This document shows, piece after piece, positions 1 to 50,615 of a stretch of DNA of 50,615 nt (position 1 is its first letter; each line of letters opens with the position of its first letter). A program made the position numbers and the translations under genes. The notes beneath the pieces are model-generated. The model ran no database searches, was not told where the DNA came from, and saw only the letters and a list, made by a program, of their open reading frames with translations. This DNA is from Lachnospiraceae bacterium (GTDB lineage: Bacteria; Bacillota; Clostridia; Lachnospirales; Lachnospiraceae): positions 1 through 50,615 of the forward strand of contig JAFUKJ010000089.1 in the NCBI GenBank assembly GCA_017467805.1, given 5' to 3'.

Positions 1-64
1 CCCTCATGATATTGCTATCACACGGACCTGAACCGTGCGCGTCTGCCAATTCCGCCATTCCTGC
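1..64 (-). tRNA. tRNA-Leu (CAG), 3' part cut by window edge
   Basis: Read on the minus strand, the sequence starts with acceptor strand GCAGGAA at 64, followed by the typical leucine D-arm GGCGGAATTGGCAGACGC and an anticodon loop TTCAGGT, giving anticodon CAG. A long variable arm (TGATAGCAATATCA) follows, as expected for a class II tRNA. The T-arm and 3' acceptor strand lie outside the window. It faces away from the tRNA-Leu(AAG) gene at 239. Confidence 0.9.
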
Positions 65-178
65 CGACTTCAATAATTTTACTATTTTTAAGATGTTCTG
101 TCAACCTCTTTGAAGAAAAGATTCAGCAAATTTCAAAAGAAAAAACACAAAAAAAGTTTCGAAAATAGAAAGTTTTTG

Positions 179-207
179 TTGACATATAATCCTATAAATG
201 ATATTAT
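179..207 (+). promoter_or_regulatory. sigma-A type promoter for tRNA-Leu at 239
   Basis: A perfect -35 TTGACA (179-184), a 17-base spacer and a -10 TATTAT (202-207, 5 of 6 to consensus) lie about 30 bases upstream of the tRNA. The surrounding 65-238 stretch is AT-rich and shows no gene. Confidence 0.75.
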
Positions 208-234
208 AACTCTTGCAGCGAAGATAAGAAGCTG

Positions 235-327
235 ACATGCGGAAGTGCTGGAATTGGCAGACAGGCAAGACTAAGGATCTTGTGTCGGTATAGACGTGTG
301 GGTTCAAGTCCCATCTTCCGCATTATA
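235..327 (+). repeat. 93-bp direct repeat, left copy (tRNA-Leu)
   Basis: This segment, the tRNA plus ACAT upstream and TTATA downstream, is identical to 1679-1771. The two copies are in direct orientation and flank the fliB-like gene. The identity barely extends beyond the tRNA, so this is a gene duplication rather than a large segmental repeat. Confidence 0.9.
239..322 (+). tRNA. tRNA-Leu (AAG), copy 1
   Basis: The acceptor strands GCGGAAG and CTTCCGC pair, with discriminator A at 322. The anticodon stem CAAGA/TCTTG encloses loop CTAAGGA, giving anticodon AAG. The long variable arm (GTGTCGGTATAGAC) marks a class II tRNA, and the T-loop GGTTCAAGTCC is canonical. The CCA end is not encoded (CATTATA follows). 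The 84-base gene is identical to the copy at 1683-1766. Confidence 0.95.
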
Positions 328-338
328 GTTTGAAGAGA

Positions 339-364
339 AAGCCTTGATTTTTCAAGGCTTTTTT
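339..364 (+). terminator. Rho-independent terminator after tRNA-Leu
   Basis: A perfect 9-bp stem AAGCCTTGA (339-347)/TCAAGGCTT (352-360) with a TTTT loop is followed by a T-run. It sits 16 bases after the tRNA and before the methylase gene, so the tRNA is probably transcribed alone. Confidence 0.85.
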
Positions 365-423
365 GTTGCTTTATGATTAGTAGAAACGATGATGCAATTG
401 CATAAGAAAGAGAGAGTTTAATT

Positions 424-1581
424 ATGAGATATGTAAAACCACATTATTATGATGAATTCCAATGTGCAGCAGATAAGTGTCCTGATACCTGTTGTGCGGG
501 GTGGCAGATTGTAATTGATGATGATACATTGGAAAAATATGATAAATATGTACAGAAGCAAGCTGACGAAAGCTTTGCGAAGCGTCTTGATGCTTCTGTT
601 GATTGGGAGGAAGGTTGCTTCTTGCAGAAGGGGGCAAGATGTGCTATGCTGAATAACCAAAATCTTTGTGACCTAATTACTGCCAAGGGAGAAGGATACC
701 TTTGTGATACTTGCAACAGATATCCAAGACATATAGAGGAGTTTGATGGAATACGAGAGTATTCTTTGTCTTTGTCGTGTCCTGTGGCTGCAGAAATGAT
801 GTTGAAAATGAGAGAGCAAACCAGATATCTGGTCGAAGAAGATGAGAAACCAGATCCATTAGAAGATGAGTTTGAAGATTTTGATTTTATGCTTTTTACG
901 CAGCTTGAAGATGCAAGGGATGTAATTTTTCAGATTGTTCAAGATAGAAGTAAATCAATTGAACAACGTATGGCAATTCTTATGGAGATGGCTAGGCAGA
1001 TGCAGGCTTGTATAGATGAGGACAGACTTTTTGATATGCAGGACGTAGTGACTGATTTTACAAAGCACACGGAAAGGTATGCAAAAGTTCTAAATGGAAT
1101 GGATAGATTTCGGAAGATTAAGGATGGCTTTGATATTTATATCAAATTAGAGAGACTTAGAGAAGAGTGGAGTGATGTGCTTAACGGAACCTGGTGTGAG
1201 TTGTATAGGGATGGATATGAGAAGTATAAGACGATTTATGATGAGTTTGGTCGTTTTATCCTTGAAAAAGGCTGGGATGCTGGGAATGGAGATGCTCGGG
1301 AACAACAGTCATGGGAGATTTTCTTAGAGCAGATATTGACCTTCTTTATTTATACATATTTTTGTGGAGCAGTATACGATGACTGTATTTATAGCAAGAT
1401 AGGGATGTCTGTAATGTCTGTCTGTTATATCTGCGAATTTTGCATGTATACATGGTTTGCTCAGGAAAAAAAGCTTTCTTTGGACGATTGTATCAAGGTA
1501 TCTTATCGATATGCCAGAGAAATAGAGCATTCTGACCTTAATCTAAATGATTTGGAACAATGGTTAATGGACCGTCTGTAG
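424..1581 (+). CDS. fliB: FliB-family lysine N-methylase
   Basis: This 385-residue protein begins with a cysteine cluster (C14, C19, C23, C24, in CxxxxCxxxCCAGW) and a further CDTCNRYPR motif, the pattern of the FliB family, whose founding member methylates lysines of flagellin in Salmonella. The cysteines probably hold a metal or iron-sulfur cluster. The length agrees with the family (about 380-400 residues). The ATG start is preceded by AGAGAG at a suitable distance. No flagellar gene is present in the window, so the substrate is not shown by context; flagellin encoded elsewhere is the default, and another surface protein is possible. The gene stands alone between two identical tRNA-Leu genes. 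The family call is firm; the substrate is inference. Confidence 0.82.
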   Translation: MRYVKPHYYDEFQCAADKCPDTCCAGWQIVIDDDTLEKYDKYVQKQADESFAKRLDASVDWEEGCFLQKGARCAMLNNQNLCDLITAKGEGYLCDTCNRYPRHIEEFDGIREYSLSLSCPVAAEMMLKMREQTRYLVEEDEKPDPLEDEFEDFDFMLFTQLEDARDVIFQIVQDRSKSIEQRMAILMEMARQMQACIDEDRLFDMQDVVTDFTKHTERYAKVLNGMDRFRKIKDGFDIYIKLERLREEWSDVLNGTWCELYRDGYEKYKTIYDEFGRFILEKGWDAGNGDAREQQSWEIFLEQILTFFIYTYFCGAVYDDCIYSKIGMSVMSVCYICEFCMYTWFAQEKKLSLDDCIKVSYRYAREIEHSDLNLNDLEQWLMDRL

Positions 1582-1620
1582 GATTTTTGTAATAATATTT
1601 AGAAAAATTTAAAATTATAC

Positions 1621-1649
1621 TTGACGAAACGATGTTAAACGGATAAAAT
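1621..1649 (+). promoter_or_regulatory. sigma-A type promoter for second tRNA-Leu
   Basis: TTGACG (1621-1626), a 17-base spacer and TAAAAT (1644-1649) lie 33 bases before the tRNA at 1683. Both boxes are 5 of 6 to consensus. Confidence 0.7.
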
Positions 1650-1678
1650 ATTACTGTTGCGTAATTGAATATTCGTAA

Positions 1679-1771
1679 ACATGCGGAAGTGCTGGAATTG
1701 GCAGACAGGCAAGACTAAGGATCTTGTGTCGGTATAGACGTGTGGGTTCAAGTCCCATCTTCCGCATTATA
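1679..1771 (+). repeat. 93-bp direct repeat, right copy (tRNA-Leu)
   Basis: Identical to 235-327. Recombination between the two copies would delete the fliB-like gene together with one tRNA. Confidence 0.9.
1683..1766 (+). tRNA. tRNA-Leu (AAG), copy 2
   Basis: Base-for-base identical to the tRNA at 239-322: same acceptor stem, anticodon AAG, variable arm and T-arm. It has its own promoter upstream and a terminator directly downstream. Confidence 0.95.
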
Positions 1772-1800
1772 AAAATCCTAGACAGATGTCTAGGATTTTT
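1771..1800. terminator. Bidirectional terminator, tRNA-Leu / HAD gene
   Basis: A perfect 14-bp stem, AAAAATCCTAGACA (1771-1784) and its complement (1787-1800), encloses a two-base centre and has A-runs and T-runs at both ends. It can end transcription of the tRNA on the plus strand and of the HAD gene on the minus strand. The HAD stop codon (1790-1792) lies inside the stem. Confidence 0.85.
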
Positions 1801-2608
1801 TATTAAACTCATCCTCCAGCCACTTCACAACACTATCCTTGTTATTACTTCCAATAATCCCTGTTGCAAGTGATTTTAACTCAGGTGCAGCATTCTCAAC
1901 GGCATAGCATTCATCGGCTATTTCGAACATACTGATATCGTTCTTGCCATCGCCAAAGGCAACCACGCGGTCACAGCCTAAGTATTCCTTGAGCTGCTTA
2001 ATGGCGTTTGCTTTAGAAGCGGTTACAGGCAGGAATTCTAACCATTGTTCGTTACTGTAGATATCACGCGCAAAGATGCAGTGATACTTTTCTTTGTATT
2101 TCTCATAGAAAGGTTTCAGCTTTTCTTCCTCATCAATACAGGTCATATAGAAGATGTCGCCATCGAATAATTCTTCCTCAGACGAAACGATATGCGTACG
2201 GGGGTCTCCTTTTCTACTATTTAGAAAATCAGCCAAACCACGGGAACACTTCTCAGGTATAAAAGAAAAACGCTCCACGGAATCCTTATAGGAATATACC
2301 AACGGATAAATGTCGTGCGCCAGCAAATCTCTTAAAGTGTCTTTGATATCCTCATCAAAGAAGTTGGATAGCATGAGTTCTCCTGTTGCATTATCAATAA
2401 TAAAAGAACCGTTATAAACAATCAATGGAATCTTAGCGTCTAATCCAACGGTTGCTTTGCGTGCTGTAATCAAAGAGCGTGCAGTTGCGTAGGAGAAAAG
2501 CATTCCTTTCTCTGTCAGTTCATTAAGCTTTTGGTTGGTATATTCTGAGGTGTGCTCATCACTGCGAAGCAGCGTACCGTCTAAGTCGGAAACGTATAAT
2601 GTTTTCAT
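1790..2608 (-). CDS. Cof-type HAD-superfamily phosphatase
   Basis: This 272-residue cytoplasmic protein opens with HAD motif I DLDGTLL (nucleophile Asp and acid/base Asp at residues 9 and 11). Near the C-terminus it has the motif IV metal-binding loop GDGKNDISMFE, with a cap region between them (type IIB, Cof/YidA-like). The length fits the Cof subfamily, which dephosphorylates sugar phosphates, nucleotides or pyridoxal phosphate; the substrate cannot be read from sequence. The start is preceded by an AAGG ribosome binding site. The gene is monocistronic, convergent with the tRNA-Leu gene and divergent from enolase. Confidence 0.85.
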   Translation of the reverse strand: MKTLYVSDLDGTLLRSDEHTSEYTNQKLNELTEKGMLFSYATARSLITARKATVGLDAKIPLIVYNGSFIIDNATGELMLSNFFDEDIKDTLRDLLAHDIYPLVYSYKDSVERFSFIPEKCSRGLADFLNSRKGDPRTHIVSSEEELFDGDIFYMTCIDEEEKLKPFYEKYKEKYHCIFARDIYSNEQWLEFLPVTASKANAIKQLKEYLGCDRVVAFGDGKNDISMFEIADECYAVENAAPELKSLATGIIGSNNKDSVVKWLEDEFNKKS

Positions 2609-2764
2609 GTATAATCTAACCTTTCTATTGAATGTATCCCATGAATTAATTAAAAAACACCGTAGATATTATAACCTTTGGCAAGTAGATATGCAAACAA
2701 ATTGTCACATAAATGATTAAATAGACAAAAAACGGGTATACTTCTTATTGATAAAACATATCAT

Positions 2765-2891
2765 TATAATAGCTTGCATTTTGCTACAGGTTAAAGTATT
2801 ATAACCTTGGTTAGAATAAACTAACCAAAACTGAATAAATCATGTGATAACTCCTCTCGGAAGAAGACTGCTGCTTCACTACGGGAGGAGT
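2765..2891 (+). promoter_or_regulatory. Promoter and structured leader of enolase
   Basis: The 2609-2917 gap holds a consensus -10 TATAAT (2765-2770) with a weak -35 (TTCTTA, 2742-2747). Three inverted repeats follow: an imperfect palindrome GGTTAAAGTATTATAACC (2789-2806), a perfect 8-bp repeat TTGGTTAG/CTAACCAA (2807-2828), and a 10-bp stem 2850-2859/2882-2891 with one G-T pair, just before the ribosome binding site. The first two share the GGTTA half-site. They could be a regulator site or RNA structure; I recognise no known riboswitch. Confidence 0.5.
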
Positions 2892-2893
2892 AA

Positions 2894-4213
<1,320 letters not shown>

Positions 4214-4274
4214 TATAAAACAATAACCCTCTCGTTGTCATACAAGGATATCAATGGTATGATGGTACCATAAA

Positions 4275-4332
4275 GAAATGAAATTTCAAGAAATGCAATT
4301 TCGAGAAGTGAAACTTCGAGAAGCGAAGCTTC
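4275..4332 (+). repeat. Four tandem 15-base mini-hairpins with covariation
   Basis: Units start at 4275, 4290, 4305 and 4320, an exact 15-base period. Each is a 13-base hairpin of five base pairs around a GNA triloop: GAAAT-GAA-ATTTC, GAAAT-GCA-ATTTC, GAAGT-GAA-ACTTC and GAAGC-GAA-GCTTC. Every stem difference is compensated on the other arm. The array fills the gap between eno and the acyltransferase gene and ends 18 bases before its start. It is not a classical terminator because no T-run follows. Confidence 0.85.
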
Positions 4333-4350
4333 TTATGATGAGGGTATGCA

Positions 4351-5646
4351 ATGAGAACAAAAGTGAAGATAAAGAAATTTGAGGAAGTTATGGCTTTAAA
4401 GCGTCCGAAACATAGGAAGCCCATAAAGCCTTGCTTCCTTATCAGAATACTGTTGAAGCTGGTTTCTTCGGTACTATTGCTTTTTGATGGCTTCCGCTGT
4501 CACAGGATTGGTATGGAGAAGCTGGGGAAGAATGAGCCATGTCTGATTCTGATGAATCATTCCAGCTTTGTGGATTTGGAGATTGCAGAGGCGGTTATGG
4601 GTGCAAGACCAATGAATATTATCTGTACAACGGACGGACTGCTTGGCAAGGAGTGGCTGATGAGATTAATTGGCTGTATTCCAACTAGGAAGTTTGTAAC
4701 AGACTCGGTATTGGTAAAGGATATGATGTATGCGCTTAAGACCTTGAAGTCCTCAGTGCTGATGTATCCTGAGGCAGGCTATACCTTTGACGGCACAACT
4801 ACTGTTTTGCCAGATGTACTTGGTAAGTGTATTAAGCTGCTGGGTGTTCCTGTTGTGATGATTACCAGCTATGGAGCGTATAGTAAGGACCCGCTTTATA
4901 ACAATCTGAAAAAGCGAAGAGTGAAGGTATCTGCTACTGTGGAGTATGTGCTGTCGCCTGAGGAGATACAGGAAAAGTCAGCAGTGGAAATAAATGAGGT
5001 AATTCAGAAATGTTTTGCCTTTGATAATTTTAAATGGCAGCAGGAAAATAAGATTCGCATTCGGGAAAAGTTTCGAGCAGATTTTCTGAACAGACTGCTT
5101 TACAAATGTCCTGCATGTCTTTCGGAAGAGCATATGCAAGGTAAGGGTATTATATTATCCTGCGGTAACTGTGGTAAGCAATATGAGCTGACAGAGTTTG
5201 GGTATATCAAAGCACTGGAGGGAGAGACAGAGTTTCCCCATATTCCTGACTGGTACCGCTGGGAGAGAGAATGCGTGCGTAAGGAGATTCTGGAGGGGCT
5301 TTATCATTTGGATTTACCTGTGGATATTTGTATGATTGTTGATACGAAATGTGTATATCGGGTAGGTGAAGGGCGTTTGAAGCATTCAATGGAAGGCTTT
5401 CATCTGACAGGCTGTGATGGTGCATTGGAGTACATACAGAAGGCAAAAGCATCCTATACCCTGAATTCCGATTACTACTGGTATCAGCTGGGAGATATTA
5501 TCGGTATTGGTGATAACAATGCCCTGTACTATTGTTTCCCGAAGATTAATAGAGATATTGTAACAAAGGCGCGGCTTGCAACAGAAGAGATATATAAGCT
5601 GCTACATAAGGAAAAGATGAGCATAAAGAATGCCCCTGCAAAGTAA
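4351..5646 (+). CDS. PlsC-type acyltransferase with zinc-ribbon-like tail
   Basis: The 431-residue product has a hydrophobic N-terminal stretch (around residues 28-45) and the acyltransferase motif NHSSFVD (HxxxxD). A YPEAGYTFDG block matches the substrate-binding EGT-like motif of 1-acyl-glycerol-3-phosphate acyltransferases. It is expected at the inner face of the membrane, transferring acyl groups in phospholipid or related lipid synthesis. After about residue 245 it departs from plain PlsC: CPAC-x(17)-CGNC looks like a zinc ribbon, and a further 130 residues follow that I do not recognise. PlsC proteins are usually about 200-260 residues, so this is a two-part protein. The lipid substrate is unknown. 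Confidence 0.75.
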   Translation: MRTKVKIKKFEEVMALKRPKHRKPIKPCFLIRILLKLVSSVLLLFDGFRCHRIGMEKLGKNEPCLILMNHSSFVDLEIAEAVMGARPMNIICTTDGLLGKEWLMRLIGCIPTRKFVTDSVLVKDMMYALKTLKSSVLMYPEAGYTFDGTTTVLPDVLGKCIKLLGVPVVMITSYGAYSKDPLYNNLKKRRVKVSATVEYVLSPEEIQEKSAVEINEVIQKCFAFDNFKWQQENKIRIREKFRADFLNRLLYKCPACLSEEHMQGKGIILSCGNCGKQYELTEFGYIKALEGETEFPHIPDWYRWERECVRKEILEGLYHLDLPVDICMIVDTKCVYRVGEGRLKHSMEGFHLTGCDGALEYIQKAKASYTLNSDYYWYQLGDIIGIGDNNALYYCFPKINRDIVTKARLATEEIYKLLHKEKMSIKNAPAK

Positions 5647-5660
5647 TTTGCAGAGGCATT
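5629..5660. terminator. Bidirectional terminator between acyltransferase and GGDEF gene
   Basis: A 14-position stem (5629-5642/5647-5660) with one C-A mismatch and loop GTAA sits between two convergent genes; the acyltransferase stop codon overlaps the loop. T-runs are weak on both sides. Confidence 0.65.
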
Positions 5661-5680
5661 TTATGCGTACATTTTTATTC

Positions 5681-7495
5681 TTAATTCTTACCTGCGGCGA
5701 CTTCAGCAAGGAGTCTTCCGATAATCGTAATCAGACCAAAGTCTGTAGCACCTGACTTTGGAGAACGGTTGAAAAAGTCAAAGGATACAACCGCATCTGG
5801 TATACCATCCTTGAAATGTGCATACTGGATAATCTTTTTGGTCTCCTGCTGTTCATACATTTGGAATGCATCGGGAACCTTCATTTCCAAACGGTTCATA
5901 TTCTCCATGAAGATACCGTGCTCATTAAAGAATTCCTGATAGGCAGGGTCGAACATAAAGCTTAGGTTCTTGATGGGGTTAATATACTTGCCTAAAGCGT
6001 AGGTACGCTCAAGTGTAGGGCCTGTGTAAATAGCAATTCCGTCTATGTCAAAATAATCACGCAGCTGATCCATGGTATTCATGATTGCATCCGTACCATC
6101 CCTGTGTAGGGCCAAAATCATCTCAGAGAGCGCCGCGGCCTTTTTATCTTCACCCATGGAAGCTTTGATACCAAGCTTTCTGTCAGAATTCGCTTCTGTT
6201 TTCACAGTGCCATGTTTATTCTTATCGTAGATAATATAACGGTTCTTTCCCTTTGCCTTAGCAATATAAAGGGAATGGTCAGCCTTTTGGAATAACTCCT
6301 CATAGGTAATTCCGTCGTTCGGGAACTTGGCAATACCGCAGGAGGTAGTAACGGTTAAGCCTTCCTTGGAATTGTTAAATGCCCAGTTAATATGCTTGTT
6401 AATCGTAGACATGATTCGTCTTAATTCTTCCTCCTCAGTTACATGCTCGAAGAAAATCATAAACTCATCACCGCCAAAACGACCTGTTACACCGCGTTCT
6501 GTTAAAACACTTGTGATAATCTCGGAAACGCGGGTAAGTACTTCGTCACCAAACATATGGCCAAAGGTATCGTTAATATTCTTAAAATCATCAATATCCA
6601 TGACTGCAAGATAACAACAACCATTTTTGTCTGCTATCTCGGAAAGCTTGGATATGGTGTATTCGTTAATGGCTCTCTTATTTAATAAACCTGTACCAGG
6701 GTCTAAAGCACTATCTGATAAGAAATAATTCTCTTTGTTATCCTGACGTCGTTCAATCGGCTCGATAATACCAATTGCCAAAGATTTAATATCCTTGACA
6801 TACATGCTCTTTCCCTTGAAACGACAGCGTTTATACGGAGTCGTAGGGTCGAAGAGTGATAAGTCCACAGTGACATCAAAGAGATTAGACTTATTAATCA
6901 GATGCTCTGAAAACACATTAAGCTCTGCCTTGGAAAGCATTGGAATATTGGCACTGGCAAGAATATCCTGATTAATCTCTGCCAGCTTTCCACTAAAAAG
7001 CGGAATACTCTTGGTGTTCATATACTGATAAATCTTGAAAATGTCGGTCTGATATTCATACTCGAAGTATAAGCAGGATGCAAGACTCATAAAATGACGA
7101 TACTTCTTCATCAGCCGCATGTAAATTACATAACGGTCCTTGATAGCAATGATATCGCAGAACTCCATATCAAAGGATGCAAAATCATCAAACATAACGC
7201 CGTTGTAGTTAAGTTCAAGATAAAGGCAACGATATTGGTTATTAGCATTCTTAACACGGGCAATCAGACACTGTGGCTGTGCATTTGGAAGCTCACGTAC
7301 TGCTTCCTCAAACTGTTCTACATCATCGGGATGAAGAAGTTCCAGAATAGAGTAGCAGGAATTCTTCCCTATAAAATGATAAAAGTGTTCATCGCCGTTC
7401 TCGAAATATAATCCTGGTTTGAAGGATGTTTTTCCGTAATACATAACCAAATCATCAGGTTTTCCTATATATTCTGTAATGTTCATTTTGTTCAT
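5681..7495 (-). CDS. Diguanylate cyclase (GGDEF) with sensory and GAF-like domains
   Basis: This 604-residue protein has no clear membrane segment. Residues 1-110 look like a PAS-type sensor, a mixed region follows to about 260, then a GGDEF domain with an intact signature at residues 341-345 (GRFGGDEF), preceded by DIDDFKNINDTFGHMFGD. It should make c-di-GMP from two GTP. No RxxD inhibitory site is seen five residues before the signature, so classical product inhibition may be absent. The last 160 residues (from about 445) resemble a GAF domain, an unusual position after the GGDEF. It lies 72 bases after the hybrid kinase gene on the same strand and is probably the last gene of that operon. 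Confidence 0.88.
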   Translation of the reverse strand: MNKMNITEYIGKPDDLVMYYGKTSFKPGLYFENGDEHFYHFIGKNSCYSILELLHPDDVEQFEEAVRELPNAQPQCLIARVKNANNQYRCLYLELNYNGVMFDDFASFDMEFCDIIAIKDRYVIYMRLMKKYRHFMSLASCLYFEYEYQTDIFKIYQYMNTKSIPLFSGKLAEINQDILASANIPMLSKAELNVFSEHLINKSNLFDVTVDLSLFDPTTPYKRCRFKGKSMYVKDIKSLAIGIIEPIERRQDNKENYFLSDSALDPGTGLLNKRAINEYTISKLSEIADKNGCCYLAVMDIDDFKNINDTFGHMFGDEVLTRVSEIITSVLTERGVTGRFGGDEFMIFFEHVTEEEELRRIMSTINKHINWAFNNSKEGLTVTTSCGIAKFPNDGITYEELFQKADHSLYIAKAKGKNRYIIYDKNKHGTVKTEANSDRKLGIKASMGEDKKAAALSEMILALHRDGTDAIMNTMDQLRDYFDIDGIAIYTGPTLERTYALGKYINPIKNLSFMFDPAYQEFFNEHGIFMENMNRLEMKVPDAFQMYEQQETKKIIQYAHFKDGIPDAVVSFDFFNRSPKSGATDFGLITIIGRLLAEVAAGKN

Positions 7496-7567
7496 GTTTC
7501 ACAACCTATCTGTTAAAATGACAATCTTAATAAGCAAAAATACATATTTGCGCTTATTGTACTTCTT

Positions 7568-10294
7568 TTATTTTGAATTTGCAAGAGTTTTCCATTCGCT
7601 AAGAAGCTGTTCGCAGGTTTCAAAGTCGAAGCCATCTACGGCAGATGCAAGTGCTTTTAGTATTTTTTGCTGCTTAGGAGGATGATGATAGTCTTTTAAC
7701 ATCTCTATGATACCCTCAAGTACATCGGTATCCAGATTACTGATTGCCTCCTCCATCTGAGTAAAGGTATCTAGTAATAAGTTCTTTGGAATGGATTCCA
7801 GACTATGCTTGGCGGATTCAGCTTTTTCCTCTGGGAAAATACCTTTTAAAGTGTTCTGTAGTATGTGGTATTTCTCAATAAGAAGTCCGTTATTATCCTG
7901 AATATATTTAATATCCATATTCTTTCCAGCAGCCTCCAGCTCAGCGGCGATACCTGATAATTCCATGGCACCAATCTGCTTTGAAGAGCTTTTGAGCGCG
8001 TGAACTTCAATGGTATATCGGTTCCAGTCCTGTGCGTCAAGGGACTCATTGATGATAGCTGTTTTCTGGTCAATTAAATTATAATAGTCCCTGAGAATTT
8101 CCATATAGAAGGAAGCATCACCAAGTAACTGAACGGCGGCATTAACATCTAAGCCTTCAATATGTGGAAGCTCCTGATTTGCTTCTGATTTTTTCTTCTT
8201 TTTGGTATGACCTGAAACAGGAGTCATTTTGTCCTGTGGGAGCCATTGACGGATTTTGGATACCAGTTCAAAGACTTCAACAGGCTTTCCGACGAAGTCG
8301 TTCATGCCTTCCTCGAGGAACATTTTCTTGGTGCCTTCAACCGCATTTGCACTGAAAGCGATAATTGGTACAGAGGCATAATTTGGATGAAAGCTGCGGA
8401 TGAGATGAGTGGCTTCAACACCGTCAATCTCTGGCATCATATGGTCCATAAAGATAATGTCGTACATTTTGTTTTCAATACTTTCCAAGGCTGAGTGAGC
8501 ATCGAGAGCAGTATCGACCTGCATGCTGAGCGGCTCGATTAAGCCCTTGGCAACTGTCAGATTGACAGGATTATCATCAACGATTAATACCTTTGCCTCT
8601 GGTGCCACAAAGTCAAAGAGTGTGCTTTCAGTCTGGCTTGTTGCTTCATTTTCCTGATATTCATGGCGGAAGATTTCAGCAAGGGTACGAGGTAATACGG
8701 GCTTTTTTATTATGATTAAATTATCCAGGTTGGATTCAATAGTCTCGTAGTAGGCAATCAGTTGAACGAATGTGATATCGGGATACTGCATGGCGTATTC
8801 GCGTACCTTCTTTGGAATGAGCGCATTACCAACGAAAACAAAGTTCGGCTTTTCTTTGGAAAGTGAAGCCATGTCGCATTTTTTGGTGAATTCACGGCTC
8901 TGTACGCCAAAGCGTGCAAAATCGCGCTCAAGCTGTGCTTTCAAATAAGGGTTGGTTATTAAGTAGGCAACCTTAATGTTAGAAGCATCTATATTGAGCG
9001 GAACACAGGCATCTGCATTTACTACCTTTTGCGGTAAATGGAAGGAGAAGGTACTGCCGACTCCATATTCGCTTTCAATATCCATGTCACCGCCCATAAG
9101 GGTTAACAGCTTGCGGGAAATTGGCAATCCAAGACCTGTTCCTTCGATGTTACGATTACGTTTGCTATCCAGCTGCTGGAAGGATTCGAAAAGCTTTTCG
9201 ATATCCTTCTTGTGAATGCCGATTCCTGTATCGGTAACGGAAACCTTGAAAATAATTTCATCATCGGATACAGTTTCGTAATCCATCTTTAAAAGCACCT
9301 GGCCCTTTTCGGTAAATTTGATAGCATTGTTAGAGATATTGGTAATTACCTGCTTGATGCGGATGTTATCACCGTAGAGCTGGCATGGAAGTGTTGGATT
9401 GATATCCAGCAGGAACTCAATATCCTTTTCTCCAATACGGGTGCTGATAATGTTGGAAATATCATTAATTAGGTCGCATGGAGAATAATTTGCTTCGATA
9501 ATGTCCATTTTTCCTGACTCAATCTTGGAAAAATCCAAAATGTCATTAATAATAGTAAGAAGTGTTTTACCTGAAGTCTTAATCTGCTGGATGTAATCTC
9601 GGGCAGCAGGTGACATTTCTTCGCGAAGTGCCATTTCAGCCATACCAATAACCGCATTCATAGGAGTGCGGATTTCGTGACTCATATTTGCGAGGAAGTC
9701 GGATTTGAGCTGTGCGGTACGTTCTATTTCCACGTTTGCTTTATGCATGATGTAACGGTGATAGGTAATGCTGGAGATAACGTCTGCGATTGTGTAAAGA
9801 AAGGCAGCAGCTCTGTCGATTTCTTCCTGACTGATAGAAGGAACATCGATGGCAGATTGCAGGTAAGCTATGGCATCTACGCCGATTTCGCGGGCACCTT
9901 GCAGAATGCTGGATACATTAGGCGGACTGGTTCGCACCTGACCGCCTACGAAATAGCCAATCATGGTATCATTTGCAAGAATTGGTGCCGCAAATTCAAC
10001 CAGACCTGCATGACAGGTGTAGGAAATAGGCTTCCCTTCAGCAAGAGCAAGCTTGGCACCATTTGCATCACAGCTTTGACAGCGGAAGCTGCCAATTGGT
10101 GATTGACGGTTATATAGTGAACAAAAGGTACAGAAATTAGAACCCTTGGTAACAGGATTACCGTCGGCATCAACTGTGATAACGGCAAGTCCTGTCATTT
10201 TTGCAAAGGCATCCTGTACGCGTTGCAGCATTTCGACATCTAACAAATCTGTTAGTTTTATATTCTCTTCCGAGATTTGAATATCATTTGACAT
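7568..10294 (-). CDS. Hybrid histidine kinase with PocR sensor domain
   Basis: The 908-residue protein has, in order: an N-terminal PocR-type ligand-binding domain (about 10-170) with cysteines FCTFC, RCQSC and YTCHAG; a HisKA domain with phosphorylatable H206 in NMSHEIRTPMN; an HATPase domain with GTGLGLPISRKL; a degenerate receiver-like region; a receiver domain with D617 in FMDHMMPEIDG; and an Hpt domain with H765 in VHALKSSSKQIGA. It is a full phosphorelay protein and appears soluble. PocR domains in known proteins sense small organic molecules; the ligand here is unknown. The start has a strong AGGAGG. It is 25 bases downstream of the response regulator gene and upstream of the GGDEF gene. 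Confidence 0.93.
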   Translation of the reverse strand: MSNDIQISEENIKLTDLLDVEMLQRVQDAFAKMTGLAVITVDADGNPVTKGSNFCTFCSLYNRQSPIGSFRCQSCDANGAKLALAEGKPISYTCHAGLVEFAAPILANDTMIGYFVGGQVRTSPPNVSSILQGAREIGVDAIAYLQSAIDVPSISQEEIDRAAAFLYTIADVISSITYHRYIMHKANVEIERTAQLKSDFLANMSHEIRTPMNAVIGMAEMALREEMSPAARDYIQQIKTSGKTLLTIINDILDFSKIESGKMDIIEANYSPCDLINDISNIISTRIGEKDIEFLLDINPTLPCQLYGDNIRIKQVITNISNNAIKFTEKGQVLLKMDYETVSDDEIIFKVSVTDTGIGIHKKDIEKLFESFQQLDSKRNRNIEGTGLGLPISRKLLTLMGGDMDIESEYGVGSTFSFHLPQKVVNADACVPLNIDASNIKVAYLITNPYLKAQLERDFARFGVQSREFTKKCDMASLSKEKPNFVFVGNALIPKKVREYAMQYPDITFVQLIAYYETIESNLDNLIIIKKPVLPRTLAEIFRHEYQENEATSQTESTLFDFVAPEAKVLIVDDNPVNLTVAKGLIEPLSMQVDTALDAHSALESIENKMYDIIFMDHMMPEIDGVEATHLIRSFHPNYASVPIIAFSANAVEGTKKMFLEEGMNDFVGKPVEVFELVSKIRQWLPQDKMTPVSGHTKKKKKSEANQELPHIEGLDVNAAVQLLGDASFYMEILRDYYNLIDQKTAIINESLDAQDWNRYTIEVHALKSSSKQIGAMELSGIAAELEAAGKNMDIKYIQDNNGLLIEKYHILQNTLKGIFPEEKAESAKHSLESIPKNLLLDTFTQMEEAISNLDTDVLEGIIEMLKDYHHPPKQQKILKALASAVDGFDFETCEQLLSEWKTLANSK

Positions 10295-10319
10295 AGAAAC
10301 CTCCTAAACGATAATGTTT

Positions 10320-11195
10320 TTAACCAATTAAGCTCTTGATTTGTAATAACAGCTTTTCTTTGTCAACAGGCTTTAAGAGATAGCCCTCTGGCTTTTGGAT
10401 AAGTACCTCTTGGATTTTGGCACTATCAGCAACGCCTGTCAGAAATACGATAGGAATATTCTTGTTCAAAGGATGTGAACGAATCTTTCCCATAACGGTT
10501 GGGCCGTTGTCACCAGGCATCTCATAGTCAAGCAGAATAAGATCTGTGCGCTTGCTTTCGAGGAATTTAAGTGCCAGGTTGCCATTTAAAGCGGTGCCGA
10601 CATTATATTTTTCTTCCAGATGCTTTTTAATTACCTTGAGCATAACAGGGTCATCGTCTACAACCAGAATGTGCTTGCGTTTCTCGGCAGGCGCTTCGGC
10701 TGATGAAAGGTCTTCCAGTTCATCAAGCTCGCGTAAAGAATTTTTGATGGCTTCTTCGCTGTCTTTAAGTACATTATTGATAACAGTGTCCTCATCTTCC
10801 TCAGCATTGGTATTTGGCGATTTTTTGATAAAACGTTTTAAATAATAGGAGAGCTTATCGGAAATTACATTAACTGTGATTGGCTTTTCGAGAACCAGTG
10901 CAGCCAGTCCAGGATAAGTATTGTTGAAAAGATTGCAGTCCTTATCACTTCCGATAATTACGACAGGAAGTCTCTTGGCATAGTCATTGCGGGCGGTGAT
11001 AATATCGGTAATGTTTCCCTGGGCTTCCTTTTGCATACAGTATACTAAGATATCAGGCTTGAAAAATTTTAAATGAGTATACACATCGAAATAACGTCTG
11101 GATGTAGTGATACAATCAAATTGATTGAGTAGATGAATGAAAAAGTCATCAATGGTTGCGTTGTTGTTACCAACTAATAATACCTTATACTTCAT
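10320..11195 (-). CDS. Response regulator with two receiver domains, no output domain
   Basis: The start at 11195 (MKYKVLLVGNNN) is chosen because AGGAGG lies just before it; a longer frame upstream lacks a ribosome binding site. The 291-residue protein has an N-terminal receiver-like fold (1-120) in which the acidic pocket is lost (VLLVGNNN replaces the usual DD pair), a linker rich in Glu, and a canonical C-terminal receiver with VVDDD and the phospho-acceptor D223 (LLDYEMPG) and K in LLKPVDKEK. No DNA-binding or enzymatic domain is seen, so it may act by protein contact. It is the first gene of a three-gene operon with the hybrid kinase and diguanylate cyclase. Confidence 0.85.
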   Translation of the reverse strand: MKYKVLLVGNNNATIDDFFIHLLNQFDCITTSRRYFDVYTHLKFFKPDILVYCMQKEAQGNITDIITARNDYAKRLPVVIIGSDKDCNLFNNTYPGLAALVLEKPITVNVISDKLSYYLKRFIKKSPNTNAEEDEDTVINNVLKDSEEAIKNSLRELDELEDLSSAEAPAEKRKHILVVDDDPVMLKVIKKHLEEKYNVGTALNGNLALKFLESKRTDLILLDYEMPGDNGPTVMGKIRSHPLNKNIPIVFLTGVADSAKIQEVLIQKPEGYLLKPVDKEKLLLQIKSLIG

Positions 11196-11375
11196 AGCAA
11201 ATCCTCCTATATAATAATGAAAGCAATTAAACTTATATGTATGCGCGCAAAAACGCAGTATGACCATAGTTAATTATATTATAAACAATTATCAGAAAAT
11301 ATGCATTAAAAAGTTTTGAAATGAGATAATTTAAAAGCGGAATATAATTTTAGGCGATTAATCAGCTTGTTTGGG

Positions 11376-11404
11376 TTGACATAGGGGGCAGATTATGTTA
11401 AATT
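11376..11404 (+). promoter_or_regulatory. sigma-A type promoter for thiN
   Basis: Perfect -35 TTGACA (11376-11381), 17-base spacer and -10 TAAATT (11399-11404) lie about 30 bases before the coding start. The 11196-11427 region separates thiN from the divergent signalling operon. Confidence 0.7.
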
Positions 11405-11436
11405 CGACGCAATAATATTGGAAGGATATGGTGCAT

Positions 11437-12111
11437 ATGGAGCCGAAGGGGGATATTTGTGTAATTATATCGGGCGGACAATATACGCCGATAATAGAAA
11501 AAATCAAAGAGGACTATGTTATAGCGAGCTATGTTATAGCATGTGATAAAGGTTTTGATTATGCTACACGTGCGGGAATAACGCCGAATTTGGTGATAGG
11601 AGATTTTGATTCCTGCAAGGAAGCGACAAGAGAGCTTCTTATTAACATAGAAGAGAAGAAGGAATTTACAATAGAACGTTATCCTTCAGAGAAGGATGAT
11701 ACTGATACTATGCTTGCAATCAAGCGGGCGTTGGCGCTTGGGTATCGACGGATTTGTATTTATTGTGGACTTGGTGGAAGAGTCGACCATTTGTATGCGA
11801 ATATGCAGTCCCTTGTATATGCGGCAGGGCAGGGTGTGATATGTTCTATGGAGGATGAAGAGAATTGTATCTATGCTTTAGGAAAAGGGGTATTGGAGCT
11901 GCCAAGGCGTGAGGGGTGGTCTGTTTCTCTTTTTGCAGTAACAGATGTTTGCCGTGGGATTACAACAAAGGGCTTGAAATACCCGTTGGAGAATGGAGAG
12001 CTGGTGAATAGCTTTCCGCTCGGTATGAGTAATGAGTGGATAGAGGAGCAGGCAACGGTAGAGCTAAAGGAAGGTATTATGCTGGTAATGCTTTCTAAGA
12101 AGGAAGCATAG
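11437..12111 (+). CDS. thiN: Thiamine pyrophosphokinase
   Basis: This 224-residue cytoplasmic protein converts thiamine to thiamine pyrophosphate with ATP. Family motifs are present: CDKGFDYATRAGITPNLVIGDFDS near the N-terminus (only the GDFDS core is diagnostic), KDDTDTMLAI, and the GGRVDH motif. The C-terminal beta region carries the thiamine-binding fold. I prefer the ATG at 11437 because GGAAGG lies 11 bases before it; the in-frame ATG at 11428 would be almost on top of the ribosome binding site. It is followed after 42 bases by the esterase gene, with no terminator seen, so some read-through is possible, although the functions differ. Confidence 0.9.
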   Translation: MEPKGDICVIISGGQYTPIIEKIKEDYVIASYVIACDKGFDYATRAGITPNLVIGDFDSCKEATRELLINIEEKKEFTIERYPSEKDDTDTMLAIKRALALGYRRICIYCGLGGRVDHLYANMQSLVYAAGQGVICSMEDEENCIYALGKGVLELPRREGWSVSLFAVTDVCRGITTKGLKYPLENGELVNSFPLGMSNEWIEEQATVELKEGIMLVMLSKKEA

Positions 12112-12153
12112 CATATCAACACATGGGGATTAATATATTTAGGGAGTATAATA

Positions 12154-13470
12154 ATGAAGAAAAATGAAGTAAAAGAAATAATGACGAGTATCGCAAAGAA
12201 TATGCTGTTAGTAGGAGCAATGATGGCATTTGCGCTGACTGGCTGTGGGACAAGAGCAGAGGATGTGGTACAGGAAACACAGGTGCAGGAAATACAGGTA
12301 CAGGAGTCGGAGGCAGAGATAGAGACTGTGCAGAGCAGCGTCGTAGAACAGGCGGATGCAGAAGTGCCGACTATGGGGACGGCGTATTTGACAGATGAGA
12401 TGTATGAGCGGGCAACCTCTTTTATGGAGGGGGACCTGACCAGACTTGCCAAAGCGATGCGTAAGGCTGAGAATGGAGAAAAGGTTACAATAGGTGTGAT
12501 TGGCGGCTCTATTACAGAGGGATATACATCTACTGCATATAGCGGCTGCTATGCGGCATATTTTCAAAGCTGGTGGGAGGAGCGTTTCCCAGAAGCAGAG
12601 ATTAATTTTGTGAATGCGGGTGTGGCAGGAACTTCCTCCTATCTTGGAGTACATAGAGTACAGGAGGATTTATTAGATAAGAATCCTGATGTCGTGATTG
12701 TGGAGTTCTCTGTAAATGATGGAAATGATTTCTTCTATAAGAAGAGCTATGATAATTTGGTAAGACGTATTATGAAATGGGAGAGTGATCCTGCAGTTAT
12801 GCTCCTCTTTACCACACAGGAGAATGGATATAATGCGCAGGAGAATGATTCTCTGATTGGTTTTAGATATCGTTTGCCGATGTTAAGCTATGGCAATGCG
12901 ATTATGCCCGAGATAGAGGCGGGAAGCTTTAAATGGGCTGATATTTCTCCAGATACTGTACATCCTAATGACAGAGGACATGCGATTATTGGAGAGATGC
13001 TTTATCGTTATCTGAATGACGTGTATGCAGGACTTGATGAGATTAGTACAGAGATTACACCGTTTACAGAGAGAGCGATTACTGTTGAGCGCTATCAGGA
13101 GGGCTATATTGCAACACCTCTTGACATTACACCGATTTCGTATGGCAGTTACAGTGTGAAGGATGTAAGTTGGCAGTATAAGAATAACTGGCATACCGAT
13201 ACTGGCGAGGAAGCAATTGTATTTGAGGTTGAGGCACAGAATATTGGTATTGTCTATCATAGAGTGGCAAATCAGAATTATGGAATGGTAGATGTTTATG
13301 TGGATGACGTATTAGTATCAACTCTGGATGGCGAGTATAGCTATGGCGGTAACTCGGAGTCTACAGAGGTATATACATCGGATGCAGTAGCGAAGCATAC
13401 AGTGAGAATTGAGAAGCATCCTGATTCCGAAAGTGGCAAATTTACGATTATTGGTTTATTAATATCATAG
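12154..13470 (+). CDS. SGNH-hydrolase lipoprotein, probable carbohydrate esterase
   Basis: The 438-residue product has a lipoprotein signal ending in LTGC, then a Gln/Glu-rich linker. An SGNH hydrolase domain follows with the nucleophile S119 in GGSITEG, the Gly block NAGVAG, the Asn block VEFSVND, and the D267-x-x-H270 block (DTVHPND). The last 120 residues form a beta-rich module that looks carbohydrate-binding. Together this suggests a surface esterase removing acetyl groups from plant polysaccharide. Its position directly before a GH26 mannanase supports acetylated mannan as substrate; similar two-domain esterases are known from Roseburia mannan loci (CE17), but assignment to that family is inference. 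Confidence 0.78.
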   Translation: MKKNEVKEIMTSIAKNMLLVGAMMAFALTGCGTRAEDVVQETQVQEIQVQESEAEIETVQSSVVEQADAEVPTMGTAYLTDEMYERATSFMEGDLTRLAKAMRKAENGEKVTIGVIGGSITEGYTSTAYSGCYAAYFQSWWEERFPEAEINFVNAGVAGTSSYLGVHRVQEDLLDKNPDVVIVEFSVNDGNDFFYKKSYDNLVRRIMKWESDPAVMLLFTTQENGYNAQENDSLIGFRYRLPMLSYGNAIMPEIEAGSFKWADISPDTVHPNDRGHAIIGEMLYRYLNDVYAGLDEISTEITPFTERAITVERYQEGYIATPLDITPISYGSYSVKDVSWQYKNNWHTDTGEEAIVFEVEAQNIGIVYHRVANQNYGMVDVYVDDVLVSTLDGEYSYGGNSESTEVYTSDAVAKHTVRIEKHPDSESGKFTIIGLLIS

Positions 13471-13488
13471 AATTATGGCTTAACAAGG

Positions 13489-13527
13489 GGCTACCAAAAA
13501 TGAGAAATCATTTTTGGTAGCCTCTTT
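13489..13527 (+). terminator. Strong Rho-independent terminator after esterase gene
   Basis: A perfect 15-bp stem (13489-13503/13508-13522) with a GAAA tetraloop is followed by TCTTTT. It should separate the esterase transcript from the GH26 transcript. Confidence 0.85.
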
Positions 13528-13533
13528 TCGTTG

Positions 13534-13571
13534 AATTGGGGTTTGCCGGGCTAACCCGACAAACCCCAATT
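13534..13571. repeat. Long second hairpin downstream of terminator
   Basis: Twelve base pairs AATTGGGGTTTG/CAAACCCCAATT, one C-A mismatch and four more pairs (CGGG/CCCG) close a CTAA loop. No T-run follows directly. It comes right after the terminator and may be a second termination or RNA-stability structure. Confidence 0.7.
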
Positions 13572-13603
13572 TGAATGAAAAGAAAAATGATTTAAGGCAA
13601 GTT

Positions 13604-13840
13604 AATTGAGTTACTTAAATACTTAAAACTCAATTTAGCTAAATTTAGCTTAATAAACAAATTAAAACCCAAAATGTTTATTTGGCAATAATATATTTTA
13701 GTTTTGAGTGAAATATAGGCAAAATGTATAGTTAACAAGGTTCAAAATAGTGTAAAACGACAAAATGCATAAAATATATTGCACCTTAATGGTAAATATA
13801 GTAATATTTAATTAAGTTATGGTTACTTAAATTAACTTAA
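13604..13840. promoter_or_regulatory. AT-rich control region of GH26 operon with paired inverted repeats
   Basis: The 13471-13860 gap has no gene; after the two hairpins it becomes strikingly AT-rich. It holds two inverted repeats: AATTGAGTT/AACTCAATT (13604-13612/13627-13635) and TTAAGTTA/TAACTTAA (13812-13819/13833-13840). Both enclose or touch the same 11-mer GTTACTTAAAT (13610-13620 and 13822-13832). A weak promoter candidate TTGCAC-17-TAATAT (13779-13807) lies just upstream of the second repeat. These are candidate operators, possibly for the LacI-type regulator at 31652; that link is inference. Confidence 0.45.
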
Positions 13841-13860
13841 ATGGTATAAGAGGTGGCTAA

Positions 13861-15411
13861 GTGAGAAGGAAAAAACAATGTGCTTTACTTATAGCAGTTA
13901 CTTTTTTGTTAAGTGCTTGTGGTCAAAGTGATAAAGCTAATTTAACTAATGGAACAATGGAAACAGTTAGCGTAGAAGAAGAGGCAGTTCCGAAAGAGCT
14001 GGCTACCTATAGCTGGGAGGACAGTATGGAATACGAAGCAGAGGAAGGAACAATGCTTGGTGGTGCATCTGTGAAGAGTGGAACGGATTGCAGCTATGTC
14101 GAGGGCTTCGCACAGGATGGAGATGGCCTGGAGGTTAAGATTCAGATAACTGAGTCGGGCTTTTATGATATTAATGTTATCAGCAAGAGCGCTGATGGCG
14201 GAAGTAAAGAGAATTACCTGTTGGTAGATGGTGAGTCTATGGGAACCGTGCAGGTAGAGGGAAGAGAATTTACAGATTCGATTTCGAGAAGAGTCTATAT
14301 GGAAGCTGGAGAGCATACAGTAGCAATTATGAAGTATTGGGGCTGGATACATATAGATAAGCTTCAGGTGAAGCAGTCTGATGAGCTTGATGATGCAAGA
14401 TTTGATATAGAGCCAGTATTGGTAAATTCGAATGCAACAGAGAATACAAAGAGATTAATGACATATCTTTGTGATATATATGGAACAGATATCCTGTCAG
14501 GTCAGTATTGTGACGGCGGAATGTTTGGCCACGAGAATGCAACGATTTGGAAGACAACAGGAGGCAAGTATCCTGCAATCTTAGGCTTGGATATGATAGA
14601 GTACACACCTTCGAGAGTGGCAAATGGCAGCAGCTCTCAGGCAGTTGAGTATGCAATTGAGTATTGGGAGAAGGGCGGTATCGTAACCTTCTGCTGGCAC
14701 TGGAATGCACCTGAGAAATATTTGACTGGTCAGTGGTATTCAGGCTTCTATAAAGAGTATACCAATATTAATCTTGCTAAGATTATGAATGGTGAAGACC
14801 AGGAAGGCTATGATTTACTGATGGCAGATATAGATGCGATAGCACAACAGCTTCTGAAGCTGCAGGAGGCAGGCGTTCCGATTCTTTGGAGACCATTGCA
14901 TGAGGCAAGTGGCGGATGGTTCTGGTGGGGAGCATCAGGAGCGGATGCCTATAAAGAACTTTATGTATTGTTATATGAGAAGCTAACCAATGAATATGGC
15001 TTGAATAATCTCATCTGGGTATGGAACGGACAGGATAAGGACTGGTACCCAGGAGATGAATATGTAGACATCATTGGTGAGGATATTTATCCTGGCGAGA
15101 AGGTATATACAGCGCAAACTTCTAAGTATTTAGAGGTGCTTGATTATACAGATGCTAAGAAGATGATTGTGCTTTCGGAGAACGGATGCTTATTTGACCC
15201 TGACTTGGCAATCAGAGATGGTGCTATGTGGGGATACTTTGGAACCTGGGGTGGTGAGTTTGTTTCTACCTCACAGGAACTATATCTTTATTCAGAGCAA
15301 TATACAGAGGAAAGCATGCTGAAGAAGGTATATGAACATGAACATGTAATTACAAGAGATGAGCTACCCGATATTAAGAACTATCCGTTACGAGAGGAAC
15401 AGCAACAGTAA
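13861..15411 (+). CDS. GH26 endo-beta-mannanase lipoprotein with N-terminal CBM-like domain
   Basis: The GTG start is supported by AGAGGTGG upstream. The 516-residue product has a lipobox LSAC (Cys20), then a beta-sandwich of about 120 residues starting YEAEEGTMLGG, typical of CBM35-like modules. The catalytic domain runs from about 185 to 500. Acid/base E348 lies in WRPLHEASGGWFWWG and nucleophile E440 in VLSENG, both standard GH26 landmarks. It should cut internal beta-1,4-mannosidic bonds at the cell surface. It heads the operon that continues with the transporter genes; the next gene starts 21 bases on. Another GH26 specificity cannot be excluded, but GH130 and esterase neighbours favour mannan. 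Confidence 0.9.
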   Translation: MRRKKQCALLIAVTFLLSACGQSDKANLTNGTMETVSVEEEAVPKELATYSWEDSMEYEAEEGTMLGGASVKSGTDCSYVEGFAQDGDGLEVKIQITESGFYDINVISKSADGGSKENYLLVDGESMGTVQVEGREFTDSISRRVYMEAGEHTVAIMKYWGWIHIDKLQVKQSDELDDARFDIEPVLVNSNATENTKRLMTYLCDIYGTDILSGQYCDGGMFGHENATIWKTTGGKYPAILGLDMIEYTPSRVANGSSSQAVEYAIEYWEKGGIVTFCWHWNAPEKYLTGQWYSGFYKEYTNINLAKIMNGEDQEGYDLLMADIDAIAQQLLKLQEAGVPILWRPLHEASGGWFWWGASGADAYKELYVLLYEKLTNEYGLNNLIWVWNGQDKDWYPGDEYVDIIGEDIYPGEKVYTAQTSKYLEVLDYTDAKKMIVLSENGCLFDPDLAIRDGAMWGYFGTWGGEFVSTSQELYLYSEQYTEESMLKKVYEHEHVITRDELPDIKNYPLREEQQQ

Positions 15412-15432
15412 TAGAAAGGCAAGGTCGTATAT

Positions 15433-18400
15433 ATGAAATCAAAGCAGATAATAGCATTGCTTTTTGCAACAGCCTTAGTCGTAGAGTCGATGCCTTGGGG
15501 TGCGTCTACTGTGCAGGCTGCTACAGAGAAGACACAAGAGGAATATGAGGATCTGGTTGGTACATATTCAATAGATGAAAGTATACCTTCTTATAATGAG
15601 TATATTTCCATTTATCCCCAGGTATTTCCAGAAGAAGAATATCGAATCGAAGCAGCGTCTTATGTAAGGTATGAAGAAGCTGGCGTGGCGGCAACACCTG
15701 AGATTTATGAAGCTTATGAAGGTGTGCCGAACGGAAAGGCAGCTGTACTTACCTCAGAGGAGGCACTGATAGAGTATGATTTTACAATTGATGCAGCGGG
15801 CTACTATGATATGTCGCTGGTATATTATCCGATAGAGGGTAAGGCATCAGAAATACAACGTTCCTTCTTTATAGATGGAGAGATTCCTTATGGCGAACTG
15901 GCTTTGGTGGAGTTCAATCGAATCTGGGGTAATGAGGTTACAGAGTTTATCACGGATGAGAATGGTATCCTTGTGAAGAACTGGGAAACGGATAATCAGG
16001 GAAATGAAGTAAGACCATATACAGTAGAGACTCCTGAATGGGTAGAAACTTATCTGTATGACAGTAACGGTTATGTGATTTCTCCGTTATCTGTTTATCT
16101 GGAGGCTGGTGAGCATACGATTACAATTATGTCGCAGAAAGAGCCGATGCTCTTAAGCGAGATTGTATTGAATAACAGTGATGAGGTACAGGATTACGCA
16201 ACAGTGAAGAGTACAAAGGATTCGGAAGGTGCTACTGCAACAAGCGGCGTGAATGTCAGAATCGAGGCAGAGAATACCAATAAGACATCATCACAGATGC
16301 TTTATCCAAGACAGGACCAGTCATCTCCTGCAGTATATCCGTCAAGTCCTAAGGTGTTATTGAACAATACCATAGGTGGAACCTCATGGCAGAATGCAGG
16401 ACAGTGGATAGAATGGGAATTTGAAGTACCTGAAAGTGGATATTATAACGTTTCTACATATTGCAAACAGAACTTTGTAAGAGGTATTGAGGTTTGTAGA
16501 AGAATTACCATTGATGGAGAGGTTCCTTTTGAAGAATTGAGTGATTACGGTTTTGCATATAAGCAGACCTGGAGAGAAGAGATTCTTTCAGATGAGAATG
16601 GCAATCCATATGAGATTTACTTAGAAGCAGGAACACATACACTTCGTATGGAAGTGGTACTTGGTGATATGGCAGATATTATCAGTCAGGTACAGTCCTG
16701 CGTACAGCAGTTGAATGCAATCTATCGTTCGGTTATTTACATCACAGGTGTAGCACCTGATAAATACCGTGACTACCAGATTGAAGCAAGTCTTCCTAAT
16801 CTGGAAGGACAGTTGATTGCGGTAAGAGAAGATTTGCAGGTGGCTGTAGATGCATTGAAGATAACAGCGGGAACAAACAGTGATAAGCTTACTGTTTTGA
16901 ATACAATGAACGACCAGCTTGATGAGCTGATTGAAGACCAAGAGAGATTTACAGAAGTTATTTCCTCCTACAAAACAAATGTCAGAGCCTGCGGTAACTG
17001 GATTACTCAGGTTCTGGCGCAACCGTTACAGTTAGACAGAATCAATATCTACTCTGCTGACAGCAAGACAGAGGTAGAAGGTGATGGATGGCTTGCAGCG
17101 GCAGGATATGAGATACAGAGACTGTTCTATTCCTTCATCGTAGATTACAACCAGATTGGTAATGTGGTTGAGGATGAGGAGACAGCATTAACACTTTGGG
17201 TTGGTACAGGACGTGACCAGGCAAATGTTATTAAGTCATTAATTGACGAGAGATTTACCAATGAAACAGGCATTAATGTAAATGTTCAGCTGGTAGATAT
17301 GAATACACTTCTTCGTGCAACACTTGCAGGAGAAGGACCTGATATCGCAATTCAGGTTGCCAATACCAACGGTATTGCAGGTGCGGTATTGAATACAGGT
17401 AATGATACACCTGTTAACTACGGACTTAGAAATGCAGTATTGGATTTATCGCAGTTTGACGATTTTGAAGAAATTACAGAGCGTTTCTCAGAGAGCGCAC
17501 TTGTACCGTTTACCTTTGATGGTGCAACCTACGCACTTCCTGAGACACAGACCTTCCCAATGATGTTCTATCGTAAGGATATCCTGGCAGAGATTGGCTT
17601 AGAGGTACCAACGACTTGGGATGAGGTTAAGGTAGCTATGACAGTATTAAGTAAGAACCAGATGGAGTTTGGTATGCTACCGAATGAGCAGACCTTTGCG
17701 ATGCTTCTTTTCCAAAATGGTGGAGAGTACTACTCAGAGAACGGTGACCGCTCTATGTTAGATTCTGATATTGCAGTAAGCACCTTTAAGGAATATTGCG
17801 AATATTACACAGATTATAAGCTGGATAAAGCGACAAGTGTAGAGGAGAGATTCCGTACAGGTGAGTGTCCGATTATTATTTCGGATTATACGACCTACAA
17901 CAACTTGCAGGTATCTGCACCTGATATTCAGGGATTGTGGGAGTTCACTGTAGTTCCAGGTGTGGAGCAGGAGGATGGAACCATCAATCATGCGACAGGA
18001 AGTACAGGACTTGCAGACTTTATCATGGCAGATACAGAGTATCCAGAAGAGTGTTGGGAGTTCCTTAAGTGGTGGACCAGTGCAGACATCCAGACCATAT
18101 ATGGTAGAGAGATGGAGAGTCTGATGGGTGCCAGTGCAAGAGTTGCAACAGCTAACTTAGAGGCATTTGGTAATCTGGCATGGCCTGTAAGTGACTACAA
18201 GGCGATTATGGAGCAGTTCGAGCAGGTAGAGGGTATTCCTCAGGTTCCTGGTGGATATTATTCATGGCGTAATGTAAACAACGCGTTCTATACGGTGACA
18301 ACACCTGCATCTGATACAGGACACGACATGATGGCAACACCAAGAGAAGAACTGATGGATAAGGTATTGTATATCAATGCAGAGATTGATTATAAGAGAG

Positions 18401-18444
18401 AAGAGTTTGGTTTGCCTCTGGCAGACGATGAGACTATAGAGTAA
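15433..18444 (+). CDS. Giant solute-binding protein fused to CBM-like domains
   Basis: The 1003-residue protein has a Sec signal peptide ending near VQAATE and no lipobox cysteine. Residues about 70-255 and 273-414 are two CBM35-like beta-sandwich domains (each with YYDMS/YYNVS strands, IDGE and an EAGEHT/EAGTHT motif). Residues 415-580 are mostly helical. From about 583 to 1000 is a family 1 sugar solute-binding domain (LTLWVGTGRDQ at its start; MFYRKDILAEIGLEVPTTWDE). Standard solute-binding proteins are about 430-550 residues and, in Gram-positives, lipid-anchored. Here the binding domain is C-terminal and no wall anchor is seen. The two permease genes directly downstream support a transport role; CBM domains may hold it to polysaccharide or wall. 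Confidence 0.8.
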   Translation: MKSKQIIALLFATALVVESMPWGASTVQAATEKTQEEYEDLVGTYSIDESIPSYNEYISIYPQVFPEEEYRIEAASYVRYEEAGVAATPEIYEAYEGVPNGKAAVLTSEEALIEYDFTIDAAGYYDMSLVYYPIEGKASEIQRSFFIDGEIPYGELALVEFNRIWGNEVTEFITDENGILVKNWETDNQGNEVRPYTVETPEWVETYLYDSNGYVISPLSVYLEAGEHTITIMSQKEPMLLSEIVLNNSDEVQDYATVKSTKDSEGATATSGVNVRIEAENTNKTSSQMLYPRQDQSSPAVYPSSPKVLLNNTIGGTSWQNAGQWIEWEFEVPESGYYNVSTYCKQNFVRGIEVCRRITIDGEVPFEELSDYGFAYKQTWREEILSDENGNPYEIYLEAGTHTLRMEVVLGDMADIISQVQSCVQQLNAIYRSVIYITGVAPDKYRDYQIEASLPNLEGQLIAVREDLQVAVDALKITAGTNSDKLTVLNTMNDQLDELIEDQERFTEVISSYKTNVRACGNWITQVLAQPLQLDRINIYSADSKTEVEGDGWLAAAGYEIQRLFYSFIVDYNQIGNVVEDEETALTLWVGTGRDQANVIKSLIDERFTNETGINVNVQLVDMNTLLRATLAGEGPDIAIQVANTNGIAGAVLNTGNDTPVNYGLRNAVLDLSQFDDFEEITERFSESALVPFTFDGATYALPETQTFPMMFYRKDILAEIGLEVPTTWDEVKVAMTVLSKNQMEFGMLPNEQTFAMLLFQNGGEYYSENGDRSMLDSDIAVSTFKEYCEYYTDYKLDKATSVEERFRTGECPIIISDYTTYNNLQVSAPDIQGLWEFTVVPGVEQEDGTINHATGSTGLADFIMADTEYPEECWEFLKWWTSADIQTIYGREMESLMGASARVATANLEAFGNLAWPVSDYKAIMEQFEQVEGIPQVPGGYYSWRNVNNAFYTVTTPASDTGHDMMATPREELMDKVLYINAEIDYKREEFGLPLADDETIE

Positions 18445-18457
18445 GGAGGGAAGCTAA

Positions 18458-19423
18458 GTGAAGGCAAAAGCAAAGAAAAATGCGGTAGATTTGTCAACGA
18501 TGACAGAAGCTGAGCAGATTGCCGCAAAGCAAAGAAAATTATCTTATCAGATAAAGAGAAACAAAGCTTCCTATTTGATGCTGGCACCATATTTTATACT
18601 GTTTTTCTTCTTTACAGTATTACCTGTATTGATGTCAGTTTGTTTAAGCTTTACACACTTTAATATGTTGGAAATGCCGACCTTTGTTGGTTGGAAGAAC
18701 TATATTAAGTTATTTCTTGAGGATGATATCTTTATGATATCCCTCAAGAATACACTGATTTTTGCAGTAGTAACAGGACCTGTCAGCTATTTGCTGTGTC
18801 TGTTGTTTGCATGGATTATCAATGAGTTCAAGGGAAAGCTTCGAGCAGTTCTTACATTGATTTTCTACGCGCCATCCATTTGTGGTAATGCCTATATGGT
18901 ATGGAACCTGATTTTAACAGGTGACAGATATGGTTACTTAAACGGTCTTTTACTAAAGCTTGATATTTTAAATGAGCCAAAGCTTTGGATGCAGACAGAG
19001 AAGTATATTCTCCCAGTGTTAATCGTAGTTCAGTTATGGTTATCACTTGGTACAGGATTCCTGTCATTTATTGCAGGTCTTCAGACTGTTGATAAGAGCT
19101 TATACGAGGCAGCAGCCTTAGATGGTGTTAAGAACCGCTGGCAGGAGTTATGGCATGTAACACTTCCAGCCATGAAGCCGCAGTTAATGTTCGGTGCGGT
19201 TATGCAGATTACACAGTCCTTTGCAGTAGCGGATATCTCTATTAACTTAGCAGGTAACCCATCCGTAAACTACGCAGGTGCAACTGTTGTAACACACCTT
19301 TTGGACTATGGCTCAACAAGATTTGATATGGGTTATGCTTCAGCAATTGCAACAGTACTGTTCATGCTGATGGTAGGAACGAATAAATTAGTACAGAAGG
19401 TACTGGGAAGGGTAGGTGAATAA
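18458..19423 (+). CDS. ABC sugar permease, MalF/UgpA type
   Basis: A GTG start follows AAGGAGGG, 13 bases after the solute-binding gene. The 321-residue membrane protein has six predicted transmembrane helices and the permease EAA loop, here EAAALDGVKNRWQELWHVTLP, which docks the ATPase. A charged cytoplasmic N-terminus of about 40 residues precedes the first helix (YLMLAPYFILFFFF). It pairs with the next gene to form the membrane channel of a carbohydrate importer. No ATPase is encoded in the window; in many Firmicutes a shared MsmK-like ATPase serves several such importers. Confidence 0.92.
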   Translation: MKAKAKKNAVDLSTMTEAEQIAAKQRKLSYQIKRNKASYLMLAPYFILFFFFTVLPVLMSVCLSFTHFNMLEMPTFVGWKNYIKLFLEDDIFMISLKNTLIFAVVTGPVSYLLCLLFAWIINEFKGKLRAVLTLIFYAPSICGNAYMVWNLILTGDRYGYLNGLLLKLDILNEPKLWMQTEKYILPVLIVVQLWLSLGTGFLSFIAGLQTVDKSLYEAAALDGVKNRWQELWHVTLPAMKPQLMFGAVMQITQSFAVADISINLAGNPSVNYAGATVVTHLLDYGSTRFDMGYASAIATVLFMLMVGTNKLVQKVLGRVGE

Positions 19424-19424
19424 C

Positions 19425-20306
19425 ATGGCAGGAAAGCCGAAGAGACGTCTCTTTAAGAGAAAGCAGAAGCAGTTGAATCGTTCCATGGCAGGTAATACCT
19501 TGTTATTTACTATAATGATTATCTGCGGAATATTTATGGCGCTGCCATTGGTTATGATTGTCAACAATGCATTAAAGCCGCTTGATGAGATATACCAGTT
19601 CCCGCCAAAGATTTTCGTTAGAAATCCTACATTGGAGAACTTCACAGACTTATTTACATTGATGAATGACACCTGGGTACCTTTTTCAAGATATTTCCTG
19701 AATACGGTAATTATTACAGGCGGTGGTATGGTGGGACACGTAATTGTGGCATCCCTTGCAGCTTATCCGCTTGCTAAGCATAAGTTCCCAGGTAAGAGTA
19801 TTCTGTTCAGCATGGTAGTGTTATCCATGATGTTCTCATGGACGGTTACACAGATTCCACAGTATACCATTATTTCATGGTTGGGTATTAATAATACCTA
19901 TGCGGCACTGATTCTTCCAGCATGGTCCTTTGGTATGGGACTTTACCTGATGAAGCAGTTCATGGAGCAGCTTCCTGATTCGCTGATGGAGTCGGCAAGA
20001 CTGGATGGAGCGAGTGAGTGGCATATATTCTGGAAAATCGTAATGCCGAACGTTAAGCCTGCATGGCTGACATTGGCAATCTTCCAGTTCCAGCAGATGT
20101 GGGGTAATACAGGAAGTCTCTTCTTAAGAGATGAGGAGTTAAAGCCTTTACAGTTTGCACTACAGCAGATTACAGCAGGTGGTGTGGCAAGAGCAGGCGC
20201 GGCAGCAGCAGTTACCTTTATTATTGCAGCTGTACCGATTACATTCTTCCTGATTTGTCAGAGCAATGTCTTAGAGACAATGACAACCTCCGGTATGAAG
20301 GATTAA
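19425..20306 (+). CDS. ABC sugar permease, MalG/UgpE type
   Basis: I choose ATG 19425 (MAGKPKRRLFKRK), seven or eight bases after GGTAGG; a GTG at 19416 is possible. The 293-residue protein has a basic N-terminus, six helices and an EAA-type loop (ESARLDGASEWHIFWKIVMP). The start and the upstream stop are one base apart, indicating tight coupling with the MalF-type partner. It should form the second half of the channel that takes substrate from the CBM-fused binding protein. Confidence 0.92.
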   Translation: MAGKPKRRLFKRKQKQLNRSMAGNTLLFTIMIICGIFMALPLVMIVNNALKPLDEIYQFPPKIFVRNPTLENFTDLFTLMNDTWVPFSRYFLNTVIITGGGMVGHVIVASLAAYPLAKHKFPGKSILFSMVVLSMMFSWTVTQIPQYTIISWLGINNTYAALILPAWSFGMGLYLMKQFMEQLPDSLMESARLDGASEWHIFWKIVMPNVKPAWLTLAIFQFQQMWGNTGSLFLRDEELKPLQFALQQITAGGVARAGAAAAVTFIIAAVPITFFLICQSNVLETMTTSGMKD

Positions 20307-20321
20307 AGGGAGGACGGATTG

Positions 20322-21803
20322 ATGAAGAAAAGATTACATCAGCTTGCAGCACTGGTATTTGCAGGAGTGATTCTGGCAACAGGAATGCCAGGTGCAGTGC
20401 AGGCAACGACATTACCTTATACAACATATAATTACGATTATCGCGAGGATATCGTATATACACCTGCTGCATATATTCCGTTAGCTTCTGTAGCAGGAAG
20501 CAGCTTCACCTATGAAGGCGAGACAATCGGGGATTTTGCATCACCTCAGGATTTGTGTAAGTCACCTGATGGAGATATCTATGTAGCAGATACGGGGAAT
20601 AACAGAATCGTTGTACTGGACAGTGCAATGAAAACTGTTAAGAAGATTATTACAAGTTTTGATAACAACGGAACAGCAGATAACTTTAATTCACCATACG
20701 GTGTAGCGGTATCGGAGTCGAATCAGCTTTATATCGCAGATTCACAGAATCATAGAATTGTCGTATTGAATGAAGACAATTCTTTAGTAAAGATTGTTGA
20801 GAATCCAACCTCTGAGGTATTAGAGGAAGGATATGTATTTACTCCTTTGAAGGTATCTGTAGACTATGCAGACCGTATCTACTGTATCGCACAGAAGATG
20901 TTCGAGGGTATCATGGTGTTCGAGACAAACGGCGAGTTTACAGGCTTCTTTGGAACGATTAACGTAGAGATTACTCTTTGGGAGAAGTTCTGGAGAAAGA
21001 TAGCTTCCAAGGAGGAGCGTTCTAACTCACAGTTATTCATTCCTACAGAGTTTACAGGAATTGACATTGACCCTGACGGCTTCGTATATGCTTCTAATAT
21101 TGATTCCTCAGGAATACAGGGAGTAAGAAGACTGAATCCAAAGGGAGAGGACGTTATTAAGAAGGGCGTAAATGAAAATGTAGGTGGTGACCTTCAGATA
21201 GACGGAACCACAGATTATGCAGGTCCTTCCCAGTTTACGGATGTTGTTTATCGACATGATGGAATTTATTCCTGTCTTGACAGAAAGAGAGGAAGAATCT
21301 TCACATATGACCACGAAGGAAATCTTCTCTATATCTTTGGTGGACTTGGTACACAGAAGGGAACCTTCACAATGCCTGTAGCCATTGAAGAGGTAAATAA
21401 TACAATCGTAGTACTGGATGCAGCAACAGGTGAGCTTTGCAGCTTTGAAGTTACAGAGTATGGACGTTTGATTAATGAAGCTGTAGCACTTCGTTACGAT
21501 GGAGATGAGGCACTTGCGGTAGCGCTTTGGCAGAGAGTATTGGAGCTGGATGAGAATAATGAGCTTGCTAATACAGGTATTGGTAAGGCATATCTGACAA
21601 GCGGTGACTATATCGAAGCCATGAAATATTTGGAAATCGGAATGGCAAGAACCTACTACTCTACAGCATTCAAGCGTTATAGAAATGAAGTTCTGACAGA
21701 GAATGCGAGCGTATTCCTGACAGGTGTTGTGGTAGTAGTGGCAGCGGTTGTTGTTACGAAAAAAGTAAGAAAGAAAAAGAAGGGAGGCGATATCGATGAG
21801 TAA
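20322..21803 (+). CDS. NHL-repeat beta-propeller membrane protein with TPR-like segment
   Basis: ATG 20322 is preceded by GGGAGGA; a TTG one codon earlier is possible. The 493-residue product has a signal peptide (to about VQA), then six NHL-type blades between about residues 55 and 380 (examples GDIYVADTGNNRIVVLD and NQLYIADSQNHRIVVLN). A TPR-like pair of helices follows (EALAVALWQRVLELDENNE), then a C-terminal transmembrane helix and a short lysine-rich cytoplasmic tail. It is thus an extracellular propeller anchored by its C-terminus. It overlaps the YIP1-family gene by 8 bases. NHL propellers bind proteins, RNA or sugars; the role here is unknown. Its conserved place among permease and DUF5696 genes suggests a part in glycan handling or transporter assembly. 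Confidence 0.8.
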   Translation: MKKRLHQLAALVFAGVILATGMPGAVQATTLPYTTYNYDYREDIVYTPAAYIPLASVAGSSFTYEGETIGDFASPQDLCKSPDGDIYVADTGNNRIVVLDSAMKTVKKIITSFDNNGTADNFNSPYGVAVSESNQLYIADSQNHRIVVLNEDNSLVKIVENPTSEVLEEGYVFTPLKVSVDYADRIYCIAQKMFEGIMVFETNGEFTGFFGTINVEITLWEKFWRKIASKEERSNSQLFIPTEFTGIDIDPDGFVYASNIDSSGIQGVRRLNPKGEDVIKKGVNENVGGDLQIDGTTDYAGPSQFTDVVYRHDGIYSCLDRKRGRIFTYDHEGNLLYIFGGLGTQKGTFTMPVAIEEVNNTIVVLDAATGELCSFEVTEYGRLINEAVALRYDGDEALAVALWQRVLELDENNELANTGIGKAYLTSGDYIEAMKYLEIGMARTYYSTAFKRYRNEVLTENASVFLTGVVVVVAAVVVTKKVRKKKKGGDIDE

Positions 21804-22428
21804 GGCATTTTCAAAGGAAAAGCTTCAATACATGTTATACACGATTTCGCACCCTATGGACGGATTTTACTGGATTCGTCATGCAGAGAAGGGAAGCGTA
21901 CCATTAGCGATTGTGCTGGTTGTTATCTTTTCCATCTGCTTTACAGCGAATCGTCTGATGGCAAGCTTTATTGTAAATGATTTGGACCCAAGAAGCGTAG
22001 ACAGTCTCTATGAGCTGATGGGCGTCCTGTTATTCTACCTGTTAATCTGCGTAGGAAACTGGGCAGTTACCTGTCTGATGGAGGGTGAGGGAAGATTAAA
22101 GGATATCGCGATTGCGGTTGGTTATTCCACATTTCCAATCAGCGTAGTTCTTTTTATCGGTACCATTCTTAGTCAGGCAGTGGCAAACGATGAAGCAGCA
22201 TTTTATACCATGTTACTTGGAGTTGGTATTGCGTATGGCTTGATTATGATGCTGATTGGTATCATGCAGGTTCATAACTATACATTAGGAAAGACCTTGA
22301 TTACAGTGTTCTTAACCTTTATCGCGATGCTGATTATCATTTTCGTGGTGCTTCTGGTAACAAATATGCTTAGTATGGTAGTGGTTTTCTTTAAGAGTAT
22401 TTATACAGAGATTATATTCTGGTCGTAA
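21796..22428 (+). CDS. YIP1-family integral membrane protein
   Basis: This 210-residue protein has about five predicted transmembrane helices and the layout of the bacterial YIP1 family: a short cytoplasmic N-terminus with a HPMDGFYWIRHAEKGS motif, then closely packed helices with ICVGNWAVTCLMEGEG and GYSTFPISV segments. Its start lies inside the end of the NHL gene (8-base overlap), so the two are translationally coupled. The next gene follows after 13 bases. In eukaryotes Yip1 proteins act in vesicle traffic; the bacterial role is not established. A scaffold between the propeller and the DUF5696 protein is a guess from gene order. Confidence 0.72.
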   Translation: MSKAFSKEKLQYMLYTISHPMDGFYWIRHAEKGSVPLAIVLVVIFSICFTANRLMASFIVNDLDPRSVDSLYELMGVLLFYLLICVGNWAVTCLMEGEGRLKDIAIAVGYSTFPISVVLFIGTILSQAVANDEAAFYTMLLGVGIAYGLIMMLIGIMQVHNYTLGKTLITVFLTFIAMLIIIFVVLLVTNMLSMVVVFFKSIYTEIIFWS

Positions 22429-22441
22429 GGGGGCATAGGTA

Positions 22442-25051
22442 ATGAGTAAAGTTAAGAAAAATAAAATAAAGCGCCCTATGAGCCTTACAAAGCGTATCCT
22501 GCTGATTATCCTTGCGATTGCGGCGGTGGCAGGTGTGAGCTATTTAGGATATTATCTGGTGCATTATACCTTTTATGACCGATATGAGGATTTCCTGACT
22601 TCAAGCTATGAGTACGAGACAGGAAATGAATTCGAAGCGGTAAAGGAAGCTAATCCTGATGTAGCAGATATGGTGCTTGTAACTGAGAATGAAAGCTTAA
22701 AGCTTTATACAAATACAGAGACAGCGGTTGTGGCTGTGTACGATAAGAGAAACGGAGAGACAATTTATAGCAATCCAGTAGATGCAGATGATGATGCGGT
22801 GGCAAATGGAACAAACATGAATTACTTAAAGTCACAGTTCATTCTTCAGTACTATAACAAGGATGTAAAGAGTGGAACCTTTGATTCCTACAGCATGGCA
22901 GTTGAAAGAGGTCAGCTGGAGGCAGAGGCGATTGAAAATGGTATCAGATATATCTACACAGTAGGTGATTTTGAAACCAGTAAGACAGGAAATCTTCCTA
23001 TTTACATCATGCAGGAGAAGTTAGACGCAGTAGCAGCAACTCTTACAGAGAAGGAAGCAACCTCACTTTACAGATACTATGGTGCAAGTGAAACTGTACC
23101 TGGTATGTTAGAACTTAATGGTGTTGTACAGAAGAATGTTAAGACCATTGCCAAGGTAAAGGGCTGGTTTGAGGCGGCTGGCTGGACTGATGCAGATTAC
23201 GAGGAGCAGATGGCACTTGCAGGAGTAGAAGTACAGATGCCGATTTCCTTCAAGATTCCATTGGAATACAGATTGGAAGAGGATGGCTTAAAGGTATCCA
23301 TTCCTGTATCGGGTATTGAAGAGTTTGGCGGTGGTTCCATCTACAGAATCCAGTTGCTTAGATACATGGCAGCAGGCGGAGCAGATGAGGAAGGTTATCT
23401 TGTAGTACCGAATGGTTCTGGCTCTATTATCAATTTCAATAATGGAAAGCTTAAGGCAGCCAACTATTCACAGTACATATATGATATGGACCCATTGGCA
23501 GTAAATTATACAACAACAGATATTGCTGACGCAGCAAGACTTCCATTATTCGGAATCTGCAGAGAAAACAGCAGCGTGCTGGCAGTGATTGAAGATGGTA
23601 AGACACTTGCAAACCTTACAGCTGGTATCTCAGGTGTATACAACGAGTACAATTACGTTTATCCAACCTTTGTACTCAGAACAGCAGATAACTTATCAAT
23701 GTTCGGAGATGCAATTTCAGATGTATATGTATTAGAGCCTGATATGTATGATGCAAATCTTACTGTAAGATACAGCTTCTTAACAGAAGAGAATAAGGGT
23801 TATGCAGGACTTGCAAATTACTATCGTGGAAAGCTGATTGAGGACGGCGTATTAACAGCAGGAAATGCTTCGGGAGATATTCCTTTCTACTACGATATTA
23901 TCGGCGGTGTAAGAGAAACTTCTCATTTCCTTGGTGTACAGTACCTTAGAAACTTCGCAATGACTACCTTTGAGGAGGCGGAAGCGATTTCTAACGAGCT
24001 TGCAGACCTCGGAATTACGAAGCAGGTAATGAATTATCAGGGCTGGATGAATGAAGGCTATTACCATGATGCGGTAGATTCCTTAAGAGTAACCTCTAAG
24101 CTTGGCGGCGTGAAAGGCTTGGAGTCCTTGAACAACACTGTTGAGGCAAATGGCGGACGCTTTTATGCAGATGTTGCATTACAGAAGGTAACCTACGCAG
24201 ATGACGGCTTTAACTACGAGGCAGAGGGCGCAAGATATTACGGTGCAGGATATGTAGCAGGCTTTGGTCTGATTAATCCTACAACACTTCGTAATACCTC
24301 AGGACTTGGATATATGGAGAATCTTTACGATATCTTATCTCCAAAGTATCTGCCAAGATATGTAGAGAAGTTCACAAATAAGGTTGGCAAGTATGATATT
24401 GATGGTATTGCACTTAGAGATTTAGGTAATTACTTAAGCTCTGATAAGAAGCGTACCAATATCATTGACAGAGAAGAAGCACTTGAAATCGTGTTGGGAC
24501 AGTGGGAAACACTGGAAGGCTCAGGCAAGAACCTGATGGCTGATGCAGCAAATGATTACAGCTTCGGATATTTAACGGATATTATTAATGCTCCGATTTC
24601 AGACAATGAGTACTTTATCGTAGATGAGGATATTCCGTTATATGAAATGATTATTCACGGATGTATTGATTATTCGACATCACTCCTTAACTTCTATGAT
24701 GCTGAGGATATGACAGGAATTGTTTTAAATATGATTGAGTACGGTGCAGCTCCACATTATGTGTTTACATGGGAAGAGTCTAGCGAGATGAAGAAGACAG
24801 CACTCAACCGCTACTATGCTACAACTTATGAGGTATGGAAGAACGAGGCTGTAGAAATCTACGGACAGGTAAATGAAGCACTTAAGAATGTAAGCGGCGC
24901 ACAGATGGTTAATCACGAAATCCTTGAAGAGGGAGTTCGCAAGGTAAGCTATGATAATGGCGTAACCATTTATTTGAATTATAACGATGAAGTAAAAACA
25001 GCTGACGGAGTAGAGATTCTGCCAGGAAGCTACAGAATGGAGGGAAATTAA
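22442..25051 (+). CDS. Large membrane-anchored DUF5696-type protein, possible glycosidase fold
   Basis: The 869-residue protein has a basic cytoplasmic N-terminus, one transmembrane helix (about 18-42) and an extracellular part of about 825 residues. The first half (about 70-470) is beta-rich. From about 480 the pattern resembles a TIM barrel: repeated strand-helix units, an acidic strand DGIALRDLG (D654, D660), a VDEDIPLYE motif (D728, E729, D730, E735), and a final beta module (YLNYNDEV). This is the pattern of DUF5696 proteins, which I recall from transporter-linked clusters. Glycosidase-like barrels with two carboxylates at strand ends look similar, so an enzyme on glycans is plausible, but no catalytic pair is proven. 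It is tightly spaced with YIP1 and the second permease pair. Confidence 0.65.
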   Translation: MSKVKKNKIKRPMSLTKRILLIILAIAAVAGVSYLGYYLVHYTFYDRYEDFLTSSYEYETGNEFEAVKEANPDVADMVLVTENESLKLYTNTETAVVAVYDKRNGETIYSNPVDADDDAVANGTNMNYLKSQFILQYYNKDVKSGTFDSYSMAVERGQLEAEAIENGIRYIYTVGDFETSKTGNLPIYIMQEKLDAVAATLTEKEATSLYRYYGASETVPGMLELNGVVQKNVKTIAKVKGWFEAAGWTDADYEEQMALAGVEVQMPISFKIPLEYRLEEDGLKVSIPVSGIEEFGGGSIYRIQLLRYMAAGGADEEGYLVVPNGSGSIINFNNGKLKAANYSQYIYDMDPLAVNYTTTDIADAARLPLFGICRENSSVLAVIEDGKTLANLTAGISGVYNEYNYVYPTFVLRTADNLSMFGDAISDVYVLEPDMYDANLTVRYSFLTEENKGYAGLANYYRGKLIEDGVLTAGNASGDIPFYYDIIGGVRETSHFLGVQYLRNFAMTTFEEAEAISNELADLGITKQVMNYQGWMNEGYYHDAVDSLRVTSKLGGVKGLESLNNTVEANGGRFYADVALQKVTYADDGFNYEAEGARYYGAGYVAGFGLINPTTLRNTSGLGYMENLYDILSPKYLPRYVEKFTNKVGKYDIDGIALRDLGNYLSSDKKRTNIIDREEALEIVLGQWETLEGSGKNLMADAANDYSFGYLTDIINAPISDNEYFIVDEDIPLYEMIIHGCIDYSTSLLNFYDAEDMTGIVLNMIEYGAAPHYVFTWEESSEMKKTALNRYYATTYEVWKNEAVEIYGQVNEALKNVSGAQMVNHEILEEGVRKVSYDNGVTIYLNYNDEVKTADGVEILPGSYRMEGN

Positions 25052-25987
25052 TTGAGTAAAGTAAAGACAAAGAAAATGACCCTTGTTCAGAAGCGTATGA
25101 GAAGTGGATATATGTTTATCCTGCCTTGGCTGTTCGGATTCCTTGTATTCTATGTCCGCTCATTGATTATGACGGTTCAGTTCTCCTTCTCGGAGCTTAC
25201 AATGGACCCGAATGTAGGCGGCTATGCATTGGAATCAGTTGGATTTGATAATTTTATTTATGCTTTTAGAGCACATGCAACTTTTAAACAGGTATTAACA
25301 ACTTCCATTGGAAACATGCTGGTAGATGTACCGTTGATTACCTTCTTCAGCTTATTCATGGCAATGTTGTTAAATAAGAAATTCCCAGGAAGATTCCTTG
25401 TTCGAGCAATTTTCTTCCTGCCGATTATCTTCAACTCCAGTGCGATTCAGTCGGCGATGGAGTTATCAGAGGCAATGATGTCAGGTGGTATTTCTACTAT
25501 GTCATCTGAGCTTTCAAGCGGCGCAGGAACGGGAGCAGGCGCGGTAGTCAGCATTGATTACTTCGTGGATTTGTTCATGGATTTGGGATTACCGATGGCA
25601 TTACTTGATTATGTAATGGCAGCGGTGCAGAGAATTAACGATATTATCTCTGCTTCGGGAGTACAGATTATTATCTTCATAGCAGCATTACAGTCAATCC
25701 CAGGTTCCCTTTACGAGGTAGCTAAGATTGAGGGTGCTACAGGCTATGAGACCTTCTGGAAGATTACCTTCCCAATGGTAATGCCACACATTATTACGAA
25801 CGTGGTATACACTATCGTAGACAGCTTTACAGAGAGTGAGGTTGTTACACTTGCATATAATACAGCATTTAAGCAGTTCAATTATGGATTGAGTTCAGTA
25901 TTCAGTTTGGTTAGTACGATTATCACCTGCGTAATTCTCGTTGTGGTGGTTGGCTTTATCCAGAAGAGAACATTCTACTATAACTAA
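25052..25987 (+). CDS. ABC sugar permease, MalF type, with extended periplasmic-side loop
   Basis: The TTG start follows GGAGGG and directly abuts the DUF5696 stop. The 311-residue protein has six helices and an EAA loop (EVAKIEGATGYETFWKITFP). Between helices it carries an insertion of roughly 60 residues rich in Ser, Gly and Met (about residues 135-200), longer than in typical family members. It is the first half of a second permease pair, separate in sequence from the pair at 18458-20306. Its partner follows after a 93-base gap holding two hairpins. Confidence 0.9.
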   Translation: MSKVKTKKMTLVQKRMRSGYMFILPWLFGFLVFYVRSLIMTVQFSFSELTMDPNVGGYALESVGFDNFIYAFRAHATFKQVLTTSIGNMLVDVPLITFFSLFMAMLLNKKFPGRFLVRAIFFLPIIFNSSAIQSAMELSEAMMSGGISTMSSELSSGAGTGAGAVVSIDYFVDLFMDLGLPMALLDYVMAAVQRINDIISASGVQIIIFIAALQSIPGSLYEVAKIEGATGYETFWKITFPMVMPHIITNVVYTIVDSFTESEVVTLAYNTAFKQFNYGLSSVFSLVSTIITCVILVVVVGFIQKRTFYYN

Positions 25988-25992
25988 GAGCA

Positions 25993-26053
25993 ATGAAAAA
26001 AATCCTTAAACCGAAGATTTTTTTCATGGAAATTTGTGCAAAGCACAAATTTC
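25993..26053 (+). ncRNA. Two-hairpin intergenic RNA-like element, copy 1
   Basis: Hairpin one: 12-bp stem ATGAAAAAAATC (25993-26004)/GATTTTTTTCAT (26016-26027) with 11-base loop CTTAAACCGAA. Hairpin two, one base later: 11-bp stem GAAATTTGTGC (26029-26039)/GCACAAATTTC (26043-26053) with an AAA loop. It lies between two cotranscribed permease genes and shows loop similarity and stem covariation with the element at 31543-31609. The role may be RNA stability or processing within the operon. Confidence 0.6.
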
Positions 26054-26080
26054 GAGTATTAATAAAAAGGAGGGGTTTTA

Positions 26081-27055
26081 ATGAATCAATATATCGAAAG
26101 TTTTAAGGCCACTCTTAGGGATAGTGACCAGCGTAAGGGATTATTCAATGATGTGAAGAACCTTGCGGTAAATATCGTAAGATTTGCCATTATCGTTGGT
26201 GTGTGTTATGTGATATTATCGCCGATTATCGGTATCTTCGTGAATTCGATTTCATCAGACAGAGATGCTTATAATCCAATGGTATATATTCTTCCACACA
26301 ATCCGACCTTGGAAAGATATCAGTTGGTATGGGAGAGAATTGAGTATCTTCCTACCATGGCGAAGGATTTGCTTTATACAGTATCTCTTATGGCGATTCA
26401 AATTCTGGTTTGCTCCATGGTAGGCTATGGATTTGCAAGATTTGAGTTTCCATTTAAGAAGTTATTATTTGGATGTGTTGTAGTGATGATTGTTATTCCT
26501 TCACACACTATCATGCTTCCAATTTACATGACCTTTAAAGACTTTGACCCATTAGGACTTTGTACTTTGATATTTGGCGATTCGCTTAATCTCATGGGTA
26601 GTCCGATACCGATGTACATTATGACAGTTTTTGGATGTGGATTGAGGTCAGGACTTTATATTTATATTTTTAATCAGTTCTTCAGAGGACTTCCAAAGGA
26701 AATCGAGGAAGCGGCTTTGGTGGACGGATGTGGAACATGGTATACATACTTCCGCATCATGTTAGTAAACGCTATGCCTTCTGTCATTACAGTAGCGGTA
26801 TTCTCACTGGTATGGCAGTTCAATGATACTTTCTATGCAAAGCTGTTCTTAATCAGCGAAGACATAGTAATCAGTAATAAGATTTCGTCTTTACAGGCGA
26901 CAATCGCAAATACAGACCAGATTCTGGACACAACCATTCAGGAGTTGTATCTGGATGCAGGTATCATGCTTGTCGTATTGCCGATTGTATTGATTTACAT
27001 TTTATTACAGAGACACTTCATTGAGGGTGTAGAACGTAGCGGTATTGTAGGGTAA
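26081..27055 (+). CDS. ABC sugar permease, MalG type
   Basis: The ATG follows AAGGAGGGG. The 324-residue protein has six helices and an EAA loop (EEAALVDGCGTWYTYFRIML). It completes the second permease pair with the gene at 25052. The downstream genes encode a repeat-containing lipoprotein and a lipid-anchored solute-binding protein, which probably belong to this importer. No ATPase gene is linked. Confidence 0.9.
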   Translation: MNQYIESFKATLRDSDQRKGLFNDVKNLAVNIVRFAIIVGVCYVILSPIIGIFVNSISSDRDAYNPMVYILPHNPTLERYQLVWERIEYLPTMAKDLLYTVSLMAIQILVCSMVGYGFARFEFPFKKLLFGCVVVMIVIPSHTIMLPIYMTFKDFDPLGLCTLIFGDSLNLMGSPIPMYIMTVFGCGLRSGLYIYIFNQFFRGLPKEIEEAALVDGCGTWYTYFRIMLVNAMPSVITVAVFSLVWQFNDTFYAKLFLISEDIVISNKISSLQATIANTDQILDTTIQELYLDAGIMLVVLPIVLIYILLQRHFIEGVERSGIVG

Positions 27056-27091
27056 TAAAATTTTAAACAAAGTATAAGGAGGAAGAAAAAG

Positions 27092-28978
27092 TTGAAAGGA
27101 AAGAAATTCTTAGCAAGCGTTCTTACGGGAACAATGGTGCTGTCATTGACAGCGTGCGGTGGCACAGAACAGACATCCACAACAACGGAAGACACTACAG
27201 TAAAGGAAACTGTAGAGCAGCAGGCAGAAACACCTGCAACAACAGAAGCAGAAGTGAAAGAGGAAGTGAAGGAAGAGGTAGCAGAGGTAGTACCAGCCAG
27301 CATCGATTTCGAAGATGGCAATATGGGCTTCGTGTCTCTTTACACACAGCCAGCCAATGCAGATAATTCAGAATTATCAATTGTTGACCACAACGGCAGC
27401 AAGGCTCTTTATATTAAGAACATTGATGCAAAGGTACCTTATGTAGCATTTGATATTTCAAGCATGCTTGGTGCAAAGGTTGCAGATGTAGCAAAGATTG
27501 AAATGACAATTACAACTGAATATCCAACAGGTAAGTTCAGCTCATGTTCAGGAAATATCGTTTCATGGTATGGTGCTGACTTAACAGAAGCAAAGGATGC
27601 ATGGGCAGTATACATGGAGAAGAAGAATCCTAACAAGGCAATCGCCGAGATTGAGGATGCAGAGAAGTTTGTAGCAGATGCAGGAAACATCATTATGCTT
27701 ACAATTGATACAGATAATGGTGTAGCAGATGGCAACGGAAATGTAAGTCTTTATGTAGATGATATTCGTTTCTTAGATGCTTCAGGTAATTTAATTGATG
27801 CTGATTCTTCAGTTGCATTCGTAGCTCCTGACGGATTTGAAAGCTCAGGTAAGGATTTATCTAACCTTGCAGTTGTTAACGGCGGTGTTGCTGTAGAAGG
27901 CTTTGAGGTGAAGGCAGATGCATGGGCTCAGGCAGGTGTTGATTTACCTCAGGAAGTTCTTGATGCATTAGTACCTGGATCAGTAATCGAAATCGAGTAC
28001 AAGAGTGAATCAGGTAACATGTGGGTTGTAATGCCTGGCGCACAGGTTGGTTGGACACGAGTAGGTGACGGTAACAACGGTAAGGCATACATCAACGGTT
28101 CAGGAAATATCGCACAGATTACATATGAGCAGATTGCTCAGTTCTGCGGCGAGGATAAGTCTACATGGGGAACAACCTTACAGTGTGAGTCTGACTCAGC
28201 TTGGGAAGTATATAGTGTAACAATTGGTCAGAAGAGTCCTGTTATTACATGCTCCAATGCAGTAGAGGTTCCTGACTTTGCAAAGAAGGCAGATGGCTGG
28301 GTACAGGATGGTGTTGAGATGCCTCAGGAAGTAATTGATGCATTAGTACCAGGTTCAGTTCTTGAGATTGATTATACAAGTGAGTCAGGAAATATGTGGA
28401 TTGTAATGCCATGGGCAACAGCAGGCTGGATGAGAGTCGGCGATGGCAACAATGGTAAGTCTGTATGCTACAACGGCAAGTGCTATGTAACCTATGAGCA
28501 GATTGCAGAGTTCTGTGGTGAAGATAAGTCAACATGGGGAGCAATGCTTCAGTGTGAATCAGATTCCGCTTGGGAAGTATACGGAGTAAGAGTTGGTACA
28601 TATGGCGAGATGCAGATGGTAAGCGGTGCTACAGATATCGAAGGCTTTGCAAAGAAGGCAGATGGCTGGGCACAGGATGGTGTTGAGCTTACACCTGAGC
28701 AGCAGGCATTATTAGTACCAGGTTCTGTTATTACAGTTAAGTATACAAGTGAAACAGGCAATATGTGGATTGTAATGCCATGGGCAACAGCAGGCTGGAT
28801 GAGAGTCGGTGATGGTAACAACGGTAAGGCAGCTTGCAGCAACGGTGTATGCCAGGTAACCTATGAGCAGATTGCAGAGTTCTGTGGTGAAGATCCAAGT
28901 ACATGGGGCGCAATGCTTCAGTGTGAGTCTGACTCAGCTTGGGAAGTATACAGTGTTTCAATTGGAACAGCAAACTAA
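27092..28978 (+). CDS. Surface lipoprotein with three repeated beta modules
   Basis: The TTG start follows AAGGAGG. The 628-residue product has a lipobox LTAC, a Thr/Glu-rich linker, and a beta domain (about 68-245) ending in a VSLYVDDIRFLD strand typical of carbohydrate-binding jelly rolls. Three modules follow at about 270-385, 393-508 and 515-628. Each has the core ESGNMWVVMP or a close variant, then GW-x-RVGDGNNGK, TYEQIAEFCGED, STWG and LQCESDSAWEVY. Modules two and three are nearly identical over long DNA stretches at a 369-base offset, indicating recent duplication. The tryptophan-rich repeat suggests a glycan-binding array. I do not recognise the module as a named CBM family. Confidence 0.75.
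   Translation: MKGKKFLASVLTGTMVLSLTACGGTEQTSTTTEDTTVKETVEQQAETPATTEAEVKEEVKEEVAEVVPASIDFEDGNMGFVSLYTQPANADNSELSIVDHNGSKALYIKNIDAKVPYVAFDISSMLGAKVADVAKIEMTITTEYPTGKFSSCSGNIVSWYGADLTEAKDAWAVYMEKKNPNKAIAEIEDAEKFVADAGNIIMLTIDTDNGVADGNGNVSLYVDDIRFLDASGNLIDADSSVAFVAPDGFESSGKDLSNLAVVNGGVAVEGFEVKADAWAQAGVDLPQEVLDALVPGSVIEIEYKSESGNMWVVMPGAQVGWTRVGDGNNGKAYINGSGNIAQITYEQIAQFCGEDKSTWGTTLQCESDSAWEVYSVTIGQKSPVITCSNAVEVPDFAKKADGWVQDGVEMPQEVIDALVPGSVLEIDYTSESGNMWIVMPWATAGWMRVGDGNNGKSVCYNGKCYVTYEQIAEFCGEDKSTWGAMLQCESDSAWEVYGVRVGTYGEMQMVSGATDIEGFAKKADGWAQDGVELTPEQQALLVPGSVITVKYTSETGNMWIVMPWATAGWMRVGDGNNGKAACSNGVCQVTYEQIAEFCGEDPSTWGAMLQCESDSAWEVYSVSIGTAN
28280..28975 (+). repeat. In-frame duplicated modules (about 369-bp period) in lipoprotein gene
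   Basis: Matching stretches such as GCAAAGAAGGCAGATGGCTG occur at 28280 and 28649, 369 bases (123 codons) apart, and the segment coding for the MPWATAGWMRVGDGNNGK core is nearly identical in both copies. A more diverged first copy lies upstream from about 27900. Confidence 0.85.
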
Positions 28979-29004
28979 TTTGTATAAATTGGAGGGAATA
29001 GAAG

Positions 29005-30495
29005 ATGATTAATAAGAGAAAAGCAATCGCACTCGGACTGGCAACAGTTATGACAGCATCCGTTGTTGGATGTGGCAGCAGTGACACAACAACAAGCACA
29101 GATACAGCTACAACAGATACAACTAAGACAGAGCAGAGCACAACTGCTGATAAGGCAGATACAAGCACAGATACAAGTACAGATACAAGTGCTTCTGACG
29201 AGATGAGAACACTTACAATTGGTTCTTGGTGGACACAGTACTATGACAGCTCACATGAAGCAGTAGAAGATGATCCTTCTTACTCTGGTCTTGATGTAGC
29301 ACATCTTAAGTTTGATAATGTTGCAAAGATTGAGGAGAAGTATAATTGTGAGTTCTATTGGCAGAACCTTACATATGCAGGAACAATGGAGTCAATCAAC
29401 AACTCTATTTTAGCTGGAGACCCAGACTGTGATATCTACTTAGTAGAGCTTTCATTCGGTATCCCAGCTGCATTAAACGGTCTTGCAACAGACTTAAAGA
29501 CAGTTTTACCTGCAGATGATGATCTTTTCACAACACAGCAGAATATCAAGTATCTTGACCTTGGCGACGGCAAGGCTTGCATCCTTAAGAGAGTAGAGGC
29601 TGCTTCAACAGTAGAGGCAACATATCCATTAGCATTCAACAAGCAGATGTTAGAGGATAACAACTTAGAGGATCCAAGAGAGCTTTATGCAAGAGGCGAG
29701 TGGACATGGGATAAGTTCATCGAGTACTGCCAGAAGTTAACACAGGATACAGACGGTGACGGACAGATTGATCAGTACGGCTACTGCGGATTCATTTCTG
29801 AGACATTTGAGCAGTTAATGATGAGTAACGGCGGTAACGTAGCTTCAGGTACTAAGGAAGAGCTTTCTTCTACAGAGACAGGTGAAGCATTACAGATGAT
29901 TTCTGATATGTATAACACATACAATGTTTGCTATCCATATGACTTCGAGAGTGGAGATGACTCTACAACAATGAGAGGTCAGTATCGTGAGGGTAACATC
30001 GGCTTCTTCCCATGTGCAGCATGGATTGCAGGTGACAAGGCTGACTACGATTACAACGGTGCAAACGGAACAACATTATCATTTGATACAGTATACGTTC
30101 AGTGGCCTGTAGGACCTTCAGGTAACCAGGAGACAAACGCTGGTAAGGTATCAGCTGGTGAGTTCTATATCATTCCAGCAGGTGTAGAAGACCCTAAGAC
30201 AGTTTACAACGTATTATATGATATGTGGAACTGGTATGATGGCGATACATCTATCCGTGATGATGAAGAGACATTGTTCTGGTGGTATGCAGTTACTGCT
30301 AAGGATGAGCAGCTTCAGAATGAGAACTTCGACGTTATGTTTGATGTAGGAAGCAGAGAGACATTCGAGCTTTGGAACAGCTTAGGTATCAGCTATGACT
30401 TCTCTGGATTAATCAAGGGTGAGGTTACAGCAGCTCAGTTCCAGGAGACATACAAGAATCAGATTCAGGATGCACTTGATGCATACTTTGGATAA
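29005..30495 (+). CDS. Sugar ABC transporter solute-binding lipoprotein
   Basis: This 496-residue protein has a lipoprotein signal (VVGC), a long Thr/Ser/Asp linker to about residue 65, and a family 1 solute-binding fold. Landmarks are TLTIGSWWTQYYDSS, a WTWDKFIEYCQKLTQDTDGDGQIDQYG segment (aromatic and Asp-rich loop seen in many sugar-binding proteins), and FFPCAAWIAGD. It should capture oligosaccharides and deliver them to the permease pair at 25052-27055. A GGAGGG site precedes the ATG. The GH130 gene follows after 22 bases. Substrate is inferred as manno-oligosaccharides from the neighbours. Confidence 0.9.
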   Translation: MINKRKAIALGLATVMTASVVGCGSSDTTTSTDTATTDTTKTEQSTTADKADTSTDTSTDTSASDEMRTLTIGSWWTQYYDSSHEAVEDDPSYSGLDVAHLKFDNVAKIEEKYNCEFYWQNLTYAGTMESINNSILAGDPDCDIYLVELSFGIPAALNGLATDLKTVLPADDDLFTTQQNIKYLDLGDGKACILKRVEAASTVEATYPLAFNKQMLEDNNLEDPRELYARGEWTWDKFIEYCQKLTQDTDGDGQIDQYGYCGFISETFEQLMMSNGGNVASGTKEELSSTETGEALQMISDMYNTYNVCYPYDFESGDDSTTMRGQYREGNIGFFPCAAWIAGDKADYDYNGANGTTLSFDTVYVQWPVGPSGNQETNAGKVSAGEFYIIPAGVEDPKTVYNVLYDMWNWYDGDTSIRDDEETLFWWYAVTAKDEQLQNENFDVMFDVGSRETFELWNSLGISYDFSGLIKGEVTAAQFQETYKNQIQDALDAYFG

Positions 30496-30517
30496 GAAAG
30501 GCTAGGTTTTTTTAGTA

Positions 30518-31540
30518 ATGAGTGATATTAAGATGATAGCTCCGCCACTTAAGAATGTACCGTGGCAGGAGAAGCCAGAAGGCTTAAAGGATGCACCTGT
30601 ATGGAGATATACAGAGAACCCGATTATCGGACGTAATCCTGTAAAGGGTGTTGCAAGAATCTTCAATAGTGCAGTAATGCCTTACGAGGATGAATTTATC
30701 GGCGTATTCCGTGGAGAGCAGACAAATGGTATTCCATATATTTATATGGGAAGAAGTAAGGATGCGATTCATTGGGATTTCGATGAGAATAAGATTCCTT
30801 TTGTAGACGAGAATGGTGAGCCATTTATGCCTGTATATGCATATGACCCACGTCTTGTTAAGGTAGAGGACACCTATTATATTATCTGGTGTGGAGACTT
30901 CTATGGTGCGGCAATCGGAATGGCTAAGACAAAGGACTTTAAGACCTTTACAAGAATTGAGAATCCATTCCTTCCATTCAATAGAAATGCAGTTCTCTTC
31001 CCTAGAAAGATTAACGGCAACTTTATGATGCTTTCAAGACCTTCAGACAGCGGACATACACCATTTGGTGATATTTTCGTTAGTGAGAGTCCTGACCTTA
31101 CATACTGGGGCAAGCACAGACATGTGATGGGCCGCGGTAGTGAGTGGTGGGAGTCAGTGAAGATTGGCGGCGGCGCAGCACCTATCGAGACAAGCGAGGG
31201 CTGGCTGTTGTTCTACCATGGTGTAAGCGGAACTTGTAACGGATTCGTATACAGCATTGGTGGTGCAATTCTTGACTTAGAGAATCCATCTATCGTGAAG
31301 TATCGTTGCGAGAACTTCCTTTTAACACCAGAAGAGTGGTATGAGGAGAGAGGTTTCGTGCCTAACGTAGTATTCCCATGCGCAACATTGCATGATCCTG
31401 AGAGTGGAAAGATTGCAATTTACTATGGCGCAGCAGACAGCTATGTTGGTCTTGCATTTACAAAGTTCGATGAAATCGTTGATTATATCAAGGAGCATAG
31501 CGTTGTAACAACTTCTGATACAGAGATTGGACGTCGCTAA
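30518..31540 (+). CDS. GH130 beta-mannoside phosphorylase
   Basis: The 340-residue cytoplasmic enzyme has the five-bladed propeller sequence pattern of GH130: NPIIGRNPVKGVARIFNSAV near the start, FRGEQTNGIPYIYMGRSKDAIHW, the catalytic-acid motif YDPRLVK (D110), NAVLFPRKINGNFMMLSRPSD, and WLLFYHGV. The family cleaves beta-mannosides with phosphate, releasing mannose 1-phosphate. The length is closer to subfamily 2 enzymes acting on manno-oligosaccharides than to the longer mannosylglucose phosphorylases, but subfamily needs a tree. No signal peptide. It ends the catabolic gene series before the regulator. Confidence 0.9.
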   Translation: MSDIKMIAPPLKNVPWQEKPEGLKDAPVWRYTENPIIGRNPVKGVARIFNSAVMPYEDEFIGVFRGEQTNGIPYIYMGRSKDAIHWDFDENKIPFVDENGEPFMPVYAYDPRLVKVEDTYYIIWCGDFYGAAIGMAKTKDFKTFTRIENPFLPFNRNAVLFPRKINGNFMMLSRPSDSGHTPFGDIFVSESPDLTYWGKHRHVMGRGSEWWESVKIGGGAAPIETSEGWLLFYHGVSGTCNGFVYSIGGAILDLENPSIVKYRCENFLLTPEEWYEERGFVPNVVFPCATLHDPESGKIAIYYGAADSYVGLAFTKFDEIVDYIKEHSVVTTSDTEIGRR

Positions 31541-31542
31541 CA

Positions 31543-31609
31543 GCACACAAAATCCATATACGGAAGATTTTGTGTGCACAAATATCGTTGACTTCGTAAA
31601 CGATATTTG
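31543..31609 (+). ncRNA. Two-hairpin intergenic RNA-like element, copy 2
   Basis: Hairpin one: perfect 12-bp stem GCACACAAAATC (31543-31554)/GATTTTGTGTGC (31566-31577) with 11-base loop CATATACGGAA. Hairpin two: 11-bp stem CAAATATCGTT (31579-31589)/AACGATATTTG (31599-31609). Architecture, stem lengths and loop sequence match the element at 25993-26053, while five of twelve stem pairs differ with full compensation. No T-run follows, so it is not a standard terminator. Confidence 0.6.
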
Positions 31610-31651
31610 AGGGGGCTTGGAGAATAAATTCTAGGATAAAAGGGTGTTCGT

Positions 31652-32695
31652 ATGGCTAAGATAAGTAAGACTGTGAAAATGGCTGATATAGCTAAACAAC
31701 TGAATATCAGTACAGTTACCGTGTCGAAAGCGTTATCGGATCAAAAAGGGGTTAGTGAGGATTTAAGAGCTAAGATTAAGCGTATTGCAAAGGATATGGG
31801 ATATCAGTACATACCTAAGGGCAGTGGGAATACTACAGGCTTTAGGGAAGGCGCAAAGAGCTACACTATTGGTATTCTTATTTCCCAGCGGTTTGCGGGC
31901 AGCAGCAAATCTTTCTACTGGAAGCTGTATCAGGAAGTGGCAGAACAGGCGATGCAAAGAAGCTGTTTTACTCTTCTTGAGATTATACAGGATGTCATGG
32001 AGGAGGAGGAACTGTTACCGAGGCTGGTATCGGAGAACAAGGCAGATTGTCTGATTGTTCTTGGAAAGCCTGGTAAGGCATACGCGGATATGCTTGATGA
32101 AGTGATTAAGATTCCAATCGTATTTCTTGATTTCTATGATGCAAAGTGGACAACGGATTCTGTGATATCCAATGGTTATATGGGTGCTTATCTTCTGACA
32201 AAGTATTTGATTGGTAAAGGGCATACGGATATTGGATACGTTGGAACACTTCTGGCAACAGATAGTATTACAGACAGATATCTTGGATATACCAAGGCTT
32301 TACTGGAGCAGGGGCTTACAGCACAGAAGGATTGGCTGATTGAGGACAGAGATATAGAAACTGGGCTGATGAACCCTGATGAGCATATGATTCTTCCAGA
32401 GATTATGCCAAGCGCATTTGTTTGTAATTGTGATATGGTAGCAGGCAGACTTATCAATATGATTCGTGATAAGGGGCTTCGCGTGCCAGAGGATGTTTCG
32501 GTGGTTGGTTTTGACAACTATCTGGATCATGGCTTATGCGATATCGGAATTACCACGTATGAGGTTGATATGACAGAGATGGCAAGACGTGCAGTCAGTA
32601 TTCTTTTAAAGAAGATGGCAGGTACTCTTGACCATGCAGGTATCAGCGTTGTGGAAGGTAAGTTAATAGAGAAAGAAAGCGTAGCGAAAAGATAA
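31652..32695 (+). CDS. LacI-family transcriptional regulator
   Basis: The 347-residue protein has an N-terminal helix-turn-helix (MADIAKQLNISTVTVSKALSDQKGV is its span, residues 10-34) and hinge helix region, then a periplasmic-binding-like sensor domain (TIGILISQRF, ADCLIVLGKP, GHTDIGYVGT, VPEDVSVVGFDNY). It should repress or activate sugar genes in response to a carbohydrate. An AAAGGGTG site lies before the ATG. It follows the GH130 gene in the same direction, so it probably controls the mannan cluster; candidate operators are the inverted repeats before the GH26 gene. A strong terminator ends it. Confidence 0.92.
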   Translation: MAKISKTVKMADIAKQLNISTVTVSKALSDQKGVSEDLRAKIKRIAKDMGYQYIPKGSGNTTGFREGAKSYTIGILISQRFAGSSKSFYWKLYQEVAEQAMQRSCFTLLEIIQDVMEEEELLPRLVSENKADCLIVLGKPGKAYADMLDEVIKIPIVFLDFYDAKWTTDSVISNGYMGAYLLTKYLIGKGHTDIGYVGTLLATDSITDRYLGYTKALLEQGLTAQKDWLIEDRDIETGLMNPDEHMILPEIMPSAFVCNCDMVAGRLINMIRDKGLRVPEDVSVVGFDNYLDHGLCDIGITTYEVDMTEMARRAVSILLKKMAGTLDHAGISVVEGKLIEKESVAKR

Positions 32696-32697
32696 GA

Positions 32698-32741
32698 GCT
32701 TCCGCACTGATGACTTAAGGTTGTTGGTGCGGAAGTTTTTT
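32698..32741 (+). terminator. Rho-independent terminator of the glycan cluster
   Basis: A perfect 9-bp stem CTTCCGCAC (32699-32707)/GTGCGGAAG (32727-32735) is followed by TTTTTTG. It starts right after the LacI-type gene stop. Confidence 0.88.
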
Positions 32742-32819
32742 GCTTGTGGCGGGATTGTATGGTTGGCTGTACATATGTGAGGCGCTTCAAAGGCTTAAAT
32801 ATATGGTGGCATAGATATG

Positions 32820-33154
32820 TGGTGGTACAGGAAGAAAAAATAAGCTGTGGTACATCAAAATGGAGAACAAAGCAGTGAAAAAGGCGTACAGGAAGAGGAA
32901 ATGAGTTGGGCAGAGGAAGGAGACGAGGTACAGAAGAAAAAAATAATGTATAGTACCTCGGATAAGCTGAAATTCAGGCTGTTTTAGCATTGGTTGAGGT
33001 ACAGAGGTATTAAAGGAAGCAATGAGATATCGGATTTTGGCAAAATCGAGGTCTGAGAACGAAAAATATCTACTAGTACCTCGAAGGATACAAAATCTTG
33101 CTGTTTTTATATGAATTTGATATCTGAAAAGAGATTTTGTTATGTGGTACCTCG
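32820..33154. repeat. Non-coding region with dispersed GGTAC/GTACC repeats and two 37-base inverted-repeat units
   Basis: The 32742-33367 gap shows no credible gene. Two 37-base units, 32924-32960 and 33047-33083, begin CGAGGT, have an A-rich middle and end GTACCTCG, so each can fold back. They match at about 24 of 37 positions and are 123 bases apart. Partial copies occur at 32820-32855 (GGTACAGGAAGAAAAAATAA), 32996-33004 (GAGGTACAG) and 33146-33154 (GGTACCTCG). The downstream flanks of the units also share CTGTTTT. It is too degenerate for CRISPR. Confidence 0.6.
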
Positions 33155-33367
33155 CATGTATGAGAGGATTAAGAATTGCCACTATTTATAAACAAGGGAA
33201 ATAATATGTCAAGAAGTTTTTTGGCTAAAAAAGACCTATTTTTTACATTAACTTCACGAGTTTTTACATTTGGGTTGAATTATAGATATAAAAGTAATAT
33301 ATTACAACTACTTCGAAGTAAGAAATTCTAATCCAGAAACTAGGATTTTAAAAAATATATAGAGGTG

Positions 33368-34150
33368 ATGAATATTTACGGGAAAATGATAAAGGAGCAG
33401 AAGAGAATTGAGGCTCAGATAAACAATGTAAAAAGTAAGTTGGAAAATTTTCCAGAAGGGAAATTGATAAGTAGTATAAATTGGAATAGCTACAAATACT
33501 ATCTCAGTGACGGCCACACCAAAACCTATATACCAGCAGAAAACAGAGAGCTGGCGAGGCAACTGGCGTGGAAGAAGTACTGGACATGTATGCTGGAGGA
33601 TTTGGGGCAGGAAAAGCGAGCGGTTGATGCCTATCTAAAGCAGAAGAATGGCAAGAAAAAGCATATGGAAGAGTTAATAGAAAAAGACCATGGTTGTATG
33701 GAACTGCTAAAAGGTACGATAAGGACACGGTCACAGATGCTAGAGGAGTGGCTGCAGGCAGAATATCAGACAAATCCTGAGTTTCCAGAACATCTGATAC
33801 ATAATACAGTGGCAGGACATAAAGTAAGGTCAAAATCAGAGGCTATGATAGTCATGTATCTATACAATAATCAGATTCCTTATCGCTATGAATGTGCGTT
33901 GACGCTTGATGGGGTTACGCTATACCCCGACTTTACGATAAAGCATCCCAAGACAGGACAAATCTACTATTGGGAACACTTTGGAAAGATGGACGATGAA
34001 AAATATGTAAGAAAAACACAAAGAAAATTCCAGATGTACACGTCTAACGGGATAATCCCGACAATTCAATTGATTACCACATATGAAACAAAAGACAATC
34101 CACTGGATATAGGGACGATAGAGGAAATAGTGGAGAAATACTTCAAATAA
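33368..34150 (+). CDS. Orphan PD-(D/E)XK nuclease-like protein
   Basis: The 260-residue protein starts at ATG 33368 or GTG 33365; AGAGG is very close to both. The N-terminal half is helical and charged, with a long coiled-coil-like stretch. The C-terminal half has RSKSEAMIVMYLYNNQIPY, then LYPDFTIKHPKTGQIYYWEHFG: an upstream Glu, a PDF aspartate and an E-x-H after a strand, which is the arrangement of PD-(D/E)XK nuclease folds in which the last Lys is replaced. It is alone between a repeat-rich non-coding region and a gene-free gap. No methylase or toxin partner is seen. Similar uncharacterised proteins occur in Firmicutes, as far as I recall; function is unknown. Confidence 0.6.
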   Translation: MNIYGKMIKEQKRIEAQINNVKSKLENFPEGKLISSINWNSYKYYLSDGHTKTYIPAENRELARQLAWKKYWTCMLEDLGQEKRAVDAYLKQKNGKKKHMEELIEKDHGCMELLKGTIRTRSQMLEEWLQAEYQTNPEFPEHLIHNTVAGHKVRSKSEAMIVMYLYNNQIPYRYECALTLDGVTLYPDFTIKHPKTGQIYYWEHFGKMDDEKYVRKTQRKFQMYTSNGIIPTIQLITTYETKDNPLDIGTIEEIVEKYFK

Positions 34151-34472
34151 AAAATGTTATTAGGTTGTGTAACAAACAAGAAAGAGTAGATTGCAAAATA
34201 TTGCTGAGAGCAAAGGAGAATATGGAGCAGAAAGTGAAAAGTAAGGAATTTTACCACAAAAAATATCTAATAATTACACTGTTAATTATTCTGAAAATGT
34301 ATGAAAATAGGCATGTAAAACTGTATAGAAATCATATAGAGAATGATTAAGATAATTTGATATATAGATAGAAAGCGGCGACTGATTGTGGAGAGTTGAG
34401 ATTTTCTACTGATGCTTTGCGAGTTCTTGCAGTGACACATAATAGAAATGTTATAAACCAGAGGAGGCAATT
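34151..34472. other. Gene-free AT-rich gap before GH43 gene
   Basis: These 322 bases show no convincing gene, RNA or strong hairpin. A 61-residue open frame (34165-34350) lacks a good ribosome binding site. The GH43 ribosome binding site GAGGAGG ends the gap. A promoter is presumably here, but I cannot place it with confidence. Confidence 0.5.
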
Positions 34473-36053
34473 ATGCAATATACAAATCCAATATTATCAG
34501 GATTTCATCCTGACCCAAGTATGTGCAGGGTAGGGGATGACTTCTATCTGGTAACGAGTACGTTTGAATACTTTCCAGGACTTCCTGTATATCACAGTAC
34601 AGACCTTGTGACATGGGAGCAGATAGGCCATGTATTAACAAGAGATAGCCAGGTAAAGCTGCCTAAGGGCGCGCCAAACTGTCTTGGAATCTATGCACCA
34701 ACCATTCGCTATCATGAGGGAGTGTATTATTGTGTGGTAACGAATGTAGCGCCGCCTGAGAATATTAATTTCTTTGTTACGGCAACAGACCCCGCAGGAG
34801 AGTGGTCTGAGCCGATTCGCCTGCCGTTTGGTGGAATCGACCCATCACTTTTCTTTGATGATGATGGCAGAGTGTATTATACAGGAACGGATTCGGGAGT
34901 CTTCATCTGTGAGATTAATATAGAAACAGGTGAAGCGATTGGCGAGAAGAACTATGCATGGTATGGAACAGGCGCTAACAATCCAGAAGGACCGCACCTG
35001 TATAAGATAAATGGATATTATTATCTCTTAATTGCCGAGGGTGGAACAGAGCTTGGACATATGTCTACCATTGCCCGCTCTAAGAATGTATTCGGTCCAT
35101 ATGAGGCATGTCCACATAACCCGATTCTCACCAATCGAGGAACAGAGCTGCCAATCAAGGCAATCGGACACGCAGACCTCTTTACGGATGCAAATGATAA
35201 CTGGTGGGCGGTGTGTCTGGGAATTAGACCACTTAGCTATCCGTTCCGCCATAATATGGGACGCGAGACCATGCTGGTGCCTGTAGAATGGGAAAATGGC
35301 TGGCCTGTATGCGGTAATAACAGTCGTGTAGAAGAGAAGATAAGTGTTGATAGAGTAGTTGCCAGTCAAACAAATTCAGATATGATAATAAACGAGGATG
35401 TAAATAATAGTGCTGACAATGGCACATCAGATGGGGCGGCAGTAAGTGTAAAACAGTGGCACTATATTGCAGGCAGTGATGTAACTGACAAGTTTAATAC
35501 CACAACTCTTCATCCATCATGGAACTATATCTACAATCCGACAGGGAATCTCGTAGAGCCAACAAAAGATGGCGTGCTTCTTCATGGTAATGAGTATGCA
35601 TTAAATGAGGATGAGTCAAAGGCATTGATTTGCCGCCGTCAGGAGCATTTTGATTTCAGTGCGACTGTAAAGCTAAGCTTACAGAACTGCACCGATGATG
35701 GAGAAACAGGAATCTCTATCTATATGAATCCCCGTCATCATTATGAGGCGGCACTTACCTTTATTGATGGAATGTGTTCTATTATACTGAAGAGACAGAT
35801 AGGCTCACTGAAAGCTGTGGAGAAGATAATTCCATGCGCAGATAATACAGTAACACTGCGTCTCGAAGGCTCTAAAGAGTCGTATCGTTTTTCTTATAGT
35901 GTGAACGGAGAAGACTTCGAATTAATTGGAGAAGGCGAGGCTCACTATCTTACAACAGAGGTAGGAGGATGTTTTACAGGAAATTATATTGCCCTGTATG
36001 CGGCAAAGTTTGCTGAGGCGAGGGTAGAAACGTTTGAATATAAGAAAAAATAG
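34473..36053 (+). CDS. GH43 beta-xylosidase / arabinofuranosidase-type enzyme
   Basis: The 526-residue cytoplasmic enzyme (no signal peptide) has a five-bladed propeller with GH43 landmarks: general base D14 in FHPDPS, pKa-modulating D123 in GGIDPS, and acid E172 in PEGPHLY. After about residue 325 a C-terminal beta-sandwich follows (FSATVKLSLQ), as in the longer GH43 xylosidases. It likely releases xylose or arabinose from imported xylo-oligosaccharides. An insertion around 300-325 (MIINEDVNNSADNGTSDG) is low-complexity and may be a strain-specific linker. It is transcribed alone and is not obviously part of the mannan cluster. Exact substrate is not readable. Confidence 0.88.
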   Translation: MQYTNPILSGFHPDPSMCRVGDDFYLVTSTFEYFPGLPVYHSTDLVTWEQIGHVLTRDSQVKLPKGAPNCLGIYAPTIRYHEGVYYCVVTNVAPPENINFFVTATDPAGEWSEPIRLPFGGIDPSLFFDDDGRVYYTGTDSGVFICEINIETGEAIGEKNYAWYGTGANNPEGPHLYKINGYYYLLIAEGGTELGHMSTIARSKNVFGPYEACPHNPILTNRGTELPIKAIGHADLFTDANDNWWAVCLGIRPLSYPFRHNMGRETMLVPVEWENGWPVCGNNSRVEEKISVDRVVASQTNSDMIINEDVNNSADNGTSDGAAVSVKQWHYIAGSDVTDKFNTTTLHPSWNYIYNPTGNLVEPTKDGVLLHGNEYALNEDESKALICRRQEHFDFSATVKLSLQNCTDDGETGISIYMNPRHHYEAALTFIDGMCSIILKRQIGSLKAVEKIIPCADNTVTLRLEGSKESYRFSYSVNGEDFELIGEGEAHYLTTEVGGCFTGNYIALYAAKFAEARVETFEYKKK

Positions 36054-36068
36054 CATAGGCAGATATTG

Positions 36069-36099
36069 AGAGCGGCATAGTAATAATATGGCGCTCTTT
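36069..36099 (+). terminator. Probable terminator after GH43 gene
   Basis: The stem AGAGCG-CATA (36069-36079) pairs with TATG-CGCTCT (36087-36097) around loop GTAATAA, with one G-G mismatch. Only a short T-run (TTT) follows. Confidence 0.5.
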
Positions 36100-36182
36100 G
36101 CATAATAAAAGCTCTATTTTTGGCAATTCAACCAAATGAATATGTCACATTATACAAAAAAGAAAAACTCTACTACTTTAAT

Positions 36183-36211
36183 TTGCGAAAGTTGACATAA
36201 AGTGTTACAAT
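36183..36211 (+). promoter_or_regulatory. Candidate promoter for pilT
   Basis: TTGCGA (36183-36188, 4 of 6), a 17-base spacer and TACAAT (36206-36211, 5 of 6) lie about 57 bases before the gene. A TTGACA at 36192 has no good -10 partner. Confidence 0.45.
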
Positions 36212-36267
36212 GTTCAAAGATTTGTTAGTAAAAGGCTGCAAAGGGATTTGAAAGAGAGTGTGAAGTA

Positions 36268-37326
36268 ATGGCGATTGTAGTGGAAGAGATCTTAGCAAAG
36301 GCGAAGGCAGAGGGTGCTTCGGATGTACATATAACGGTTGGTATTCCGCCAAAGATGAGAGTGAATGGTAAGCTGATATCCATGGAGGGTCCTAATCTGT
36401 TGCCAGCTGATACCGTGGAGCTGGTGACACAGATTATGAATGAGAAGCAAAGACTTCATTTTGAAGAGTATGGTGAAGTAGATATGTCCTTTGCGATAAA
36501 GGGAGAAGGACGCTACAGAGCGAATATTTATCGCCAGCGAGGCTCAGTTGCAGCAGCATTTCGTTTGGTTGCGTCAGATATACCAAGTCCGCAGAGACTG
36601 GGGATTCCAGAGTCTGTCGTAGAGCTTTTTGAGAAGAAGCGAGGACTGGTGCTTGTAACAGGGCCAACAGGAAGCGGTAAGTCTACCACACTCGCAACAT
36701 TGATAGATACGATTAATAATAATCGTGATGCACATATTATTACTTTGGAGGACCCGATAGAGTATCTGCATCAGCATAAGATGTCCATTGTTAATCAGCG
36801 AGAGATGGGACTGGACTCGCACAATTATGCAAGGGCATTGCGAGCAGCACTTAGAGAGGACCCAGATGTTATTCTGGTAGGTGAGATGCGAGACTTTGAG
36901 ACTATCAGTACAGCGATTACAGCAGCAGAGACAGGACATCTTGTATTTTCAACACTGCATACGATAGGAGCAGCCAGTACAGTTGACCGAGTAATTGATG
37001 TATTCCCGCCTCATCAGCAGCAACAGATTAGGGTACAGCTTGCGAATGTATTAGAGGCAATTATCTCTCAGCAGCTGGTGCCTACGATTGGTGGAAAGGG
37101 CAGAGTAGCTGCCTTTGAGGTATTACATGCGAATCCTGCGGTGCGTAATATGATTCGAGAAGGAAAGACTCATCAGCTGATTAGTGTTATGCAGACGAAC
37201 CGTAGAGCGGGTATGATGACGATGGATGACGCATTGGCACAGCTGTATATGGATTACAAGATTGATAGAGATATGGCACTGCAATTTGCACAAGACCAAG
37301 AGTATATTCGCACGAGGTTGGTATAA
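36268..37326 (+). CDS. pilT: Type IV pilus retraction ATPase PilT
   Basis: The 352-residue cytoplasmic protein has the PilT layout: an N-terminal PAS-like domain (to about 100), Walker A GPTGSGKS at 132-139, the Asp box, Walker B LREDPDVILVGEMRD, the His box HTIGAASTVDRVIDVFP, and near the C-terminus AVRNMIREGKTHQL, equivalent to the AIRNLIRE motif specific to PilT and needed for retraction. It powers pilus disassembly and twitching. It precedes the assembly ATPase gene but is separated from it by a 276-base gap with its own promoter, so expression can be uncoupled. Confidence 0.95.
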   Translation: MAIVVEEILAKAKAEGASDVHITVGIPPKMRVNGKLISMEGPNLLPADTVELVTQIMNEKQRLHFEEYGEVDMSFAIKGEGRYRANIYRQRGSVAAAFRLVASDIPSPQRLGIPESVVELFEKKRGLVLVTGPTGSGKSTTLATLIDTINNNRDAHIITLEDPIEYLHQHKMSIVNQREMGLDSHNYARALRAALREDPDVILVGEMRDFETISTAITAAETGHLVFSTLHTIGAASTVDRVIDVFPPHQQQQIRVQLANVLEAIISQQLVPTIGGKGRVAAFEVLHANPAVRNMIREGKTHQLISVMQTNRRAGMMTMDDALAQLYMDYKIDRDMALQFAQDQEYIRTRLV

Positions 37327-37383
37327 TAAAATGATTTTTAGCCTGCTTAGGCAAAAAAACACGAAAAAAAGCTGTTTTTGCAC

Positions 37384-37412
37384 TTGAAATGTGTAAACAA
37401 CGTATGTATAAT
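37384..37412 (+). promoter_or_regulatory. sigma-A type promoter of the pilB operon
   Basis: TTGAAA (37384-37389), a 17-base spacer and a perfect TATAAT (37407-37412). Transcription would begin near 37419, leaving a leader of about 185 bases before pilB. Confidence 0.8.
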
Positions 37413-37431
37413 GTAACTGTTTTGGCTGGCT

Positions 37432-37472
37432 ATGCATAATAGCAAGAATAAGGGCGGGCTATTACGATGCAT
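37432..37472 (+). promoter_or_regulatory. Long hairpin in the pilB leader
   Basis: ATGCAT-AATAGC (37432-37443) pairs with GCTATT (37458-37463) and, after a three-base bulge ACG, ATGCAT (37467-37472); the loop is 14 bases and purine-rich. It sits close to the predicted transcription start. A second smaller stem ATATTTC/GAAATAT lies near 37494-37520. I find no match to the conserved cores of known c-di-GMP riboswitches. Confidence 0.5.
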
Positions 37473-37602
37473 GTCAAGACGTAAGAAGGACTTATATTTC
37501 GTGAATATCTAAGAAATATTACGACCAAGTTGAGAGAGTATAAATAAAGAGTTTTATTCCAATCAGGTTTAGAAGTTATTATTGAGAGAGAGTCGGGATA
37601 TT

Positions 37603-39294
37603 GTGGATTTTGTAAGAAAAAGAGTCAGATTGGGTGATTTGCTGTTAGAAAGCGGAGCAATCACACAGGGACAACTGAACAAAGCATTAGAAAAGCAAAA
37701 GGGATCGAATAAGAAGCTGGGTGAAGCTTTGGTAGATGAAGGATTCCTTACAGAAGAGAATATAGCAGAGGCACTGAGCAGACAGTTAGGTATGGAGCAG
37801 GTGGATTTGCAGAACGTTTCTATTGACGAGAACATCTTATCGTTGGTATCAGCACAAGTGCTGAAGAAGAATGTCTTGATGCCATATGCGTTCAAGGAAG
37901 GCAGTAAGAGTGTTTTATTACTGGCTATGGCGAATCCTTTGGACTATTATGCAATCGAAGATATACAGATTATCACGAATTATCAGGTAGAGCCAGTTAT
38001 TGCAACGACACGAAGCATCATGCTTGCCATAGATAAGTACTATGGACAGGATGAGGTTAAGAGTGCACTGACAGCCTATGCGAAGGAGAAGAATCTGGAG
38101 ATTAAGGTCGATGAGGCAGAGCAGGAGGATATTAACAGTTCGCCTATCGTTACGCTGGTTAAGGAGATGATTGACACAGCGGTTCGTCAGAGAGCTTCGG
38201 ATATTCACATAGAGCCATTAGAGAATTTGATTAGAGTACGCTATCGTATAGATGGTGTGTTACATAATAGAGCATATTATAATATCAACGTGTTACAGGC
38301 GATTATAGCGCGTATTAAGATTATCGGCGGTATGGATATCTCTGAGAAGAGAAAGCCGCAGGATGGACGTATTACACAGATTGTAGACCGTGTAGAGTAC
38401 GATATCCGAGTATCGGTGCTTCCGACTGTACATGGTGAGAAGGTCGTTATGCGTCTGACAGCTAAGATGGCGCTGACTAGAGAGAAGAGCCAGTTAGGTT
38501 TGAAGCCATACGAGCTTACACAGTTTGATGAGATTTTGAAGAATCCACATGGAATTATGTTGGTAACAGGACCAACAGGAAGTGGTAAGTCTACGACTCT
38601 TTATACAGCCTTAAGTGAGCTGAATAGAGAAGATGTTAATATTATTACGGTAGAGGATCCAGTTGAGGCAGACTTAGAGGGTGTTAATCAGGTACAGGTG
38701 AATCCTAAAGCGAACCTGACCTTTGCATCAGCACTTCGTTCTATTCTTCGTCAGGACCCTGATATTATCATGATAGGTGAGATTCGAGACCAGGAGACTG
38801 CACAGATAGCAGTTCAGGCATCCATTACGGGACATCTTGTAGTAAGTACCTTGCATACGAATTCAGCAGCAAGTACGATTACACGACTAGAGGATATGGG
38901 CTTGGAGTCCTATCTGATAGCTGATTCGGTAATTGGAGTTATTGCCCAGCGACTGGTAAGAAGACTTTGTCCTGAGTGTAAGCAGCCAAAGCCTGCAACC
39001 GAGGAAGAGCTGGCACTTATGGGACAGGATACGGACAGTAAAGTTACGATATATGAGCCATGCGGATGTCCTGCATGTTCGAATACGGGCTATAAGGGAC
39101 GTATTGGTGTATATGAGATTATGAAGATGACCCCATCCTTACGTCATATTATCAGTAAGAGAGAGGGTGCGGAGAAGCTTCGTGAGAAGGCATTGGAGGA
39201 AGGAATGAGAACACTTCGTATGAGTGCAACGGAGTATGTACTATCAGGTATGACTTCCTTTGCAGAGATGATGAAGATTTCTTTTGAGATGTAA
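37603..39294 (+). CDS. pilB: Type IV pilus assembly ATPase PilB with MshEN-type N-domain
   Basis: I favour GTG 37603 because GAGAGAGAGT lies ten bases upstream; a TTG at 37582 is possible. The 563-residue protein starts with a duplicated 24-residue motif, RLGDLLLESGAI...Q and KLGEALVDEGFL...Q, joined by a five-residue spacer: the MshEN pattern known to bind c-di-GMP. Then follow the N2 domain, Walker A GPTGSGKS (323-330), the Walker B LRQDPDIIMIGEIRD, the HTNSAASTITRLEDMG His box, and a zinc tetracysteine (CPEC...CPAC). It powers pilin polymerisation at the membrane. PilC and the pilin follow. Confidence 0.95.
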   Translation: MDFVRKRVRLGDLLLESGAITQGQLNKALEKQKGSNKKLGEALVDEGFLTEENIAEALSRQLGMEQVDLQNVSIDENILSLVSAQVLKKNVLMPYAFKEGSKSVLLLAMANPLDYYAIEDIQIITNYQVEPVIATTRSIMLAIDKYYGQDEVKSALTAYAKEKNLEIKVDEAEQEDINSSPIVTLVKEMIDTAVRQRASDIHIEPLENLIRVRYRIDGVLHNRAYYNINVLQAIIARIKIIGGMDISEKRKPQDGRITQIVDRVEYDIRVSVLPTVHGEKVVMRLTAKMALTREKSQLGLKPYELTQFDEILKNPHGIMLVTGPTGSGKSTTLYTALSELNREDVNIITVEDPVEADLEGVNQVQVNPKANLTFASALRSILRQDPDIIMIGEIRDQETAQIAVQASITGHLVVSTLHTNSAASTITRLEDMGLESYLIADSVIGVIAQRLVRRLCPECKQPKPATEEELALMGQDTDSKVTIYEPCGCPACSNTGYKGRIGVYEIMKMTPSLRHIISKREGAEKLREKALEEGMRTLRMSATEYVLSGMTSFAEMMKISFEM

Positions 39295-39384
39295 GCACTT
39301 ACATAATAAGGCGACATAATGCTTTTGAGAATGGCGCCATTATACTTTCGGTATAAAAGAGTTGAGAGAGAACGGTGAATTAAT

Positions 39385-40599
39385 ATGGCAGATTATGGCT
39401 ATAGAGCCATTAATGCTCTCGGTAAAGAGATAAAGGGCAGTATTGAAGCGGATAATAAGGAGCAGGCAAGACAGAAGCTTGTGAAGATGAAGCTGACGGT
39501 GCTGAGTATTACCGAGCAGAGCATGTGGACAAAGGATTTGAATATTCAGATAGGCGGCTATCCGACGCCGAGAGACCTGAGCGTTATGTGCCGACAGTTT
39601 TCCAGTATGATGCGTGCAGGTGTTGGTATCATCGACTGTCTGCGTATGCTGCAGGAGCAGTCGGAGAATCAACGTATCAAGGATGCGCTGAAGAACGTGC
39701 GTGTCAGCGTTGAGAAGGGTGATACTCTGGCAGGTGCCATGAGAGTGTTTCCTAAGGTATTCCCACCGCTGATGGTGAATATGCTGGCAGCAGGTGAGTC
39801 ATCAGGTAATCTTGATATCGCACTGGAGCGTATGGCGGTACAGTATGAGCGTTCGACAAAGACGCAGGCGATGGTGAAGAAGGCAATGATTTATCCGATA
39901 GTGGTTTTTTTGGTAGCTATTGTGGTATCGATTGTTATGCTGGTAGTAGTTATTCCGAACTATGAGAAGATGTTCGTTGACTTGGGTACTGAATTACCGT
40001 GGATTACGGTTATGTATGTGAATCTGAGTAAGGTACTACGAAGTTACTGGTATATTATTGTTCCAGTGATTGGAGTAATCATCGTTTCGATTTATTATTT
40101 TGCGAAGACAGATTCTGGTAAGCATGTATTTGGTAAGATTGTTTTGACAGTACCAGTTTTTAAGAATTTGACAGTGAAGTCGGCGTCGTCCATGATGGCA
40201 AGAACCTTGGGTACTCTGCTTGGTTCTGGTGTCTCGCTGATTGAGGCTACAGGCATGGTAGCAGATGTTATGAGTAATGTCTACTTTAAGGAAGCGATGC
40301 TGGATGCGAAGGAGCAGATAAGTATTGGTATGCCTCTGTCAAGACCGCTGGAGGATGCAGGTATCTTCCCGCCTATGGTTTATCATATGGTAAGTATTGG
40401 TGAGGAGGCAGGTACTACTGAGGAGATGCTGGATAGGCTGGCTGACTACTATGATGAAGAGGTAGAGATGGCGGTACAGTCCCTAATGGCTGCCATGGAG
40501 CCGATGATTATTATTGTATTAGCAGTAGTAGTAGGTGGTTTGTTAGCTGCCTGTATGGCACCAATGCTATCCATGTATGGAGCATTGGAGACTATTTAA
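39385..40599 (+). CDS. pilC: Type IV pilus platform protein PilC
   Basis: The 404-residue inner-membrane protein has two T2SSF domains, each with the family pattern (MCRQFSSMMRAGVGIIDCLRML and SMMARTLGTLLGSGVSLIEATG), and three transmembrane segments near 170-192, 215-235 and 375-395. It couples the ATPases to the pilin filament. GAGAGAG lies upstream of the ATG. The sequence MVSIGEEAGTTEEMLDRLADYYDEEV is the typical second-domain signature of the family and supports the call. Confidence 0.95.
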   Translation: MADYGYRAINALGKEIKGSIEADNKEQARQKLVKMKLTVLSITEQSMWTKDLNIQIGGYPTPRDLSVMCRQFSSMMRAGVGIIDCLRMLQEQSENQRIKDALKNVRVSVEKGDTLAGAMRVFPKVFPPLMVNMLAAGESSGNLDIALERMAVQYERSTKTQAMVKKAMIYPIVVFLVAIVVSIVMLVVVIPNYEKMFVDLGTELPWITVMYVNLSKVLRSYWYIIVPVIGVIIVSIYYFAKTDSGKHVFGKIVLTVPVFKNLTVKSASSMMARTLGTLLGSGVSLIEATGMVADVMSNVYFKEAMLDAKEQISIGMPLSRPLEDAGIFPPMVYHMVSIGEEAGTTEEMLDRLADYYDEEVEMAVQSLMAAMEPMIIIVLAVVVGGLLAACMAPMLSMYGALETI

Positions 40600-40718
40600 T
40601 TATTATGGTTTATCCGCTTTGCAGACCGATGGAGGACGGTGTGTTGGGCGTTAGATAAATAAATCTTTTACACACTTTTACACATTTATTTTATAAGTTA
40701 TTAAAGGAGAGAGTTCAC

Positions 40719-41186
40719 ATGAAGAAGAAAATGAACAACAAAGGTTTTTCCCTTGTAGAATTAATTATCGTAGTAGCAATTATGGTAGTTTTAGTTGGTG
40801 TATTAGCACCTCAGTATTTAAGATATGTTGAGCAGTCAAGACAGTCAGCAGACTTAGATAATTATGATACTATTATTTCAGCAATTGAGATTTGGGCAGC
40901 AGACCCAACACATACTTGGACAAACGGTACTTTAACAGTAGAAGCAGATGGAGATGTTTTAGCAACAGGTTCTGTACAGGCTGCTTTAGTTGATGCAGGT
41001 ATTTTTACTAGTACACCAGGTGCTAACCCAGGTGACCCAGCAACTATAACATCAAATGTAACTATGAGAAGTGCAGCATTTCAGGATGCGACTATTGCTG
41101 TAGAGAGAGATACAACTACAGGTCTTTATACTTATACATTTGGAGCAACAAATGGTGCAGCCTTAGAGACAGCATTAGGTCGCTAA
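40719..41186 (+). CDS. pilA: Type IV major prepilin
   Basis: The 155-residue protein has a short basic leader MKKKMNNKG, then the processing site before F in FSLVELIIVVAIMVV with Glu at position +5, the type III signal cleaved and N-methylated by PilD. The hydrophobic helix is followed by a small, acidic, Thr-rich head domain without cysteines. It has a strong AAGGAGAG site and codon choice fitting high expression, so it is probably the major pilin. Overlap with a shared transcript is likely, but a 119-base gap upstream may hold its own promoter (TTTACA near 40667 with a TATAAG 19 bases on, weak). Confidence 0.92.
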   Translation: MKKKMNNKGFSLVELIIVVAIMVVLVGVLAPQYLRYVEQSRQSADLDNYDTIISAIEIWAADPTHTWTNGTLTVEADGDVLATGSVQAALVDAGIFTSTPGANPGDPATITSNVTMRSAAFQDATIAVERDTTTGLYTYTFGATNGAALETALGR

Positions 41187-41217
41187 TTCTTAGTATATAA
41201 TTTTGAAAGGACACCCC

Positions 41218-41973
41218 ATGGTAGTATTTATTTTCTATTTTACAGTCTTTATATATGGAATCGTTATTGGAAGCTTTCTGAACGTCTGTATCTATAGACT
41301 TCCTCTACAAGAGAATATTGTTACCACGAGGTCACATTGCATGAAGTGCGGGTACCAGCTCAGGTGGTATGATTTGGTACCCCTCTTCAGCTATTTATTT
41401 TTAGGCGGAAAGTGTCGTAAATGTAAGGAGAAGATATCTGTTCAGTATCCTGTTATTGAGGCATTGAACGGAGTTTTCTATGTGTTAATAGTGGCAGAAT
41501 GTGGCGTGACCTTAGAGTCACTGCTATATTGCCTGCTATTTAGTGCGTTAATCGTGCTTAGTGTGATTGATTTTAGAACCTATGAGATTCCAGTAGGAAT
41601 TAATTGGTTTATCGCAGCACTTGGTGTTGTGAGAGTGGTAACCGATTATCAGAATTGGTTACAGTATATCATTGGCATGATATGTGTCAGTGGCTTTTTG
41701 TTACTGATTTATTGGGTAACAAAGGGACGTGGAATTGGAGGCGGAGATATTAAGCTGATGGCGGCAAGCGGATTACTGCTTGGCTGGCAGCAGAATCTTT
41801 TGGCGTTTACACTGGGCTGTATCATAGGCTCAGTAATACATTTGATTCGTATGCGCATATCCGAAGAGGGTAATGTGCTTGCGTTAGGACCGTATCTGGC
41901 TGCGGGAATCGCAATCAGTGCGTTATGGGGACCAGAGTTTATTAATTGGTATGTGTCCCTATATGCCATATAG
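41218..41973 (+). CDS. pilD: Prepilin peptidase PilD
   Basis: ATG 41218 is preceded by AAAGGA; an in-frame TTG 15 bases earlier is less likely. The 251-residue polytopic membrane protein has the two-cysteine-pair motif CMKC...CRKC on the cytoplasmic loop, and both catalytic aspartates: DFRTYEIP and GGGDIKLM. It cleaves the leaders of the prepilins encoded in this locus and methylates the new N-terminal residue. At least seven helices are predicted. The next gene starts 23 bases after its stop. Confidence 0.95.
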   Translation: MVVFIFYFTVFIYGIVIGSFLNVCIYRLPLQENIVTTRSHCMKCGYQLRWYDLVPLFSYLFLGGKCRKCKEKISVQYPVIEALNGVFYVLIVAECGVTLESLLYCLLFSALIVLSVIDFRTYEIPVGINWFIAALGVVRVVTDYQNWLQYIIGMICVSGFLLLIYWVTKGRGIGGGDIKLMAASGLLLGWQQNLLAFTLGCIIGSVIHLIRMRISEEGNVLALGPYLAAGIAISALWGPEFINWYVSLYAI

Positions 41974-41996
41974 GCAAAGAAGAGAGGACGAGAGAA

Positions 41997-43532
41997 ATGG
42001 CGAAGGCAAGGGTGCTTTGCATAGAGATTGGTTATTTAACCACAAAGATTTGTGAGATTGATTATAAGATAAAGAATCCAAAGATTTATCAGTGTATAGA
42101 GATTGATACACCAGATGGTATTGTATCAGACGGTTATCTGATGAGGGACAGACTTGAGGACCTCAAGGAACAGATATTGGCTAAGCTGGCAGAGAAGGAG
42201 ATTAAGACCAAGAAGGTTATTTTCTCCATTTATTCCAGCAAGATTATTACAAGAGAAGTAACACTTCCAGCGGTAAAGCTTAAACAGGTAGCAAATGTAA
42301 TTGATGCGAATCTGTCGGAGTATTTTCCAATGGAATTAGAGGAGTATGTGGTAACACATACTATTTTGCATACCTATGACAAAGAGGACGAGAATGCAGG
42401 GCGACACAGAGCTTTGGTAGTGGCAGCAGAGAAGGATTTGCTTAGGAACTATGAAATACTTGCAGAGCTGTGTGGATGGACTCTTGAGAATATAGATTAT
42501 ATGGGCAATGCGATTCAGCAGGCGGTAAAGCCGATGGTGGGTAATGAAGCAGAGCTTTTTGTGAAGATTGAACCTGAGAATGCCATTGTAACGATTATGA
42601 AGGATGGTACGCTGGCATTACAGAGAAGCGTTCATTATGGTATCGGAAGACCGATTATGGGAAAAGAGGATCTTGCGGACGCGATGGAGCTTATCGTGGG
42701 TACGATGCTTCGTATTATTGATTTCTATGCGGCACAGGCAGAGGGAAACTATGTATCTGCGATTAATGTAATTGGTACATACTCGGAGTATGCAGAGGTA
42801 CTATCTACGATTCAGGAGAAGACGGGAATTCGGACACAGTATATTCCAAATGTACAGGGATTTGGACTTACACTAACAGTAACAGATGACGTATGGATAT
42901 CTGCTTATATTGGATGTATTGGTGCCAGCATCGCACCACTGGGTATGATGAATATTCAGCCTAAGGGTAAGATGGACGTAGATTACTTTACTTCAAGTAT
43001 ACTGATGATTGTACTGGTAATCGTGGCAAGCGTTGCGATAGTGGTAACATCCTTATTACCGTATCAGGCGCAGCTATTGGAGGAGGCTAAGCTAAAGCAG
43101 CAGGAGCAGATATATCTGGAGGCAAAGACCTTATATGAAGAATATGCGGCTGCATTGAAGTTATATGAGCATGTAGACTATGGAAAGAGGAGTACGGAGC
43201 ATGCCAATGATGCTTTACTGGTATTCTTAGCTGAGCTGGAAGAGAAGCTTCCGACAGAGGCAAGCCTTGAAAGCTTTTTGTCCGATGACCTGCAGTGTGT
43301 GATGAATGTGAGTGTAGCGGATAAGGAGACTGCAGCAGGTGTTATTAAGACCTTACGAGAGTTTGACAGTATTATGTCTGTATCGGTTAACTCCGTAGTA
43401 GAGGATGAGTCAGAGAGTGGTGCAAAGGTGGTAAACTTCACAGTTACCTGTCTTTACTATCCTGTTACATTGGAGGCACCTGTATCGGCAGATTTGATTA
43501 CAGATGATACCACAGCAGAGGTTACACAGTAG
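41997..43532 (+). CDS. pilM: PilM-PilN fusion protein
   Basis: ATG 41997 (MAKARVLCIEIGY) is chosen for its GAGAGGACGAGAG ribosome binding region. Residues 1-330 are the actin-like PilM fold (IEIGYLTTKICEID start, IFSIYSSKIITREV, the glycine-rich HYGIGRPIMGKED region). A single transmembrane helix follows (about 335-357), then a coiled coil and an extracellular ferredoxin-like domain (ECVMN..TCLYYPVTL region) of about 150 residues. In most systems PilM is cytoplasmic and about 350 residues, and PilN is a separate bitopic protein; here the two are joined in one 511-residue chain. PilO follows directly, as expected for the alignment subcomplex. Confidence 0.85.
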   Translation: MAKARVLCIEIGYLTTKICEIDYKIKNPKIYQCIEIDTPDGIVSDGYLMRDRLEDLKEQILAKLAEKEIKTKKVIFSIYSSKIITREVTLPAVKLKQVANVIDANLSEYFPMELEEYVVTHTILHTYDKEDENAGRHRALVVAAEKDLLRNYEILAELCGWTLENIDYMGNAIQQAVKPMVGNEAELFVKIEPENAIVTIMKDGTLALQRSVHYGIGRPIMGKEDLADAMELIVGTMLRIIDFYAAQAEGNYVSAINVIGTYSEYAEVLSTIQEKTGIRTQYIPNVQGFGLTLTVTDDVWISAYIGCIGASIAPLGMMNIQPKGKMDVDYFTSSILMIVLVIVASVAIVVTSLLPYQAQLLEEAKLKQQEQIYLEAKTLYEEYAAALKLYEHVDYGKRSTEHANDALLVFLAELEEKLPTEASLESFLSDDLQCVMNVSVADKETAAGVIKTLREFDSIMSVSVNSVVEDESESGAKVVNFTVTCLYYPVTLEAPVSADLITDDTTAEVTQ

Positions 43533-43545
43533 CGGAGGAAGTAAG

Positions 43546-44214
43546 ATGCAGAATTTTAAATCATATTTTACGAAAAAGGTTCTGACCGCAATTGTGGCAG
43601 TTGGGGCAGTTATTATATTATTATTATATGTATTTGTTTACATGGATTATTCTGAGAAGACATGGGAGCTTGAACGGTCGAACAGACAGCTTCGTAATTC
43701 GCTGAGTGATCTTAAGGTATATTATGACAATATGGATAAGTATCAGGAGGAGATGGACGCTGTAGTAGAAGAAGTTGATAAGATTCTGGTACAGTATCCA
43801 GCAGATACCAAGCCTGAGGATGTAATTATGCTGGCGGTGCAGCTCCAGGAGAATGCGGATATCAGTATTAGTGCAATTAATATGCAGGATAATGCCATGG
43901 TATATGCGGTTCCACAGCAGATTGTTGCAGGAGCAGGCATTGAAGGCTTGGAGCATGAGATTGATTTTATGCAGAAGAGTGCAACCTATGTGAATATAAC
44001 TGATTATGATAATCTTAAGGAGTGTGTTGAGCAGATTTATGCTTCTGATAACAGAATCGGAATCAGCAGTATTACATATATAAAGGGTGAAGAGGTCGGT
44101 ACGCTTGAGGGTTCGATTAATCTGAGATTCTACAATGCATCTGGCACAGGCAAGGAGTATGTATATCCTGATATTGATGAATATCTGAGTGGTACGGATG
44201 ATATCTTCTACTAG
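43546..44214 (+). CDS. pilO: PilO-like type IV pilus alignment protein
   Basis: ATG 43546 is preceded by GCGGAGGAAG; the frame extends upstream without support. The 222-residue protein has one N-terminal transmembrane helix (about 10-30), a coiled coil (about 35-75), and a ferredoxin-like domain ending SSITYIKGEEVGTLEGSINLRFYN. This is the PilO layout, and its place after PilM-PilN supports it. PilN and PilO heterodimerise across the membrane and link PilM to PilC. Confidence 0.82.
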   Translation: MQNFKSYFTKKVLTAIVAVGAVIILLLYVFVYMDYSEKTWELERSNRQLRNSLSDLKVYYDNMDKYQEEMDAVVEEVDKILVQYPADTKPEDVIMLAVQLQENADISISAINMQDNAMVYAVPQQIVAGAGIEGLEHEIDFMQKSATYVNITDYDNLKECVEQIYASDNRIGISSITYIKGEEVGTLEGSINLRFYNASGTGKEYVYPDIDEYLSGTDDIFY

Positions 44215-44227
44215 GGAGCCTGGATAA

Positions 44228-45529
44228 ATGAAGAGAGAACAAAGAGAGAGACGAGGAAAAGTAAATAACCTTGGATTGACATTGGTTGAGGTTATCATTG
44301 CTATGGCAATTCTTTCGATAGTCGTTGTTCCGCTGATGTCTATTATGGTAACGACTAGCAGATATAATGCGAAGGCGAGACTGCGTCAGGGTATGACACT
44401 TACAGCAGAGAGTCTGATGGAGACCTTTAAGGCGTATAGCCTTAATGAGCTTTTGACTCAGGCAAATGCCAGCGGCTTTAATGGCTTTGAGCAGGAGGGC
44501 GCAGGCGGAGAGGTTACATATAGTGGAACATATGATACCACTACGAAAAAGTATACCTTTGAGATTGAGAAGTTGAAGAATGAATCACAGCTATATGATG
44601 TGGAGATTACGGCGGTACCCTATGAGAGTACAACTTCTCTGCTGACTTTGGAGGATATGAATCCTTATACAGATGCGATGCTTCGTATGCAGGAGGTGTA
44701 TGATGCCTCTGCGGTTTCTTTAATACAGGCACATTTTCAGAGTAGTGTAGTAGGTCAGATTCAGACTTGGCTGAATAACCCTGACAATGATAAAGTGAAG
44801 AATGATTATGAGCTGACGGATATTTCACCGAATTACATAAAGTGTAAAAAGCGTGAGATTATTGTAAAGATAGAAAAGGGAGCCACGAATACCACCGTAA
44901 GCTATAGCATGAACTACTATTATATGGTAGAGGATTATCCATATTATGCAACGGCGGGCGCTGTAACACCTGATGGAACACATGACTTTATGGATGTGTC
45001 TGGTGGGACACCTGAATGGTTTAAGGTACAGGTTATTGTAGATATCCCTATGGGATATTACACTATGGTAGCGTATGATAATGCCAATGAAGCTAATTTG
45101 GAGAGAGTATTTCTCTACTATTATCCAGCATATGGTGGGCTTTATCTCAATGGCAGTGATATACAGGATGAGATTAGGATAGAGACTACGGGCTTTGGAG
45201 TAGACTCCTTAGAATGCTATCTGCTCAAGCAGATTAATACAAGATTTGATGAGACAACTATAAGACATAAAGAGAATAGCTATGGACCACAGATTGTAGT
45301 GGATAGTGGCGGAACGGATGTGGTGAATCTGCGTCATAACATTGAAGAGCATCTGTATGAGCATACAGCATTGACTTATACCAGCTACTCAGGAGATATT
45401 AATAGTAAAAGTTCGTATATGACAGATACGTCAGAGAGCTATCAATTGATGTACAAGGTACAGATAGATATGAAAGAGGCAGGTGAAAGCGAGGTAATTG
45501 CTTCCTTATCAGGAACGGTTAGTGATTAA
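44228..45529 (+). CDS. Large PilV-like minor prepilin
   Basis: The 433-residue protein has a 16-residue basic leader ending VNNLG and a prepilin helix LTLVEVIIAMAILSIVVVP with Glu at +5; the +1 residue is Leu rather than Phe. The head domain (about 40-430) is far longer than usual minor pilins and is rich in Thr, Tyr and Asp, with no recognised domain. GGGAG precedes the ATG. Downstream are three more prepilin-like genes with short gaps, so this begins a minor-pilin cassette. Confidence 0.82.
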   Translation: MKREQRERRGKVNNLGLTLVEVIIAMAILSIVVVPLMSIMVTTSRYNAKARLRQGMTLTAESLMETFKAYSLNELLTQANASGFNGFEQEGAGGEVTYSGTYDTTTKKYTFEIEKLKNESQLYDVEITAVPYESTTSLLTLEDMNPYTDAMLRMQEVYDASAVSLIQAHFQSSVVGQIQTWLNNPDNDKVKNDYELTDISPNYIKCKKREIIVKIEKGATNTTVSYSMNYYYMVEDYPYYATAGAVTPDGTHDFMDVSGGTPEWFKVQVIVDIPMGYYTMVAYDNANEANLERVFLYYYPAYGGLYLNGSDIQDEIRIETTGFGVDSLECYLLKQINTRFDETTIRHKENSYGPQIVVDSGGTDVVNLRHNIEEHLYEHTALTYTSYSGDINSKSSYMTDTSESYQLMYKVQIDMKEAGESEVIASLSGTVSD

Positions 45530-45540
45530 GCAGGTGCAGT

Positions 45541-46221
45541 ATGAGAGAGAGAATGAAGAAGGATAACCGAGGTTCAGCCATTGTTACAGTTATGGTTGTT
45601 GTGGCTTTTTTGTCAGTTCTGATTACAGTATTGCTCTATGTGTCTGCGATGAACTATAAGACAAAGCAGCTAGAGTATCAGAATGCGAAAAGCTTTTATA
45701 TAACAGAGACCGCATTAGAGGAAATCAAGAGTGTGCTGATGGTTGATGTGTCTAAGGCGTGTCAGACAGCATATGAGACGACTATTATACAATATGCAAA
45801 TCTGTCATTTGACCAGAGAATGCTGCTATATGAGCAGAAGTTTCTGAGTGAGATGGAAGCATTATGGAATGCAAAAATAGGTTTGGCTACTTCTGATTTA
45901 CAGGTTTTAAAAGAAAATTGCGGTCTTACTTCAGATAGCAGTGACTGTATTTATCAGGTGGCAGGCTGGTCGCGTAATATGATGGATGTAGATGGAGACG
46001 GAATTGATGATGCAGTTGTCGTATTAGAGGATGTTGTGGTAAGCTATACGACGAGTGATGGTTATAACACTATGATTCAGACGGATATCTATATTGAGGC
46101 TCCAGGATTCAACTGGAGTATTGATAGTTCTGGCAGTTGGACAACTGGCGCGGATAATGTACGAGACAATATTTTGATAGAAGATTATGTTGTATTTAAG
46201 AATTGGACGAAGTATAGTTAA
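45541..46221 (+). CDS. PilX/GspK-like minor prepilin lacking Glu5
   Basis: The 226-residue protein has leader MRERMKKDNRG and helix SAIVTVMVVVAFLSVLITVLL. Position +5 is Thr instead of Glu. In type II secretion, GspK, the capping tip pseudopilin, also lacks Glu5, and PilX-like minor pilins have this NRGSAI start. The head (40-226) contains a DVDGDGIDD acidic loop that may bind calcium. It may cap the tip complex together with the neighbouring large prepilins; this is inference. Confidence 0.78.
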   Translation: MRERMKKDNRGSAIVTVMVVVAFLSVLITVLLYVSAMNYKTKQLEYQNAKSFYITETALEEIKSVLMVDVSKACQTAYETTIIQYANLSFDQRMLLYEQKFLSEMEALWNAKIGLATSDLQVLKENCGLTSDSSDCIYQVAGWSRNMMDVDGDGIDDAVVVLEDVVVSYTTSDGYNTMIQTDIYIEAPGFNWSIDSSGSWTTGADNVRDNILIEDYVVFKNWTKYS

Positions 46222-46259
46222 TACAAGATGTTCAGGTTATGGAAGGGCATGGTAGCAGG

Positions 46260-46781
46260 ATGAAGCAGGATAATAGAGGAATATCCTTTGTTGAGTTGAT
46301 GATAGTGGTGGCAATTATGTCGATTATCATTGGCATAACAGGCTTTGGTATCAATATGATTAGCGGTAAGGCGGCAGATGAATGCGCGCAGAAGATTACT
46401 TATTCCATGCAGAACAGCCGCACAAAGGCGATGGGGAAGTTTTCGCTTGAATATATTCTTTATCGGGATAGTGATAATCTTATTAAGATAAAGGAGATTA
46501 TACAGAACGGTCCTACAGATACTGCTGTTGAGACAGTAGCTACAGTTGGGGATAAGGATGTAACGGTGGTTTATAAGCTGTCAGATGGTTCGGAATGGAC
46601 AATTAGTGGCAGTACAGTTCTTAGGATAGAATTTGACCGTTCGTCAGGCGGATTTGCCCCTGTATTGATAGACCCTGTTTCGGGCACTGCGAAGTATTGC
46701 GAAGAGATTAAGGTTTCAAAGGCGTCCACGGTTAGGACGATTACGTTGGTACCGCCTACAGGCAAGATAACTATGAATTGA
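46260..46781 (+). CDS. GspH/FimT-like minor prepilin
   Basis: I prefer ATG 46260 (MKQDNRGISFVELM), since GGAAGGG lies upstream and it gives a normal seven-residue leader; an ATG at 46239 is possible. The helix ISFVELMIVVAIMSIIIGITG has Glu at +5. The 173-residue product has a GspH-like head with a small beta domain (VVYKLSDGSEWTISGST). It is the smallest of the minor prepilins here and could be the primer of pilus assembly. Confidence 0.82.
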   Translation: MKQDNRGISFVELMIVVAIMSIIIGITGFGINMISGKAADECAQKITYSMQNSRTKAMGKFSLEYILYRDSDNLIKIKEIIQNGPTDTAVETVATVGDKDVTVVYKLSDGSEWTISGSTVLRIEFDRSSGGFAPVLIDPVSGTAKYCEEIKVSKASTVRTITLVPPTGKITMN

Positions 46782-46805
46782 GAGAGAGTATGAAGGGAAA
46801 GGATT

Positions 46806-49800
46806 ATGAGCAGGGAGACGCGGAGTATAAGGAAAAATAATCGTGGTTTTACAATTGTTGAGTTGTTGTGTGCGCTTGCTATTTTTAGCTGTATTATGGC
46901 TATTATAGGAGGCGTACTTGTGGTTACAGCCAGAACCTTCCGTAGTGGAACAGCAGAGACCTCCTTGCAGGAGGAAGCGCAGGTTACGATTAATGTCATT
47001 GAGAATCTGATTGTGGATGCTACAGAGTCAGTGAATTACTATTATGATAATGCAGGTACATGGGTACCAGTTAGCTCAGAGGCAGAGGCAATTACAGCAG
47101 GTGCAGCAGGTGTAGACAGACGTTTGCAGATTGTGAATGGACTGACAGAGAGCTATGACATTTATTACAGTGCGTCAGCGCATACCTTGAAGTATCAGAA
47201 GACAGAGGGGGCAGTGGTATCTGCACAGTATGATGTTGCGGGGAATGTGACTGACTTTGGAGTAGATATTTCTAACTTTGGTTCAACTCATAGTGTAATC
47301 TTAAGTCTTGGATTAGAGCAGGATGGCAGACAGTATTCTGCAACATATAATGTGACATCGAGAAATGATAATGTAACAGCGAATACATATACACCTTCGG
47401 ATTGGGCATCGATTACGCTGCCAGAGGGAACGATTATTGTTGAGGCAGGACAGTCTATACTAATTGATGTAACGGTAACGGGACATTATGCAGATGGAAG
47501 CAATATTACTTGCGTTTACTATTTGCAGGATTCTTCAGATACCACTTCAAGCGTAGGTCTTGAGCCTGGCAGCACCAGCACGTTGAGATTATCTGCTGGG
47601 GTGAATGAGCAGAAGGGTGAAGACGGTCAGCTGTTTCTGGTGGTTAAGACAGACAGGAATGCACCTAACGGCAATCCTATAGCCAGTGTTACGATACCTG
47701 TATTTGTAAGACGTATAGAGAGTATGACTATGCCATACTCATATAATCATGGATTGGATGAACATGCAGCTGGACAGAAATATACTCTGACATCTGGTTT
47801 ATCGGGTTTAAACCTGTCAAAATTATATAGTAACAAGTATGATGACCCTACCTTGGATCCTGCAATAGACCCTGCTTATGAGTATAAGAACCCATACAGG
47901 GTAGAGTGGACCTTTGAAGGAACAGATGCTTCGGGAAACGCGATAACCAATATAGATGATTACATTACAGTAAATGAAAAGGACGAGAATACAGATGTAA
48001 ATGCGTCGGCAAAGTGTGAATTTACATTAGATCAGGATTTGCCGAACGGATATAAGATTAAAGTGACCTGTAGAGCACTGCATCCAAGGGGAGAAGTATC
48101 AGGTACTAAGTATAATAAATCAGGTAATCCTTATGGTGATATTTACCAGAGTATGACGATTGTGAGTGATGGAGTGGCATATGACTGGGCAACGGTAAGT
48201 GTTCCAGATGTGATGGTAATTGAGCCAGAACAGAGTATCACGTTAAATAACGTAATCGATGGTGCTTATGCAGATGGAACATCGTTTACATGGGATTACA
48301 CGTTATCAGGAGCGGGTGACGATGACACGGGGGTAACACCTAATGTTGATGCCAAATCCTTGGTGATTAAGGCAGGTGCAGCGGAGCATGGTGATGCTGA
48401 CGGCAAGATGACGTTAACGGTATATGCAAATGATACACATGGTTCACTTCTGGCATCAGATGATATTACGATATATGTCAGACGTGTGGAGAGCATGACT
48501 CTTAACGGACATGATACAGATGATACTTTGGATGCCCATGCGGCGGGACAGATTTATAGTCTGGAAGCTTCGCTTGCAGGTATTCATCTGGCAAAGCTTG
48601 ACGGTAATCCTTATGATGAAGGTGCGTATGCGTATGTAGACCCATATTCAGTAGCGTGGGCATTTGAGGTAACGGATGCATCTGGTGCACCTGTTGTTTA
48701 TAGCGACTATATTACGGATATTACAGGAGATACTAACACAGGAGGAGCTACGGCTAACTGTCAGTTTAAGTTAAGTCAGGATTTACCTGTGGGATACACG
48801 ATTAAGGCAATTTGTACGGCTATGCATACTGCGGGAACTAACAAATCCCATGTAGCATACGATCCGATAGTAGATATGATTTATCCAATTACCAGTGATG
48901 GTGTACCTGTAGTGGTGCCAGAGGAGCCTGAGGTGCCGACGTATGATGTAGATGGTACTAGATTCCGAAGAGGTCAGCCATATTGGTTTGATGGAGAGGG
49001 AGAATACCTAACTGTAAATGTTGATTCGTCATATTATATCAATGATGGAATTGAAAAGCAGTTATATTATTACTGGAGATATCGAACAATTAATGCTGAT
49101 AACAGTTATGGTGAATGGTCAACATATCGTGAAACGATACAAGGCAATACGACACCTATGAAATTGGATAATTTTGAAACCCAGTCTTTAGACCCTGATA
49201 AAGCCTATGAGATAGAAATGATTGTTGTATTGTTGGCAAAGGATAGTAATAAGATATATTATCCAGCTGATAATGCAGTGGTTGCGGCTGGAACAGGATT
49301 TGAAGGATACGAAAAGAAATGGAATGAATCAGTGACCACTCCTGTAGCTGAATATGCAAAAAGATATAAAATCGGAGCATCTAAAATACGTATTACCGAA
49401 ACAGTCAATGCAGATGCAGGATTTGTTTATGGAATTGGAACAGAAAATAATCCGAAGTCAATGGTTGCTGGTCAAAGTTATACATATACTGTGAGCGGAG
49501 AATATATTAGCTTTGGTGATGTACAGGGAAATGTGAGCTACGTCATTGAGAAGAAGGATGAAGCTGGTAACTGGGTTGAATCAGCGGCACCGAGTAATGT
49601 TGGATTACAGTTCAATTCTACAGATTTAAAATTTGAGAATATCCAAAGTTCAGTATCTGGTGAATATCGATTTAGTATTTATATCGATGGTTGTAAGGTA
49701 AAACGTTTCAATAGTACAAAGATGCGAGATATTGAATCTTCTGATTATGCAGACCAAACGGGATTGAGGTATAATCTATATCACGAAGGAACCAATTCGG

Positions 49801-49841
49801 ATGAAGTAGAAATTGGAAGAATTTATGTGAAGTTCAATTAA
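46806..49841 (+). CDS. Giant prepilin with duplicated extracellular domains, probable tip adhesin
   Basis: The 1011-residue protein has leader MSRETRSIRKNNRG and a prepilin helix FTIVELLCALAIFSCIMAIIGG with Glu at +5, PilW-like. Residues to about 198 form the pilin-type head. Two homologous beta-rich repeats follow, about 199-459 and 460-701, each starting DWA, with GHYADGS/GAYADGT, a VRRIESMT/VRRVESMT motif, LDEHAAGQ/LDAHAAGQ, and a DLPNGYKIK/DLPVGYTIK strand. After a Pro/Glu linker (VVVPEEPEVP) comes a third region (about 715-1011) of different style, ending in a conserved-looking beta strand. The layout resembles a pilus-tip minor pilin carrying an adhesin. GGGAAAGG precedes the ATG. Binding target is unknown. 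Confidence 0.82.
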   Translation: MSRETRSIRKNNRGFTIVELLCALAIFSCIMAIIGGVLVVTARTFRSGTAETSLQEEAQVTINVIENLIVDATESVNYYYDNAGTWVPVSSEAEAITAGAAGVDRRLQIVNGLTESYDIYYSASAHTLKYQKTEGAVVSAQYDVAGNVTDFGVDISNFGSTHSVILSLGLEQDGRQYSATYNVTSRNDNVTANTYTPSDWASITLPEGTIIVEAGQSILIDVTVTGHYADGSNITCVYYLQDSSDTTSSVGLEPGSTSTLRLSAGVNEQKGEDGQLFLVVKTDRNAPNGNPIASVTIPVFVRRIESMTMPYSYNHGLDEHAAGQKYTLTSGLSGLNLSKLYSNKYDDPTLDPAIDPAYEYKNPYRVEWTFEGTDASGNAITNIDDYITVNEKDENTDVNASAKCEFTLDQDLPNGYKIKVTCRALHPRGEVSGTKYNKSGNPYGDIYQSMTIVSDGVAYDWATVSVPDVMVIEPEQSITLNNVIDGAYADGTSFTWDYTLSGAGDDDTGVTPNVDAKSLVIKAGAAEHGDADGKMTLTVYANDTHGSLLASDDITIYVRRVESMTLNGHDTDDTLDAHAAGQIYSLEASLAGIHLAKLDGNPYDEGAYAYVDPYSVAWAFEVTDASGAPVVYSDYITDITGDTNTGGATANCQFKLSQDLPVGYTIKAICTAMHTAGTNKSHVAYDPIVDMIYPITSDGVPVVVPEEPEVPTYDVDGTRFRRGQPYWFDGEGEYLTVNVDSSYYINDGIEKQLYYYWRYRTINADNSYGEWSTYRETIQGNTTPMKLDNFETQSLDPDKAYEIEMIVVLLAKDSNKIYYPADNAVVAAGTGFEGYEKKWNESVTTPVAEYAKRYKIGASKIRITETVNADAGFVYGIGTENNPKSMVAGQSYTYTVSGEYISFGDVQGNVSYVIEKKDEAGNWVESAAPSNVGLQFNSTDLKFENIQSSVSGEYRFSIYIDGCKVKRFNSTKMRDIESSDYADQTGLRYNLYHEGTNSDEVEIGRIYVKFN

Positions 49842-49868
49842 TGACTTCACTTCACTAAGAGGTACAAT

Positions 49869-50444
49869 GTGAAAAAAAGTATTAAATACATCTATGCGAT
49901 GATAGTTGTTATTGCAGCGTGCTTAATCTGCTCGAGCTTCTCCTTATTGGAGCTATCGAAGGAGGTTAAGCATTCCGATGCAATAGGCGTTGAATTGGAT
50001 TTTTGGAATTTGGAAAGCGGCTATGCAGTTAGGCAGCCATTTGTGCCTTCCTACAATAAGCTAAAGAAAGTAAATATTTATCTGGATAATACTTTTGTAA
50101 GCTCCAATATGGAGAATCTGGTAGTTGAAGTATTTGATTTGGAAGGGAACTGTGTCTATATGAAAAAGATTCCCCGACTTGCAATCATCAATTACAGATG
50201 GCAGGAGGTTATATCTGGGCTGGAGCTTGAAAGCGGCGAGGGGTATTATCTGAACCTTAGCATGGATACACAGACCGACACGGAAGCGGGAGTTATGAAA
50301 ATTGCTAAAAAAGAGTCAGGTAGATTATGTATGCAGATTACATATGAGAAGCCCCTTACACAGGATGAATATTTACCGTTCTATCTTTTGATTATATGTG
50401 TAGCTGTCATGATTGTAGTAGGTATCTTTAAAAAAATGGAATAA
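49869..50444 (+). CDS. Bitopic membrane protein of unknown function, last in pilus locus
   Basis: The GTG start follows AAGAGGT. The 191-residue protein has an N-terminal hydrophobic segment (5-28), an extracellular beta-rich domain of about 130 residues, and a C-terminal transmembrane helix (FYLLIICVAVMIVVGIF). No signal for prepilin peptidase is seen. It starts 27 bases after the giant prepilin and is likely cotranscribed. I do not recognise the family; it may help secretion or anchoring of the giant prepilin, or be unrelated. Confidence 0.65.
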   Translation: MKKSIKYIYAMIVVIAACLICSSFSLLELSKEVKHSDAIGVELDFWNLESGYAVRQPFVPSYNKLKKVNIYLDNTFVSSNMENLVVEVFDLEGNCVYMKKIPRLAIINYRWQEVISGLELESGEGYYLNLSMDTQTDTEAGVMKIAKKESGRLCMQITYEKPLTQDEYLPFYLLIICVAVMIVVGIFKKME

Positions 50445-50474
50445 AGTAGGTAAAATAACAGGCACGGAGTTTTC

Positions 50475-50615
50475 TGTACCGACCCCCAAAAGTTAGACCA
50501 AAAAATCTAACGATTGGAGGTCGGTATTTTTATGGCAAAATACAGTTTTGAATTTAAGAAGAAGGTGGTTTCCGCATACCTTAGTGGAGAAGGTGGTGCA
50601 AGATTTTTGGCAAAA
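50475..50615 (+). mobile_element. Left end of an IS3-family insertion sequence
   Basis: The end TGTACCGACCCCCAAAAGTT at 50475 looks like an IS3-type (IS150-group) terminal inverted repeat. A short hairpin GTTAGA/TCTAAC follows, then a ribosome binding site TTGGAGG and the transposase start. The right end is outside the window, so the target duplication and completeness cannot be judged. Confidence 0.7.
50532..50615 (+). CDS. IS3-family transposase OrfA, N-terminal fragment (cut by window edge)
   Basis: The frame begins MAKYSFEFKKKVVSAYLSGE and is open to the window end (28 residues). This matches the start of helix-turn-helix OrfA proteins of IS3-type elements, which bind the element ends. 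TTGGAGG lies upstream of the ATG. The element sits 3' of the pilus locus and does not interrupt any gene in this window. Confidence 0.75.
   Translation, partial: MAKYSFEFKKKVVSAYLSGEGGARFLAK

Follow-up and report, generated by a model that had tools for sequence, protein, structure and literature searches.

A conserved NHL-YIP1-DUF5696 gene trio between ABC permease pairs in Bacillota: a candidate accessory complex of glycan importers

Three tightly packed genes in a Lachnospiraceae genome lie between two pairs of ABC permease genes, and they raise the question of what an NHL propeller protein, a YIP1-family membrane protein and a large DUF5696 protein could do together beside glycan importers. 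To our knowledge neither DUF5696 nor this YIP1 branch has an established function in bacteria, and a literature search under DUF5696 returned nothing. The window analysed here is a stretch of 50,615 nucleotides (assembly GCA_017467805.1, contig JAFUKJ010000089.1).

The trio and its locus

Within the window the trio sits in a larger fixed block with the order SBPL-PA1-PA2-NHL-YIP1-DUF5696-PB1-PB2. The genes of the locus are as follows.

12154..13470, + strand: GDSL/CE2-like esterase, glycan-specific part (GDSL over cut-off, CE2_N below cut-off)
13861..15411, + strand: GH26 with CBM35, a lipoprotein, glycan-specific part
15433..18444, + strand: SBPL, solute-binding protein of 1003 aa, signal peptide without lipobox
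18458..19423, + strand: PA1, ABC permease of the first pair (BPD_transp_1; EAA-type loop in homologues)
19416..20306, + strand: PA2, ABC permease of the first pair (BPD_transp_1; EAA-type loop in homologues)
20322..21803, + strand: NHL propeller protein with weak TPR and a C-terminal membrane helix (Pfam NHL, hydropathy scan)
21796..22428, + strand: YIP1-family five-helix membrane protein (Pfam Yip1, hydrophobic segments)
22442..25051, + strand: DUF5696, N-terminal membrane anchor and predicted GH129-fold ectodomain at residues 45-869 (Pfam, structure model, fold searches, profile alignment)
25052..25987, + strand: PB1, ABC permease of the second pair (BPD_transp_1)
26081..27055, + strand: PB2, ABC permease of the second pair (BPD_transp_1)
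27092..28978, + strand: accessory lipoprotein with CBM65 domains (CBM65_1 5.8e-67; lipobox in sequence)
29005..30495, + strand: SBP2, ordinary lipoprotein solute-binding protein (SBP_bac_1; lipobox in sequence)
30518..31540, + strand: GH130 mannoside phosphorylase, glycan-specific part
31652..32695, + strand: LacI-type regulator, the last gene before a terminator-like hairpin (32695-32739)

The three genes are real and placed as originally predicted: the NHL frame is listed from a TTG at 20319 (to 21803) with an ATG at 20322, YIP1 starts 8 bases before the end of NHL, and DUF5696 (869 aa) follows after a 13-base gap. NHL scored 59.4 bits (2.1e-16) against a Pfam cut-off of 20, YIP1 42.5 bits against 28.6 for Yip1 (PF04893), and DUF5696 642 bits (1e-192) against 25.6. 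The predicted topology was reproduced by a hydropathy scan, which assigned NHL a signal segment plus a helix near the C-terminus (458-484), YIP1 five hydrophobic segments and DUF5696 a single N-terminal segment (12-41). NHL also has a weak TPR match, scoring under the Pfam threshold, that had gone unmentioned before. Domain matches confirmed the nearby GH26, GDSL/CE2-like and GH130 genes, and the permease pairs flank the trio at 18458-20306 and 25052-27055 as had been described. Both solute-binding proteins and the CBM65 lipoprotein are additions to that first description.

All four permeases carry an EAA coupling loop by sequence pattern, as in CUT1 permease pairs. The EAA-type loop was found in 128 of 129 homologues of PA1 (with one extra residue), 128/128 of PA2, 143/146 of PB1 (127/146 under the strictest pattern) and 140/143 of PB2, in 78 of which the closing Pro is replaced. 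A degenerate second permease pair was thereby ruled out. There was no ATPase among the 19 window genes scanned; OB_MalK matches were found on two other contigs of the same genome, and the reading frame of one match contains a stop.

SBPL is built of two CBM6/35-like modules (about 64-254 and 268-414), a helical bundle (413-528) and a solute-binding fold (583-993). Profiles of both CBM-like modules match solved CBM-bearing enzymes. The window's piece of module 2 gave no Pfam match, and among its homologues 4 of 36 matched CBM_35 and 3 of 36 CBM_6 at E 0.01. The Foldseek matches listed for the whole protein cover the solute-binding half only, so that the CBM assignment comes from the profile searches. 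No Cys occurs within the first 60 residues, and 117 of 125 SBPL homologues have no lipobox-like motif; some of the eight that do have doubtful starts.

Conservation and glycan range of the block

Neighbourhoods were surveyed in two sets of loci, 60 broadly sampled and 80 close, plus eight extra loci drawn partly from genomes in which the SBPL-PA half is missing beside the trio. In the broad set DUF5696 was accompanied by YIP1 in 60/60 loci (57 directly upstream, within 200 bp) and by NHL in 59/60, and NHL and YIP1 form a single fused protein in 30 of the 60. PB2 was present in 59/60, the missing one being cut by a contig end, PA1 in 56/60, PA2 and SBPL in 55/60 each, and an SBP2-like protein in 29/60. 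Every absence in the close set falls where the stretch ends. The gene arrangement is far beyond chance, given its recurrence in both the close and the broad set, and the trio was found with permeases wherever the stretch was long enough. One culturable carrier is the isolate Clostridium sp. KNHs205 (locus L093). The survey thus supports the earlier proposal that the trio belongs to a conserved and so far undescribed membrane system associated with glycan importers; we found no description of the block in the literature searched, as judged by titles and the starts of abstracts.

The association is tightest with the second permease pair. In all 60 broad loci PB1 follows DUF5696 at a distance of no more than 200 bp, and it is never separated from the trio in any locus with room; PB2 is absent in one of the eight extra loci (L243) despite room. 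The constancy of PB1, together with the Yip1 family membership, would fit a factor that assembles the permeases or controls their quality, YIP1 helping to place membrane proteins much as eukaryotic Yip proteins act in vesicle traffic. We consider this very unlikely, because two of the trio's proteins are large and extracellular and, as far as we know, ordinary CUT1 importers require no such factor. The SBPL-PA half is absent beside the trio in 4/60 broad loci (a fifth is cut) and 4/8 extra loci, so PA and PB need not work as one machine.

Across the phylum DUF5696 and the module YIP1 occur in an identical set of 26 of 299 genomes. The SBPL N-terminus was found in the same 26 (one via an edge-cut match) and in two more, where the contig ends inside PA1. 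At the level of the class, PF18952 was over cut-off in 57 of 196 genomes, a tally that is not a count of modules because the family covers several kinds of protein: module members, proteins of about 570 aa that stand alone (of which nine were examined) and, weakly, DUF6259 proteins and proteins resembling GH13 by eye. The last three kinds were excluded from the module counts. Among control genomes 2/14 gave PF18952 matches, none over cut-off.

The original prediction placed the trio in a mannan-type system. A mannan-only system is ruled out by the flanks, where the enzymes vary between loci and include GH26, 10, 9, 43, 106 and 42, alginate lyases and pectate lyases; with such variety the block looks like a general glycan-import device. 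Of 267 flanking ORFs 217 were scanned, and the enzymes named come from the 25 most frequent of 102 families and the 25 most frequent of 89; an ORF here means any of at least 220 aa in the fetched stretches and does not imply operon membership.

The regulators near the loci differ as well (LacI, AraC, response regulators) and no constant partner was seen among them. This speaks against a sensor, in which propeller and pseudo-glycosidase would bind glycan and YIP1 would relay this into the cell, regulating the importer or gene expression, as does the lack of a signalling domain in a Pfam scan of the trio. Enzyme folds without activity frequently serve as receptors, and NHL and TPR are interaction domains, both of which would suit a sensor; we nevertheless regard it as improbable.

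An altered GH129 site in DUF5696

The structure model of DUF5696 (pLDDT 90.1) and fold searches point to a GH129 fold of beta sandwich and TIM barrel, bearing out the glycosidase-like barrel proposed for its C-terminal half. D660 takes the GH129 nucleophile position, an exact match that rests on one profile alignment, and D701 that of the acid/base Glu; another alignment, against GH129, puts the nucleophile one residue off and the acid/base site again on D701. The residue numbers of the catalytic pair of NagBb, D435 and E478, agree with a further alignment.

The nucleophile position is Asp in 88 of 89 proteins of the window's clade and in 59 of 109 non-redundant members overall. The acid/base Glu is found in 0/89 and 11/109 respectively, and in the clade that site most often holds Asn (55/89), with Ser in 19 proteins and Asp in 7. 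Both residues together occur in 2/109 members, neither of them in the clade. They are present in 9/9 stand-alone relatives, whose fetched surroundings contain no NHL, YIP1 or PB1, and in 4/4 PF11308 proteins. As judged from sequence, the normal hydrolytic pair has been lost in module members, and with it gone the DUF5696 ectodomain most likely binds glycan chains and does not cut them.

Most of the carboxylates first named as catalytic are poorly conserved. D654 is kept in 15/109 members, the D730 position is Asp in 10/109 and Glu in 31/109, and E735 is found in 29/109 against Gln in 73/109; an active enzyme working through these three was rejected for this reason. D728 is indeed conserved (92/109), as are E766, W535 and R677, but D728 and E766 are also present in 9/9 relatives with the full pair and so are not new or replacement catalytic groups of module members.

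One possibility is that DUF5696 remains active with altered chemistry, D660 serving as nucleophile and the acid/base Glu being replaced or dispensed with, so that glycans would be trimmed or rearranged at the importer mouth. The near-invariance of D660 in the clade argues for it, as do the conserved D728, E766, W535 and R677, the whole GH129 architecture, the two members with both Asp and Glu, which might be active, and the glycosidases in the neighbourhood. Against it stand the Asn, Ser and Asp at the clade's acid/base position, the non-Asp nucleophile position in 50/109 proteins of this one strictly conserved module, and the presence of D728 and E766 in the complete relatives. We hold such an activity to be unlikely.

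A proposed receptor platform and its relation to known systems

Gene order alone does not distinguish between an accessory subunit, a sensor and an enzyme, and YIP1 and NHL by themselves give no mechanism. Taking all the evidence together, the trio would be a constant accessory complex belonging to ABC glycan importers of the CUT1 type, in which a membrane-anchored pseudo-glycosidase forms part of a receptor platform, and to this reading we give a probability of about 0.5; we infer transport, complex formation and the ligand. NHL and YIP1 would form one membrane platform, since half of the broad loci encode them as a single fused chain, and the trio would stand over PB1-PB2 and probably also hold the unlipidated, CBM-bearing SBPL serving PA1-PA2. 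Surface enzymes such as GH26 would release long oligosaccharides, which the SBPL CBMs and the DUF5696 pocket may catch near the membrane and pass to the PA and PB permeases; import would be powered by a MalK-type ATPase encoded elsewhere, and GH130 would degrade the products inside the cell. Set against this receptor platform is the retention of D660 in the clade, since such retention would not be needed for a purely structural role.

In Bacteroidota, SusCD couples surface glycan capture to import. The module resembles it in working principle only; the membrane architecture differs. We speculate, with less than even confidence, about a Bacillota glycan-import supercomplex in which a DUF5696 pseudo-glycosidase on an NHL-TPR-YIP1 platform joins two permease pairs and an unlipidated CBM-bearing solute-binding protein, the altered site, which in the window's clade has its Asp but not its Glu, gripping the glycan. 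Such a complex would be the Gram-positive parallel to SusCD capture as far as the working principle goes.

A receptor platform would give DUF5696 and this YIP1 branch one common, testable role. An importer with additional surface components, whose genes standard annotation treats as unrelated, is also present in many Bacillota. Should the model be right, it would explain how Gram-positive cells retain long oligosaccharides beside the membrane and provide a marker for loci of such importers.

Compared with GH129 glycosidases (NagBb 5WZP; ZgGH129 5OPQ/8RZK), enzymes that release alpha-linked GalNAc or anhydrogalactose, DUF5696 is without the catalytic Asp/Glu pair in 107/109 members, carries a membrane anchor and sits at a constant position within an importer operon. 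GH101 endo-alpha-N-acetylgalactosaminidases appear more distant; in DUF5696 the site that corresponds to the acid/base Glu of GH129 is not conserved. Athe_2052-2054 is an example of a CUT1 ABC oligosaccharide importer with a shared MsmK-type ATPase (PMC12710961). Such importers have in common with the module a solute-binding protein, two permeases and no ATPase gene in the locus, whereas the module has two permease pairs plus NHL, YIP1 and DUF5696, and an SBPL with CBM-like modules and mostly no lipobox. In the loci of the SBPL homologues lipobox-like motifs were found in 64/102 SBP2 proteins, 50/66 CBM65 proteins and 39/62 GH26 proteins.

Organization of the operon in the window

The trio lies exactly where the original prediction had placed it, with the same short overlap and gap, and all three products score well over the Pfam cut-off:

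20322-21803, + strand: NHL protein, ATG at 20322
21796-22428, + strand: YIP1 protein, overlapping NHL by 8 bases
22442-25051, + strand: DUF5696 protein, after a 13-base gap from YIP1

PB1, the first gene of the second ABC permease pair, starts at 25052, the base directly after the end of DUF5696. A single strand is used throughout from GH26 (13861) to LacI (32695), and the strongest terminator-like hairpin of the scanned stretch (13400-32800) stands 3' of LacI on that strand. Three copies of the module are found in the window's own genome. On the minus strand at 7568-11267, divergent from the glycan cluster and adjoining a response regulator, is a hybrid sensor kinase of the PocR type that carries receiver and Hpt domains. 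Two tRNA-Leu (aag) genes (238-323 and 1682-1767) lie about 1.4 kb apart with a single ORF (424-1581) in between.

Conservation of the block and its phyletic pattern

Loci were annotated with profiles made from a close set of 80 relatives with flanks of up to 10 kb. The broad set comprised 60 loci: 40 from a class-wide search, taken down the score list to about 436 bits while skipping contigs that were short or cut at an edge, as well as one copy carrying an internal stop, and 20 chosen among the full-length places of a phylum-wide search. The proposed link of the trio to transporters was borne out by this neighbourhood survey, in which permeases accompany it: DUF5696 occurs with YIP1 in 60/60 and NHL in 59/60 broad loci, and PB1 follows in 60/60, each time at most 200 bp downstream. 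PB2 was present in 59/60, the first permease pair in 56/60 (PA1) and 55/60 (PA2), the 1003-residue solute-binding protein SBPL in 55/60 and the ordinary lipoprotein SBP2 in 29/60. YIP1 lies within 200 bp upstream of DUF5696 in 57/60, the exceptions being L228 and L229 (about 300 bp) and L175, where two ORFs on the opposite strand (263 and 498 residues), probably a mobile element, interrupt the DUF5696 gene. The missing NHL (L178) and PB2 (L171) both fall at stretch ends, as does every absence in the close set (YIP1 77/80, NHL 73/80, PB1 77/80).

Most of the SBPL-PA half has no nearby copy in four broad loci (L214, L216, L217, L221). It is also missing nearby in four of eight extra loci (L245-L248), picked since genomes of this kind had turned up. 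NHL-YIP1-DUF5696-PB1-PB2 is retained in all eight loci lacking most of that half; another extra locus, L243, lacks PB2 despite room for it. NHL and YIP1 are fused as a single protein in 30/60 broad, 6/8 extra and 0/80 close loci, and of the two further copies in the window's genome, one (L089) is such a fusion.

Across 299 genomes of the phylum, DUF5696 exceeds the cut-off in 26, and strong matches to the YIP1 profile (at least 187 bits) occur in the identical 26, all other matches reaching at most 51 bits. The SBPL N-terminal profile is strong in 25 of these; in the remaining one, G354, its match is cut by an edge. It is also strong in two genomes outside the 26 (G355, G404), whose contigs both stop inside PA1. 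One other family has five genomes with weaker, shorter proteins resembling the SBPL N-terminus, and members of one other family (L256, L258 and L261) encode proteins similar to this part on their own, of about 450-545 residues and without an SBP domain.

Some copies depart in size or number. NHL proteins of L143, L155 and L163 have about 910-920 residues (2736-2766 bp) versus the usual 495 or so, and by eye the surplus in L155 resembles more propeller repeats placed within the propeller. The module seems to have multiplied in G292, G314, G333, G386 and G415 (2.2-3.0 Mb), each with 8 to at least 10 strong module-YIP1 matches. On the minus strand of L262 (2-7663), YIP1 is followed by an open reading frame that spans 2554 residues or more and extends past the fetched stretch; DUF5696 matches only its residues 329-555 (positions 11-227 of 612), and a Pfam scan at E 0.001 gave nothing else.

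Loss of the catalytic pair in DUF5696

Nine stand-alone relatives matching PF18952, the DUF5696 family, align with the GH129 glycosidase NagBb at E 2e-33. Their Asp353 and Glu396 fall on chain positions 435 and 478, the published catalytic residues, and the pair is also kept in four PF11308 (GH129) proteins. Profile alignment places D660 and D701 of the window opposite this Asp and Glu (9/9 each). Removing redundancy at 70% reduced the 180 module-type members to 109; of these, 59 have Asp at position 660, 11 have Glu at position 701 and 2 have both. Of the carboxylates originally proposed, D660 is retained in 88/89 of the window's clade, defined as the 89 of the 180 sequences that share 42% identity or more with the window, but less widely among the 109. 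Its acid/base partner is gone from the clade: no sequence has Glu at position 701, which carries Asn in 55, Ser in 19 and Asp in 7. As NHL, YIP1 and PB1 were not seen around the nine relatives in fetched stretches of 6 to 14.5 kb, the pair is kept outside the module and missing in nearly all members inside it. The Asp660 retained in the window's clade, together with the two members in which the pair is intact, leaves some scope for residual or unusual chemistry in DUF5696, which we consider unlikely.

D728 did not prove special: it is Asp in 92/109, yet has an equivalent in 9/9 relatives. The same holds for Glu766 (100/109; 9/9), Trp535 (100/109; 8/9), Asn750 (109/109; 8/9) and Arg677 (104/109; Arg in 6/9), and these residues are therefore largely family features. 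Asn704 is typical of the module (97/109), the relatives having Tyr or Phe. The stand-alone PF18952 proteins of about 570 residues at L231-L239 (e.g. L238:1087-2790), outside the module and with a full GH129-type Asp/Glu pair, look like uncharacterised active enzymes.

A possible role in glycan import

The 217 flanking ORFs scanned include SBP_bac_1 in 38 and enzymes ranging over GH26, GH10, GH9, GH43, GH5, GH3, GH106, GH42, GH130, alginate lyase and pectic acid lyase. The enzymes vary while the block stays constant, which fits a general import device. What our analysis shows is the order of the genes, the NHL-YIP1 fusion, a phyletic pattern in common, the GH129 fold and lost catalytic pair of DUF5696, and, for SBPL, CBM-like modules and the usual absence of a lipobox. 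We propose as the most likely mode of action that NHL-YIP1, DUF5696 and PB1-PB2 form a single complex in which DUF5696 would bind glycan and help to hold SBPL, long oligosaccharides being passed on for import. ABC importers and the GH129 fold are known kinds; their combination and strict coupling appear to be new. In the open-access literature searched, no paper mentioning 'DUF5696' and no apparent description of the block came up.

By sequence pattern, all four permeases retain EAA-type loops. The 19 genes scanned in the window (7568-36053) include no ATPase, and flanking ORFs rarely match ABC_tran (3/114 in one ORF batch, absent from the 25 families listed for the other). OB_MalK gave two matches on other contigs of the window's genome, one in a frame with a stop. 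The EAA loop of PA1 is one residue longer in 128/129 sequences, and that of PB2 has its closing Pro replaced in 78/143, the next Pro lying four residues on.
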